In this document: positions 1 to 64,000 of the stretch, in pieces
How the letters are laid out: every line of letters starts with the position of its first letter
How positions within the stretch are numbered: the first letter of the stretch is position 1
Source: Turritopsis dohrnii
Taxonomy: Eukaryota > Cnidaria > Hydrozoa > Anthoathecata > Oceaniidae
Length of the DNA stretch: 64,000 nt
NCBI GenBank assembly: GCA_027922465.2
Contig: BQMF02000211.1
Span: forward strand, 310,001-374,000
Reading direction: 5' to 3'
Made by a program: the position numbers and the translations under genes
The notes under the pieces: model-generated
Seen by the model: only the letters and a program-made list of their open reading frames with translations
What the model was told of the DNA's origin: nothing
Databases searched by the model: none

Positions 1-239
1 AAAGGATTTAAGAAGTACCACCAGTCCTTAGAAATTTATGTTTTGCGTGATCCTTATCGAGGGACTATTTGCCAATAAAATATACACCTCTATGGGGACA
101 AATTTCCTCTCCATCAAGAAAATATATCTTCATCCCACCACAAAAGACTTGAAAATTTTTGTGTGATAGACTGGCATAGTTTGTAGGATGTCTGTGCCCA
201 AAAGCTTTCAACTGTGTTTGCCACCAAAGATACTTTGAG

Positions 240-520
240 TGTTGGTCTTATATACTACATACATGCTTTATTCTTATAAGAACGTTTTTATAAAAACAAG
301 TGTCAGATTTAGCCAAAAAATAAGAACAAAATCTGAACAACCGAGGCTCAGATCATTATTTCAAAAATTAAGCACAGCCCAAGCCTGAAATGTCTTGCAA
401 AAAAAAAGTGTATGTATACCATATTTGCCGGTGTATAGGTTGACTTTGTGTATAAGTCGAAAGTTCAAATAGATGCTAGATCATTAAGCCTGGCGTATAA
501 GTCGAATCTAAACTTGATCA
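240..520. repeat. Interspersed repeat fragments (ATAAGAAC/GAGGCTCA family and GTGTATAAGTCGA family)
   Basis: From about 265 to 400 there are ATAAGAAC and GAGGCTCAGA words, which recur near 39,500-39,850 and, on the opposite strand, near 53,290-53,400. From about 417 to 500, an ATACCATATTTGCC start is followed by repeated GTGTATAAGTCGA words, a pattern common in decayed cut-and-paste elements. No terminal partner or coding region was found, so the class is open. The rest of 1-1,614 shows no gene I recognise; its short open frames lack homology signals. Confidence 0.4.
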
Positions 521-1614
521 TCTTTCATCTGATCAAACGTGGAAAGTGCATAATTTTTTTGTGGTAAAGAAAACTGGTTTTCTAAACTTGTCATGCATCC
601 ATTTTATCAATAATTTTCAGAAGTAATCTACATGAATGTGAAAACGTGTAATCAGCGTGAAAATACAAGACTGAACATGTGCGTTGAGTTATTTCGTGTG
701 GTTTGTGGTGTTCTTTGTATGATTTTGTTTATCAGGTTTACACTTTCTACAACTAAATACATTTCAAAGCATAATATGTATTTTGACAGCGTTATACACA
801 AAACTACATTAGTTTCCTTGTCTTTTATTGATTAAAATGACCATATCTGGTCATTTTTTGCTGAGACATATTAATTTTGCTTTTTGTTATACCATTTTTT
901 TTTATCACAGGGAACCATTGCATTGCATCTTCAATCAATACAATTTATTTTACAAAGTGAAAAAAGCAGATGAACAGCGCATATTTTTATTTTTGATGGG
1001 TTTCAGATCTTCCAAGTAAAATGACTGTTCTGCGCTCCTATATTTAAAGTTTAAAGTACTTACAGCACTGATACCCTTTCTGTCATTATGTGATTTAATT
1101 TTTCGAAACCATTTTTGAGACGTCACTTTCAGAATTAAGGCCCGTAAAAAATTTTACACGGGATACAGGTACCGTGATTAGCCACGCATGAAGGTTGTGA
1201 GCACGTAAAGCTGGAAAGTCCAACTAGTAACTGATATTTGAAGTTGAAATAAAATTGATTAAAGTAACAAAATTGCTGCAGATGTTTTCTTGTCCTTATG
1301 ATTTCTGTTGATGCGTAACGTATAACCATATGGTTTCTATGCTGCCGGAAAAATCCCTCGGCTAATAATAATAGTAGCTGTTAGTTTTGTAATTTCTGTT
1401 TGCATTACTTTTTGCCTTTAGACCTTTCTGATAAAAATAACACTAATGTTGTGGGTAATGAAAATGGGGCAGACTGTTTTTCTAAGTCCTCCAGACTAGG
1501 GATTATACATTCAATGCAGATACAATATAGTAGAAATTCTAAATCCAATAATTTTTCCTCTTGAAATTTGTAGAAGCAATTAATTTTATATTTTCTGTTT
1601 GTTTTACCACTTAG

Positions 1615-1922
1615 CTGATTGTCGTATGGTTTTGTATCATGTGGATAAAATTTTGAGTGGTCAGAAACTGGACAAAAGAAAAAGATTCTGTGATATGCTA
1701 CTCGATTATGATGACGAAGTAGATGAAATATTCGCAAATCCAAGGAAATACGAAAGACCTGTCTTGGAATGTTTGGAACGATATGTTTCACGATCCCGCA
1801 ACCTTTCCATAGAGAATATCGTTGCATTTATCAACAAAACATTAAAGAAATGTAATCAAGCTCCTATCACGAGAGAAAAATTTGAAAAATCTCCGTACCA
1901 GATAGAAAAAGGCATCATCCTT
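1615..1922 (+). CDS. Exon encoding a Death-like helical domain (domain 1 of Death/SF1 gene)
   Basis: The acceptor TTTTACCACTTAG ends at 1614, and an open frame then encodes about 100 residues up to a TAG at 1923. The segment is helical, charged and Death-fold-like: LLDYDDEVDEIF, then ERPVLECLERYV, then IENIVAFINKTLKK. The same spacing occurs in the next exon (FLLDHNEIQRIF, then LMEVLECWRR, then NCIKAILLFLRK), which points to tandem domain duplication. The entering phase is 1. No good GT donor gives the phase 1 needed for the next exon. A GC donor near 1910 (AAAG|GCATCA) would give it; otherwise this exon ends a separate transcript. Death-fold domains are adaptor or oligomerisation modules in apoptosis and immunity, so that role is inferred here. 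Upstream exons, including the start codon, were not located. Confidence 0.5.
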
Positions 1923-2210
1923 TAGTCATTCCTTAAATTATTATTCTTTTATAGATATGACTCTGAAAAATTCATCAGCATTAGTTCTGTGGGTGAACCC
2001 TGACATTTTTCAGTTTCCACAAAGATGATTTATGACTAATGACTCTTTAGCAGAGCGTTATCAAGCTCCATTTTTAAGGTCTTTAAGATGGAACCTGCAA
2101 CTTTGCTAACCAAATAAGAGCACTCAACTACGGCAGTGTTCAAAGTGTGTGAAAATGTTTTCAAATTTCATTAGTTATGTTAAACTAAAAGTTTTCAAAT
2201 TTTTATTTAG

Positions 2211-2513
2211 AGCTTGACAAAAAAACTGGCTTTACTCTGAATTTCAATGAGAGAAAAAGTTTTATGCCAGCATTTTATGAATTGTTGGACTTGGTTTTCG
2301 ATAAAGCTCGACTGATAGCTCACTTTCTTTTGGATCACAATGAGATTCAACGAATATTTATAGACTACCAGGACGCTAATGAGCGACTGATGGAAGTTCT
2401 GGAATGCTGGAGAAGAAAGACATCTCCTGAAAGGAGAACATGGAACTGTATAAAAGCCATATTACTTTTCCTCAGGAAAGAGAATGCAGTGAGGAAGGTA
2501 GAAGGGGAAAGTG
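2211..2513 (+). CDS. Exon encoding a Death domain (domain 2 of Death/SF1 gene)
   Basis: The exon is flanked by TTTTTATTTAG (ends 2210) and a strong GTGAGT donor (2514). It is 303 nt, symmetrical phase 1-1, 101 codons. Starting from ELDKKTGFTLNF, the protein shows the classic Death-domain spacing: LLDHNEIQRIFIDY (helices 2-3), then ANERLMEVLECWRRK (helix 4 with the conserved W), then TWNCIKAILLFLRKE (helices 5-6). Phase-1 symmetrical exons are easily duplicated or shuffled, consistent with the similar domain in the preceding exon. It joins the next exon in frame (G|CA). The role is inferred to be homotypic protein interaction upstream of the NTPase module. The Death-fold call is fairly firm; its subfamily (Death, DED or CARD) is not. 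Confidence 0.62.
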
Positions 2514-2639
2514 GTGAGTATGTGGATTTGCTTGAAATATTTTCAGACAACCAATTAATATTAATTGTATAACATAGGTTCTTTCCATACTAAAAGCTAC
2601 AACTGATTTTTATTTATCACTTTTCCACACAACTTTGAT

Positions 2640-2915
2640 AGATGATGGCTGACTAAGCATCTATTGGAAGATGCTTTTCTTATTATATTGACCGATTCTT
2701 TATTGTCCATATCACATGTTACCATTTGTTTTTATTTATCACTTGTTTCAGCAGTAGATGCGTTCATTCATGATGTGAAGCAGGCTACAACAGGAGATAA
2801 GCAGGTGTTAGGTAGGTTATGGCATATGAGACTGAAACAGATAAGCATTGAAGCTCTTTCTCATAACAATGATAGATGATGGCTGACTAAGCATCTGTTA
2901 GAAGGCCCTTGAGCT
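2640..2915 (+). repeat. Local tandem duplication of ~232 bp around a short exon
   Basis: The word GATGATGGCTGACTAAGCAT occurs near 2642 and again near 2874, each preceded by TTTGATA or AATGATA. A TTTTTATTTATCACTT word likewise occurs near 2609 and 2731. This suggests a partial tandem duplication that includes the acceptor region of the exon starting at 2752. Confidence 0.5.
2752..2811 (+). CDS. Short linker exon of Death/SF1 gene
   Basis: This 60-nt exon lies between CACTTGTTTCAG (ends 2751) and AG|GTAGGT (donor from 2812). Its phase is 1-1, so it joins in frame with both the Death exon and the following exon. It encodes AVDAFIHDVKQATTGDKQVL, probably a linker helix. The CAGCAG acceptor could also be used 3 nt downstream. 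It has no recognised domain, and the support is purely splice-site and phase consistency. Confidence 0.5.
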
Positions 2916-3015
2916 GGTTACTGCATCCAACCTCTTTCTCAAGGTCAAAGTTTGTGTTAACCATTCTTGAGGGAATTTTCATGGTAAAATGTTATAAAAT
3001 ATTTTTTCTCCTTAG

Positions 3016-3067
3016 ATGTTTCTACCTCGTATGAGACAAAATCACATAAAAACAGTATCTCTGAATT
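3016..3067 (+). CDS. Short linker exon of Death/SF1 gene
   Basis: This 52-nt exon lies between TCTCCTTAG (ends 3015) and a GTAAGT donor (3068). It enters in phase 1 and leaves in phase 2, exactly the phase needed by the big exon that follows (TT|T = Phe, giving ISEF|ETVTS). It encodes a polar, Ser/Lys-rich linker of about 17 residues with no recognised domain. Confidence 0.52.
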
Positions 3068-3156
3068 GTAAGTAATGTTGTGCTCTTTAAATTCTCTATT
3101 AGAATTATATATACTGCTGTGATGTGCTCTCTGAGTTGCTGGTAATATAATTTTAG

Positions 3157-6100
3157 TGAAACTGTAACGAGTACTGAAGCCGCTTATGAAAGCCAGAATA
3201 TTGGACATATCGATCCAAAGATAATCACATACACAGCCAATGAAAACCTATATGAGTTGTTAGTGAAAACAAAAATCTCACCTTCAAATGTAAAAATTGT
3301 GTGTAGTGGCAATATGCTACCAACATCAATGAAATTTAAAGATTACACTGCTCGCTGTGATAAATTTCTGAAGGAATTCCTTGGTGTTGAAAGTGAAGAA
3401 ATTAAAGAACATCATTTCCTTCCACAAAAAGACTGGTGGAAAAAAGATCTCACCGATATTGCTTCAAAATTTCAAGAAGTAAGCAGAAGTAAAAATTTAG
3501 CCTTCACCACAGGGTACGAGCTGCTGAAACATTACAGTATTCTCAGACTTGATGTAGACGCAGTGGCGAAGAAATGGAACGTAGACTTAAAGGAACTTGA
3601 AGATTCTAGCTCCACCAATAGAATGCTGATAATAAATGCGGATCTGAACTGTGTTTACAATATGTGGTTTTCAAACTCTTCTTTAGAAAAGGATGTCTTA
3701 CATATCTTGAAACAGGCTGATTCATACTTACGTTTGTTGCTGTATTTATATGGACATATTTTGTTTGGTAAAGATATTTATTTCATCAATTGTGTTGCAG
3801 CTCCAAATTGTTTGACAGAAAATCAGTTAATCATTGGTAAAGGGAAAAGTATCAGTACCTGGTTTGATGATATTAAAAAGATGTGTTTCATCTTTGAAAA
3901 GTCTGAAGAAAAACAAAAAGCAGCAGGAAAGAAATTGAAAGACTTCTTAGCATTTCTATTAAGTTCTATAGCTATAAAAGAATCGATCTTCTTCAAGAAT
4001 GATATCATCAAGTGGTTGTGGCTTACACCTGAACAATTAAAAATTGTTGAAAGCACTGTGCATTGGAAAATTGTCCAAGGTCCTTATGGATCTGGAAAAT
4101 CCTTAGTTGCACAATCACTTCTTGAGAAAATTGTTAAATGTGCTGTGGTTCCAGTCCATGTGTATTTCATTATGTTTGATAAATGCAGTGGAGCTAGGAT
4201 GGAAATGAAAAGATATTCCGAAAAGATATCGAATGCCTATAGAAACGAAGAGGTTGGGCGCGAAGTCTTTTCCGGTAACCTTGAGGATATGCACGAATTA
4301 CTAAAGAGGGAGTTGGGTAACGTTGCAATATCACCATCTGGTTTAGTAAGTGCATTGTTACAAAAGTATAAAGACAGTAACATTCAGTTTCATGTTTTGT
4401 TTGACGAAGTGGATAAGGAGATGTTTGATGATGACGAATCAAGAAAATTGGGACGATTGTTAAAGGAAAATCAAGACAAATTGAGTAAAAGCCACGTGGT
4501 ATTCTTTACTCGCGCTATGGAGAGACAGAGGAATGTTGTTGATAGTATTAGAGAAGATTCGCGTTACTTACAAGACATGGAATTGGAGCAGAAAACTGGA
4601 ATGACCATCTTTACGTTGAAAACTTGCATGAGAAATTCAAAAAGAGTGTTTGCACTGACTCGTGTTGTTTTGAAAGCCTTTAATGGTAAGAGTACATTGC
4701 TGTTGATAGATGCAAAAGAAGCTGATATGTCATTAGCTCATGAATCACATGAATCATTTCATCATCAATCAGAACCTGAAGCATTCAATGCCATTCCTCA
4801 ATCACAAAGTAAATCGCATAATCAATTAAGTAGTCTTGATGACTCAAATTCAGATCCACAATCTGAAGTAATTGCATCTCTCGGTCAATTACTAAGTCGA
4901 GATGGTTTAAACCCACTTCTATCTGAAAATGTTGGCCAAATTGAAGAGAATATTGACAGTGGTGATCCAACTATAGGGAGTAATGTAGATGTCATTCCAG
5001 AACAAAACAAAGCATCTAACTTTGGAGAAGTGTTATCGGAGTCGATATGTGAATCGTCGACTTTATTTGACCCAAACCTAATACAGAATGACGATTCAGC
5101 TAAAACGAATGGTATGGGTAATTTGATTCCTCTTCCAGACAAAAGTGATCAAGCAGTTACCCTGAAATTCAACGAATCTGATGATCTTGATTCATATGAA
5201 GGGTTTTTGTCAACTGATGATCCTAAAAAATATTTCAAAGCTACCAACAACTTACAAGAAGTTCAAAAGCTAGAAAATCAACCAGATAGAGAATCATCAA
5301 CTGGTGTATCTGATGAATCTATTAGTCCATTAAAAGGTGAGCCGTTCAATCATTCTATGAATCAATCTCAGCTCATTCTCAGTCAAAGTGCAACCATCCT
5401 TCAAGCACAAGTTGATCGTCAAATTACCTTAAAATACAACGATCCTGCTGATCTTGATTCTTATGGGAGGTTTTCAAGGATTGATAAATCTAAAAGATAC
5501 ATCAAAACCACATACAGCTTCCAACAAGCTAAAAAGATTGGCCATGGTTTTCCCGGAGAAATACCATCTCTGATCTTATTGAATTATTCATCCAACTACA
5601 TTGAATCATCTGAAAATCTACTAACAGTAAGAAATGTGCAGAAGTTGTTTGAAACATTTGAAGGATTTTTTTCGGCCAGTCAAAAGAAATCTACCAATCT
5701 TGTTATTTGTAACAGGAAGGATGAGCTTCTTCTTCTTTTTAATGTTATGAGAATGTTAAACGTACCATTTCACCTCCATTTTCCTGGTTGGGAGGGCGTA
5801 GAGCAGTTACAAGAGGAATATCAGATACATGAAAATGATGAGCATCAGGTAGAGAAGATTGAAATTACCATTACGAACTATGCAGGATCCAGGGGGATGG
5901 AGGCTGACCAAGTGATTCTGTGCTTAGATCCTGGAGATCACTACCAACGTCAAGATATGCTCGAGGGAATAACTCGCTGTAGAGATAGATTAATTCTGTT
6001 AATTCCTTACTTTTACTCAAGCAACATGAAGGATCGTAGAGGGCATCAAACTGTCGGAAACATTGTTAAAAAACTACTAGCTGAATCAGAAAAAAGAAAA

Positions 6101-6204
6101 GACTTCCTTGATGTTGTTAAATGCCAAGATCCTTTGGAGCTAGAAAACATTCAATTAGTATGTAAAAAGATTAGTGATGGAATCGATCCAGAGAGTTATA
6201 ATCG
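3157..6204 (+). CDS. Large exon: split superfamily-1 (UvrD/UPF1-like) P-loop NTPase with long acidic insert
   Basis: Acceptor TATAATTTTAG ends at 3156. The frame stays open to a TAG at 6221-6223. I place the exon end at a GTATGA donor (6205), because it leaves phase 2, the phase required by the FN3-like exon at 7079. Residues 1-290 (from 3158) are helical with no clear domain. Walker A is GPYGSGKS (4079-4102) and Walker B-like is LFDEVD (4397-4414), with VVFFTRA following like motif III. A Ser/Asn/Asp/Glu-rich insert spans about 4,720-5,560 and contains a degenerate duplication (VTLKFNESDDLDSY and ITLKYNDPADLDSY). The C-terminal half carries GSRGMEADQVILCLDPGD (motif V-like, ~5,887-5,940) and ITRCRDRL (motif VI-like with arginines, ~5,968-5,991), the arrangement of the UvrD/UPF1 C-terminal helicase domain. 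Function is inferred to be nucleotide-driven switching or nucleic-acid sensing behind Death domains. It could equally be a real helicase. Confidence 0.72.
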
Positions 6205-6223
6205 GTATGAACATATTGTTTAG

Positions 6224-7078
6224 AGTTAGTGTAAAAACTTTTATTAATAGGAGTTTGGCCTATTTTGTTTGGAATAAGTGGTAAAACACCAAGAATACTT
6301 ATATCATGAATGTCTTTTTTAAATTACTGTCCTCCATTCTTCTATTGCAATTTCAAAAGTTTCAATAAGGAATTAAACCGCCATTTTGACCAAAGGAGGA
6401 GCAGAAGTCCAAGTGTAGTTTGATATGGTATTCGCTTCCACTGCTAATGTTAAGGCTTTTGGAAAAATTGAATTTAAATTGAATGAAAATTTTTCTTTGG
6501 AAGATAGTTATTATCTTTATGTTTTATGGAGAACTCATTGCTTGTAGTATAAGCGGCTTTTATGATTTTGATACCCCCAGAGCTGGGATGCTAATTCTCA
6601 ATAAATAATTTTGCTTCCACCTTAATCTCTGCCATATTTGCCTGCCTGCAATAAAATATTGCTTGTAGAACAATAACCTCTCAATATTATTATCCTTTAT
6701 GGATAATAACCAACTAATTTTATAGCACCTAAACAGACAGTCATTTGTTCAACAGAAAGTATTCTTGAAAATAGTTTTGAGTTATGTGTGGCGTATGCTA
6801 TGTGACTTTTAAAATGAAACATTACTCAAAAATCATTCCCTATCACAAATATCAAATTTTGTGTTTAATTCTATATCTTAAGTTTAGTTTTGGTAAACTT
6901 CTCAGCTACATGAGGATTAGAATCAAATCAGAAGCTCCTTTAACACCCTTGTAAAGACACCAATCTCTGAAAGTAACTAATGTTTTCAAAATTTTTTGTT
7001 CAACTAAAAATGGAGATATGTATAACTATACTTTGGTAAACACAAACAAATTTCTTACTTTGTTTATGGTTATTTTAG
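6224..7078 (+). other. Intron or intergenic stretch with a dispersed repeat copy
   Basis: No coding exon was recognised here. At about 6,376-6,470 a CCATTTTGACCAAAGGAGGA block resembles segments near 38,960 (CCATTTTGGCCGGAGGAGGA) and 48,315, so it is one copy of a dispersed repeat family. The remainder is AT-rich and featureless. Confidence 0.4.
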
Positions 7079-7354
7079 TATTTGTGAACCTCCCCCAGTG
7101 AAGAACCTTCAATTAACTGGAGATGCTGATGAAAAAGTTCGATTGACTTGGCAGAATGACAAAAATCAATCCGTTATTATTCGTATGAAGAAGTTAGGAG
7201 AGAGTGACTGGAAGGTGATCGCCAACCATGTTCAAGATATGTCGATAACTCTTGATGACGGACGCAATGAATGCAAAGGCTCGTTCCAAGTTTGCAATCT
7301 GTCTTATGTGACAAACATTGAATCTGAACCAGTGGAAATCACTAACCATCCTTA
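7079..7354 (+). CDS. FN3-like domain exon A (probable downstream exon of Death/SF1 gene)
   Basis: Acceptor GGTTATTTTAG ends at 7078 and donor GTAAGT begins at 7355. The exon is 276 nt, phase 2-2 symmetrical, 92 codons. It starts T|ICEPPPVKNLQLTGDADE and continues VRLTWQNDKNQSVIIRMKK, with a late VCNLSYVTNIESEPVEITNHP. The proline lead-in, the central beta-strand W and the closing SEPVEI are typical of a fibronectin type III fold. Its phase fits the GTATGA donor at 6205, so the protein would read ...ESYNR|ICEPPPVKN. Exon B at 19,966 is a close paralogue. The final TAG seen in an unspliced reading is made by the splice junction (CCT TA|GTAAGT) and is not a true stop. The role is probably structural or ligand binding. 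Confidence 0.6.
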
Positions 7355-7457
7355 GTAAGTTGTTTGTTTTTGTGACTCCTCATTTTGGCTTATTGATTCA
7401 CATTATCAACAATGAAAGCTATTTATTACCCTTCTAAGATTTACTCCTGCATATATT

Positions 7458-7660
7458 TTGACATTTAAGAATATGCGCATAAGTTCACACATTTTCTTGA
7501 TTTCTGCATCAAGTCACACGTTTCCTCTTTTCTTTCTTTTTTTCTTTTTTTCTTTTTTTTTTTTTTTTTTTTTTTGCGTAAGCAAGAAATACACTACGAC
7601 CGGCTTTGTTTTTTCTTCACTTTCTAACTGTCCAAACATAGCAGTTTTTCGTATATTTTG
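7458..7660 (+). repeat. Pyrimidine tract next to a fragment of the GCAAGAAAT-CCGGCTTTG repeat
   Basis: A T/C-rich tract at about 7,525-7,575 runs into a segment (GCAAGAAATACACTACGACC, then GGCTTTG and CTGTCCAAACATAG). That segment is the reverse complement of modules seen at 18,875-18,965 and 19,328-19,408, where one copy is linked to a tRNA-like sequence. It is best read as a SINE-related module in opposite orientation. Confidence 0.5.
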
Positions 7661-7727
7661 CGTCATTTGTTCATTTGTGTGCGGCAAGCTACTATGCGTT
7701 TGTGCAATCATGCTTCTCTCCCTTAAA

Positions 7728-7995
7728 GATGGCGAAGTGGACTGGAAGAGAAATTGCCTTTCAATGTTTCTCTGAATTATTGTGTATCAAAACATATATG
7801 TACGAATATTTAAGGAGCACTGACCGAATTTCATTGGAGACACAAGCCATACTTTCCATTTTTATGTCAATTTTTACAATTGTCTTGTGGCGAATACTAA
7901 AGGATCAGCCAAGCGATCACTGTACGAACTACATTTCCAAAGGGTATACTGACGAATTGCTGAAATTAGCAAAATTTTTTCAGATGGTTTGCTGA
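7728..7995 (+). other. Open frame of unknown function
   Basis: An ATG at 7729 opens about 88 codons (MAKWTGREIAFQCFSELL onward) that end just upstream of a Harbinger-like transposase remnant. I recognise no domain. It contains a hydrophobic stretch (ILSIFMSIFTIVLWRIL) that could be a membrane helix or the decayed 5' part of the neighbouring transposon. It may well be non-coding. Confidence 0.25.
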
Positions 7996-8217
7996 ATATT
8001 CATTGTTTGGGGCTGATTATACGAGGCATCAACTGTCTATTATATGCCAATATTCAAACGATTTACAATTTTTTAATATTTACAACCCGAGAAAAACATC
8101 GAGATGATGCATTCATCAAATGAACAACACAAAGCATATCAGCAAAATCTTGATTTTGATAAACACTTTTTTTTTAGAGAATTTTCTAAAATGTTTTAGA
8201 AAGAAAACAGTTAAAAG

Positions 8218-8530
8218 TTGCTAATGAGAAAACATGTGATGAAAAGTAGAAAAAAAGACAAATTTGATTTAGAAATTGTTGTACTGTGGTGGGTTGATTG
8301 GCTGTTGGACCTACTGAAAATTTATGGAAAAAGAATTTCAGACTTTCTTGGACGCTGTCACGAATTGACACCTTGCATAGCCCTGAATCATAGGGCATTA
8401 CTAGCAGAAAAAAAAGTTGCCGCAGGATTGCAATTATTAAAAGATACAGGCTCAATGACAATGTCAACAAGCGTTTGGAATTCATCAAAGCACTTTAAGT
8501 AAATCTGTAAAAGAAGTGTGTGGTAGTTAT
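8218..8530 (+). pseudogene. PIF/Harbinger (HARBI1-like) transposase N-terminal fragment
   Basis: The frame encodes a segment with CHELTPCIALNHRALLAEKK, then LQLLKDTGSMTM. This is the helix-turn-helix lead-in seen in HARBI1/DDE_Tnp_4 transposases (LxxLKDTGSxxMTA). The expected continuation (SKSVKEVC) is present at about 8,500-8,520, but in another frame after a stop, so the copy is frameshifted. No DDE catalytic part was found downstream. Assignment rests on remembered family motifs. A Harbinger-type MITE lies 75 bp downstream, which fits. Confidence 0.5.
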
Positions 8531-8601
8531 TATTGGGGATTATTGCAATTATTACTACAATTATCATCATAGCTAGAAAATAGCTGGAACATTTTTTCTT
8601 A

Positions 8602-8826
8602 AGCTTGGTTTCCAATAAAATTATTTTTGCTGCACAACGGTTGTGCAACCGTTTTCAGAACTTTTGCACAACAAGTCTGAATGTTGTGTTACCAAAGATA
8701 TGTTGTACAGCACCTGTTGCAGAGATAGAAAAGGATCTATCTCTGCAACAATTTCCTACACTTGTTGCACAACAAAGTGCTGCAAAACGGTTGTGCAACA
8801 AAAATAATTTTATTGGAAACCAAGCT
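8602..8826. mobile_element. 225-bp MITE, AGCTTGGTTTCC family, TTA target duplication
   Basis: Perfect terminal inverted repeats (AGCTTGGTTTCCAATAAAAT at the left and its complement at the right) bound an internal GTTGCACAACCGTTTTGCA-type inverted segment. The flanks are TTA at 8599-8601 and 8827-8829. A 3-bp TWA duplication is the signature of PIF/Harbinger elements. A longer relative lies at 24,196-24,808. No coding capacity. Confidence 0.8.
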
Positions 8827-8859
8827 TTAATAAGATATAGTTGTGATTTCGGGAAGCTT

Positions 8860-9185
8860 GATTTTTTCTTTGAAAAATGTTTGATGCACAAATGAGATGT
8901 CATCTGCAAGATATAAATTACATTATCTTCTATTTTAGATTAAGAATGTTTTGTATAAGATCATTTCCATCAAAATATAAAATTTTCTCTTTGTTTTGTA
9001 AAAAAACGTTAAAAATTAAAATTCTATCCACCAGATAGAAAATGTTTAGCAAAATGTTTAGCAAGACATTGTTACACCTGATGGCAAGATTTCGGGGGTA
9101 AGTATCTGAAAGCTTTTGATTGTTGATTCCCTACGTTTCAACCCTAACAACAAAATAATCTTTTTCCATGTTATTCTTCCGTATA
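8860..9185. other. Unassigned AT-rich spacer
   Basis: This stretch separates the MITE from the next TIR element. It holds a small direct repeat (AAAATGTTTAGC twice near 9,045-9,065). No gene or other feature was seen. Confidence 0.4.
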
Positions 9186-9786
9186 GTGAGGGCTCAAATG
9201 TAATCCCGTTCCATGAAGCATGTTAAAAGCATACTTTTCGTTTCAAGGTGTTCCTAATGGGAAAAAGGTTCCAAAAAAATAGGGTTACATTTTTTAACCT
9301 CCCCTGATCACGTGATATGACGTCATCAGGTGGCCACCAACAAAAAAAATTTTTGGAACGAAATCTCAAAAATTTTACCACCATTAGAAAGAACATCGAA
9401 AATATACCAAAAATGATATAGAAACCATATGTTTAAAATTAGCCCATAGGGAGATACAGACCATTTAAATTTAAATGAGACAGGGGGTGAAAAACTTATT
9501 ATAAATAGGTAGTTCTTTAAAAATTTAGGCAGTAAATGAAATTTACTTCGTTTTTCTTATTGAAATATAAAATAAATACAACGAAAGCTATTTTAAGCAA
9601 TTAACTTTTAAATAAATTACCGGTATCTTGAAAATAATCGGGGAAAATTTATGTTTTTACCCCTGGAAAATACTAAAATTTTCGTTTTTTCTTTATTAGC
9701 GCAGGAAAAAATGATTTTCACTCATGAAAAAGATCCATCTTCAATAATAAAATTCTTTGGAAAAGTTTGAACAAATATTTCTAAAA

Positions 9787-10930
9787 CTACTCAAAGTCCT
9801 CATCTGATCCAGTTTCATCATTTTCTTCATTATTTTCGCAATCAGTACATTTGCAGATATCTGTACAAGAAAACCCATTTTTTCGACATTGGCATCGGTT
9901 TGTGCTACAGCTCTTACAACCACAAAGGCTCAGTTCGATCAACGCCAAAGGAGCAGGGAGGCTATCTGTCATGATTGGAATCAAGGCAGAATTTTCTCTA
10001 TCCCATCCGTAGTTTTCTGGTGCAGGAAGGTTTTGCATAGGAACATGTGAGCGCTTCAAGACTAAAGAAACGAAATGACAACGAAAGATCTTGTACTTCA
10101 ACGCTGACATTGTTGGTGGTAGTTTCTCTGCTTCTGTCTGGAATTTTGAATATAGGTACCAGCGCAGTTTTGGTAGACTTTGAACATGCTGGGGTCGGTT
10201 CTTCCCATAAATAAAAACAACAAAAGATTCCAAAGCTTCCAGCGTTTCAAGACTTGGAAGAGGCTCTGACAAGCCTAAAGAGGCGAGTGCTCTCAATGTG
10301 CGGTCATTGCTTTTCATGAATGCTTTCCACCAGGTTGATTTCGATTTTCCGCAGAACTTGCCAGTTTGATCACAACCAGAGAAGGTATGGAAGCCGAGAA
10401 TTGCGGAAGCTCTCGAAGGTCCTAATGCTTCATAACATGTGGCGATGTCGATAGTGCGGTTCTGATCTCCTCTACCAGTTTGGAACTTGGTAGCAAGTGG
10501 TAACTGCGGATAATAGTGGATGAGAAGAAGAAAGACATCCGTATCTGGGGAGTAAATGATGCACTCATGAAAAGGAGATCTTCTAGAAACTTCAATTGCG
10601 TGGAGTATGAGAAGTGTGTCAGCTTCTTCATGGTCATGGATGTTCATTTCAACAGCAAGGTCTGGTATGTTCGTAACGGACTTGGTGTCGTATGTTATCA
10701 GAAATGAGATACCAATCCTGTTAAACTCTTTGATGGCCTTCGTCGCAAGGTAGATCGTCAATTCTTGCTTGGTGTCAATGTGCGATAGAAACGCTTTCAT
10801 ATTAGTATCTTTACCAATCGAAATGCAACGACTAATGAATGATTGTGCAAAATCCTGAAAAAAATTTAGGAAAAAGGATTTGTGAAAATTTAATTCATAC
10901 AATTTAGGTATATATAAAGGTAAAACATAC
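9787..10930 (-). CDS. Element protein, 3' exon: PIN-like nuclease region plus C-terminal CXC cysteine cluster
   Basis: The coding part is 10,854 down to 9,787, continuing from an upstream exon across a 76-bp intron (10,855-10,930; GTATGT..TTTCAG). Order from N to C: DFAQSFISRCISIGKD; acidic motifs HEEADTLLILHA and SPDTDVFLLL; HTFSGCDQTGKF with its invariant Asp; a helical segment; and CGCKSCSTNRCQCRKNGFSC with ICKCTDC near the end, resembling a tesmin/CXC metal-binding motif. The spaced Asp/Glu residues look like a PIN/FEN-type metallonuclease core. Such proteins recur in invertebrate genomes, usually unnamed. Function as a transposition or replication protein is inferred from its place between TIRs. 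Confidence 0.55.
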
Positions 10931-11665
10931 GCTACAAGTCTGGATTTCCTTAGTTTTCCCAATTTGGTTTACTGCAGCCATGCCATCGATTATCATGAAT
11001 TGTTGGTCATCGGAAGCGGTGTGATTTTGGTTGACGTCATTGGTGCTGTTTGTTTTGGCGAGTTCTTCAATGTGATGAAGAACTGATGACTTATCAGTGC
11101 AGGTTAATGGCTAACCATCACTGGAAAAAAGTGATTTTGGAACCACTGAGAATTCATAATTTCCAAAGCTCTCTTCCAAGTTGAGTTCTGGTCGTTTTCG
11201 TGCGGTGATTAAAAACCTGGCGAGCAAGGTCTTTTCCTCCCGTAGTTGTACAACTTTCTCACCAACTTTCTTTGTGACCTTCTTGTTGTTTTCTTTGAAC
11301 GATTTCAAATTGATCTTTTTCATCGGAGACCAAATTGATGAACCTCCGTGAAACCGCTCATTGATGAAATTTGTATATGCTTCTTTACCAATGCTTTGAT
11401 GATCCAGCATTTGGTTTGCGTTAGAAGATGGTAGAACAGCTTTCGATACAACATTGAACACCATTTTGTCATCATCAGTGAACCCAAGGTTAAATTCATT
11501 CATTGCTTTGACCAACTTTTTGGTATTTTCGGCAATACGAGACATTGTTGAGCCAGTCAATTGATAATGACAAGTTCGGTGCTGATTCCTTGGAGCATTG
11601 GAACATTGACACTCTAACATAAAAGTGTCTCGCATAGCGTGTAATGTGTGTAAGATAAAAAACAC
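10931..11665 (-). pseudogene. Element protein, 5' part, interrupted by a stop
   Basis: The frame from 11,665 to 11,111 (about 184 codons, Lys-rich, ERFHGGSSIWSPMKKINLKS) ends at TAG 11,108-11,110. The same frame then reopens through IIDGMAAVNQIGKTKEIQ to the donor at 10,930. IIDGM resembles the first Asp motif of PIN/FEN folds. The single TAG means this copy is broken unless the codon is removed by splicing. The upstream start is unclear; related frames run on into 11,666-11,915. The second copy (20,467-22,660) has a comparable upstream region. Confidence 0.5.
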
Positions 11666-12364
11666 ATCACATCCAACTCGAAAATTGTCGCATAGGCATC
11701 TCCGGGGGGAAAATTGGGGTAATTGGCGATTGGCCCCCGGCTACGATACGTAACTCGTAGAAATATTTGTTCAAACTTTTCCAGGGAATTCCATTTTTAA
11801 AGATGAAAGCATATTGTGATTGAAAACTGTCTTTTTCCTGCGCTAACCAAGATAAAACAAAAATTTTTAGAGTTTTCCGGGGGTAACAACACAAATTTAC
11901 CCCCGTTGTTTTCAAGATACCATTAGTTTATTTAAAAGTTAATTGCTTAAAATAGTTTCCGTTGTATCTATTCTATAATTCAATACGAAAACCAAGTAAA
12001 TTTAATTTGCTGCTTAAATTTTCAAAGAAATACCTGTTTTTATTAAGTTTTTCATCCCCTGGCTCGTTGAAATTTAAATCACCTGTAACTCCTTATGGGT
12101 TGATTTTGAACATATGGTTTCTATATCATTTTTTGTATATTTTTGGTGCTCTTTCAAATGGTAGTGAAGTTTTTGAATTTTTTTTTCAAAAAATTTTTTT
12201 GGTGCTGGCCACCTGATGACGTCATATCACGTGATCAGGGAGGGTTCAGAAATGTAACCCTGTTTTTTTCGAACTTTTTTCTTATAGGTAACAACTTGAA
12301 ACAAAAAGTTTGCTTTTAACACTTCATGGAACGGGGATTTTTTTTGGTACATTTGAGTCCACAC

Positions 12365-13144
12365 TAGTATGGCTATAAAATATTCACATCTCCCGCTGTA
12401 CATAGCTCGAAATATCTTCCCATCAGGTGGTATACTGCTGAAGATGTGTTTCCACAATACTGTTGTACCAAAATATTATCTTGAGCAATTTTGAAAGGCA
12501 AATTGGGTAGTCTCAAAAATAGTCAACAACTAGCACATATAATAAACTTAGAGAAGCCAGAAATCCAACATCTACGTTGTTTGTTGAAAATAGAAGTTTA
12601 TTTCCAATAAACATGCAAGTCTTTCCAGTTTGCCTATCCACCACAACGTTCGGGACGTGTTGCCTTACCTTGAAATATTTAAAGGTCTCCTCTTTAAATA
12701 TTTCTTAAAATGTTCTTTAAAAAAACCATGGAAACCTCATTATATGTACAATGACGAGCTTGCTTTTTAAATCTTTTTTCTTTTCTTCAAAAAGTTTGAT
12801 CAATCACACCAAGCAATGAATTTAGCTTCGAACCTTAAGGAAAAAGGGAAATCCTTAAATTCCTAATACTAATCCTTATTCCTAATCCTAAAGGTGGCAT
12901 AGGCATAGGTATCCACTAGTGCAATTAGCTTATACAGAATGGGCACACTGTCAAGAAAGGTACATCAGTTTAGTCTTTTCCTCTTAGATCTACGTAGATA
13001 TGCATTGAATACACCTTTTCCAGACAGCTCAACACAAACTTCTCTTAACTCAAACTCCCTGGGAGTGCAAGTTAAAAAGTATTTTGGTGTTACTTACTTT
13101 TTGAATTGGGAACTGGCATAGCAAATGTAGTCGAAATGCCAAGT
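12365..13144. other. Spacer between two DNA elements, no gene recognised
   Basis: AT-rich sequence with only short random-looking frames. The one at 12,939-13,121 (60 codons) has no recognisable motif. No repeat structure was seen. Confidence 0.4.
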
Positions 13145-13433
13145 TTAAAGGAGTGGTGTCATGAAAATTTGAAAAATTTGTTTTCTTCGTATATCCCTTG
13201 TTTTAATGTAGATACTACAAAATAAATTTAATTTGGAAAAAAAAGTCTTTTTTTCGCTATAAAATGCCACTTTAAAACATAGGCTTAAAACGCTGAATAA
13301 ATTAGCAATAATTATGTGACGTCATTGAAGAAGTTATATTCAGTGTTGATGCGATGTTTTGCATTCAAATCGAGCAAGTGTTCTTTGAAATTCAAGCAAT
13401 AACTAAGTATTTTTTTAAAATCTAATGAAAAAC

Positions 13434-15240
13434 ATGGTTATTTGTGCTGCTGTGGGATGTGACAGTGACTCAAAGGGGAAGTTCGCCCTAATTCTTTTTC
13501 GCCTGAGATGCTTTATTCCATACCAAAACTTCAAAATATAATAATCTTATTCGTTCATTTCTTTCAAAAAACGTTTTTCCGTCATGTTTTCCTGTTCAAA
13601 AAAATAAGATTTTTATTCTGTTCAGCGTGTGACGTCACTCCGTGCAGAAAGCATATGTGCAAAGAAAAAAGCTTTATCAAAAATAAAGTGTTTTTAGAAA
13701 GTTGTTTTTAAATAACGTATAGCTGAAACCTGAAACTAATAGATCTTTCGATGAAAATGATGAATGTTTGTAAGATATACCTGATAACTTAAACCTTTTG
13801 ATTTTGAACCACAAAGAGATGTTAGACATCTTAGCAGTAGTAGCAAAGAAGAGGAAACGAAAATGATGAAGAGCAGCATGTGTTACCTATAAGAAGCGTA
13901 GGTTGGTGTCTTTGTGGAAAATTTGCAAACCTATGAATACCTACAAGGAAAGTTTGTGCTGTACAGACACAATGAAATTCAGAAGAAGGGTCGTCGGAAG
14001 TAGGGTGGCTGGGTAGGCACAAGCAACGTATTTTTTCAGATATACACACCAAGTTTGTTATTTCAGTCTAGCATGTATAAAGTATACAAAAATTAAATTC
14101 TATAGAGATTTCCCTGTTTTTTCTTGACCCATCACATTTTTCGATAACTTTAAAAAATTAAAGGCAAAGTAACATATGCTTGTTTTAGCCAATCTGGAAG
14201 GAACAAAGTTGAAACATTTTCTGGTCTCCTTAGAACAAAAACTATGTTTTGTTTTATGTTTCTATTCGATAAAAACCTCCCTTCATCTAATCTATGAAGA
14301 CTAAAATTCTGTTTGTTGAGAACTTTGAGATTTGCAGCGTATAGACAATACATAGACCTGGTGGATACACAATACACTTGGTAAAGGGATACATAAAGAT
14401 ATTCCATCGTGTGCTTTATTGGCGACAAGGAAACCTTTCCCACATAAAAATGAGAGTTACGTATCATTCATGGAGAGAAAAAATGAAGATCAACAGCGTT
14501 TAATAGCGTCAGTTTCGTACCACTACGCCATTCCTGCTAAAATGTTGCCGATTGGGGCAAAACATTATGTACAGAGAACGATACATCTCAATCTGATCAG
14601 TGTTGGGTAAAGATATAAAACCCTGAGTCTTTTGGCAGTGTTCCACTTCATTTTTATGTTGGAAAGCCTTCTTTTACGAAATTCTGGTTATTCTCTTTGA
14701 CTTGTAATTTTGGTGAAATGTGAAAGAACAATTTGTGGACCGATTAGTACAAGCTGTCGCAGAGTAACTTGGCATTTTTCGAATTAAAAAATAAAAATAA
14801 AACCATGTATTACTAGTGAGTTCTTTTGATAGTGTGAAGGTTTAATAACAAACTTTCTTCACGTAAAAGTTCTTTCTGCACGGTGTGACGTCATTTTATC
14901 ATTCATAATGAACATCTGTTTCAACTGTGAAAAAACTCATTTTTCAGCATCTAAAAAATTTAATAACTTTTGAACGAAAAGAGCATTTTCAAAAATTCAA
15001 AAAGTGGCTTTCTAACTTTTCAAATCATTATAAGTTAGAATGAAAAAATAAAAAGTGAAAAATTAGACCGAACTTCCCCTTCAACCAAAGGACAGAACAT
15101 TAGTTTGTTTAGATTACCTAAAATTCATATTTAAAAAAAGTATGGATTTCAAAGTTGAAGCGAGGCCAATCTTCCATCTTTATGTCACTTATATTTTAAA
15201 GAATCATGTTTTGGAAGAAATTTGATGGTAAACATGTTAT
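13434..15240 (+). pseudogene. THAP-domain gene fragment split by a nested insertion
   Basis: From the ATG at 13,434 the frame reads MVICAAVGCDSDS up to TCAA at 13,473. After the nested element the frame resumes from TCAA at 15,081 as TKGQNISLFRLPKIH. Removing the insertion and one TCAA copy restores a continuous THAP start (C-x4-C, then the FRLPK motif). A later C-H-L-Y-F-K-E-S-C-F near 15,190-15,220 resembles the CxxH..CF end of THAP domains but is in another frame and degenerate. The gene is dead both by insertion and by frameshift. Confidence 0.62.
13474..15080. mobile_element. 1.6-kb nested TIR element with TCAA target duplication
   Basis: Terminal repeats AGGGGAAGTTCGCCCTAATT (left) and, inverted, AGGGGAAGTTCGGTCTAATT (right) bound the element, with TCAA at 13,470-13,473 and 15,081-15,084. 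Inverted similarity extends inward to TGACGTCACTCCGTGCAGAA near 13,630 and its partner near 14,880. The insertion splits the THAP frame exactly. Open frames inside (for example minus 14,150-14,467 and plus 14,419-14,610) are short and unrecognised, so it looks non-autonomous. Confidence 0.78.
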
Positions 15241-15734
15241 AAGGAGTTTTACTTTAATGTTTTATCTACACTTTTCGTTATACATAGGTGAACTTTTACT
15301 TTCTGTGTGCAAGTGTTTTTTCAATTTTTGTTTTCGTGTTTCTCTTCGAACTGGGCATTTGAATATTATTCCGTTTCACCGATTATTTCATTATCGTTTT
15401 CATAGAATGAGCTATTGATTCTTGAACTCCTGCACGGAAAACGGAAAATTGGAAAAACGTTTACTTTCAATATATGAATTTTACTACGATCAATGATCAA
15501 CTCAATATTGCATGTATTTTTTTTTTCGTTTTGATTTGTACAAAAAATTATTTTGAAATTTATCGTCTTCGATCGCATAAACTTCTTTGCAACACATTTG
15601 CATCACTGTTTGTTGCCAACTCTCTCCGCAGTCTTGGAAGAGTAAGGCGCGCTATCGCGCTCGCGCACCTCCATACGCTCCTAGGAAGACTTTGGAGCGC
15701 TTCTTCTCGCGCGCCTGAACATCTGCTACGTTTT

Positions 15735-15852
15735 TTCCCAGCAGGCAAAAACCTGTTCAAAGTCAGCAAAATAACGTAAGAGCAACGTCCATTCAAACGT
15801 TCTAATGTTAATTTTTGCTGACTTTGAGCATGTTTTTGCCAGTTTGCTTGAT
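15735..15852. repeat. Imperfect inverted repeat inside the TTAA element
   Basis: CAGGCAAAAACCTGTTCAAA with GTCAGCAAAA is matched by inverted TTTTTGCTGACTTTGAGCAT with GTTTTTGCC, arms of roughly 30 nt around a ~50-nt loop. It may be the end-to-end remnant of a small fold-back insertion. A GCGCGC-rich patch lies just upstream (15,645-15,715). Confidence 0.55.
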
Positions 15853-16734
15853 ATTTTAAAACTCAATCCACATAATTTCTTCGCAAGAAAAAGTTTCTTT
15901 GTATATGTAAATTGGGCTTTCGAAAGTACGCCACCAGTTCTTTATGTAAAAACATAAAACGCAGGAAATGTCTGTGTAGAGAAAATGTTGACTAAGCCGA
16001 CAGCCTTTGGGAATACTATCGTGACGTCTGAAAATGTTCATTCATTTTTTCAAAAGTTATTGAAGAAACTTTTTTGCGTTGTGCAAATCAAAGCAAACTA
16101 ACTTGCAAACGTTTTAATGTGGGCAGTGAACAAATAAATCAAAGTTGTTCAGGTGTTTACTTCATCATGTTGTATTTTTATCTTCAACGATATGTTTTAC
16201 AATAAAACATCTGGAAAAATTTTTTCTTTTCCAACGACAGACACAACCTTATGTAATTAATGAGCTTCCTATCAATACAAACAACGTATCACTGTTGTAA
16301 TAACTTTTCATAATATAAGTTTTGATATACAAGCGTCTTTATATAAACAGATTTTTAAATTATCGCGAATTTACTAACGACGAAATTGGTAGTATTTTAT
16401 CATCATTATCACGCGTGTACTCCTTGAATAAACGAAAACGATGCTAGCATTCTTACTGTTTAAATGGCACGTGATGGTGTGCAGAATAGGTGCGCAAGGC
16501 GCCTAGAACAGGTTGAGGAGCGCTGTTTTTAAAAAATTTGCTGGCGCGTTTATAGCGCGCCCAGAAGGCCCTACAGGCTTCTTTGTTAACGCACCTACTA
16601 AAAAATATACTTCCAAGACTGTCTCCGGTAAAGCATTTTCGTCATCAAAATCATCATCCGGACTTCTTCATGTTCTTTACAGCAACTGGGTCAAAACTAT
16701 ATTGCTCAAACCGCTAAAATTCTCTGTGAAATCC

Positions 16735-16810
16735 TTGAATAAAACTCATTGCTACATTCTTCATCTTCGCTGAGAACATCTGATTCCTCTTCACTTGAAT
16801 TCTCACTCAT
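16735..16810 (-). pseudogene. Short acidic open frame within the TTAA element
   Basis: A minus-strand ATG at 16,810 reads MSENSSEEESDVLSEDEEC and about 15 further codons, then stops. The very acidic start followed by a helical segment resembles the start of a transposon ORF, but it is too short to classify. Confidence 0.3.
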
Positions 16811-17297
16811 GATTTTTGAAAACATGAGAAACTAATAAGCTCCTTTGCACTGGCATAACAAGTAAAAATAAATGAAACTTCTTCAATGACGTCACACGCT
16901 TTTCATCAGAAAAAAAGACGGGGGTTTATAAAAAAATTAAAAACTCAATATCTTCGGAAGTCAAACGTTTTTTAAAAAAGCTTTAACGCAGGTTAACTAT
17001 ACATTTTTTAAACTAAAATTTGTCATAAAATTTGAAATGACGATACCACTCCTTTAAAGCAGGCCAGAAAAATCAAAGAATCAGGGGGTGTTCTTTTATT
17101 TCTTCAAAGACTTTTCAATAAACATTTTGTTATTGAAATCTAACAGCCTGGATCATCTAATCGCAAAGATAAATAAATACAGCACATGAATGGGACATGA
17201 TAAGAGGTAGAGACCAACTCGAACAACCTTAATTCTTTACTTCTTTGGCCTCTTTCAACAACACTGTTTATTTTTTCTGTGAACAGCCAATACGGTC

Positions 17298-17641
17298 TTA
17301 AACATTAATCGTCATAATGTTTTCTAGCCGCCTGTCAAGTGGCAAATCTATATAAAATTGAATTGTGTCTGTGTCAGGCGACTTTTCCATTAATTCGTCA
17401 TTCAGGCTTGATAAGTTTCGTTTACTGGGATGTAGCCCACAAACATCCTGGACTTCATTGAGAAGATTCTCATCTTCAAGCATGTGGAAGTGTGGGTTCT
17501 CGTCAGCTGCAGCAATCTGCTCCACTTTCTTTTCTTTAACACTTCAAGTATCTTTCGCAGTGCAAGTTGCACCTTGTAGTACCTTAAGGGAAGAAATTTT
17601 GTTGGAAGGAAATTTTGGCGGATTGCTTCCAAATCTGCCAA
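17298..17641 (-). pseudogene. Frameshifted unidentified coding remnant
   Basis: Two overlapping minus-strand frames (17,641-17,402 and 17,525-17,298) look like one coding region with a frameshift near 17,520. The first is Lys/Leu-rich (QLALRKILEVLKKRKWSRLL). The second reads HFHMLEDENLLNEVQDVCGL and ends soon after. I do not recognise the family. Adjacent 17,580-17,745 holds repeated GGCGG/CCCGCCAAAA words, a dispersed repeat. From 17,880 to 18,500 nothing was seen. Confidence 0.3.
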
Positions 17642-18525
17642 TATTTCTTCCCGCTAAAAATAATTATTTTTGGGATCAGCCTAAATTAATTCTTGCCAAA
17701 TTTGATTTAAAGGCTGGTCCGCCAAAATTAATTCCCGCCAAAAGAACACAAGAACTTTCATCAACAAAAACAAAATATCGTAGTTTATGTAATCCTTACA
17801 AAAACAGTGATCGCGCTGTGACGTCAAAATTTCCATTGCAGAGCACTGCAATGACATTCGTTGTTAGATACTAAATAACGAAAAACTGATTATAATAATT
17901 ATCATTTAAGATAATTTTTAATGATCACAGAAGATTAATGAGACCTTTCTGCAGCTAATATAAAAAAGTTTTTGATAAAGGCTTAATTTCCCTTTAAGGA
18001 AGATCCGACTTTCACTCACTTTTAAGCGCAAAACTCATTTTAAGTTATTTCAAAATTTGCCAAACTTTTCGTCAATTATCCAACAAAATATTATACATTT
18101 ATCTCATTAATTTTGTTCTTTACAATGTTGGCCGTACATTTTCTGAGTAAGATTTACTTATTTCGATTTACTGAAACAATTGTCTTGCTTTCTAGAAAAG
18201 ACGTTATATCTGAGATAATATGACATATTCAGCGCTGCCTTCTTTGGCTTACTTATATATCCTATACTATAATTGTCATGTCATGTGTTGAACGCAAAAC
18301 ACCAATGTTCATGGTGATAACTGACAGAAAAAGCATCTGTTACCGTATTGAATAATAGTAAAATCGGTGATTTAGATTTAGTGCACAAATTTTTTGGTAC
18401 ATCGGTTTGGGTATTTAAATTGTTCATGGAGTTTTAGAAATAGAGATAATAAAATTTAAAGCATTATTGGAAAAATAACTTGTACTGATTAGGTAAAACA
18501 TAGAGAAGTTAATTTTACCTTAAAT

Positions 18526-18791
18526 TTGGTGGCTTTAATTTTTGTTTCATGGAAATATATTTTATTGCAATATGATTTACTTCTTCCTTTATGCCCTATC
18601 AAATTTCTGTGTTGCAACCCTGCAGTTCACCAGGATTCTCACGTTTGGAGGTTACTTATTCATGTGGCACCAATGCTAATACTAGACAAGATACCCTTAC
18701 GGGCAGAAAGATTTCTGCAAAATCTGTTGAAGCAAGTATGAAAAATGTTATGACATTTATGAAATTCGACAGAAAATGTGGCAAGATGTAA
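18526..18791 (+). other. Unidentified open frame, related to sequence near 32,230
   Basis: The frame from 18,591 reads MPYQISVLQPCSSPGFSRLE, later RQDTLTGRKISAKSVEASMK. A degenerate relative (RQDVITGIWISAKSAEA) is encoded near 32,225-32,290, so this is a repeated unit, perhaps a transposon gene scrap. Function unknown. Confidence 0.3.
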
Positions 18792-18856
18792 GTGGGCTTG
18801 AACCACTGACCTTTTGGTTAACAGCCGAGTGCACTAGCCAACTGCGCCACGGAACG
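18785..18856 (-). tRNA. tRNA-Asn-like sequence (GTT anticodon), probably SINE head or pseudo-tRNA
   Basis: Read on the minus strand: TTCCGTGGCGCAGTTGGCTA (A box GTGGCGCAGTTGG), anticodon region CGGCTGTTAACC (GTT in the loop), and B box GGTTCAAGCCC. The acceptor ends do not pair well (GTTCCGT against CACTTAC). The upstream side carries the GCAAGAAAT/CCGGCTTTG module that recurs elsewhere without a tRNA. A retroposed SINE is more likely than a functional tRNA gene. Confidence 0.55.
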
Positions 18857-18869
18857 TGTAGCTGTAATA

Positions 18870-18966
18870 TAAAAACCCCTACGTTTAGACAGTAAGAAAA
18901 AAACGGAGGAGAAAAACCAAAGCCGGTTGTAATGTATTTCTTGCTTTCGCAGAAATCCAAAATCGA
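18870..18966 (-). repeat. SINE-associated module, copy 1
   Basis: TTTAGACAGTAAGAAAAAAA, then AAAGCCGGTTGTAAT and TTTCTTGCTTTCGCAGAAAT. It is nearly repeated at 19,328-19,408 and appears inverted near 7,570-7,640. It directly adjoins the tRNA-like sequence. Confidence 0.6.
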
Positions 18967-19003
18967 AATATTTTATGACTTAAAAATTCGAAAATTACTT
19001 AGA

Positions 19004-19072
19004 TCTAGGTGGGGTCGAACCACCGACCCTTCGGTTAGCAGTTGACTGTGCTAACCAACTGTGCCACAGAAG
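19004..19072 (-). tRNA. Second tRNA-Asn-like sequence with GCT in the anticodon position
   Basis: Minus strand: TTCTGTGGCACAGTTGGTTA, AACTGCTAACCGAAG, GGTTCGACCCCACC. The A and B boxes are good and the body is Asn-like, but the loop reads CTGCTAA, giving GCT instead of GTT. The acceptor stem is poor. It is probably a mutated SINE head or tRNA pseudogene, 150 bp from the first. Confidence 0.5.
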
Positions 19073-19324
19073 GTATAGATATAAATATATATAGCTCTTT
19101 TGACTCTGTTTACAAAACGTTGAGAACTTTTTAGTTAGAAAAGGATGATCACAGTCCAAGATAATTATTAGTTTCTTCTATGAATTTTAGTTTTTACCTT
19201 AAAATATGTTTTATGTCTTAAAGTATCTTTAGTATTGCTCAAAGAAACCTTTGTAAATCTTTCGCTGACATGCAATGCACGGTCCTTTGGTTTCATGTAA
19301 ATGCACGCACGAGATTTCAAAAAA

Positions 19325-19408
19325 CCGCTAGGTTTAGACAGTAAGAAAAAAAAGGAAAACAAAGCCGGTTGTAATAGATTTCTTGCTTTCGCAGAAATCT
19401 AAAAATGT
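19325..19408 (-). repeat. SINE-associated module, copy 2
   Basis: Close repeat of 18,870-18,966 (TTTAGACAGTAAGAAAAAAA, AAAGCCGGTTGTAATAGATT, CTTGCTTTCGCAGAAAT). It has no tRNA-like head within reach. 19,410-19,960 contains only an unrecognised 83-codon frame (19,434-19,685). Confidence 0.6.
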
Positions 19409-19965
19409 GGGTGTATGATTTCGTATTCTCCAGGTGACAGTTTTTCCCATTTTTTTAAAATTCTTGTCAATGTATGTTGTAGAGGACATTGACATACCTT
19501 ATCTGGTCAGCCCTTTTACTCTTGCTGATTGCTCTAGTAGCACCGATAACTACAAAATGTCAATGTTTGCTCAAATTCCAACAAGGTGCTATGAGCTTAA
19601 TAGTTTTCCGTATGCAAAGACAGCGTTAATGTTCGAAGGAGAGAGTAGGATATTATTTAGACATTTTAGAAAAAATTTTGCTTGATCCAAGGTATCTTCC
19701 GATGAGAAATGAAATTTTTCTAGTATCAAGATTTTAGCTGAAAATTATCTTAAATTATTCTGACACTCCTATTCATGCTTCTTTCTGAATTTTACTAATG
19801 CTATCATTGAGATGTTTGTTCTTAATTTACAGATTACATCATAATTTTCTTATGTTATTCAGACAAATAAATAAATAACTTTTGCGAAAAATGCAGTTGT
19901 GAGAATTTAAGAAAAAGTATGTTATTGATATAAATATTTTCTTAGTAAGACTTTATTTTCTACAG

Positions 19966-20229
19966 TGCAGTGAACAACCTTCAATTAACTGGAGATGCTG
20001 ATGAAAAAATCCGCTTGACTTGGAAGAATGACGAAAATCAATCTGTTATCATTCGTAAGAAGAACTTAGGAGTAAAGAGTGATTGGGAAGTGATCGCCAA
20101 CCACTTTCAAGATATGTCGATAACACTTGATGATGAACACAAACACTCGTACTGCAAATATCAAGTTTGCAATCTGTATAATCTAGCAAGTATAGAGTCT
20201 GAACCAGTGGAGATCACTAACCATCCTTA
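19966..20229 (+). CDS. FN3-like domain exon B (paralogue of exon A)
   Basis: Acceptor TTTCTACAG ends at 19,965 and donor GTAAGT begins at 20,230. The exon is 264 nt, phase 2-2, 88 codons. It reads T|AVNNLQLTGDADEKIRLTW, then VCNLYNLASIESEPVEITNHP, closely matching the exon at 7,079-7,354, including the identical junction CCTTA|GTAAGT. Differences are scattered, with a KSD insertion and the CKYQ segment. The open frame is kept despite divergence, which suggests selection. It is either another FN3 repeat of the same long gene or part of a tandem paralogue whose other exons have been lost or lie elsewhere. Confidence 0.6.
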
Positions 20230-20466
20230 GTAAGTTGTTTACTTTTGTGACTACCAAATATGCTGATGTCCTCAAAAATTTTGAAATTATTGGGTTTTCT
20301 TTCCATTATTAATTCAAATAACTCTTACGAATGACTATTTAGAGACATCTTTAGTCATGAAATTTGTTTGAATAATTTTTTTGTTTCCCAAACCACTGAA
20401 TTTCTAACGAACTACAAATACAAACTAGCAACAGGAACAAATAAACAATAAAAGATCAGATAAAAA

Positions 20467-22660
20467 TCAGTCGTTGTCGCTGTCATGAGAATCACCACAT
20501 TCTTCAAAATCAGATTCGTCACAGTCATTTTCCTCTTCATCATTTGAATCTTCTGAATCACCAGAATCTTCAACATCAGATTCCTCAAAGTCACTTTCCT
20601 CTTCTTCATCGTTGTCGTCGTTGCAACTCTGGCATTTACAAAGTTCTGTACTTTTCAGGTTAGCCTTTCGACAGTTGCATACATTACTTTCGCATTTCGA
20701 TTTTTTGCAAGAACATGACATGAACTGAAGGATAGCATCAGGTGCTGCAGGTTGACTCGTCCATTGGATCTCCAACTCACCTTCATCTGTTATTTTCCAA
20801 CCATGTCCTTCGGGATTCAACAATTCATGATCACGCTCAAGTGATTGCTTCCATTCGTATGCTTGATAATTAGCTCGTCGAATGTGGAGATGCAGTGCAT
20901 CTGCGGAGGGGGTAACTTGTGCGGGTCAGGAAACTTCTTTTTACTAGTGAACAGCTGATATCTAGCTTCATTGACATCTTCACATTCTTTGATGCCATAC
21001 AAGGTACATGTATATTGCTCCAAGACTTCAAGTGTTGCATCGCTCACCTCAATTGTCGATCCAAGAAGACGCATTGCATCCATCCATTTCTCCTCTTCAT
21101 ACAGTATTTTTAATGATTTGACCTTTCCATTGTCAGTCAGTCTGCTAGTAGTGTCGCAACCAGAAAATGCATGAAAACCTGGTAAAGCGTGGAGTTGATC
21201 AGATTCCATTGTATTTGAAGTGATGTCATACAGAGCCATCTTCGATGCTGTACCAATTTCTAGGAAGATCCTTGCTTCAATTTTTGATGCGAAATAGAGC
21301 GACAGCACTGCAACATCTGTATCTACTGTGATAATTTGCACTGAAGAAAATCCCAAAGTAGCAGCAAACTGTGTGCACAAAAACATTTTGGTATCTTGTT
21401 CTTCTTGTGACGACTGTAAATCTTCTACAATTTCCTTCTTTAAATGCATTCTATTCACTCTTAAGCTCTCGATTAATAAGTTTAGTGATATTACTTTCAT
21501 TCTGTGACCAATCATCAAGGAGAAATCTCACAAGCTCTATTTTGTTGTCTGGGTGTTGCAAATACTTACCCCAGGATTTGGGTTGTTGCTGGTTTCGGTG
21601 TAGAATTTTTATTGTCAGTGACCCTATCGCTGATCGACGCTTCCTTTCGAGGGATTTGATAGAAGAGGGTAAGTAAAAATCAGTTATGAAAAAAGATATT
21701 CTGCAAGATGTGGTCAGAATTTTTCCAAGAAGATAGTCAGCAATATCACCGAACGTTGATAGCGTGGATGGAAGTTTTTGAAAAAGTACCATTCCATCAA
21801 ATATAGGTGGTGTATTTTCGGGACAATGGTCAGCTATTGGAATCGACTAGGATAAGGCTGTAAAAAGTTTTGATTTAACTGTTTTCGACAATGATTCGTC
21901 TGCATTCGCCAAAGAAAGTAGTATCGAAGTTAATTCAAATTTGAGGGCATCTCTCATGCTTATGTTGCGATCTTTAGAAATCAACATCAGCCTTGCAAAG
22001 GTTTCTCTGTCTGATCTCAATGCCATCATCAATCCCTTTGAAATGGGTTTCTTCAACTTGCTACTGAAAGTTAGGAGTTTGTTCTTCTTTATTGGATCGT
22101 TGAACTTTTCCTCAGTCGTGTAGATTCTCTTTTCCATGAAAGATTGTACAGAACTTTTTCCAACTTCTTCAGCACGTTCCAAATCATTTGTCACTTTTTC
22201 GTTTGGTACAATACCGGAATGGATTGCTACAAGTTGTTCACTTGCTCGAAATGGGTTTGACCAATTGGAGATAAGTTCGTAACAATCTTTAACCATGCTT
22301 TCATCTTGTATTTTTCTTGTCTTTCCAAGATCTTTCCTGTCTTTTGACGATTGATCCACATTGATGCTTTGCTTGAAGTCGGTGTTCCTCTCTGCCACTA
22401 CATGACTGGAAAAGACCCACTTTTGACATCGTTTACTTTTACCCTTGTCCGTTAACAGGGCTTCCAGGAAGTTTTTCAGAAGTTCAGGTATTACAACACT
22501 TTCACTCTTGACTTCGCTTGGCTCTGGAGGTCAACTACTAAACGGTCCTTTGAGAGTTTTAATTTCTTCTTTAATGAGCATGGCTGCTTTTTTAACTCGC
22601 TCCTTGTCATTGTTTAATCTGTTATTGACAAGCTCCTGAGAACTGCTTAATATTATTTAT
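20467..22660 (-). pseudogene. Second PIN-like/CXC element gene, decayed
   Basis: Minus-strand pieces in order are as follows. 22,660-22,390 is degenerate, with LIKEEIKTLKGPFSS, a stop, then SKRCQKWVFSSHV. 22,398-21,847 is an open 183-codon frame. 21,805-21,451 has FDGMVLFQ as the first Asp motif, then a WGKYL region. 21,518-20,817 has EEQDTKMFLC, TVDTDVAVLSL and HAFSGCDTTSRL. 20,823-20,467 has SCSCKKSKCESNVCNCRK, LCKCQSC and an Asp/Glu-rich tail. The order of motifs equals that of the gene at 9.8-11.7 kb. At least one stop and two frame changes (near 21,500 and 20,820) break it. No TIRs of the 9,186 type flank it. The Asp set suggests a PIN/FEN-like nuclease fold. Confidence 0.55.
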
Positions 22661-23616
22661 GTTGATGTAGCCGACGTTTTCAAAAAGGTAACCTTTTTAC
22701 CGAATCTCATAATTATTCGTGACTTCAGTAATTGCACTTTAGTACCTTTCACTGTCATACTTCTTTCCTCTTGAATATGTTTGTATGTGTTGGAGAGACT
22801 AGTCATGCGAATAATCTCTCCCTTTTTTATGACAGCATCTTCAATGTAGTTGGCAAGAATTTCAAAGCATTCGTTTTAGCCCATGAGCTAAATCCCAAAG
22901 TTTTGGGTTTTCGGCTCAGTCTTTAGGAAAAAGGGAAACTTGTTTTTTTGTTATCTATAGGGTCCCTACTTTTAGGAAAGGTATGATAACCTGGTCAAAT
23001 CGGTAGCTTTTACATGGAATCAGGGGGTTAAAGTAGGAGTACTTTCGGCGTTTATAAGGGTTCCTTAAGGAAAATAGCATTTACAGTGATATATAATTAG
23101 TTATTCCTTGACAGTTAGTGATCCAAACGACTTGAAACTTGGTAGTCGTGCTGAAGATATGTTCAAAATTAGTTTGTAATAAAAAAAATTTCAAAAATCT
23201 TTTTCAGGGGGTTTGGTTAGGAGAAAATAGGGAAAAATCATGTTTTTTTAAACTATTTTTTGCATATTCTTTACTAAAAAGTCAAATAAACAATAACATG
23301 TCTCATTTAAAGTAAATAATATACTAACTCATTTAGGTAATACCAGAATTAGGCATAATTGAGCTTAAATTATAGATAATAATGCTGAAAAGTAGGTTTT
23401 CAGGGTGTAAAATTGCTATTTTTTGACGAAAAAACATCTTTTTTCTGGTTTACTTCCGATAACTCACTAGAAAACTCTTACAAATGGAAAATATGATTGA
23501 CTCGATATGATAGCAGAAATAACTGAACATAATTGCATATTATGTAGGTTATTTGGAGGCACCAGGGGGTAAAACAGGGGATTAAATATAATTTTTTAAG
23601 GGAAAAACGGCAAATT

Positions 23617-23871
23617 TCAGGAAGGAAGTAAATTATAATTATAATTAGTATGATATGTTTTTATTTTGGATAACAAGTGCTGTAGCACTATATATAAAAG
23701 CAAAAGTTGTATTTTTTGATAGTCTTTTTTTCTAGCAGCAGATTCCAAATCAGAATCACTGTCATTAGCATCAGGTTCATCACAAATAAAACTTGAGAAT
23801 GATTTGATGGTGTCTGAGATTAAAGGTGAAGAACACATGAAGAGTTTCGTTGACAAACGCAAAGTTATCAA
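23617..23871 (-). other. Short open frame in left fold-back arm (Asp/Ser-rich)
   Basis: It encodes SDTIKSFSSFICDEPDANDS followed by acidic and helical residues. The mirror copy in the right arm (24,923-25,150, plus) encodes the same stretch, because the arms are inverted copies. It could be a terminal piece of an element ORF reading inward to outward. Function unknown. Confidence 0.3.
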
Positions 23872-24195
23872 ACTTTTGACTTTTACGATCCTATCAAGTG
23901 ACTCTGTTTCGTAGCATTTTCATTTACTAAAAACATAGGCAAAGCAAAACTGAAAAGTTGTGCAATTCAGTGCCCAAAGTGATATATCTGGAAAGATGTC
24001 TTTAATGGAACAGGTGGACTTCCCGGTAGCTAAAACCTCACGTCATATTAATTGAAAAGGTGAAAGATCATTACTACTGTGTTACAACCTACAAAATATT
24101 GATTTTCTTTCACGGTTACCTGTTAGCCTTCCATGCAGTTATGGGATTTGCTTTTGTCAGTGCATTTAGTGGTAAAGGAAAACTAAGGCCCTTAA

Positions 24196-24808
24196 AGCTT
24201 GGTTTCCAATAAAGAAATTTCATCGTGCGATCGTCCTATTACAATCGTACTACAGTCCCACGACATATGGAAACACTTTTTGTGCAACATGTGGAAGATC
24301 GTGCAACATTTTTTGATGTCACACGACAATGTCGTAGAGATAGAAAAAATTCTCCACGACAGTGGTGCTACAGCTGCGCGACAAATGTGTTGTAGCAGTG
24401 ATAGCAAGTGCTCAAACCTGTTGGGTGCCATTCGCAGATATCGATTAAAAAAACTCACCATCATGAAATCTGAGTTCAGCTAATAAAGTGTGGTATGCTC
24501 CTGTTACTGAACGACTTTTAAACAGTCTGTGAACCCAGAAAAAGTGCTTTCTCTTTCTCTGCATATTTCTACGTTTACGTTTCTAGAAGCTTAATAACGT
24601 TGCACAAAGAGACAGCTGACAAGTTAACAGCAAACGCTTGTCCATTTTGAAATAGCATTTTGAATTTCTCCCCAATCATTTGTAAACAAACCACGTGACA
24701 TCGTGTAATGGAAACAAGGCTGTCGTGCAACAAAAAGTCATGCGACAAGTAGCACAACATTTGTTGCACGACGGTCGCACGATAATTTTTTGTTATTGGA
24801 AACCAAGC
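24196..24808. mobile_element. 613-bp MITE, AGCTTGGTTTCC family, nested in the fold-back element
   Basis: The ends AGCTTGGTTTCCAATAA and the inverted TTATTGGAAACCAAGCT match the 225-bp element at 8,602. TAA flanks lie at 24,193-24,195 and 24,809-24,811, again a TWA target. Interior inverted words (GTCGTGCGAC/TTGTTGCACGAC type) differ from the short copy. It sits in the spacer of the 22,879-25,880 fold-back element and is therefore younger than it, or was carried with it. Confidence 0.78.
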
Positions 24809-25880
24809 TTAAACAGGCTGTTGAAGAGAAAAACTATATTTAGCAGTTCACTCAAATTGAAAATGAACACAGACGTTTTGACAAACAGTTGGGAAAAATA
24901 CAAGTGTTAGTCTACGACGTATATGGCCATAAAGGTCATAATGTCAATCTCAGACACCATTAAATCATTCTCAAGTTTTATTTGTGATGAACCTGATGCT
25001 AATGACAGTGATTCTGATTTGGAATCTGCTGCTAGAAAAAAAGACTATCAAAAAATACAACTTTTGCTTTTATATATAGTGCTACAGCACTTGTTATCCA
25101 AAATAAAAACACATCATACTAATTATAATTATAATTTACTTCCTTCCTGAAATTTGCCGTTTTTTCCCTTAAAAAATTATATTTAATCCCCTGTTTTACC
25201 CCCTGGTGCCTCCAAATAACCTACATAATATGCAATTATGTTCAGTTATTTCTGCTATCATATCGAGTCAATCATATTTTCCATTTGTAAGAGTTTTCTA
25301 GTGAGTTATCGGAAGTAAACCAGAAAAAAGATGTTTTTTCGTCAAAAAATAGCAATTTTACACCCTGAAAACCTACTTTTCAGCATTATTATCTATAATT
25401 TAAGCTCAATTATGCCTAATTCTGGTATTACCTAAATGAGTTAGTATATTATTTACTTTAAATGAGACATGTTATTGTTTATTTGACTTTTTAGTAAAGA
25501 ATATGCAAAAAATAGTTTAAAAAAACATGATTTTTCCCTATTTTCTCCTAACCAAACCCCCTGAAAAAGATTTTTGAAATTTTTTTTATTACAAACTAAT
25601 TTTGAACATATCTTCAGCACGACTACCAAGTTTCAAGTCGTTTGGATCACTAACTGTCAAGGAATAACTAATTATATATCACTGTAAATGCTATTTTCCT
25701 TAAGGAACCCTTAAAAACGCCAAAAGTACTCCTACTTTAACCCCCTGATTCCATGTAAAAGCTACCGATTTGACCAGGTTATCATACCTTTCCTAAAAGT
25801 AGGGACCCTATAGATAACAAAAAAACAAGTTTCCCTTTTTCCTAAAATTGAGTCCTAAAATGGACCTAGCTCATGGGCTA

Positions 25881-26490
25881 TTTCTGTTATCGGGATAATC
25901 TTTCGGGATTTCTTTCTTTTCTTTTTTTTGGGATAGTTATACCAAACTTCTTCCCCATTCATACCAACTTGTTATTAAAAATCAAGCCCACAACTTTATA
26001 AACGTGTCTGAAGAGAAATAAATCCCGGTTTAGTTCTATTGCAATTAATTAGCAATGCTATAGTTTCAATGAAATTTTCCAAAACATCCTGAAACGAAAG
26101 GCTGCTAGTATAACATTATTCAAACCAAATTTCACCACAAAGGGTGTTTCAAAATAGGTATTTATAGCAATTGTTTGAAAAAAATAACGAAAAAAGTGAA
26201 AATTTCGGTGATTTTTGCTGACATCAGCAGAAAATTTCAAGTCATTGGCTAATAAAAAATTGAAACATGTTTTAAACTTTATTGATGAGCTTTTCACCAA
26301 ATTTGAGCAACTCAGGTGCACTAGGTCCAATTCTATCTGCATTTTAAGATTTCCTACTTTGCCTCCTAATTTTCTCGGTCCGTATTCATTCTGGTCTGTA
26401 AAATACATATGTGCAAGAAAATTTGGACAAGCAAACACCTTTTTTCTGAAGCCCCAATAGTATACCAACACTATGACTTATGCTAGAATT

Positions 26491-26524
<34 letters not shown>

Positions 26525-27292
26525 ACTATTACGTATGACGCGCTTGAATAATTCCGAAATTTTCCAATGAAAATATTTTTATCCTTCTTCTTTTTATTCC
26601 GAAGATTTTTATTTTCTTTTAGTTTCAACCCACCATACGTCGTATGCAAGGAGAAAAGTTATGGATATCTAGGTAATACTTTTTTCATTGCTTGCAAAGA
26701 AAAGAAGTTTCATTTCTCAAAAAGAACCGCGAATATCAAAGCCGTTACGTTTTAATGAGAATTTTGTGTCACGTGGGTTGCACCAGAAAGTGTTATTATC
26801 GTATGCAATATTATCGAATATCACGAACAAATCGAATTTTTCGAAATTGTTTTCAATCTTTTGTTCTGTGTTGGGATGTAATACATGTTTTCGTCTTCCT
26901 CTTGTTTTTCTGTAGATATTATAAAACTTGTAAAACTTTTGAAAATATATTTATTTCAGTGAACAGTTACCAAGAGATTGCTTTCCGAAAGTTCTCACAT
27001 AAATTATAGATGGATGGTCACTTTTTCATCTGATGAAAATATTAGTTGCGAATCTCTTGATCGTTTTACGAGAAATATATTTACATTGAAATTCCACATT
27101 CCTTTGTAACATTCTCGAATCTTCTTCTCATTGAATTTCTGTGGTTCAGTTTCGTTCAAAAAAATTCTTCCATTGAATTTTTTACTCAAAGTTTTGTTGC
27201 TACTTTCCCGAAAGTTTAAAATTTTTCGTATTTAATCTTTTTTTGTTTATTTCTTTCCATATGTTTAAATTGTTTTGTTTTCATTTCTTCAG
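25881..27292 (+). other. AT-rich stretch with a 30-bp poly-C run
   Basis: An uninterrupted run of 30 C residues occupies 26,493-26,522. Such tracts are prone to slippage and non-B structure, and their length is often unreliable in assemblies. Several short frames on both strands overlap and show no motif. A possible acceptor (TTTATTTCAG) lies near 26,960 with only a short open stretch after it. No gene is called. Confidence 0.45.
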
Positions 27293-27776
27293 ATCTCTTG
27301 AAACTCATGGGCGATGAGAAGTGGGATATGTTTACAGATATCATGAACGTTAACCCTTCCATCGTTACTATGAGAGGTTGGAATAATCAAACATTAATTA
27401 TGAGAGCAATCCGCTACTACAATCCACCAGTATCATTCATCGAACAGATGATGCACTATGGTGCTGATGTCGATGATGTCGATGATACTGGATTGAATTG
27501 CATACATTACGCATGTATAAACAACCGTATCGAATGTTTAAAAACCTTCGAAAGATACACGTCGAGACAACCATTCATGAGAGGTGATGAAGATAACGAC
27601 ACACCTCTACATTATGTTTGTCGTCATGGTAAGTACGAGTATGTGGAGTTTCTCCTGAACGTGGTCAAGGTGGATGTCAACGTGAAAAATAAGGAAAACA
27701 AAACACCTTATCAAGTGATTTGTAAATCTACTCTGGCAAACAAATTAATGGCAGGACCCATACATAAACTTTTTAA
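27293..27776 (+). CDS. Ankyrin-repeat exon
   Basis: Acceptor CATTTCTTCAG ends at 27,292, phase 1 entry (G|AT CTC TTG). The ~161 codons hold three ankyrin units: NNQTLIMRAIRYYNPPVSFI, then TGLNCIHYACINNRIECLKT (the usual TPLHxA turn is drifted), and NDTPLHYVCRHGKYEYVEFL with DVNVKNKENKTPYQVIC. A TAG follows at 27,778-27,780. Alternatively, an AA|GTAGAT donor at 27,777 in phase 2 joins the 21-nt exon at 27,869, avoiding that stop. The exon is on the same strand as the Death/SF1/FN3 exons, but its phase (1) does not match the FN3 exit phase (2), so membership in that gene needs an intervening exon. Intact coding and a clear repeat fold favour a real gene. Confidence 0.65.
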
Positions 27777-27868
27777 GTAGATTGTAAATTAATTTGTAGT
27801 TTTTAAATTTCGAAATTCGATGTGTTGAATTTTAAGATGATTTTTTTTAAAACAATTTGTTTTTTCAG

Positions 27869-27889
27869 AACAGAAACGTAATGAGAAAC
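27869..27889 (+). CDS. Possible 21-nt micro-exon after the ankyrin exon
   Basis: TTTTTTCAG ends at 27,868 and GTAAGT begins at 27,890, framing AACAGAAACGTAATGAGAAAC. Joined in phase 2 to the ankyrin exon it reads KLFK|QKRNEK. Good splice signals on both sides are the only support. Confidence 0.3.
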
Positions 27890-29930
27890 GTAAGTATTGA
27901 AACGTTTGATTTTTCCCGAAATTTCTCGAAAATATTTTTTATTGAAATTTAAAAATTTCTTTTTCACAATATTCGAAGAAGAACCATTCTATGGAAACCA
28001 TTGTCATTGAAGATTGAATGAAATTAGAATATTTTGAAGTTGAATGAAAATTTTCAACTGATAGAACTAGAACGAAAATTAAGTTTATGATGAAATGTCA
28101 TTCCATGAACAGAAGTATATATTATACGATATATCATGCAAGGGAAACAAAAGATTTAACGACAGATTTTGTCATGTTAGTTTTATTTCATCTGAAGAAC
28201 TGCTTGTACCGTGAGTGGTATTTGAAGTTGAGATAAAATGACACGTTTGTAACTTGTGAACATGTTCAAACTGAAAAGAATATACAAATATGTATAAATT
28301 ATCATTTTAAATTGAATTTTTTAAGTTTACAATGATTGACTGAATTATAATTAACCTAAGTGTGCATACATAAAACACCAAAAAAAGAACAAAGCAAAGG
28401 GCAAAAGCTTACCGGGTGCCAATGCAAAGTTTGAGAAATTGAACTTGAAGTTGTTTGAACTTGAAGTTGTTTGAGTTTGAAGTTGATTTGAGTATGATTG
28501 AAAAGCTTTCTAGGCGTCAGCCATCTTGAACTTTGACTCCTTCCTCCTTGGAGGTCAGAGATCAACTAACTACACTAGAAGAATTTCAACCTTTATATGC
28601 ACACATGCAGAACAAAAAAGCAAATGAGACATACATAAATTAAATAAACTTGAATATATTAAATAAATTTCAGTAAATTAAATATAAACAATGATTTTGA
28701 CATAAATTATGATAATTAATATGAAGTAATAAATTAGAACCAAAAATTGACTAAAAACAAATCAAAATAGAAATTTTTAACTTTTTTTCTTTTAAATAAA
28801 ATGACAGCACTAAGCTTACACTGCTAAGTTGTAAAATGTGAAAGTTCTTCCTCGTTTGTAATGACATTGTTATGTTTTTGGATTTTTGTATATACTGGAT
28901 TATAAGTAAAAAACATATCCTTTTATAAAAGGTTTCAATCAACCAAAACGTTTCGTGCTGAATTTCACTTCTTTTTAGTTTTCTTGACTTGATTCTATTC
29001 AACATTCATTATTAATACAAAAAGTTTGATGATTTCACTATCTATAATCTCGAGGTTACAATTGAAATGATTTTAAATTTTCTATGTCGGAGATTCTCGT
29101 GACACACCACCATATCAATGTCATTTGTTCTAGTATATGATTTCTGTTACTTTCCAAACTTGTAGAAACGTGATCAATCGGTATGACCTCACCACAGGCT
29201 AATCGTAATTAATTTCATCTTTCCGAATTTCCGAGTTTTGTTCTGGTAATTACATGTAACCTCGTTTTCACGAGTTTTATAATTTCTCTAATTATGTGGT
29301 TTTGTTACTAAGTAACTATCCGCAATTTTTAAAACTTGAGGATGACATTGAATCGAGGTTGGATACTGAAATATTCGAATTATTAAATCGCTACCTTCGC
29401 TGGCTAGGTTCGAAAATTCTCAGCAAACTATTTCAATCATGATATTGCAACATTTTAGAATCGAAAATACCTATCCAAGCTAATGGAATTCTAAAATTAC
29501 TTCCATTAAATTTTAAGGATTGTAAAAAACTGACGATTTATTGCAACTTACTACAGATACAAAAGCGGTTCATCGTTTATTCTAGACAACAATTTAAGTT
29601 TCTCTCAAAACTTTTGTTTATGCCGTTTTCATTCTCATTATCAATTTTTTGTTTCACACGAGAAATATAAATGTATTGAAGCTGTAAGAAGGGTATATAA
29701 AGCACCACCAGGCAGGACAAAATAAAGGGCGTAAACTGCGACTAAATTTTGGGCATGGTTTCGATTGTCAGGAATGTACGATCTTCACCATGGTTGAAAT
29801 TGCTACCAAAACATGGCTTTCGGAAATTTATGTTCACAAATTTCTACCAAATTAAAAGAATTCTGAATTCGTGAAATACAAGCTCAAAAATTCTGCTCAA
29901 GTTCTACGTAATTCTACATGATTTCTTTAA
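27890..29930. other. No recognised gene
   Basis: AT-rich sequence. A direct repeat GAACTTGAAGTTGTTTGA occurs near 28,442-28,475. A minus-strand 84-codon frame at 28,751-29,005 (IQHETFWLIETFYKR) has no family that I recognise. Nothing else could be supported. Confidence 0.4.
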
Positions 29931-29935
29931 ATAAC

Positions 29936-30723
29936 CAGAGATAGAAATACGTTTGTTACTGATGTTTACAGAAAGCCCACTTTCAGTGGAGTTTTCACCA
30001 ATTTCACCAGCTTTGTTCCCATTCATTTTAAACATGGGTTGATCTATTCTTTATTATTTCGTGCTTTCAGAATTTGTTCTGACTTCAGCAAGTTTCACAA
30101 CGAGGTTTGCTTGTTAAAGAATATTTTAGTTAAAAACAGTTATCCTACCAACGTTATTGATTTTTGTGTTAATACTTTCCTAAATAAAATTCATCGTTCA
30201 AGTGACGCTACTGCGCCCAAAAAGGAAGTGAAAATTTCTCTCCCCTTCTTGGGTTCAGTATCCTTGCAAGTACGCAAACGATTAACGGAATTATTTAAAG
30301 AGAAATTACCTCATTGTAAAATATTATTTATTTTTCGCTCCGATGTCAAACTACAGAGCATGTTTCATTTCAAAGATAAGATTCCCAGGTGTTTACAATC
30401 CGGACTTGTTTACAAATTTACGTGTAGTAGCTGCAACGCTACTTATTTTGGCAAAACCAAACGCCACTTCAAAGTTCGGATCAGTGAACATATGGGCGTC
30501 TCCCATCTGACTAATAAGAAAAGATCACTACAGCCTAATCAATACACAGCGGTACTTCAACACTCCGTGATGTGTGGTTGTTCTCCATCATTTGACAATT
30601 TTTCTTTTTTATCTAGAGAATCTAACGACTTTAAGTTAACCTTGAAGGAGAGTTTACTCATTAATCGTGACAAACCGTGTTTGAATAAAACTATCCAATC
30701 TATGCCTTTAGAACTGTTTTGAA
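29936..30723 (+). pseudogene. Penelope-like retroelement, 3' end (RT tail plus GIY-YIG-like endonuclease)
   Basis: An open frame from about 29,936 to TGA at 30,721-30,723. It starts in the RT C-terminal region (VTDVYRKPTFSGVF, then GLIYSLLFRAFRIC with an upstream FVPIHFKHG), then runs through a linker into CLQSGLVYKFTCSSCNATYF and GKTKRHFKVRISEHMG. This is the Penelope-type GIY-YIG-like module with its CxxC-type cysteine pair. It ends with LLINRDKPCLNKTIQSMPLE, the usual closing segment. The first two-thirds of the RT are missing and no start codon is visible, so this is a 5'-truncated, dead copy. The downstream 3' end was not delimited. Confidence 0.8.
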
Positions 30724-31088
30724 ACAGTGGTTTCTTTTGTTAATTTTATTTTATGAATATAATAATTAGTCGTTTATACATATAAAAAAATTTTCTGTAC
30801 GTACATGTAATTATTCAGACGTGATCATGGAGTGCGGTTAAGCCTCCGAAAGCTTGTCTTAAAAATTAAAAAACTGGTTTAGTCGAAGGAAACGTTGTTT
30901 TCTTTTCCTGTTAATGATGTTACTTTAGTTTAGTTCATAGTTTAACAACGATAACTTTTTGTAAAGTTTTCAATGGTAGCCATCATGTAAAATAAGTTTT
31001 TCAGCCTTACGCTTTTTTCTTCCGCCATGTTATAATAAAAAAGCCATATTTTATTGTGAAGCATAAACCAAATATTTGTTATATTACT

Positions 31089-31882
31089 TTGCGGGCAGAA
31101 AGTTTCGCGAGGATGGAAAATCGCGAAATTTCCGAATAACAATTTTAGAATAAATGTTACTGATAAAACTTTCGCGAATCCTCCAAAACTTTCGGGGGAA
31201 AAAACTTTCGCGAATGATAATGAATGAAGAAAATTTTTTTGAATTATTTTAAAAATTCTTAACTTTCTTGCAAAAGAACTATCGAAATGTGCGGCCAACT
31301 ATGCTTCAATCAAGACTGACAACGCGTTACTTGGAATTGGTTCACAGTATCTACACTGAACCTGTGGAAGAAAAATTGATGGGGGAGCTTGGTTTCAACT
31401 TTGTGATGACACTACCCCCATTAATGAGCGTACCACCTGCCACTTCGACGAAAAAAAAAACAAAAGAAAGAAAATAACTACTTTTGACCCAGCTTTAAGT
31501 GGAAGTAGAGATATTCGTGAAATGTTAAATTCGTGAAATTTTGGGTGGTAGCAAGAAGAGTAAGAAGACACAACCAGAAAATTGTGTAATTATTGATGAA
31601 TAACTCACTGTTAAAGAATCAAATAAATAAAAAACAAAAATGACATTTTCTCTCTCTCTCCCTCTCTCTCTGTTTGTATCTCAGGAAATCCCTAAAAATT
31701 AACTAAAACTACTCAAATCTTGGATTCCTTGTTATTTGAGAATTCTTTGTTGTTGAAAAAACTTTCGCGATTTTTAGAAAAACTTGACTTTTCGCGAAAA
31801 AACGATTTTACTTTCTTACCTGGCAGAAACTTTCGCGAAAAAAGGCAAAAATTGCGAAAATCGCGAAACTTTCTGCCCGCAA
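31089..31882. mobile_element. 794-bp TIR element rich in TTCGCGA
   Basis: The left end TTGCGGGCAGAAAGTTTCGC is inverted at the right as GCGAAACTTTCTGCCCGCAA. Both ends carry clusters of TTTCGCGAA words. A second partial end (AAACTTTCTGCCCTTAA) follows directly. The interior has a 59-codon frame (31,299-31,477: MLQSRLTTRYLELVHSIYTE, later LPPLMSVPP), possibly a scrap of an element ORF, and a CTCTCT microsatellite near 31,650. Confidence 0.72.
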
Positions 31883-31899
31883 AACTTTCTGCCCTTAAA

Positions 31900-34800
31900 T
31901 TAAATAATAATTGACGAATTTGACTACAGATTTAAAACTCTATTTTTTAAGAAAGAACTTCACATCATCTAATTGAGAATCATGTAGAACTATAAAGTTT
32001 TATTCCGCCTTTCCAATCATAATTTCCACTGAAATATTTTTCCTGGCGACAACTTTGTACTATATAAACTTAATCAGATGATAATTTCAAGTGACACTTC
32101 AAATCGAAAGTAACTGAAATCATCAGATGTAATCTTCTCAAGTCATCGCAAAAGATTGATGTTGAATATCTTTTCATTTTGTTTCTGGTTCTACTTCAAT
32201 TAACAAGTTCAAAATGAGAAGAAACAAGATGTCATTACAGGCATATGGATTTCTGCAAAATCAGCTGAAGCATGAAAAATGGAAGATGGCGTCCTTGAAA
32301 TTTGAAAAAATGAGTTTGAATGAATTTTAAATTACATTTAATACCAATACACACTGTGCATTGTAAAAACATAATTGACACAATAAGAAACTGTTTTAAC
32401 ATCTGTTTTGTTAGTTCTAACCCAAGTTGGAAATGTATCGTTAAGACAGAAGGTCATAGTGTGGAAGTTCAGCTAGCAACATCCCTCTACATGTTTTGCG
32501 TTTCACCAATTTCTCAGACGTACCATTGGCACTAATCGACTGGTTACTGAAACTACGTGCTATTTTCTTGAATACTTAAATGCTTTGTGGAGGCAGTGTC
32601 ACTTAAAATACCTTCAAGAGTTGTATTTGCTTCAGCAATTTCTTCTTCTGTGTCTTTAAACTTAGGTTTAAAACAGGTTTGCAGATTAATCACACTTTGT
32701 GGATATTCATTAACCGGAAGATTGCGTATTATGTATAATCCAGTTTCAATTGTGTGAGCAAAATTATTCTATAACGTCAGCTTCATTAATCCACTGTCAT
32801 CGTTTACGGCCACATCCTTTCTATTTGCAAACCCTCTTAAAATATCAGTTGGTTTCCCAATGGCATTCAGGTAGGCTTTCACTGATACAAGCTTCTTCTC
32901 AGGCAGTCGCATTTCCTGTTTTCGTTTAACGAGGCGACATCTGTGACTGGAATATCTCTTTTTTATTCAAACGGCGTTTGTGTGTTATCAACTCTTTTTT
33001 TTGTTAATTATATCAGTGGCATTCTTGTCAAATATATTTTGTTCTCTTGGAACATTGGTTCGCTTGATTGGAGATCTGTACGAAACACTGTATTTGTAGT
33101 TTAAAATTGTACTTGATGTTTGATCCTTGATCTGTTTTGACAGGAGACACATGATGAATATATCCATCAATGTAATGTTTATTATATACATATACATAAT
33201 ATACATCAATGTAATCTTTCCGGAGTATTATTTTTTAACACATGGCTGTTAATGCTCAACACTTCACTTTGACATTAGTTATATACTCCTATCTTTGGTT
33301 CAGCCCAAATTGTTCCATGTATATGTATATCAATGTAACATTGATGTTCGACTACATTTCGTGCGGGCGGAGAAATTGTATCGAAACCAAATCTTTTTTT
33401 CAGTTTTCTTTTCCGAAAAATCATAAAAATCAAAATTACCGTTGTCTTTCTCCACATCAAAAGGGTTTCTTTCATATGTTTTCCTTTTCCTTAATATGTC
33501 TTCAGTTTTTTTTCAAGTTAGTGTAATGCTACTTCAAGATGCAAGCGCCACCTCCCTAGTTGTAAGTCTGCAGCCGGAGAAGTCAAACATTATAAAAGAG
33601 CAAACAACATAATAATTTCATAAGTCACCAATCCCGTTAATTTGTGGACAAAATTAAACTAGGAAAAACAAAATCCGAACTTTAAGCATCATTTAATGCT
33701 CGCTGATTGATAAAAAAGCATCCAACGGATAATAAAGTGAAAGCACTCATTTCAAGTCTGTCAGAAAATTGATTACCATCAGTATATAAAAAACGGGGAC
33801 AATAAAGCACATACAGGGAAGATATGAAGAGAAAAGGTTTATTAACATCTAATAAACTGAAATTAATCATTTAAAATAACTATTTGTTTTTTTCCCGGAT
33901 TACATTAGTCAAATAAAGAGAACTATTACAATTACAATTTCCGCATCAGGCATAGAGGAAATTGCTTGAGCTTAATTTTCAAGATATCTGAATGACTATC
34001 CATTCTTTTCTTGCTGCTTATGTGAGAACAGGTCTATGACATTTCCCAAAATATTGTGGTTCACATGGAGAATAAAATGATATTTGATAGAAGTGAACCA
34101 AAATCATTTGAAAAAAGAAGCTGTGTGGATTGAAGACTTTCACAATTGTATTGCCCTTCAACACTATTAAATCTATTACAACCAAATAATTTAAAATAGG
34201 TTAAACTTGTTAAAACTGAAGACCTCGTCTATTTATGATCAAATCTGCAAAAGTGCCAAATTTAACATCAGGACCTTGTTCTTTGTGCAAATCTTCCAAA
34301 TTTTTCCAGAAATGTGAATTTGGTAACATATTTAAGTAAACGTTACATGAAATTGTTCATAAATTGGATTAGCAGGAGCAGGAGAAACTTGAGCATTTCA
34401 AAGATTTTAATCCATGACAGTTAACAGGATGTTACAAGAAGAGAGCGTTAGCAATTCAAACATAAACACAAAAACGTTCAAATAATCCCATTGATAATAT
34501 AAATTGAATTACAAATTATGTTAATGCGCTTCTCCATTACGACTACCCTCTAGATCCGCCAATGTCTGCATATTACCACTTGAATGTTTTCATGGAGTTT
34601 ATAAATAACACAAATGTGCACGGAAAGACAAATGACACAATAAAACTTTGTTGGAACCCGTGTGGGGTGGGGTGGGGTGGTACAAACAAAACAACCGTTG
34701 TTTTTTTCTTATCATGTTGATACTGCATACATTTCTGCTGTGATATTACAAGGTTTTTCACAGCACAGTTTTGTTTATGATCAGATCTTCTTTTAAGAAT

Positions 34801-35735
34801 TTTTCCAAGAGTAAGCTAAACGTCAATATTTCCTCTATAAGGAATGTTCTCATGATAATATTTCGTTTGCAATAGTAGATTAAGACATGAAAGAAGTCTT
34901 AAAATTCTTCTTATTTAAGAAGTTCCCGTTACAAATTTGGTTCTACAAACCTATCTCTATTTACCCTAGGTGCCCACTAGCATTGCGCTATTACCACTTG
35001 TCTCCTATTCACTGATGCTCCAACTACCTCTTAGTATCACTATCTCCGGTATAAAATTTAATCACCCTCTGAAGTAACTCCCACCAATATATATAACTGT
35101 TAAGTCTAATGCCTATTATATTATACTTAGCTAAACAAGATGTAAATTGGTTTTATCCAAGCTACTATTTATCATGCCATTTTTAACATGTAAATATCTC
35201 CATAGATTTATATATGGCATTTATCTAGACCATCTGAAAATGTATCTAGAGCATTTTTGTGAAGAAATACATTCTATTCTATTCTACGAACTACTTCTAC
35301 AACTTCCTCAAAACATAAACGGAATCGGTTGATCGGTGTTTCACGTGCTCTGTGCATATTTTACGGACTTGATAGTAAGACTTTTAAAGATTGAATTAGA
35401 AAGTTTTCAACTGCTAAAATAACCTCTAAAAGTATTTCAAAGGTATAAAAAAGTTAATACTTTGAGTTAATATTAAAAGTGGCCTTTTGTATAACATTTA
35501 GCATAGAGTTTTGGGTCTGTCATTAACTTTTCTGAATAAACAAGCAATCCGAAATCCGAACGGACTTTCCGAAAACAGCAAAAAGTGAGATTTCCTTCGC
35601 TTAAAGGCGCGGAAATTGAATTAGCACACACGCCTCATATGTCGCTGGTCGCATTATGTATAAAAGCTGGTTACTTTTCAATGAATTACAATCACGTACA
35701 ACTAGGTTGAAGAAGTAGAGAAATAACAGTTTGGA
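31900..35735. other. Long stretch without a recognised gene
   Basis: Only short frames on both strands, none with a motif I trust. Near 32,225-32,290 a degenerate relative of the 18,591-18,791 frame occurs. ATCAATGTAA words repeat near 33,165-33,215, and GGGGTGGGGTGGGGTGG sits near 34,665. CTTCATTTAAT-like AT-rich DNA makes up most of the rest. Confidence 0.4.
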
Positions 35736-35739
35736 TCGG

Positions 35740-36032
35740 TTTATGGCAAGTAAGTAAGAGTGCTTTAAGCCTTTAGACTTCCATCGGTTATGGTTGGTTA
35801 TTCTGCCCGCCGATTGCAACTTGTATTTCATTTACCGCCAGAGATTCCTGTACCATTGCCATAACTTGCCCGAAAGCCAGTTTGCAGTCAGTCGATGGCT
35901 CCAATCGGGCTGCTACGCTACTTTTAAAGCGCATGGGAGAGGAGTATCGAGATACGACATGACTGGACCTGAACACGGTTCGCAGCGATCACACGCGAAA
36001 GCACTAGCCACTACACCATCGCTTTGGTCTTC
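35740..36032 (-). mobile_element. tRNA-derived SINE, TTAC-tailed family, copy A (most complete)
   Basis: Minus strand: tRNA-like head at 36,030-35,960 with A box GATGGTGTAGTGGCTAG and B box GTTCAGGTCC. The body follows (GCGCTTTAAAAGTAGCGTAG, CGATTGGAGCCATCGACTG, ATCTCTGGCGGTAA, CGGGCAGAATAACCAACCAT), ending in CTTACTTACTTG. Three other copies share the body and (TTAC)n tail (44,490, 45,850 and 63,385). The head looks most like tRNA-His, but this is tentative. Confidence 0.75.
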
Positions 36033-36151
36033 ATAAAATGAATCTTCGTAAAATCGGCGCATGTTTTCAGATAAATCATACCTTCTCATTTGTCTTCGTT
36101 AAAAAATAAGCATGTCTTTGCAAGTATTTCTACATTTTCATGAATTTTTTT

Positions 36152-38160
36152 AAGCTTATCGCTTGCTTGCTTCGATCACTCGTAAACACAACAGGTAAAA
36201 ATGTTTAGGTTACTTTCTTATTCAATTACATCAGCATTTATTACATTTTTGCTTGTGTTTCATTCTAGTCAGATCTGCGAAGAACGATACAAAAAATATG
36301 TCGACAAGGTAAGTCATTAAGTTATGCTCACAAAGGAAACTGTGTACAAGGACATTTAGAAGACTTGATTCTGCTAATGCTTGGGATAATTTTGGAACAA
36401 ACATCGAAGGCAATTTTGTATATGAGAAGGTTGTGGGCTACAGATTGTACAAGCTTCAGTAATGCTTTTGCAACAAGGCTGTTATTTGCATTTTTAACAT
36501 GTGTCAGGAATCCATTGGTACAACTTCTTTTTTTTATTTTTCAGTCCTTATACACGTATGTCATTGAGGGAGTTGGGAAAACCAGAAAATGATGACAAAA
36601 GGTTTTTAAAAGCTTGGTAGAAAATCAAAGCTCTACCACCAACTAACCCCAATTCATTCTGGGTTATTGCAACTTTTCATGGTGAATCATTCAAGGACAG
36701 AGTAATTCCTGTTCCAGAGGGTGCAAAAGTGTGGAATGGATATTGTCAACATGGAAATGTACTATTGATGAACTATTGGGATCAAACATCAGAAAAAGGT
36801 CTTCAGTATGGTCTTCCAAACTGGTTGGTGGACGATTCAGTCGTAATCGATCATAACGAAACACGAATACCAAACCCACTTCGTGACTTCACCCTTCCAA
36901 ATAAGCTTCCAACGTATAGCCAAAAAAATGTTTATGGGAAAGAGATAGGCTAAAGTACGATCCGATATCCTCAATCTAGAATCCAAACGCCAGACTTTGC
37001 AAAGACTGATGTTGATGCACATAATGAAAAGTTGGTATTTGACCAGGATAGTCTCTTATATCCCTTTCAAAAAGCTGAAGGCCAAAATGTGTGTTCAAGA
37101 GATTGCATTGATGTAGAAGGACAACTTGGATACGCATACTCTATCGGATCGTTGGATCAGAAAGTGTGGCCTAAAATAACAAAGAAAAGAAGTATTCTCA
37201 CTAGAAGAAGAAAAAGCAAATTTCGACATGGCGCTAAGGACAAAGGGAAGGGAAGCTTTATTTAACGATATCAGCCATATCCAAAAGATTGGTTGGAAAA
37301 CCCCTATTCATCATCAAAAGTTTACGCAAGATTTATGAATGACGCCAGGCGAAGAAAGAAAGCAACCGATTAAAAGGTTCATCGTGAAAGTTGAAAAGAT
37401 CAGCAATGATGAGTATAATGGCTCTTATATGATTCATGCCTATCGAAAGTTGCATAATGGGAAGAACAGATTTCTTGGTCTGCACGGTGTGCTTAGTCGC
37501 TGGAATCGAAAGACCTGCTCAAACTGCCAACTTCACAGTTATTCGTTTGCAACTTTTGAAATCCCACAAAAGTTTATCCGAAAGAAGGTAAAAAACCGTC
37601 GTTAAACGATTACACAGTAATGATCAGCAGCAAGGATCCACATAAAGGAACGCAATCAAATCAGCAAGTTGCGCTTCAGGATGAAGATGACACAAAGTTA
37701 ATAGCAAGATTCTTTTTGCTTTTGCCAGAAGAATAGACACAAAGGAACAAATATATTATGGAAATGCTAAAAATAGCATAGTTCCAACATTCGTGACGCC
37801 ACATATATTACCAGATATTTTGAATCAATGGAATCTCGCCTTCTTGGCTGCTATGTGGGTTCTAAATGATCTGCTGCTTGACCTCATCCCGCATTTCTCA
37901 GCCGAAGATGATCGTGAACGAACTTGTCGGCAATTCATTAAATAATCGCAACAAAAGAGCGGAACATAGAATTTATATCTACCTTTTGGCTGCTATTCAC
38001 AGTTTTTCTGATTTTTGAGGTTATTATCGTTCTTATTATTATTCCTTTAAGTTTGTTGAACCTAAATGTGATTTTTTTAAATTTTTAATTTGTCCATGGA
38101 ATCTTTACATAACAGAAAAATATTAAAACGATTAAAAAGCGTCGTTATGTATAATCTCCA
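36152..38160 (+). repeat. Left arm of a large inverted duplication (tyrosinase locus)
   Basis: This arm matches 40,555-43,820 in reverse orientation from the upstream intron/5' region (GCTTGCTTGCTTCGATCACT), through both exons, to 3' flank (AGCGTCGTTATGTATAATCT). Introns and flanks are included, so this is a DNA-level duplication and not retrocopying. This arm is shorter because of internal deletions. Confidence 0.8.
36298..37736 (+). pseudogene. Tyrosinase pseudogene
   Basis: Exon 1 ATGTCGACAAG (36,298-36,308) with GTAAGT, and exon 2 from 36,545, mirror the gene at 41,161-43,666. A TAG interrupts LKAW*KIKALPP near 36,618. After YCQHGNV the coding jumps to MNYWDQTSE, deleting the WHR copper-binding helix. 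Another stop follows GKEIG, and a ~490-bp deletion after HNEKLV removes the whole CuB domain (HNQIH and the FHHCNVDR motif). Frameshifts and stops recur further on (near 37,190-37,265 and 37,338), and the 3' end keeps LIARFFLLLPEE. It cannot make an active enzyme. Confidence 0.85.
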
Positions 38161-40554
38161 CATCTTCTTAAGTTTGTAAATGCAGTAAATGAAGAAAGAA
38201 GGTCTCAATATTCTTATAAATTGGAAGAATATCCAAACATTTTCCTTTAAGAATATCATTCACAATAAGAATTACCTTCTTTCTGAATTTACTGACTTCT
38301 ACAGGGCAATTCTTCAGGGTTCTTCCGGAAACAAGGAAAAATAGTTGGAAATTCGTGAAGTATTTTTTGTAAAATATTTGAAAGTCGCGAGCACAAAAAA
38401 TCGTGAATCTTAAGAAGGAAAAATTCGCGAATATTTGCTCACGATAATTTGAGCTCGTGACTTTTTGTGTACGCGACTTTTCGTGACTTTAAGGTATGCA
38501 TAAACATTGATCCAAATGAATTTTTGAATTTTAAGTTTATTTTCTAAATCTGCAATAAACATGGGGCAAATTGAAGGTTAGAACCATATGGTGCAAAACA
38601 GCTGCAGCATTATAACACCACCTCTTGTTATGAATAAAATAGATACAAACTTCATCCATCCGAAATAGAGCTTTTATTTTGTTACACTGAAACCATTTTA
38701 TGTCTTAAATTGATTTGTAAGTGTAAACGAAGCTTAATTAATGACCACCAGAAATTGCAACAAAAAAAATGTACTTGCATGAAATGTAACCTTGGATACG
38801 ATAAAAACGAAAAATCTATCGGAATACTGCAAACAAAGTAAACAACGCAACGAGAAAATTGCTTCTCGGATGATTGCCCACAGTAATTTGCTTTCGAAAA
38901 ATTCTAGCTTGTGTACGTTCATTAAAATTTATATTTTGTGTTTTCTAAGCTGTACTAAGCTACCATTTTGGCCGGAGGAGGAGGAATAGTAGTCCAACAG
39001 TGTTCGCTTTTGCTGCTACCGTAATAAAGATGGTATTTGGTGGCACCATATACTTTCAATTAAGAGATCCAAGAATGTTCTGAATCTCTTGGCAAAATGA
39101 CAGCATGCAAATTACAAAACTGCTTATAAAATCTTGAAAATCTTTTGTACCTACCATGTTAATAGCACCATGGTGACAGACAGAGATTATATTCATCAAA
39201 CAATTGCGACACAATTAAGAGGTACTCTCATTCACTGCGATGTTTTACTTGGAAAGGTAAATAAAAGAAAAGAAGCTTTGTTATGTTTACAAACGAAGTA
39301 TGATGTAGGAATGCCTTGGTTATGTGACACCTCTTGGCCTTTCCCTGAGATATTTTGGTTTCACAAAGTGGAGAACATTTGTAAAGTTTTGCATAATCAA
39401 ATATTTACATTTGTGAACATTGTGTGTGTGTTTTATGTTGTTTAAAGTATAATGTTTGTTGACAATATATTCGGATATGATGAAATACACTCTTTTTTTT
39501 TATAAGATCAATTTTATAAGAACAATGAGGCTCAAAATGGCCAAAAAATAACAACAATTTAAGAACAGCTCTGGGGCTCAAACTTTTTCTGAAATGTCTT
39601 TTTCTTCTTTTTTCTCCTTTTCTTGTTGAAAAATGTAACAGAAGATATTCTAGTTTACAGTTTAAAATTAAAAGAATAAAAACTAGGTTCAAAAAGTAAA
39701 CATAAGTATATGATAAGTGAAACTGCGAAGCTTTTTGAAACTAGATTTCTGTGTAAAAATAGCACAAAAATAAGAACGAAATAAGAACAATTTGAGGCTG
39801 AAAGTGGAAAAAAAATAAGAACATTTGAGCCTCAACTCAAATTTCATGGTTCTTATAAAATAAGATTGTATATAAAATAAATACTTTCACAAATCTGAAA
39901 TCGTTTTTTGGTATCTCATTTTTGAGATTTCTGATTTCTATATAAACCATGAATTATGTTTTTTATTTTTTCATTTATTATATCTTTCTTTGATGAGTTA
40001 CCGATGAATCTGTTCGAGGTCTGCTTATTCACAAGCCTGCTTTTGCTCTGTCCACAAGGCTTCTTTCTAATACGTTTTTTGGCTTCTGCTTCTGATGCAA
40101 AAAATTGTATTTGTTGATATTACGTGTTTTTATATTTGGTAGCTTATGTTTATATTCTGTAGTCAACTACAAATTAATCTTTTTTCATGAGCTTTGTGAA
40201 AGCTGTTTATTCTCAAGCGATCTTATAATCAGTCTACACTGCTTGTGGTTTTCTTGCTACTGCGTTTTTTGACTTCTGATTTTTATACAAAATGATGGTT
40301 GTAATACACTGTTTTATTTTTGCCGAGATTTTCGAGATTTCCACTGTTTCTTATTGTCCTGAAAGAACCTGAAAACCAATTAAACAAACTTCTGAAGTGT
40401 AAAGAATATCTAATTATCGAAAAGCTGGAAAAATTGGCTCTATCCTGGTATATAATTTATGGCCAGCTGACAGAAATTCATTGAAATAAATGCGATTATA
40501 ATTCTTGATTTCATTTTTTTGAAATATTCTCTATTACTTCAAAACTTAAAAAAA
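38161..40554. other. Spacer between inverted arms, repeat-rich, no gene
   Basis: It contains a TTCGCGA/TCGTGA-rich patch (38,345-38,490), a CCATATGGTGCAAAACAGCT repeat (38,584-38,700) also found near 45,477, the CCATTTTGGCCGGAGGAGGA repeat (38,905-39,060), and AAGAACAATTTGAGGCTC words (39,500-39,850). The frame at 39,134-39,445 (103 codons) has no recognised domain. Confidence 0.45.
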
Positions 40555-40747
40555 GTCGGAGATTATACATAACGACGCTTTTTAATCGGTTCAGTATTTT
40601 TCCATTACATAAAGATTCCATGGACACATTAAAAATCGAAAAATCACATTTAGATTAAACAAACTTTAGAGATTAAAATATATTGCTACAATAATAACCT
40701 CAAAATTCAGAAAAACTGTGAATAGCAGCCAAAAACCATCAAATGTA

Positions 40748-40850
40748 GACATAACTTCTATCAAAGGTAGACATAACTTCTATCAAAGGTAGACATAACT
40801 TCTATCAAAGGTAGACATAACTTCTATCAAAGGTAGACATAACTTCTATG
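40748..40850. repeat. 22-bp tandem repeat, about 5 copies
   Basis: The unit AAAGGTAGACATAACTTCTA plus TC repeats in tandem, with small differences in the first and last units. It lies just 3' of the tyrosinase gene, at a point where the left arm has a single related segment (TAGAATTTATATCTACCTTT), so the expansion happened after duplication. Confidence 0.8.
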
Positions 40851-41160
40851 TTCCGATGTTTCGTTGCAATAATGGACAGGTTCGTTTACGACCACCTTAT
40901 GCTGAGAAATGGGCGTTCAGGTCAAGCAACAGGACATTTAGAACTCTCATAGAAGCCTAGATAGCAAGTTTCAATTGCTTCAAAACATCTAATAACACAT
41001 GTGCCGGGATGAAGGCGGAACATAGAATGATTAGACTTGTACTTTAAAACTTTAAAAGTTCAAAATCGCGAAAGTTATGCTTATTTAGTAATTGCCACTG
41101 TCACTCATGAGAAATAAATTTTTTTTATAATTTTCATAAACATATTTGGTCCCTTTGCGT

Positions 41161-43666
41161 CTATTCCTCTGATAAAAGCAGAAAGAATCTTGTTATCAAC
41201 TTTGTGTCATCTTCATCCTGAAGCGCAACTTGATGATCCGTTTCCGTACTTTTATGTGGGTCCTTGCTGCTGATCACTACTGTGTAGTCGTTTAACGACG
41301 GTTTTTCACCATCTTTCGGATAAAACTCTTGCGGTATTTCAAACGTTGCGGACGAATAACTGTGAAGTTGGCAGTTTGAGCAGGTCTTTCGATTCCAACG
41401 GCTAAGCACACCATGTTGACCAAGTAATCTTTTTTTCTTCTCATTATCCACCTTTCGATATGCACGAACCATGTAAGAGCCTTTATACTCATCATTGCTG
41501 ATCTTTTCAACTTTCAAAAGGAACCTTTTAATCGGTTGCTTTCTTTCTTCGCCTGGCGTCACCCACAAATCTTGCGTAAACAATTGATGATGAATTGGGG
41601 TTTTCCAATTAGCCTTTGTGATACGACTAATATCGTAAAAGACAGCTTGCCTTCCCGTTTCCTTAAGTGCAATGTCGAAATTTGCTTTCACTTCTTCCAG
41701 CGAGGATACTTGTTTTCTCTGCAGGGATTTCACTGTTATCTTAGGCCAAATTTCTTGATCCAACGATCCGATAGAGTATGTGTATCCAAGTTGTCCTTCT
41801 ATGTCAATGCAATCCCTCGAACACACATGTTGTCCTTCAGCTTTTTGAAAGGGATACAACAGAGTATCCATGCTCAATCGCTGGTGTTCGCTTTGATGAG
41901 GAGTCGATCCTTGCTGCACTGGATAAGCACCTTGATCTATTTTATCATCATGCATCCATTCAATATCGAAGGATTTAGTGTGACCCCATTTTTTCTGCCA
42001 CACCCAGAACATTCGGTCAACATTGCAATGGTGAAAAAAGAATAAAGGATCAAAAGATGCCACTTCATTCGCACCCATGTCTCCGTTTGCCCCAGAAATT
42101 ATTCCGGCATTTCCTCCACCCATGCTGGTACCTTCTATATATGTGTACCCACCAACAGCTATATGGATCTGGTTATGGGGCGCTTCCAAAGAAACACTTT
42201 CAGCAAATTGGCTAGCCGACTGCGTGTTTGAAAAAATGTTATAGTTACCTTGACTTAAACAATCAATGTAAAGATTTTTGATGGACCCTTGCCGAAAGAA
42301 CGACTTGGTGTTCAATGCAGTTGTGACATTTGTCTGCAAAGCCTCGGTTAGGTCCACGTTGTCAATTACCAACTTTTCATTATGTGCTTCAGCAATCGTC
42401 TTTGCAAAGTCTGGCGTTTGGATTCCAGATTGAGGGTATCGGATGGTACTGTAGCCTACATCTTTCCCATATGCATCTTTGTCGCTGTTTGTTGGAATCT
42501 TTTTTGGAAGGGTGAAGTTACGAAGTGGGTTTGGTATTCGTGTTCCGTTATGATCGATGACGACTGAATCGTCCACCAGCAAGTTCGGAAGACCATGCTG
42601 AAGACCTTCTTCTGATGTTTGATCCCAATAGTGCATAGCGATATCCTCGTCAGGACAAACAGTTTGAAGGGCTTGCTCTAGCCGAAGAAGATAAAATCTA
42701 TGCCATGTAGGGAAAAGTACATTTCCATGTTGACAATATCCATTCCACACATTTGCATCCTCTGGAACAGGAACTACTCTCTCCTTGAATGGTTTACCAT
42801 GAAACGTTGCAATCGCCCAGAATGAATTGGGATTAGTCGGTGGTAGAGCTTTGATTTTCTGCCAAGCTTTTAAAAATGCAAATCTTTTGTCATCATTTTC
42901 TGGTTTTTCCAACTCCCTCACTGACATACGTGTATAAGTACTGAAAAATAAAAAACAATGGTACCAATGGACTGTTGACACAAGTTCAAAATACAAATAA
43001 CAGCCTTGATGTGAAAGAATACATACATATACACATTTGAAAATTGCCTTCGATATTTGGTCCCAAAATACCCCGTTAGTATCACCTATTTGTCACTTAT
43101 AAGTCAACAGTAGCACATTCACGTGGTTTCCAAGTAAAAATTTCGTAAATGGTTGGGTAACCTTTAAATAACAATAATATTCCTCAAGACAACGTAGTGT
43201 GACATTTAGTCATTACGGACCTTACGAAACTACGACGGCAACGTGGACGACGACGTGAGGCAAAGAAAAAATTCACTTTACTCCATAGATTTTCTTTAGA
43301 GTGCAAGTCTATTTGACGCTATACTATTGGAAAATGTTTTTAATTTTACGAATATCATTATTGGTATGTTCTACGCACAACGTGCATAGTAATATTTTTG
43401 AAGTCGTACTGAAAACGAAGACATAAATTTTTCTCGGTTCCATCATGATTCTGTCTCTCTTAGTTCAGGAACCATTATAAACAAACTTTAAGCCAAGTGT
43501 ACAATTTCTAATATTTTGTGATTCATTGAAGATTAATATCTTGTACCTCGTGGTCTTCGTTGACGTCGTAGTTCTGTAACGTCCTTATTATTCATCTAGC
43601 ACTTCTAAACGTCCTTGTATGTAGTTTCCTTAGCGAGCATAACTTAATGACTTACCTTGTCGACAT
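41161..43666 (-). CDS. Tyrosinase (type-3 copper monooxygenase), two exons
   Basis: Exon 1 is 43,666-43,656 (ATGTCGACAAG, donor GTAAGT). Exon 2 is 42,940-41,161 (acceptor TTTTTCAG). The product is 596 residues starting MSTSTYTRMSVRELEKP; the same ATG is preserved in the pseudogene. Copper A ligands: FHG (~45 residues after MSV), YCQHGNVLF, and FPTWHRFYLLRLEQAL. Copper B: HNQIHIAVGG and FFFHHCNVDRMFWVWQ. These are the hemocyanin/tyrosinase central-domain motifs, so it should oxidise mono- or di-phenols to quinones (melanin, sclerotisation or defence). No signal peptide is evident, suggesting a cytosolic enzyme or a missed upstream exon. The C-terminal ~250 residues, including CSRDCIDIEG and an HxH-poor tail, are typical extra length. 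An open frame of 611 codons through exon 2 supports intactness. Confidence 0.88.
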
Positions 43667-43820
43667 ATTTCTTGTTTGGTTCTTCACAGATCTGACTAGA
43701 ATAAAAGAATGTAAGAACAAAAATGTAACAAATGCTGGCGTAAACTGAATAAGAAAGTAACCTTAATATTTTTACCAGTTGTGTTTATAAGTGATCGAAG
43801 CAAGCAAGCAACTCAAGCTA

Positions 43821-44489
43821 ACGAATACACTTTAAGGAGCCGATAGTTGATTTATATACTGTCTGAATTCATTTCCAAACTCCTAGTTACATACATAGAT
43901 CGATTTACTCAGTCATTATTTATACTTTCATGTGGTGAAATGTGAAGTTCCCGCTGATCTTTTTGTAAACTATTGACGTGGGTTTGAGGTTTGTGGCATT
44001 ATAGAATATGTGGCATCAATCAAGATCTGTCCAAAGCACATTGATTATCCAAGTGTTAAAATAAACAGGAACTTAATAGCACAAATTCACGATTGTTCGC
44101 TGCGATAACTCAATGTCGGGTATAATGCCGTCATATGCAAATTTATCGAGAGAAAATTATTCCTAATTCTGGTCTATGAAATGTTTTTTAATAACCTTTA
44201 TTAAGTCAATAATCAACCAATTAAATAACGTTCCATTCGTTTCTTATGATATGCAAGAAGCAAAGATACTTTGCTATGAAGGAGTAAGACCTGGGTAGAG
44301 CTGCAAGTGGAGCTATGACGTTATGTATACTCGCTAGTGTCATGGCGGCCAGTGTGTGTTATGAAAGAACAAATAACTTACTGAAAGAATATATTACATA
44401 TAGGTGTAACATGTAGGCGTCATATCTGCTTGCACCTGTCCATCTTCACCTTATTCAACTGCACACTGGCCTTCGAGTAAGTTAGTACA
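43821..44489. other. Upstream region of the tyrosinase gene, no gene seen
   Basis: AT-rich, with no convincing frame. It may contain the promoter and first non-coding exon of the minus-strand tyrosinase gene, but I see no defined core promoter. Confidence 0.35.
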
Positions 44490-44612
44490 ATGCTATACGT
44501 ATCTCTGGCGGTAACTCAACTACTAGTTGCAAGTTGGCGGACAGAATAGCCAACCATTACGGATGGAAGCCCAAGGACTAAAAACTCCCAGTTACTTACT
44601 TACTTACTTACC
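44490..44612 (+). mobile_element. TTAC-tailed SINE, copy C (5'-truncated)
   Basis: CAATGCTATACGTATCTCTG, GCGGTAACTC, CCAACCATTACGGATGGAAG, CCCAAGGACT and a (TTAC)4 tail match copies A, B and D. The tRNA-like head is absent. Confidence 0.75.
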
Positions 44613-45849
44613 TTAACTTGTTGGTAGTTTTGGATGAAAAAAATTGGTTCGGCTCTAGGATCAATATCATACATGTGGTAAGAATAGTCAATGTCATTAA
44701 AGCTCATTTTCGTTATATAATCAGTTTAGTTTTGGGATTGAATTATTTTGTTGATTTTGAAAAACGACTGATTTTTATTCTTCCTGCTTTCTTTCTGGAT
44801 TTCCAGAAATCGTCGCTGACGAGTTGACATAAGGTCGACGAAAATATTATAATGAAAATAAATGATTGTATATACTTATAAGCAAATAAAATAAAATGAC
44901 AAAAAAGAAACTAGGAAGAATAAAAATCAGTTTTGAGATTATTTTCACAATAAGTTTTTGTGGTGTCTTTCCACAGGAGCGTTGCAACTGTAAGTAATTG
45001 CTCATGTGCATATCTTATTCACAATTTTTTTTAAATTTTACTTTGCCAATATATAAACAAATCTCACACTTCACAACCTACTGGCTTACTGTTAGTTCTG
45101 ATATTCATATAGCGCAATTTGCGGGCAATCATCTTAGTAGCAATGATCTCATGTTTGAGTTCTGTTCTGTCTGATTGGAAATTTTGGTTATTTTCTGTGG
45201 GTTTCAATGGCTCTTATACTATATGGTTGTTTCAGTTTATGGTTATTTTCTGTGGGTTTTAATGGCTCTTTGAGATTCTGATAGTTCCTCATTGAATTGG
45301 TTAGTGATTGATCAAGTGTTTTCAAGAACTTGTTTTTGAAGTGGTTACGACAATTGAACAGAATAATAATTGGTTAAACAAGTCTGAAACTATGACTTTC
45401 ACGAGGATAATTTACGCCTTGGTGAATTTCAACAAATTTGCACTTGCTTAAAACGTTTTTTTTAGTGGAACAAGAACCATATGGTGCAAAACGGTAGCAG
45501 CTATATAAATTTAACTTGCGATACAAACAAAATAGATGCAAACTTCATCGAAAATAAAGTTTTAATTTTAAAGTTACACTGCCCGTAAATTGCTACAATA
45601 CAAAATATCAATATCCTCGTCACTTTCATGATTTTCATTAAGGATAAGTTCCTTAGGACAGACATCTGCCATATCGATTTCATCAGGAACAAACAGGTTC
45701 AGTTTTCGTATACTCTAATTGCTTTTCCAACATAGAACGCCCTTCGCTACAAGGTAGATGTTCTTTTAAGCAAGTGGTCTCATCATCCACTGATCCCCAT
45801 TGGTCGAAGATTTTGCGAGAAAAGTTAGAGGAAAAGAAGAAGATATTTA
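44613..45849. other. No recognised gene; one dispersed repeat
   Basis: A CCATATGGTGCAAAACGGTA segment (45,477-45,590) resembles 38,584-38,700, including AAATAGATGCAAACTTCATC and a TTACACTG end, so it is a dispersed repeat. A direct repeat GGTTATTTTCTGTGGGTTT occurs near 45,188 and 45,242. Short frames (44,618-44,827; 45,501-45,692) are not assigned. Confidence 0.4.
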
Positions 45850-46060
45850 ATTAGTAAGTAAGTAACGGGAGTTCTTAGTCCTTGGGCTTCCATCCGTAAT
45901 GGTTGGTTCTTTTGCCCGCCAACTTGCTACTATTAGTTGACTTACCGCCAGAGATACATATAGCATTGCTCTAACTTGACCGAAGGCCAGTGTACAGTCA
46001 TTCGATGGCTCCTAATGGGCTGACACGCTGCTTTTAAAGCGCATCGGACTCGAACTCGTT
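45850..46060 (-). mobile_element. TTAC-tailed SINE, copy B
   Basis: Minus strand: CGAGTTCGAGTCCGATGCGC (B-box like), GCTTTAAAAGCAGCGTGTCA, ATCTCTGGCGGTAAG, CGGGCAAAAGAACCAACCAT, then TTACTTACTTAC. It matches copy A from the B box onward. The A-box half of the head is lost at about 46,060. Confidence 0.75.
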
Positions 46061-47129
46061 CCCTTTCCTCCATGCAAGATATTGAATTTTTTAATCGATT
46101 TTCTCCGTGAATTTAGAAAGTTCAAATAAGCGCCCTCCCTAGAACAAAGGGCGCGCTTATTCGAGAAGGGCGCTTGTTTGAGATGAATGCTTATTCGAAC
46201 GATTACAGTCATCAATAAACATCAGACATTGCAATAAAAGACATTTGATCTGTAACCATAAATGTCTTCTTCGAAATAAAGTGTCACGTCTATATGTTTG
46301 TATAAGTACACGTCTATGGGCTTACATACCCAATTAAAAAAGGTAAAACGAGACTTTTTGCTTCTGCCTTAAAATGAGGGAATATATTTCGACAATCAAT
46401 AGGGATAAATGACGTTTTTTGGGGTCCGCGATACAGGCAAAAATTTGGGCCAAATTACTTTTGGTGCTGCGGTTATGACGTCATCAAATCTTTGATCCAC
46501 GATATCTCAGTAACAGTTGATCGTAGCGAAAAGATCCCATACACTTATTTGATCGGCTTTTCGAGCTCTACTCAAAGTCAGCACTATCCAATTGTGCTTT
46601 GTGAAAATGTTTACAAAAATCGGAAAAGTTTCAAAATTTGGTCAAATAATGGTCCGAATTGCCCAATTCTGATAAAATCATTGTCAAATTTGAAATCAAC
46701 ACCTCTCAATTATGCTTTGCATAAGTTTTAATGTCAGGTACAAAGGCAGACCTTATCTACGCGTTTATTCTATCTTCTATCTTCTGTATTGCAAGAGCAA
46801 GCACTACAAATCAAACACCTTCAAGTTTTGAAGAAGACATAAACACCTACAGCATGATCAAGGGAGAGTGTTTAAACATTCCCTGGAGCACTGACCTAAA
46901 TACAACAACACCATTTTCGTTCATTCAGTTATACAATTATTTAGTCATCAGAACTGTAAAATACAAACACATTTCACTGAAAAATACCCATTATAAAAGG
47001 CTCAAATCCTTCCAGTTTTCTTCATGAAGGCTTCATTAAGAAAACTGAAACAGCATCCAATAATAAATATTGTTTTCTTGATGCTTGTGTGAAAGCTTTA
47101 ATGAAAAACAAGTTGTACAAAGTATTAGT
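46061..47129. other. Repeat scraps, no gene recognised
   Basis: AAGCGCCCTCC and GGGCGCGCTTATTC words (46,125-46,195) resemble a decayed inverted-repeat element. The frames at 46,492-46,731 and 46,731-47,027 (98 codons, with an N-terminal hydrophobic segment LIYAFILSSIFCIARASTTN that looks like a signal peptide) have no known motif. The second might be a small secreted protein, but support is weak. Confidence 0.3.
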
Positions 47130-47862
47130 CAAATCATGGAGGTATAAAACAGAAGGAGAACGAACTCTTATTTTTCTATTATTCAGATAATGACTATTCT
47201 ATTCATTGCGGTATCACTTTGATGTCATCCGTGATGCGCTTTCGGCTGGTTGTCGGTGAAACGAATACTTTTTTAAAAATTAACGACAATTTAAAAACCA
47301 AATATCATCCATTATAACAACGGATCAACTTGCTGCATAGTGACAAGCAGATTATTAAACCTAAAGCTTCCTTGAGAAACAAATGAAAATCTATGTTTTT
47401 ATACAGAGTTGAAGATATCGCGTAATTCATGTATAAGTTCCAATCTACATATCTTCTGACTTAAATGCGCCTCGATAGTGCCGCGGTACGTGCAAAAACT
47501 TAGGATTATCCTCTCCTCAAAAACTGAAGCTCAGCGAAACTGCTTGAGGGGATCACGAGATATATAGACCTAAAGTTGCAATGTTTTCGTTGCATATTTG
47601 TGACGTTTTTGCATAATTCTCCCAATTCCTACAGATTATGCATGCTAAGAACTTTACCCTAACGATCTTTAATCACATTGGAGAATTGATATGAACGAAA
47701 TTTTCACGCAAGAACGCCAAAATTATAAAAATTATGCAAGATGATAGCAATTATATGTTATTACACACTGAGGACTGAAACAATGCAGCGCATCACGGAT
47801 AGTACAATAGCAGATTTTGAGTTCGTTCTCCTTCTGTTTTATACCTCCATGGTCAAATTGTG
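47130..47862. repeat. Inverted-repeat pair (arms ~75-110 bp)
   Basis: CATGGAGGTATAAAACAGAA with GGAGAACGAACTC (47,135-47,170) is inverted at 47,819-47,852. CATCCGTGATGCGCT (47,227-47,241) is inverted at 47,787-47,801. The structure suggests a MITE or fold-back insertion with a divergent interior. Confidence 0.6.
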
Positions 47863-47929
47863 TTGTTCATCCGGTGATGTTGTACTGCATGTATATGTCC
47901 AGCAGGCACTGTTTTGGACATTGCAACCA

Positions 47930-48155
47930 CATCAGTGGTGTATTGTTTGGAATGGAAAATTTTTCATCGTCCGCTTTATAGAGGTAAATTTTAGGGGGAA
48001 CTGTTGTGCGGGACCTGGAAAAAATGTCCGCTTTAAGGAGGTGACCGCTCTAGACTGTCCGCTTTGGGGAGGTTTCTTTATAAGAGTTTATTAAGGATTC
48101 GTCCTGGACAAAAGTTTTTGTCCGTCTTAAGGAGGTGTCCACTGTGTTTCACTGT
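47930..48155. repeat. TGTCCGCTTTAAGGAGGT repeat with a TTTCACTGTATAA end
   Basis: Three or four degenerate TGTCCGCTTTA..GGAGGT words followed by CCACTGTGTTTCACTGTATA, a pattern seen in terminal regions of decayed DNA transposons. No partner end was located. Confidence 0.4.
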
Positions 48156-48229
48156 ATAACTATCTACGGTTGCGGTTTGTAATCAAAATCCTCTGTAAAA
48201 GAAAAATATTTCATAGTTTTTTTGGTAAG

Positions 48230-48430
48230 TCTTTGAACAATCCTAGCCTGCCTACGTTCATTATAATTTGTACACATTTGTCAAGCAACTTTCAGACTCT
48301 AAAGCATCAGCTAAACTACCATTTCGAGTGGAGTACTAAAGGTAGTAGACGATATTCGTTTTCACTGGTTACTGTAATAATATTTTTAGATACAAAAATA
48401 TCAAATTCGTTATGACCTCTTTGCAAGACT
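48230..48430. repeat. Dispersed repeat (CCATTTTGG..GGAGGA family), divergent copy
   Basis: CCTACGTTCATTATAATTTG, ACTACCATTTCGAGTGGAGT and GACGATATTCGTTTTCACTG parallel 38,910-39,060 and 6,376-6,470. Confidence 0.4.
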
Positions 48431-50416
48431 CTTGAAGATGAATGACAGCTTAGCGGTAAAAATATTTGAATATGCAATGCGGAATAAATGCTTCCATAAA
48501 GTCATTTTTCCGCATTTTTAAGCTAATGGCCCTATTCATATTTGTCATGGTTGTGGCTTTTGGTTTGAAAACCTCCTTGACTAACAGCTTTGACAAAACT
48601 ACATTTAACACAGTGCTACGAGAAAGAATATCCGAATAACAAAAGCCTTACGTCTAATGTTTAGTTTTGAACTTTTTCTTTACAGTTATATATACATTCT
48701 TATATATCCATGAGCGTAATAGATAAACAAAAGTCAGCCAGTATCGACCATTTTATCATAATCTCACTGTCAAAGAAAGGTCCTTATACTGTTTTTTCCT
48801 CGATTTACAAGCGAAAGAATGTTATTATGTCTTTTCCACTTGCAAGTCTGTTAACTACCGTTGCGTATTTAGAGAAAAAGGTTTATTAGCTACCCCTGTA
48901 GCTAGCGTAAGCGAGTGAGGAGACATCGCAAGATAACATATTCATGCGCATTTAACACATTTTTTGATATTCAGTTAATATTAGCAGAGCACTAGGATCA
49001 CCGAGAGAGCGTAACTAGATTAAAGCGTTTGTTTGCAAGAGCAGTGGTCAACACAGAAAAGTTCTTGATACTTTGCTGAAGGCATTCGAAAAGACGTAGG
49101 AGAATGTTCGAGAGCATATAAAAGGTCATGTAGAAGATTTCAAAATCATCCTTCTGATCTCCGATAACATCTATGAATCTAACGTCGTTTCTTATTAGAA
49201 ATTTTTCCCAGCTTTTGAAAAACAATATCTTTATTTCTTGATCGATGTTTATTTTTATTGTGTTTACAAAATCATCGACGTTCATTAGCTAGGAATTGAA
49301 CGCTGATGCGTGATGCTCTAAAAATGCACCCGTACGCTCATAAATGGCTGGAGAGATTATTGGATGAAAAACAGTGTAAACAAAAGCTTCATAACTTGTT
49401 CTGTAGAAAAACAACAACAAATATTTATAATCTACGTATTCGGCTAAGCATTCTAGTAATTGTAATCAGAGTAAAATACATTACAGTTAACAGTCAAAGT
49501 TCCTTATCGGTAATAATTTTGTCCTCCGAAAGCGACGAACGAGGAAATGAAAATTTGTAGCGACGAAAAATTTAGGCCGACAAAAACTTTTACGGACCAA
49601 TATTTTCAACGGACCAATATTTTTAACGAACGAAACATTTCGACCATTTCAAAAGTTTTCAAATGAGCCTTTTCGGATCTTTTACGTACATTGTTAGTTT
49701 GGTTGGATTAATTTGGACCCAAGAAGGAGAACACCTCGATGTCAGATGTCAGGGCCTTATAATTGGGTATAGAGACAAATTCTTGCAAATAACAAAAAAT
49801 TCTTTCAAGGTCTTCCATTACGTCACACATAATTACGTCACTCATAATGCGCACGAGCGAACAAAATGTCAGCAATAAACCTTGATGTCCTAAAGTCACA
49901 AGTCATTGAAGCGTCATGAAACGAATTTTCTACTTTTGCAAGAACCTTTTGAGCTACCTTTATGGCCTCAGCAATGCCAGCCGACTCAAAGCTATGCCTG
50001 ATGACTTCTGACTGTTGGGACAGATAATTGTAAAGATCTACAATTCATTTTGTATGCAAAGGCTTTTTTTGTTGAAGTTTAGATGAAATTATTACGTTAG
50101 TAGCTTCAGTACCTGCAGCGAGTTGTGTTGATTTGAATACCTGCAATTGTATTTGTTGGTTATAAATGCTTTCGCAGTAGATTGATTCACAGAAATATCT
50201 AAGGATTGGAATTTATTGGAAAGATTTTGTGCCACAATGAGCACGTTCCTTTTTTTCTTTCTCGAGGTGTGCTGTTTTTGACCAATGATTTGGTGTGTAG
50301 GAAATCTGAAAATGATTTTGTGAATTTATTAAAGGATGCCATATTGTCCTGTACGCCAACAAAAGTTCGTATGTTTTACAGGTATGTTTTACAGTTCAGT
50401 GGCGTAACAGAGTTAA
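48431..50416. other. No recognised gene
   Basis: GCTAGCGTAAGCGAGTGAGG near 48,900 is a scrap of the GCGAGCG family found whole at 54,051. A 95-codon minus frame (48,998-49,285; MNVDDFVNTIKINIDQEIKI) and an 84-codon plus frame (49,306-49,560) are unidentified. TTACGTCACTCATAATG-type words repeat near 49,818-49,850. Confidence 0.4.
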
Positions 50417-51283
50417 CCCAGCGGGCACAAAGACGTCTTTTCAAGACGTCCCTAAGACGTCGCAAAATGGTCGCGAAGTGGGAATCTCAAAAGACGTCCC
50501 AATTACATCTTCATTGAGACGTCTCGATGACCAACCAACGACATCGTAACGACGTCGCAGGATTATGAAATTTACTCTTTCAAAAACTGTAATAAGCCAC
50601 AGGCGGACCCGAACCTGGAACCTCTGGTGTGCCAGCCGAACTCGTAACCGTTATGCCACCGCTGCTTGTTGGCAAGACGTTTAAAAGCATTTACAATAAA
50701 TCATTCTATACAGACTGATTGCTTTTGAAAGTTTATAATTGTTTCGAAGATCGTTATTGAATCTGCACAGAGACGTCCCAAAAACGTCGTAAAAGGATTC
50801 CAATTCGCACGTCCCGTTTCAGACGTCCGTACGACGTCCCAAAATGATCTTAAGTTTATAATTGTTTCGAAGGTCGTTATTCAATCCGTATAAAGACGTC
50901 CCAAAAACGTCGTAAAAGGATTCCAATTCGCACGTCCCGTTTCAGACGTCCGTACGACGTCCCAAAATGATCTTAAGTTTATAATTGTTTCGAAGGTCGT
51001 TATTCAATCCGTATAAGGACGTCCTAAAAACGTCGTAAAAGGATCCCAATTGTGACGTCCCGTTTCAGACGTCCCAACGACGTCGCAAAATGATCTTAAA
51101 TTTACAATTGTTTCGAAGGTCGTTATTCAATCCGTATGAAGATGTCCCAAAAACGTCGTAAAAGGATCCCAATTGCGACGTCCCGTTTCAGACGTCCCTA
51201 CGACGTCCCAAAATGATCTGGAAAGCAAACGACCATTTTACGATTAAAATAAGACGTCTCAAAGACGTCTTGTGCCCGCTGGG
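50417..51283. mobile_element. 867-bp GACGTC-rich TIR element, copy 1
   Basis: The ends CCCAGCGGGCACAAAGACGTC and inverted GACGTCTTGTGCCCGCTGGG bound the copy. The interior is an array of about 115-120-bp units, each holding AAGACGTCCCAAAAACGTCG, TAAAAGGAT, GACGTCCCGTTTCAGACGTC and TATAATTGTTTCGAAGGTCG (four to five units from ~50,730 to 51,220). A tRNA-like segment sits at ~50,598-50,668. No coding capacity was found. Copy 2 at 62,053 is nearly the same along its length. No clear target duplication was seen. Confidence 0.85.
50598..50668 (-). tRNA. tRNA-like segment embedded in the GACGTC element
   Basis: Minus strand: GCAGCGGTGGCATAACGGTT (A box GTGGCATAACGG), then CTGGCACACCAG, then B box GGTTCGGGTCC. 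The T-arm and acceptor stems pair poorly, so it is likely tRNA-derived rather than a working tRNA gene. The same segment occurs in copy 2 at about 62,245-62,316. Confidence 0.5.
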
Positions 51284-51518
51284 AAACTTGAGGCAGGTGC
51301 GTTCTTCAAGTATTTGGGTTTGGAACATCTGCAACCAATGCACCCAATGCACCCCCTCAGTTACGCCACTGCAGACTAATTTCTTCCTTATTATGTTTAC
51401 TTAAAATGTAATGGTAAAAAGAAATAACGGAAAATGCTATGCAATGCATATGTGAGTAAAACACACGCTGAGCCCTTAAGTTAAAAAGAATTCGAAAACT
51501 AGAAAATATAACTTAAAA

Positions 51519-52169
51519 ATGCCTGTTAATGAATTTGAAGAATATCTTTATGAGAATGAAGATTTTGTTACCAATGATGAAAGTGATACAGAAGACGAAA
51601 TGATGCGGGTAGAAGAAGATTTTCGAGGATTGAAGTTACAACCATATCAATATGAACCAATGACTCATGAAGGTGAAACTGAAAATGAAGAAGAATCTAC
51701 AGACGATCCTATAGAAAGCACAGCAAATGTGTTGGAAGTGTCACGCGTTGGCAATTTATGTTGATGGTCATGTGGCAAGTCTGAGGTTGATTGTCTGTGT
51801 CATAAAGAGATTGATTCAATAACAGATAACAATTGTCTGGTATTGTTTAGAATTTAATTTGACTTCTTCCTTAAGTGATGGAAATTTGTACACTATCTTA
51901 TTAATAGGGATTGGATACATTAACTTTAAATGATGATTTTTCAAAACTGTGTCCTTCATAATGTATTAACAGCTTTGCATGAAACTCGTGGAAACGCTTT
52001 AGAAGATGGATCCTAGAAATAGAAGCTATAGGTTGCCACATAATCAATTTATATGGTTTTCAAACATTTGGGAAAAGGCAATCGACGTGTCATTCCATGG
52101 CATGTTCTTCGGAAATTAAGAGAAAAGTATCCAGAAGTGGACGGCATTTATAAACCGTTTGAATAGAGA
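51519..52169 (+). pseudogene. P2X7-type C-terminal cysteine-domain gene, decayed
   Basis: From ATG 51,519: acidic start MPVNEFEEYLYENEDFVTND, then LKLQPYQYEPM, then VSRVGNLC followed by a TGA. The sequence resumes as WSCGKSEVDCLCHKEID, matching the WCxCGxC..CxCCxE zinc motif. Further on, HETRGNALED, RNRSYRLPHNQFIWFSNIWE and (after a frameshift near 52,075) GKGNRRVIPWHVLRKLREKY, ending KPFE. This is the domain that forms the cytosolic ballast of P2X7 receptors; in many invertebrates it occurs without the channel. No P2X channel part is present. The stop and two frame changes indicate a pseudogene, possibly transposon-borne. Confidence 0.7.
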
Positions 52170-54050
52170 ACAGACTAACGAGCAACTATAATCTACACCA
52201 AGCATATTTTTAAGAAACTTTTCTAAAACTAAAATTGAAATGGAATTATACATAAAATTTGCCAAACAATAAATCTTAACTTTGATTTGCTATAACAAAA
52301 TTTGTCAGGTTTCTGAGTTGATATTTAGGTGATGGATAAAGATGCTGTTTTAAAGAGCGACAATGAAGATTTGTATAACCTCGGTTCATTCTGTATGCTT
52401 CGTGAGGAATCAAAATCAGAAAAGCCATTACTTGCAACATTAATAAGACAATCTGGGAAGCAGCGGATTTCCAAGTCTCCAAGTTTCCAAAAGATAAAAA
52501 AGTCAGTAACTATGTTTGGAGGAATTATGATGTGAAAAAGGGGCAGTATGTAGCAGTTCGAAAAGCCAGATGAGGAGGAGCTCGAATAGTGACATTAAAT
52601 AATGAATAGAGTTATCATGAGGTTATCTGTGAAATGACGAGTTTGTTGGAACATATGCAGGTGTCAATTGGGAATTTTAAGGAGCAGAAATGACCTCCTT
52701 TTCGTTTGAAGAGCTACATACAATCAAGCAAGCTCTCAAAAACAAGATTACAAGACGTCTAGCGCAGACGGTGAGGATTGGCTTTGATTTCCTTAACTTT
52801 CCATCTTCTGGAAAGGAAGAAAAGTTTTTAATCAGTATTACTGTTTAATTATTCTAATTTTGTTATTTTATAGAGCTGGAGTGATTTATGAAAAAATCGA
52901 AATATATTCACTAAATAAACATTAATCATTGTTGGTCATTTGGATATAAAGCCTGTAATATTTGCCAGTGTATCACAAGAAAACATATGATCAATTTGTA
53001 TAAGAAAAGGAACACATTCCCCCACCAATTACAATTATGCTTTTCGTAGGTATTTTAAGTGAATATTCAGTGTTTGCAATGCCAAGTCAAAGAATTATAA
53101 ATAAACAAATATATATAGAAATGGTCATATCCCCGATATGAGAGCGCAAATTTTTAAGCGGGTTGCATTTCGCGCCATTATCAATATATATTTCGAATAA
53201 TTTTTGCAGTTGGGAAAAGAAGCAATGTGGAAACAACATGCTTTATAAGGATTTACAGTAACTTGACAGAAAATTGTGAGAGAATTCCTGAACTGTTCTT
53301 ATTATACAAGAAAATTCAGGCTCTGACTGTTTTAAGTTGTTCTTATATTTTTGCATAATCTGAGGCTAGTGTTCTTATAAAAAGGTTTTTATAAGCAAGA
53401 AAGGAAGTTTTAGGGAAGAATCCAAATTTCACGCTACAAAATCTGATGGAAGGTATGGGACATTTTCGGATAAATGTTGATATCCATTTGTTATTTGCTT
53501 TATATTTTGTTACTATACCTACATCTGATAAGCGTGCTGTACCAACTGGTAATCACGATGCCAGAATTGCGACATGGTTACATCCATTTACAAGGAACAT
53601 CATGGAAACATCACCAGGGACTTTCCTGCAATTTGTAACAAAATGTATTAATCTTAAAATGTATTAATCTTAAAATGTATTAATCTTAAAATGTATTAAT
53701 CTTAATGTATTAATCTTCTACCCGACACTCACTAAAGTAGAATTAGTCAACCAACCTCGAGATCACATCAGACCAACTGCAAAAAATATGACTTGAAATT
53801 TTATATATGCCACTACGCATCAGTAAATGAAAATGAATTTTGAGTTCTACATTTATATTTCAACATTTTGAACATTTCTGGGAACTGGGTTGTTCATGAT
53901 TAGCTTCATGTCCGATCTGCTGAACACTTTGATGTCACTTTTACGTGCCCACTTTAATTTGACTGCATCTTAATGATCTTACCAACTGCTATGACTTAAT
54001 TTTCTTAGATTGTATCCAACTTGAGCATCTTAGAAGATCCTCTGATACAT
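52170..54050. other. No intact gene; short tandem repeat and unassigned frames
   Basis: The frame at 52,329-52,535 (MDKDAVLKSDNEDLYNLGSF) and the one at 53,446-53,667 are unidentified. ATAAGAAC/GAGGCT-family words occur near 53,290-53,400. A 16-bp unit (AAAATGTATTAATCTT) repeats about five times at 53,641-53,718. Confidence 0.45.
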
Positions 54051-55276
54051 TTTTGCCCCCGCAGCGAGCGTAAGCGAGCGAGGAGGCATAGTAGTTTCAC
54101 GAGATAGGCGAATGTCAGTTTCCGATTTTGTTCATCATCATCATCATCATCATCATCTTCATCATCCTCCAACTTTCGTGTTGACGTTACACGGTGGAAT
54201 ACAATTATTAGCGCTGACTTTGCTTTTTTCCCGTTTCAAAGCATGGTACTGTTAGTGGGACAGAATGTTTTTTCATATCTCTTTCCTAATTTGTTATTGT
54301 ATTATACTATGTTATTTAGGAAGATCGTATGCTAAAATTGCTTAGACATTTTTCGTGTTACTTTTGTGTTGTTTTAGTGAAGTGAATGACAAGGATTTTG
54401 AAGCACAGCTTGAAATCTGAAATTTTGCCAACCATACATTTTATTTTTGTATATATATGTTTTAGCTCTAAATATTTCATTCAATAAACTTTGTTCAACG
54501 TACTAATTTTTGGCGGATCTTGCCTTAAAAAAGATTATAATTGGATTTCTGTGTATGCAAGAAAGCTATATTACAAATTGTCTTTCTTCGTGTTTTTATA
54601 TTTTAACTGTCCTCCCCGCCAAACCTAATCATACTAGTGTGTGATCATGATCAGTAAAAGCTTTTTACATTTTCTTGTAGTTTTTTTATAGACATTGGCT
54701 ACTTTTTGTTTTGAATCAAAGTTTAAAACGCAGATTTCTAATGGATTTTTTGCTTTGATTTTTTTTTTAAAAAGTTTTTTTTTTCTTTTGGCTCTTACAG
54801 AATTTCTTTAACAAATCTTGTTTTGATTATAAAATACATATCCATGGTTTCAGTTCACACATTTCTTTTGTTTGTAGCAAATACTTTCTGATATTACTTG
54901 TTAAGCCTTTATTACACTTTTTGAAAGGTAAATATATTAGCATCAATAAAAAAAAGTTATCCTAAAGAAAGTTTAACTCAATAACAACGTAAGTGAAAAA
55001 CCGTGAAGACCATCCGTCAAGGAGTTTTCAAATCTGATCTCCCATTTCGAAATGATCATGCTCACAATTCTTCTTGCTTTTATTGTGTTTAGTTTATACA
55101 ATGTTAACAAAAGTTTAAATGTATATATTTGTTTCTGTGTAAAGATTTGCAAAAACATTCATCTGAATTTTTTTGAGTTTTCGGACAAGTTTTATAGCTT
55201 GCAATGTATAGCTTGCTGTGTGTACACATTGGAATGCTTGAGCGCGGGGGCATTTTTTAGCTAAAGCTACATGCTA
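54051..55276. mobile_element. GCGAGCG-type dispersed element, copy 1 (1.2 kb)
   Basis: It begins TTTTGCCCCCGCAGCGAGCG with TAAGCGAGCGAGGAGGC and ends TGAGCGCGGGGGCATTTTTT with AGCTAAAGCTACATGCTAGT. GCCCCCGC and GCGGGGGC form inverted ends. A CAT microsatellite lies at ~54,133. Collinear with copy 2 at 59,790 over most of its length, with an extra ~250 bp near 54,950-55,190 only here. No coding. Confidence 0.75.
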
Positions 55277-55459
55277 GTATATTTTATTTTACTCGCTCAC
55301 TTTGAGCAAGAGTTATTCTATTTATTAGTCTTTTATGCATAGACAATTTCAATGATCCCTTCAATGAACTAATGTCTTTGTGCAGAAAAAAACCACGCCC
55401 TACTTAGGAGTATGTTCATGTAACAATATGACATCTAAATATACAAAAAACAAAAATGC

Positions 55460-56800
55460 ATGGGGAAGGATCTGCAACATGTTCATCCAATAATTCAAAA
55501 ACTATTTGTCAACCAAATTATAGCCGATTTCCCTCTAGAAGGAAGGCTGAAACATTTCCTGGGGAACTGGAAATTTCTAACCAGCGACCCAGAAATACTG
55601 GGAATTGTCTCGGGGTTGGAAATACCTTTCATGGTAGAACCAAAGCAATCCAAAACACCCCATCCTGTGAGAATGAAAAGGGAGGAGGAAGCCTTAGTAG
55701 AGCAAGAGATAGAAGCAATGCTGTTGAAAGGAGCCATCCAAACAGTGTCTCATGTGAAAAGGGAATTTCTGAGCAACATTTTCCTGGTACCAAAAAAGGA
55801 TGGAGGAAACCGTCCGGTCATAAATTTGAAACTTCTAAATTCTTTTATACCATACCAGCACTTCAAAATGGAGGGACTTCACTTGATCAGGGAAATGTTG
55901 CACGAAAAGGACTATTTAATGAAGGTGGATTTAAAAGATGCATACTGTTGCGTCCCATTACACCACAAATCCCGAAAGTTTGTGCGTTTCAAATGGAAAG
56001 GAAATCTGTACGAATTTTTTGTGCCTTTGCTTTGGTCTGGGACAAGCTCTTAACAAAACTGTTAAAAATCCCCATTGCAATACTGAGGCGAATAAATATC
56101 CGGGTGATAATATATCTAGACGACATGTTGCTAATGAGCCAAACAAAAGAAAAGTTGTCCATGGCCCGGGATACATTGATGTTTCTGCTTCAACATCTGG
56201 GATTTGTGATAAACTTAAAGAAATCGGTCTTAGGCCCAACACAGAAAAACGATTTCTTGGGTGTCTTTATTTACTTACTCCAGTTCCATGATTCTAAAAT
56301 TACCATTGTCAAAAACCATTGTCAATCAATTTTGAGAAATCCATCTCTGACAGTTTGGGAGTTGACCAGCTTAATAGGAAAGTTGTCTTCAACTTCTCAG
56401 GCAGTTGTCCCAGCAAATTTACAAATACATTTTCTGCAGCAATCCCTAATAACAGCATTAAAACAAAACATTAAGTCAATCCTAACATTGAGTCAACAAG
56501 CTCTTTTGGAAATACAATGGTGGAAGAACAATCTTTCTCTGAACAAAGGAAAATCTCTCTTGAAACCTCAGAGTCAAGTGATAATCCAGTCGGACGCCTC
56601 CAAGAAAGGTTGGGGAGCAGTTTGTCAAGGGAGGAACATTGGTGGTCAGTGGTCCCAGGAGGAAGCACTGCTTCACATAAACATATTAGAAATGAAAGCA
56701 GTGTATTTGGCAACTTTGACTTTCACAAGAATGACAAAAATTCAGCATATACATTACCAGGTAGACAACATAACTGCCTTAGTAAAAATGTAAAATGGTA
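55460..56800 (+). pseudogene. DIRS-like retroelement fragment: reverse transcriptase plus RNase H
   Basis: The first frame (55,460-~56,000) holds the RT N-terminal region: NIFLVPKKDGGNRPVINLKL, LMKVDLKDAYCCVPLH and KFVRFKWKGNLYEF. Then comes a short segment in a third frame (CFGLGQALN, ~56,025-56,060), and from ~56,060 a third stretch with IYLDDMLLMS (catalytic YLDD), then IIQSDASKKGWGAV (RNase H Asp) and INILEMKAVYLA. LPFGL-YLDD-SDASxxGWG order and spacing match DIRS/Ngaro-type pol. Two frameshifts and the loss of the tyrosine recombinase and ends make it dead. The 3' break meets an AAAATGGTA simple repeat (56,790-56,860). Confidence 0.82.
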
Positions 56801-56860
56801 AAATAGTAAAATGGTAAAATGGTAAAAATGGTAAAAATGTAAAATAGTAAAAATGGGAGG

Positions 56861-57650
56861 GACCAAAAACACCCAATTGATTCAGTTATGTTTCAAGCAG
56901 CCGCCCTTTTTGTTTTTCCGATCGAAATTAGAATTCATAAATGGCCAATGGTTTGGCGACACGAGTATGCTCATATTAGAAGTAACACAAAAGCAATGAA
57001 TGTTTCTAAATCGTATATGGTCAATTTTTCCATTTGACCCCAGCCAGAAATTTTATAAATTGTGTAAACAAAATACTTGCATTGAAGATTTCCAGAAAAG
57101 AAAGAAAAAAAGTAAAAATGAGGCAAAGAATGGCTTTTCTTCTTCTATGGGAAGATGAGGAAGCTCAGGGTTCACTGACACAAAACCTTCATAACAATTT
57201 CCGCGTGAAAGAACAAAGTAGAATACAATCATTACTTCGATATACCAAGTCAAATTTACTGTCATTTTACTGCAGAGAATTCAAATGAATTCAGAATTCA
57301 GTGTTCAATGATGGTGGGAACTTCTTTCATATCGTTATCTTCATTTGAAAATAATACGATAGACCCTGGGTACAAGTGGATTATATCAGTGGAATATGAA
57401 GTTCTGGCCTTATCAGCGCTGAGATTTATCTTGGAATCTGAAGCTTTTGTTCCGGAGGGCGCTAACGTCAGAGTGGGCGATCTTTTATCTGTGATTTCTA
57501 TGATGCTTAACGATGCAGTTGCGCCTAGTTGCACTCACATATACAACGCCTTGGAGACTTCAACATTGCTTTTGAAGTAGAACCTTTTATGCATACATTT
57601 ATTTTTATTTTTTCATTCAAGGAATAAAAAATTAGTTATCCTTTTCAACC
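56861..57650 (+). other. Unidentified open frames
   Basis: The frame at 57,034-57,288 (Lys/Arg-rich) and the one at 57,308-57,580 (MMVGTSFISLSSFENNTIDP, then EYEVLALSALRFILESEAFV) are separated by a few bases in one region. I recognise no family; the second is compact enough to be a small gene or exon, but this is unproven. Confidence 0.25.
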
Positions 57651-57671
57651 ACGTTTTATTTGTTTAGAATG

Positions 57672-57864
57672 AAAGATAAGGTGTAAACTCAACGTTAAAT
57701 TTTCAAGATAAGATGTAAACTCAACGTTAAATTTTCAAGATAAGGTGTAAACTCAACGTTAAATTTTCAAGATAAGGTGCAAACTCAACGTTAAATTTTC
57801 AAGATAAGGTGCAAACTCAACGTTAAATTTTCAAGATAAGGTGTAAACTCAACGTTAAATTTTC
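57672..57864. repeat. 32-bp tandem repeat, about six copies
   Basis: The unit GATAAGGTGTAAACTCAACG plus TTAAATTTTCAA repeats head to tail, with only C/T and G/A variants between units. High identity indicates a recent expansion. Confidence 0.88.
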
Positions 57865-58456
57865 CTACTTCATATCTTACTGACCTTTAAGTGACCATCC
57901 GCCATTCTGGTTGATGTTGTCAGCCAACTAGTTGCAGTTGAGTAAAGAAACATATCGCATATACTATAAATGTCCTGACTTTCCTTAAAGCCAGTGTGAA
58001 GTATCAAAGTATCAGCGATGCGACATAATCATAGGATTCGGTTAACAAAATTTTAGTTAGTTGATTTTAGCGGTTTTGACGTTTCTGACAAGAACATTTT
58101 TTTAACTAACAAAAATACCTTTAAAAAGTGATTCAACCAGCAAAATGAAGCAAAAAGATGAAGAAAATTTGTTTACCCACATATCACATAGATTATACAA
58201 TTTATATATTTATTTACTAAATTTTACAAATATCCTCGAAGACAATATCGAAATAGACAAATACCGCCACAAATACCGCCACAAACAAAACTAGTGTGTT
58301 GCGACATCTGCTAAGTCTGAAGCTGTTGAATTAAGGCCTGGGACTGAATTTATCTTCTTGTACAAAGTTTTCTAATTTTTGTACGAGCTAGTTTAAGCAA
58401 TACACAGTCCACTAGTAAGGTTCCTTTTGGTCTTCTAGCAGCAACCCTCTAACACT
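57865..58456. other. 3' flank of the sulfotransferase gene, no further gene
   Basis: AT-rich. It includes a short direct repeat AAATACCGCCACA near 58,260-58,282. Probably holds the 3' untranslated region of the minus-strand gene. Confidence 0.4.
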
Positions 58457-59368
58457 CTAATGAAAGTACAGCTCTGGAACAATTTCTTTTGTCTTTTTAT
58501 CAAGACAATTGATTTGTTCTGCTGTCAAGTAATTGGCATGATCACCAGTAATGCCTTTTCTGACAAAACGTTCACAACCTTCAGTGTTAAAGGCTTTTTT
58601 CATCACTTCCACATTGATTAAATTCTTTACACCCGCAAACAGTTTTGGAGTTAATTCAACGTCCAAAAATTCGGCAAGTTTTTTAACTGTCTCGTCAAAT
58701 TTTTGGATCAAATCTTCATAGCGTAACCACATTATATGATCTCCTTTGTGATCCAACCAATCGCGATGAAACTGGAACCAATCTCCATATATAACATTGC
58801 CAGTGTAGTACATCTCGTAAAATGTTTGGAAGTTTACTTTGCTAGCTTCACCGAAAAAAAGTGAGTTATCTCCATAAAAATGAAATAGTGATACAAGAAC
58901 ATCTTTTACATCACGTGTCAAGATTATTCTTTTACCCACAGTTGCAGAAGGAGCCAACCATAATGGCAGATGTGTTTTAATGACACGTTTAGGATGATTT
59001 AATTTTTTCATTGCTTCCTCGTATCCAACATATTGTCCAGGGATAGACATTTCCAAAAATGTAGTCAATTTAGACAAGCCCATAAGATCCAAGCCATCCA
59101 CATTCTTTGTTGTTCCTTCCAGTAAAGCCCAAATCAAAGTTTCAGTCATTGTTGAACCAGATCTGGGATAGGCAATCACTAACACGTCAGTATCTTTCAT
59201 GGACATCTTGGAAATATCTTGTAAGTTTGATGGACAGACATGCTCATCTAATAGTATTGAGCGATCACCATTGGATACTAACTTTTCATTGGCCATTTTT
59301 GGATATTTTGATTCACTTTCTTTTACGGAAATCATTTTTGTAAGAAAAGCAACTTGAGAACTTTCCAA
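58457..59368 (-). CDS. Cytosolic sulfotransferase (SULT family)
   Basis: The uninterrupted frame is 303 codons. PAPS-binding elements are complete: 5'-phosphosulfate loop VIAYPRSGSTMTETLIWALL (~residues 85-104), 3'-phosphate motif ILTRDVKDVLVSLFHFYGDN (~150-170), and C-terminal FVRKGITGDHANYLT (~268-282; RKGxxGDW-type, with HANY replacing W). The candidate catalytic His is in VIKTHLPLWL (~130-140). The family transfers sulfuryl groups from PAPS to phenols, alcohols or steroids in the cytosol. Length fits the ~290-300 residue norm. The start could be M1 or the later MANEKL. The single coding exon suggests either a retrocopy or an intron in the 5' untranslated region. Open and motif-complete, so probably active. 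Confidence 0.92.
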   Translation of the reverse strand: MESSQVAFLTKMISVKESESKYPKMANEKLVSNGDRSILLDEHVCPSNLQDISKMSMKDTDVLVIAYPRSGSTMTETLIWALLEGTTKNVDGLDLMGLSKLTTFLEMSIPGQYVGYEEAMKKLNHPKRVIKTHLPLWLAPSATVGKRIILTRDVKDVLVSLFHFYGDNSLFFGEASKVNFQTFYEMYYTGNVIYGDWFQFHRDWLDHKGDHIMWLRYEDLIQKFDETVKKLAEFLDVELTPKLFAGVKNLINVEVMKKAFNTEGCERFVRKGITGDHANYLTAEQINCLDKKTKEIVPELYFH

Positions 59369-59497
59369 TTTAAATGTTCGGTTGGGTTGTTATGGTTACC
59401 GTCTAAAATGAATAAACAATAAGTGGTTCGCATGACAAAGATGTTAGAACGAGAACAATCCAAAGATTTGCAAAGAAAAAATTGATCTGATGGTAGT

Positions 59498-60924
59498 TAC
59501 CGTATTTCCTCTAATTAACGCCACCCTCTGATAAACACCGCCCTCTATTAAACGCCGCACTTATAGCCGAACATTTGAAATAAACGCCGCCCTCTAATAA
59601 ACGCTGCCTTCTAATAAACGCCGCATCTTTAAAAGCGGCGTTTATTAGAAAACAGGATAAACAAGAATTAGTTTAAATAATTTAATAGTTTTACTTGTTT
59701 TCTATCATCAAATTTTTCCACTTTTGCATGAATATTTGATGTGTAATTAATTTTTTGTGTAAAACAGTTTCACGCAATCTTTTGTAACTTTTTGCCCCCG
59801 CAGCGAGCGTAAGCGAGCGAGGAGGCATAGTAGTTTCACGAGATAGGCGAATGTCAGTTTCCGATTTTGTTCTTCATCATCATCATCTTCCAACTTTCGT
59901 GTTGACGTTACACGGTGGAATACAATTATTAGCTGACTTTGCTTTTTTCCCGTTTCAAAGCATGGTACTGTATAAGTGGGAGACAGAATGTTTTTTCGTA
60001 TCTCTTTCCTAATTTATTATTATATTATATTATGTTATTCAAAAAGTTCGTATGCTAAAATTAATTAAACATTTTTCATATTACTTTTGCGTTGTTTTAC
60101 TGAAGTGAACAACAAGGATTTTGAAGCACAGCTTGAAATCTGAAATTTGGCCAACCATAAATTTTATGTTTGTATATGTTTTAGCTCTAAATCTTTCATC
60201 CAATAAATTTTATTCAATGCACTGATTTTTGGTGGATCTTTTTATTGAATTTCTGTGTATGCAAGAAAGCCATATTACAAATTCTTGTTTTTCTTCTTTA
60301 ACTGTCCTCCACTAGTGATCATGATCAATAAAACCTTTTAATATTTTTTTTCTTGCTATTTTATGTAAATTTTTTGTTTTGAATTAAAATTTGAAACGCA
60401 AATTTCTAATGGATTTTTCGCTTTAAATTTTTTTTTTTTTTTGAAAAAGTTTTTTTTTTCTTTTGGCTCTTACATGATTTCTTTAACAAATCTTACTTTG
60501 ATTATAAAATACATATCCATGTTTCAGTTCACACATTTCTTTTGTTTGTAGCAAATACTTTCTGACATTACTTGTTAAGCCTTATTTACACTTTTTGAAA
60601 GGTATATTAGCATCAGTGTGGCATAGGCCTAAGAGATAACAAAAAGTAACAAAGTTTTGTTTGTTTTTGTTTCCGTTGTATAGGCTTGCAATGTATAGCT
60701 TGCTGTGTGTACAATTTGGAATGCTTGAGCGCGGGGGCATTTTTAGCTAAAGCTACATGCTAGTTTTAGGATAAGAAGACATTGTTGTTTAAGTTTGTTT
60801 TCATCTAATTTTTCATTTTGTAAGAATCGCCGCCCTCTAATGAACGCCGCCCTCTATTAAACGGCGCACCCAAAAACTGGGATTTGTAATAAACGCCGCG
60901 GCGTTTATTAAAGGAAATACGGTA
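59498..60924. mobile_element. TACCGTATTTCC TIR element with CGCC arrays, interrupted by another element
   Basis: The left end TACCGTATTTCCTCTAATTA with GAACGCCACC.. and the right end GCGTTTATTAAAGGAAATAC plus GGTA are inverted. Both ends carry arrays of AACGCCGCCCTCTAATAA words. The middle contains the 59,790-60,763 insertion, so the original element is split into ~290 bp and ~160 bp ends. Confidence 0.78.
59790..60763. mobile_element. GCGAGCG-type element, copy 2, nested
   Basis: TTTTGCCCCCGCAGCGAGCG start and GAGCGCGGGGGCATTTTTAG end, collinear with copy 1 (54,051-55,276), including GTGTTGACGTTACACGGTGG. Its CAT microsatellite is shorter. It lies inside the TACCGTATTTCC element, giving relative age. 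Confidence 0.75.
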
Positions 60925-62052
60925 TGCATATCATGGTCACAGAGGGAATGTTATTAAGGATATATTATCACGCATGGCAAAAATAAATCTACCGAGCAAA
61001 AGTACATTGGAGTATGTTTTTGTGACAAATCGCAACCATACATTTAAACGGTGAAAACACTTACAAATAGGCTAAGCCATTTCTCAAGATTTACACCATG
61101 ACGTCAAAAAATAAAAAAAAATCAGAAAAAAATTTTTTTGAAAATTTGTAGTTTGCAATATTTTCATGGTGTTTTGCGAAGAATCTGGAGTAAAAACATA
61201 GCTTAGCAAAGCATCCTTTAATGGTTCAAACATTACTGAATATTGAATTTTTAATACCCAGTTGATTAAGCTAGTTGCCATGACAATAATTGTAAGTAAA
61301 TTGGAATTAGAATATATCTTATTGAATCTAATAGCTATTCTTAATTTCCTTTGATGTCTGAACAACACTCATCAAAATATCAAAAAGTCTTAAAGGAATA
61401 TTTTGAATCCAACTAACCAAATAATTCTGCAACCATTACTGCAAACAATTTGTGAATTTTTCCAAAATGGTGACAAATCGTAACGATAACATAACAAACA
61501 ATTTGAACCAACAAAGGGAGGTCATCTGCGTTACGAAACATCTTATATAGTTATATAATCTTATGCCAGGAATATCAAATGCTTCAGTAAAGTAAGCAAA
61601 TCGCCAAGCATCATTTGACGTTCACGACGTTCATATAAAGTTTAGCTGTTCTCTCGTAATTAATTGATAGTAATGAAATTTTAACTACGAAATGATTCAT
61701 CATATAAACAATCTAAACAAAATATTCCAAACGCACTTTTCCCAATGATAGAAAAAAAGTTGTACCTTTACTTTAGCAGCAAGCTGAAAGTACTTGCGTC
61801 GTGTTTTCAAAATCGTGAATTAGAATGTTGATTGTGGACGATCTAACAAAGTAGTTATTATAGACAATTTTCGATTATGTTGAAAATACCGCTTTACCAT
61901 CATAAATTTAAATTCCTTTCATACCAACAAAAATACTTTTAAACGATGTGCTATAACCGTGTCCATAATTAACACACAAGTTGATTTTGCAACTGGTGTA
62001 AAGAAAAAACGCCTAAGCCTTTGACCATTAACTTTAGAAATCTGTGACCTCT
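60925..62052. other. No recognised gene
   Basis: AT-rich. The minus frame at 61,084-61,368 (94 codons) includes hydrophobic stretches but no motif. Nothing else supportable. Confidence 0.4.
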
Positions 62053-62930
62053 CCCAGCGGGCACAAAGACGTCGTAAAGACATCTTTTCAAGACGTCCCT
62101 AAGACGTCGCAAAATGGTCGCGAAGTGGGAATCTCAAAAGACGTCCCAATTACATCTTCATTGAGACGTCTCGATGACATCCCAACGACATCGTAACGAC
62201 GTCGCAGGATTATGAAATTTACTCTTTCAAAAACTGTAATAGGTCACAGGCGGACCCGAAACTGGAACCTCTGGTGTGCCAGCCGAACTCGTAACCGTTA
62301 TGCCACCGCTGCTTGTTGTCAAGACGTTTAAAAACATTTACAATAAATCATTCTATACAGACTGATTGCTTTTGAAAGTTTATAATTGTTTCGAAGATCG
62401 TTATTGAATTTGCACAGAGACGTCCCAAAAACGTCGTAAAAGGATCCCAATTGCGACGTCTCGTTTCAGACGTCCGTGCGACGTCCCAAAATGATCTTAA
62501 GTTTATAATTGTTTCGAAGGTCGTTATTCAATCCGTATAAAGACGTCCCAAAAACGTCGTAAAAGGATCCCAATTGCGACGTCCCGTTTCAGACGTTCCT
62601 ACGACGTCCCAAAATGATCTTAAGTTTATAATTGTTTTGAAGGTCGTTATTCAATCCGTATAAGGACGTCCTAAAAACGTCGTAAAAGGATCCCAATTGT
62701 GACGTCCCATTTCAGACGTCCCAACGACGTCGCAAAATGATCTTAAATTTACAATTGTTTCGAAGGTCGTTATTCAATCCGTATAAAGACGTCCCAAAAA
62801 CGTCGTAAAAGGATCCCAATTGTGACGTCTCGTTTCAGACGTCCCTACGACGTCCCAAAATGATCTGGAAAGCAAACGACCATTTTACGATTAAAATAAG
62901 ACGTCTCAAAGACGTCTTGTGCCCGCTGGG
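62053..62930. mobile_element. 878-bp GACGTC-rich TIR element, copy 2
   Basis: Same ends (CCCAGCGGGCACAAAGACGT and GACGTCTTGTGCCCGCTGGG) and the same internal array as copy 1 at 50,417, again with the tRNA-like segment (~62,245-62,316). The first few tens of bases differ by an extra GTCGTAAAGACATC. Near-identity along ~870 bp implies recent activity. Confidence 0.85.
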
Positions 62931-63384
62931 ACACACAGGTAATGGAGAAGCTAATTATAAAGTATCACAGTCTCATGCATCCAAAACTTTATGTCACCTA
63001 CATGGTAAAGTAGGTGACCAAAGAAAAGGTAACAAGAGGAGGGAAGGCTGCCCTGTCCACTGCAAGTAACCTATGCAAGACGATCCCAAACTATATAAAA
63101 AAGATAACCCCCTTCTAAGAACGATATTTTTGTAAACATAGGTAATGCATATGAAATGTAAATATTTGATTACTTCATTCGGCTATTTGCATTGCATTGT
63201 TTGGTATTATATTTTCTCATGCGTCATAGAGACTTAACTACATTGGTGTACCGCAAATACAAGAACAGGCCTTTCCCGAACATCAGATCTAAACTGAAAT
63301 GTGACTATATCTAACCTCGATTTTGTGAGATTCATTGATCCACTGATTTCATTACTAAATTACATGCATATTAGAGCAATGCAA
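62931..63384. other. No recognised gene
   Basis: Short frames only. GTAAAGTAGGTGACC-like words repeat near 63,003-63,020, with no structure beyond that. Confidence 0.4.
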
Positions 63385-63475
63385 TACGTATTTCTTGCGG
63401 TAAGTTGGCGGGCAGAATAGCCAACCATTACAGATGGAAGCCCAAGGACCAAAAAACTCCCAGTTACTTACTAAA
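63385..63475 (+). mobile_element. TTAC-tailed SINE, copy D (5'-truncated)
   Basis: CAATACGTATTTCTTGCGGT, GGCGGGCAGAATAGCCAACC, ATGGAAGCCCAAGGACC, then CCAGTTACTTACT. It matches copies A-C in body and tail order. 63,476-64,000 shows no further feature. Confidence 0.72.
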
Positions 63476-64000
63476 TAATGAGTAACTTACATCAACTATG
63501 GGTTCATGGCTTAATATCTGAGAGTACAGCTACTTATTGCGGCTGTTTGTAGCTGGAAAACATAACATATGATATAATAGAAATATAATATAAAAACAGA
63601 TGTATTATAGAAAAACTATGCTAAAGTTTTTTCGCAGTTTGACAGCTAAATTGTCGTTTAAATTCTTGTATTTTCATAGAAGATGTAATCTTCATATTAA
63701 CTTTCTAAACGGAAGCAAAGCAATCGTCTTTACCAGAAAGCAAAAGCTTATTTTGACGTGATTCTATAACAAGCAGCTTGAGTCTAACAACAACATTAGA
63801 GGTTTGTAAAAACGAGAGTATCTTTATGTATAATGCCAGTATGATTTCAAGCATAAACGAAAATGGTAACAAGAGAAGAAGTTTAGTTCACTTGTTAAAA
63901 TCAGTGAGAAAATTGTTAGAAGGATTGAAGCAAATGCGAATATTCATGTAATGTATGGGTTGGCGGAACGAATTTACATAAAACGGCAAACGTGACAGAA

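What the first reader, a model, noticed from the sequence alone, without database searches (positions are those of the whole stretch)
1615..7354. Death-Death-SF1 NTPase-FN3 gene: a candidate undescribed immune receptor/effector architecture
Seen: Death-like helical domains, a P-loop exon with GPYGSGKS, LFDEVD, GSRGMEADQVI and ITRCRDRL, and an FN3-like exon, all on one strand. Splice phases agree across 2211-2513, 2752-2811, 3016-3067, 3157-6204 and 7079-7354. Known: animal immune receptors commonly pair Death folds with STAND/NACHT NTPases, and SF1 helicases (UPF1, UvrD, ZNFX1-like) usually lack Death folds. Inferred: a Death-coupled SF1 NTPase would be a distinct design, perhaps a nucleic-acid sensor signalling through Death domains. 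The first Death exon's donor is uncertain.
Basis: partly seen in the sequence, partly recalled or inferred. Interest (0 to 1): 0.88.

Follow-up and report, generated by a model that had tools for sequence, protein, structure and literature searches.

The report
Death-domain gene with UvrD-like NTPase
An animal-type gene appears to join two cell-death-type signalling domains to a stripped-down helicase-like motor, a layout that resembles virus-sensing proteins but with a different engine; the join rests on predicted splicing and has not been seen in a transcript.

Summary
A 1,025-codon open exon (3146-6223, +) encodes a P-loop NTPase with SF1A-like motifs in order: Q-like, Walker A, Walker B, MRNS aligning to UvrD's NYRS, V and VI. 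One divergent homologue (P0001, E=7e-12) keeps them. Its first lobe models as RecA-like. Motif III (GDxxQ) is missing in both, so it is SF1-like, not a canonical helicase; no profile reaches its cut-off. A ~270-residue low-complexity insert splits the motor.

Exon 2211-2513 has a sub-threshold Pfam Death hit (E=0.0015). Exon 1615- has none but resembles it (BLASTP E=3e-4). The Death-to-NTPase splice chain is matched by 5 of 200 random intervals. Exon 1's direct join is unsolved: its best late donor creates a stop. FN3 is not supported by any profile, but that exon is coding, with a second copy at 19966-20229 (dN/dS about 0.33); whether it joins the motor is open.

Best reading: a receptor or switch of RIG-I-like form (tandem death folds plus RecA-type motor) with an SF1-like engine. 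New variant of a known kind; function inferred. Nine literature searches listed no description of this order.

The parts
1615..1851 (+). Death-like exon 1 (frame open to TAG 1923-1925); 3' border uncertain; joining to next exon unsolved
   Evidence: Similar to exon 2: BLASTP E=3e-4, 1/5000 shuffles, best other match among 154 ORFs. No Pfam Death hit. Donor 1851 + acceptor 2211 = TAG.
2211..2513 (+). Death-like exon 2, phase 1 in and out
   Evidence: Pfam Death E=0.0015, 19.0 bits vs cut-off 22.6; donor score in top 0.2% of 3431 GTs. Codon score weak (8.3% of null as good; another, stop-ridden frame scores higher). Structure model too weak to use.
2752..2811 (+). Small linker exon, 60 nt
   Evidence: Frame and splice sites; codon score reached by 3.0% of stop-free non-coding stretches.
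3016..3067 (+). Small linker exon, 52 nt; shifts the phase from 1 to 2 ahead of the NTPase exon
   Evidence: Frame and splice sites; codon score reached by 4.3% of stop-free non-coding stretches.
3157..6204 (+). NTPase exon (frame open 3146-6223): N-terminal region of unknown fold, minimal SF1A-like motor split by a low-complexity insert
4025..4048 (+). TPEQLKIV, Q-like motif
   Evidence: in the stretch aligned to PcrA, the only PDB sequence hit at E<=10 of the two-sequence profile, E=0.19
4079..4102 (+). GPYGSGKS, Walker A
4397..4414 (+). LFDEVD, Walker B
4628..4648 (+). MRNSKRV, aligns with UvrD NYRS (motif IV)
   Evidence: hhalign alignment; CMRNS invariant in P0001
4691..5512 (+). Low-complexity insert of about 270 residues; holds a duplicated segment of about 42 residues (from about 5150 and from about 5417)
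   Evidence: composition; repeat score 98, 0/5000 shuffles, 84/120 bases identical
5885..5917 (+). GSRGMEADQVI, motif V
   Evidence: Viral_helicase1 (SF1) positions 174-226 of 228 at residues 899-951, E=0.014 with the whole exon, 0.053 and 0.11 with two shorter pieces, all below cut-off
5969..5992 (+). ITRCRDRL, motif VI; the first Arg is kept in P0001, the second is not
6221..6223 (+). TAG ending the NTPase frame if the 6204 donor is not used
7079..7354 (+). FN3-like (unproven) exon, phase 2 start; ends ...NHP TAG, or at TA|GTAAGT. The part shared with the second copy starts at 7096, so an acceptor ending at 7098 is also possible
   Evidence: Second copy at 19966-20229: dN 0.14, dS 0.43 over 85 codons; codon score reached by 0.25% of non-coding stretches; no FN3 profile hit
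19966..20229 (+). Second copy of the FN3-like exon, 71% identical protein, same phase and same ending

Best explanation
The locus most likely encodes one cytosolic protein (or isoforms of one gene) with two N-terminal Death-type domains, a linker, an N-terminal module of unknown fold, and a minimal UvrD-type RecA1-RecA2 NTPase that by length has no 1B or 2B accessory domain. I think it works as a ligand-gated, ATP-driven switch: something (probably nucleic acid or an invader component) is bound by the motor and N-terminal module, ATP binding closes the two RecA lobes using the motif IV and VI arginines, and this exposes or clusters the Death domains so that they seed a Death-domain assembly on an adaptor. 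Shown: the motor motifs, the homologue, a RecA-like first lobe in a model, the kinship of the two Death-type exons. Supported but not proven: the Death label, and the splice chain that puts Death exon 2 and the motor in one protein. Inferred: ATP switching, ligand, signalling, immunity.
Against: No profile reaches its curated cut-off. ClpX alone scored 37.5, prob 53.9, close to SF1, and SF2, AAA and ClpX also beat all 40 of their shuffles; RecB alone scored 18.4, prob 0.3. The second half of the motor matched no SF1 profile (SF1 0.3, HelD 0.4; best was ClpX at 5.6%). Motif III GDxxQ and, by reading, the usual motif Ia are missing, so helicase activity is doubtful. No UvrD/PcrA-type helicase is among the 50 structural rows shown. 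The Death model gave no death-fold row and the codon score of exon 2 is unremarkable. P0001 begins at a Met near the start of the N-terminal module, so the motor may also occur without Death domains. Death exon 1 cannot be joined directly to exon 2 with a good donor that keeps the domain. Nothing links this gene to immunity except analogy.
Confidence: 0.42

Rival explanations
1. Two neighbouring genes: a short Death-Death protein (exons 1-2, perhaps ending near 1923 or 2570) and a separate SF1-like NTPase gene beginning near 3016-3320, with FN3-like exons belonging to a third gene or to alternative 3' ends.
For: P0001, the only homologue found, starts at its own Met near the same domain border. 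Exon 1 reads to its own stop at 1923-1925 and joins badly to exon 2. AATAAA at 6600 and 6650 lies before the FN3-like exon. The acceptor at 3157 is ordinary.
Against: Exon 2 has a top-0.2% donor in phase, and the two small exons carry the frame into the NTPase exon better than in 195 of 200 random intervals. The first Met of the NTPase frame is residue 57 of 1025, inside the region aligned to P0001, so a start in this exon alone would cut that region. AATAAA should be common in DNA of 34% G+C (reasoning, not counted).
Confidence: 0.28
2. The P-loop module is a divergent STAND/NACHT-type switch, so the gene is an ordinary Death-NLR relative and the SF1 motifs V and VI are chance resemblance.
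For: NPHP3_N E=0.0038, AAA_16 E=0.0028 and NACHT E=0.055 for the first half; the second half gave no SF1 support by profile.
Against: MalT, the one STAND protein tried, is at background; motif IV, V and VI residues are conserved in P0001 and lie in SF1 order; Viral_helicase1 (SF1) match at motif V-VI; the structural rows shown are RecA-like ATPases and helicases, though absence of STAND rows there proves nothing.
Confidence: 0.12
3. A decaying or non-functional copy: the gene is a relic in a transposon-rich region.
For: Exon 1 joining problem; transposon-like ORFs on the other strand at 9787-11740 and 20467-22530; repeats in the introns.
Against: 1,025 codons without a stop, intact Walker A and B, dN/dS about 0.33 between the FN3-like copies (not tested for significance).
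Confidence: 0.1

Closest known systems
RIG-I-like receptors (RIG-I, MDA5, DRH-1)
   Same: Tandem N-terminal death-fold domains in front of a two-lobe RecA-type ATPase; the form of the proposed mechanism is the same (general knowledge; passages of PMC8260672; for DRH-1 only a listing).
   Different: Their motor is a DExD/H helicase (SF2) with a C-terminal regulatory domain (PMC8260672 passages); here the motor is SF1A-like, the domains look like Death rather than CARD, and no RIG-I regulatory domain hit was seen.
TRADD-N fusions to Mov10, DDX60 and RLR-like modules in cnidarians and brachiopods (PMC8195603)
   Same: Death-superfamily adaptor domains joined to RNA helicases, including Mov10 (SF1 by my own knowledge), in marine invertebrates (section 11).
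   Different: No TRADD-N hit here; the motor looks nearer UvrD/PcrA than the UPF1/Mov10 type by its motifs (inference; Mov10 not compared).
UvrD/PcrA/Rep (SF1A helicases)
   Same: Q-like motif, Walker A and B, NYRS-like motif IV, IVa-like strand (by reading), motifs V and VI, RecA lobe 1.
   Different: No room for 1B or 2B by length, motif III GDxxQ missing, large low-complexity insert, Death-type domains.
Gabija GajB
   Different: Bacterial, partner is GajA nuclease, no Death domains (recalled).
Animal NLRs with Death domains
   Same: Death domain plus P-loop NTPase.
   Different: STAND/NACHT NTPase; comparison with MalT at background; no animal NLR was compared.

Membership tests
SF1 helicase superfamily (UvrD/PcrA type) | Walker A and Walker B | tested here: met
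   GPYGSGKS and LFDEVD; GSGKS and the DE conserved in P0001
SF1 helicase superfamily (UvrD/PcrA type) | Motif IV (NYRS-type Arg), V and VI (Arg) in order after Walker B | tested here: met
   CMRNS aligned to UvrD NYRS; GSRGMEADQV and TRCRDRL; V and VI matched by reading and by a sub-threshold profile only
SF1 helicase superfamily (UvrD/PcrA type) | Motif III GDxxQ | tested here: not met
   FFTRAMERQR here, LVAQSMENRR in P0001, by reading the alignment; so it is filed as SF1-like, not as an SF1 helicase
SF1 helicase superfamily (UvrD/PcrA type) | Curated profile above cut-off | tested here: not met
   Viral_helicase1 15.6 vs 21; P0001 UvrD-helicase 10.2 vs 23, E=0.6
SF1 helicase superfamily (UvrD/PcrA type) | Two RecA-like lobes | tested here: inconclusive
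   Lobe 1 modelled and matched; lobe 2 not modelled; its profile comparison gave no SF1 support
Death domain (PF00531) | Profile match above cut-off | tested here: inconclusive
   Exon 2: 19.0 vs 22.6 bits, E=0.0015, so under the cut-off; exon 1: none, but exon 1 is similar to exon 2
Death domain (PF00531) | Six-helix death fold | tested here: inconclusive
   Single-sequence model, pLDDT 58.5, three long helices; matches not informative
RIG-I-like receptor | DExD/H SF2 helicase | tested here: not met
   By reading, Walker B is DEVD and motif VI is TRCRDRL, not the HRxGRxGR type. Profiles alone are less clear: DEAD E=0.0074 under cut-off, RhlB+RecG score 34.9 vs SF1 43.5, RhlB alone at background
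RIG-I-like receptor | C-terminal RIG-I regulatory domain | tested here: inconclusive
   No such Pfam hit in the NTPase or FN3-like exon, but the 3' end of the gene is not settled
NLR / STAND | NACHT or NB-ARC STAND NTPase | tested here: inconclusive
   NACHT E=0.055, NPHP3_N E=0.0038, both under cut-off; MalT at background
TRADD-N fusions | TRADD-N domain | tested here: inconclusive
   No TRADD-N family among the Pfam hits of the four exons scanned; no dedicated comparison was made
FN3 | FN3 profile or fold | tested here: inconclusive
   No FN3 hit in Pfam or in the two-copy PDB search, whose best hits are Myb; fold not predicted

The most novel reading that the evidence does not exclude
A separate animal class of death-fold receptors whose motor is a minimal SF1A-type NTPase rather than SF2 (RLR) or STAND (NLR): a third, independent way of coupling a nucleic-acid-type ATPase to Death-domain assembly, with a modular 3' exon that is duplicated 12.6 kb downstream and could be swapped by splicing.
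Probability: 0.28. Interest if true: 0.78.

Novelty: new variant of a known kind. Interest (0 to 1): 0.52.

Why it matters
Animal death-fold immune receptors are usually sorted by their ATPase: STAND in NLRs, SF2 in RLRs. The cnidarian survey in PMC8260672 (passages seen) classes RLRs by DExD/H helicase, CARD and regulatory domains, so a Death protein with an SF1-like motor that scores under every curated cut-off tried here would not be counted by such rules. If the join is real, it shows that the receptor plan (death folds plus ATP-driven motor) has been built on yet another ATPase, and gives a concrete protein to test for what it senses.

Tried and rejected
Homology search of the whole exon: 0 of 7998 scored candidates at E<=0.001; with the motor region alone, 1 of 6089 at E<=1 (P0001); with the two-sequence alignment, 0 of 7998 at E<=0.01. 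One search did not list P0001 itself, so its negative result may say little. Relatives in viral contigs and genome contigs: none confirmed. These scans need short exact or near-exact motifs and the collections are viral and prokaryotic, so they speak against a recent bacterial or viral gene but do not measure the spread among animals.

NCBIfam and PADLOC scans gave nothing useful. PDB sequence searches with single exons gave only weak hits, best E 0.084 to 0.32, and the profile of the two Death exons gave one hit at E=6.8. Foldseek's best rows for the NTPase model mix AAA+ (ORC, Cdc6), RAD51 paralogues, V1-ATPase, KaiC, Rho and an RNA helicase, so the model alone does not choose SF1. No UvrD/PcrA-type helicase is among the 50 VIA rows shown; the Gabija chain is the one row I take for SF1-type. 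The Death model gave no death-fold row among the 50 shown.

A possible upstream exon at 1423-1456 was considered and dropped: its codon score is typical of non-coding DNA (0.93 of null as good). The C-terminal resemblance of P0001 to the unspliced end of the NTPase frame is too weak to use (score 18). Column-shuffle controls were run for 9 of the 11 profile sets; RecB alone and Lon alone were left out. An idea from memory, that the N-terminal module is a degenerate NERD/restriction-nuclease-like domain and that a broad uncharacterised cnidarian and lophotrochozoan family shares this motor, was not tested and is a lead only.

Literature: nine searches, of which several returned capped lists (for example 20 of 409 papers, 20 of 125). 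Two papers were opened: PMC8195603 (passages, and section 11) and PMC8260672 (passages). All others were seen as listings with abstract starts only, including PMC7641849, the one paper holding UvrD, death domain and coral together (once, once and six times; about EVE and DCD domains). No listing or passage seen describes Death domains with an SF1/UvrD-type motor in one animal protein; the library lacks most subscription journals.
Full report
What is there. The two Death-type exons lie upstream, at 1615- and 2211-2513, and the 'FN3' exon downstream at 7079-7354. G+C is 33-36% in eight 8-kb blocks of the window, and 35-40% in the five exons measured against 29% and 32% in two non-coding stretches.

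The NTPase. Pfam scans give only sub-threshold hits: in the first half AAA_16 E=0.0028, NPHP3_N 0.0038, AAA 0.0052, DEAD 0.0074, and near the end Viral_helicase1, an SF1 family, E=0.014 over its motif V-VI end with the whole exon, 0.053 and 0.11 with shorter pieces. A search of about 5.8 billion proteins with the motor region found one relative, P0001, 838 residues, E=7e-12. It aligns over two stretches, 26% of 411 and 28% of 179 columns, and keeps YGSGKSLVA, the DE of Walker B, CMRNS, the G-RG--A-QV of motif V and the first arginine of motif VI, not the second. Its own best Pfam hits are DEAD (0.0034) and ResIII (0.0046), with UvrD-helicase at 0.6.

SF1 or something else. I built small profiles from E. 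coli K-12 proteins and compared them with the two-sequence profile. First half of the motor, score and probability: SF1 43.5, 66.8; UvrD+Rep 40.8, 58.3; HelD 39.8, 57.3; RecB alone 18.4, 0.3; SF2 pair 34.9, 27.6; RhlB alone 22.3, 1.8; AAA trio 34.2, 27.1; ClpX alone 37.5, 53.9; Lon 23.5, 1.7; DnaA 17.9, 0.4; MalT 18.5, 0.4. The second half matched nothing well (SF1 0.3, HelD 0.4; the best was ClpX at 5.6), and the two halves joined gave SF1 57.2 and ClpX 38.4. Against 40 column shuffles each, run for 9 of the 11 sets, SF1, UvrD+Rep, HelD, SF2, AAA and ClpX were never equalled, while MalT, RhlB and DnaA were equalled twice each. The UvrD alignment puts TLKTCMRNSKRVFAL on the UvrD stretch with NYRS, which is motif IV (motif name recalled). 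The same profile's only PDB sequence hit at E<=10 is PcrA, E=0.19. I take this as SF1A-like, moderately supported. It is not a canonical helicase: motif III GDxxQ is replaced in both proteins (read), and by length there is no room for the 1B and 2B domains of UvrD (recalled). By my reading, TNLVICNRKDELLLLFNVMRMLNVPFHLHFPG is the IVa strand region of lobe 2; this is inference.

Insert. Between motif IV and lobe 2 lie some 270 residues, the middle of them rich in polar and small residues (S, N, Q, D, E, P, T, G, K make 0.68-0.72 of residues 541-720), with a 42-residue segment duplicated inside (score 98, 0 of 5000 shuffles, 84 of 120 bases identical). The second copy runs into the start of lobe 2, so the first copy looks like an internal duplication (inference).

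Death domains. Exon 2 hits Pfam Death at E=0.0015, 19.0 bits against 22.6. Exon 1 hits no Death profile. But exon 1 aligns with exon 2 over the same part of the domain, 36% over 64 columns, E=3e-4 as a single comparison; 1 of 5000 shuffles does as well, and among 154 ORFs of 70 or more codons in the window each is the other's best match after itself. The single-sequence model of exon 2 is too poor to judge (pLDDT 58.5), and its structural rows are assorted helical proteins. I accept a Death-type tandem as likely, not proven.

Does it make one protein? Exon 2 ends at a donor in the top 0.2% of 3431 GTs. It cannot join the NTPase exon directly at 3157 in frame: it ends in phase 1 and that exon starts in phase 2, and the 52-base exon makes the shift. 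Against this, a single small exon 2752-2806 also keeps the frame at a lower score (5.0; 67 of 200 random intervals have one as good), and the acceptors at 2211, 3016 and 3157 are middling to ordinary (15.8%, 17.2% and 34.5% of 3329 AGs score higher). Codon scores trained on the NTPase exon are reached by 3.0% and 4.3% of null stretches for the small exons, 2.4% for exon 1, 8.3% for exon 2 (where another, stop-ridden frame scores higher), and 0.25% for each FN3-like exon. Introns on both sides of the first small exon share a 51-base repeat, 84% identical. Exon 1 is the weak link: donor 1851 with acceptor 2211 makes TAG, and other direct joins use poor sites or cut the domain short; a small exon at 2088-2144 could bridge it, on weak evidence. 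The 5' end of the gene was not found.

The 3' end. The 6204 donor (6.6% of GTs higher) to 7079 (9.0% of AGs higher) keeps the frame, but the NTPase frame also stops at 6221-6223 and AATAAA follows at 6600 and 6650. The FN3-like exon exists twice: 7079-7354 and 19966-20229, 71% identical protein, dN 0.14 and dS 0.43 over 85 codons, differences at codon positions 13, 8, 22, so both copies seem to have been kept as protein (no significance test). So tandem use, an acceptor ending at 7098, and alternative terminal exons are all possible. That it is FN3 rests on look alone; the two-copy profile's best PDB hits are Myb repeats, best E=0.0014, over positions 12-47 of 86.

How it may work, and kinship. 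In form it resembles RIG-I/MDA5: two death-fold domains, then a RecA-type ATPase. [quoted passage not shown] PMC8195603 (section 11) reports TRADD-N proteins of cnidarians and brachiopods fused to Mov10, DDX60 and RLR-like modules, and links such fusions to nearby transposons; so death-superfamily plus helicase fusions are known. What would be new is a Death tandem on an SF1A-like minimal motor. The nine literature searches, seen as partly capped listings, turned up no description of it. The ATP-switch and Death-assembly steps are inference by analogy.

Verdict. Real coding locus, SF1-like NTPase, one likely and one related Death-type exon, a plausible but unproven single gene, an unproven FN3 label. 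New variant of a known kind; interest moderate until a transcript and relatives are seen.

Noticed in passing
19966-20229 (+): Second copy of the FN3-like exon, 12.6 kb downstream, same splice phase and same TAG/GTAAGT ending, dN/dS about 0.33 against the first.
   Followed up: yes
9787-11740 (-) and 20467-22530 (-): Two transposon-like multi-ORF elements with related proteins (26-34% identical where matched; one ORF with a sub-threshold Tesmin/TSO1 CXC hit, E=0.0005), one downstream of each FN3-like exon; no DNA similarity at E<=1e-3 between 7355-13000 and 20230-24000.
   Followed up: partly
2620-2670 and 2854-2904 (+): 51-base repeat, 84% identical, in the introns on both sides of the first small exon.
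   Followed up: partly
about 8600-8830: Short element with terminal inverted repeats (GCTTGGTTTCCAATAAAATTATTTTTG...), MITE-like by look.
   Followed up: no
41161-43092 (-): Tyrosinase gene exon, Pfam Tyrosinase E=8e-44.
   Followed up: no
58457-59389 (-): Sulfotransferase, Pfam Sulfotransfer_1 E=3e-41, single open frame.
   Followed up: no
27220-27780 (+): Ankyrin-repeat exon, Ank_2 E=6e-26, on the same strand downstream; whether it belongs to another gene was not examined.
   Followed up: no
29931-30722 (+) and 55432-56793 (+): Retroelement-like ORFs: a sub-threshold GIY-YIG hit (E=0.004, Penelope-like by my own knowledge) and a reverse transcriptase (RVT_1 E=5e-7).
   Followed up: no
18791-18849 (-): Weak tRNA match, at the Rfam cut-off (29.3 vs 29 bits, E=0.048); possibly a SINE-like relic (guess).
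   Followed up: no
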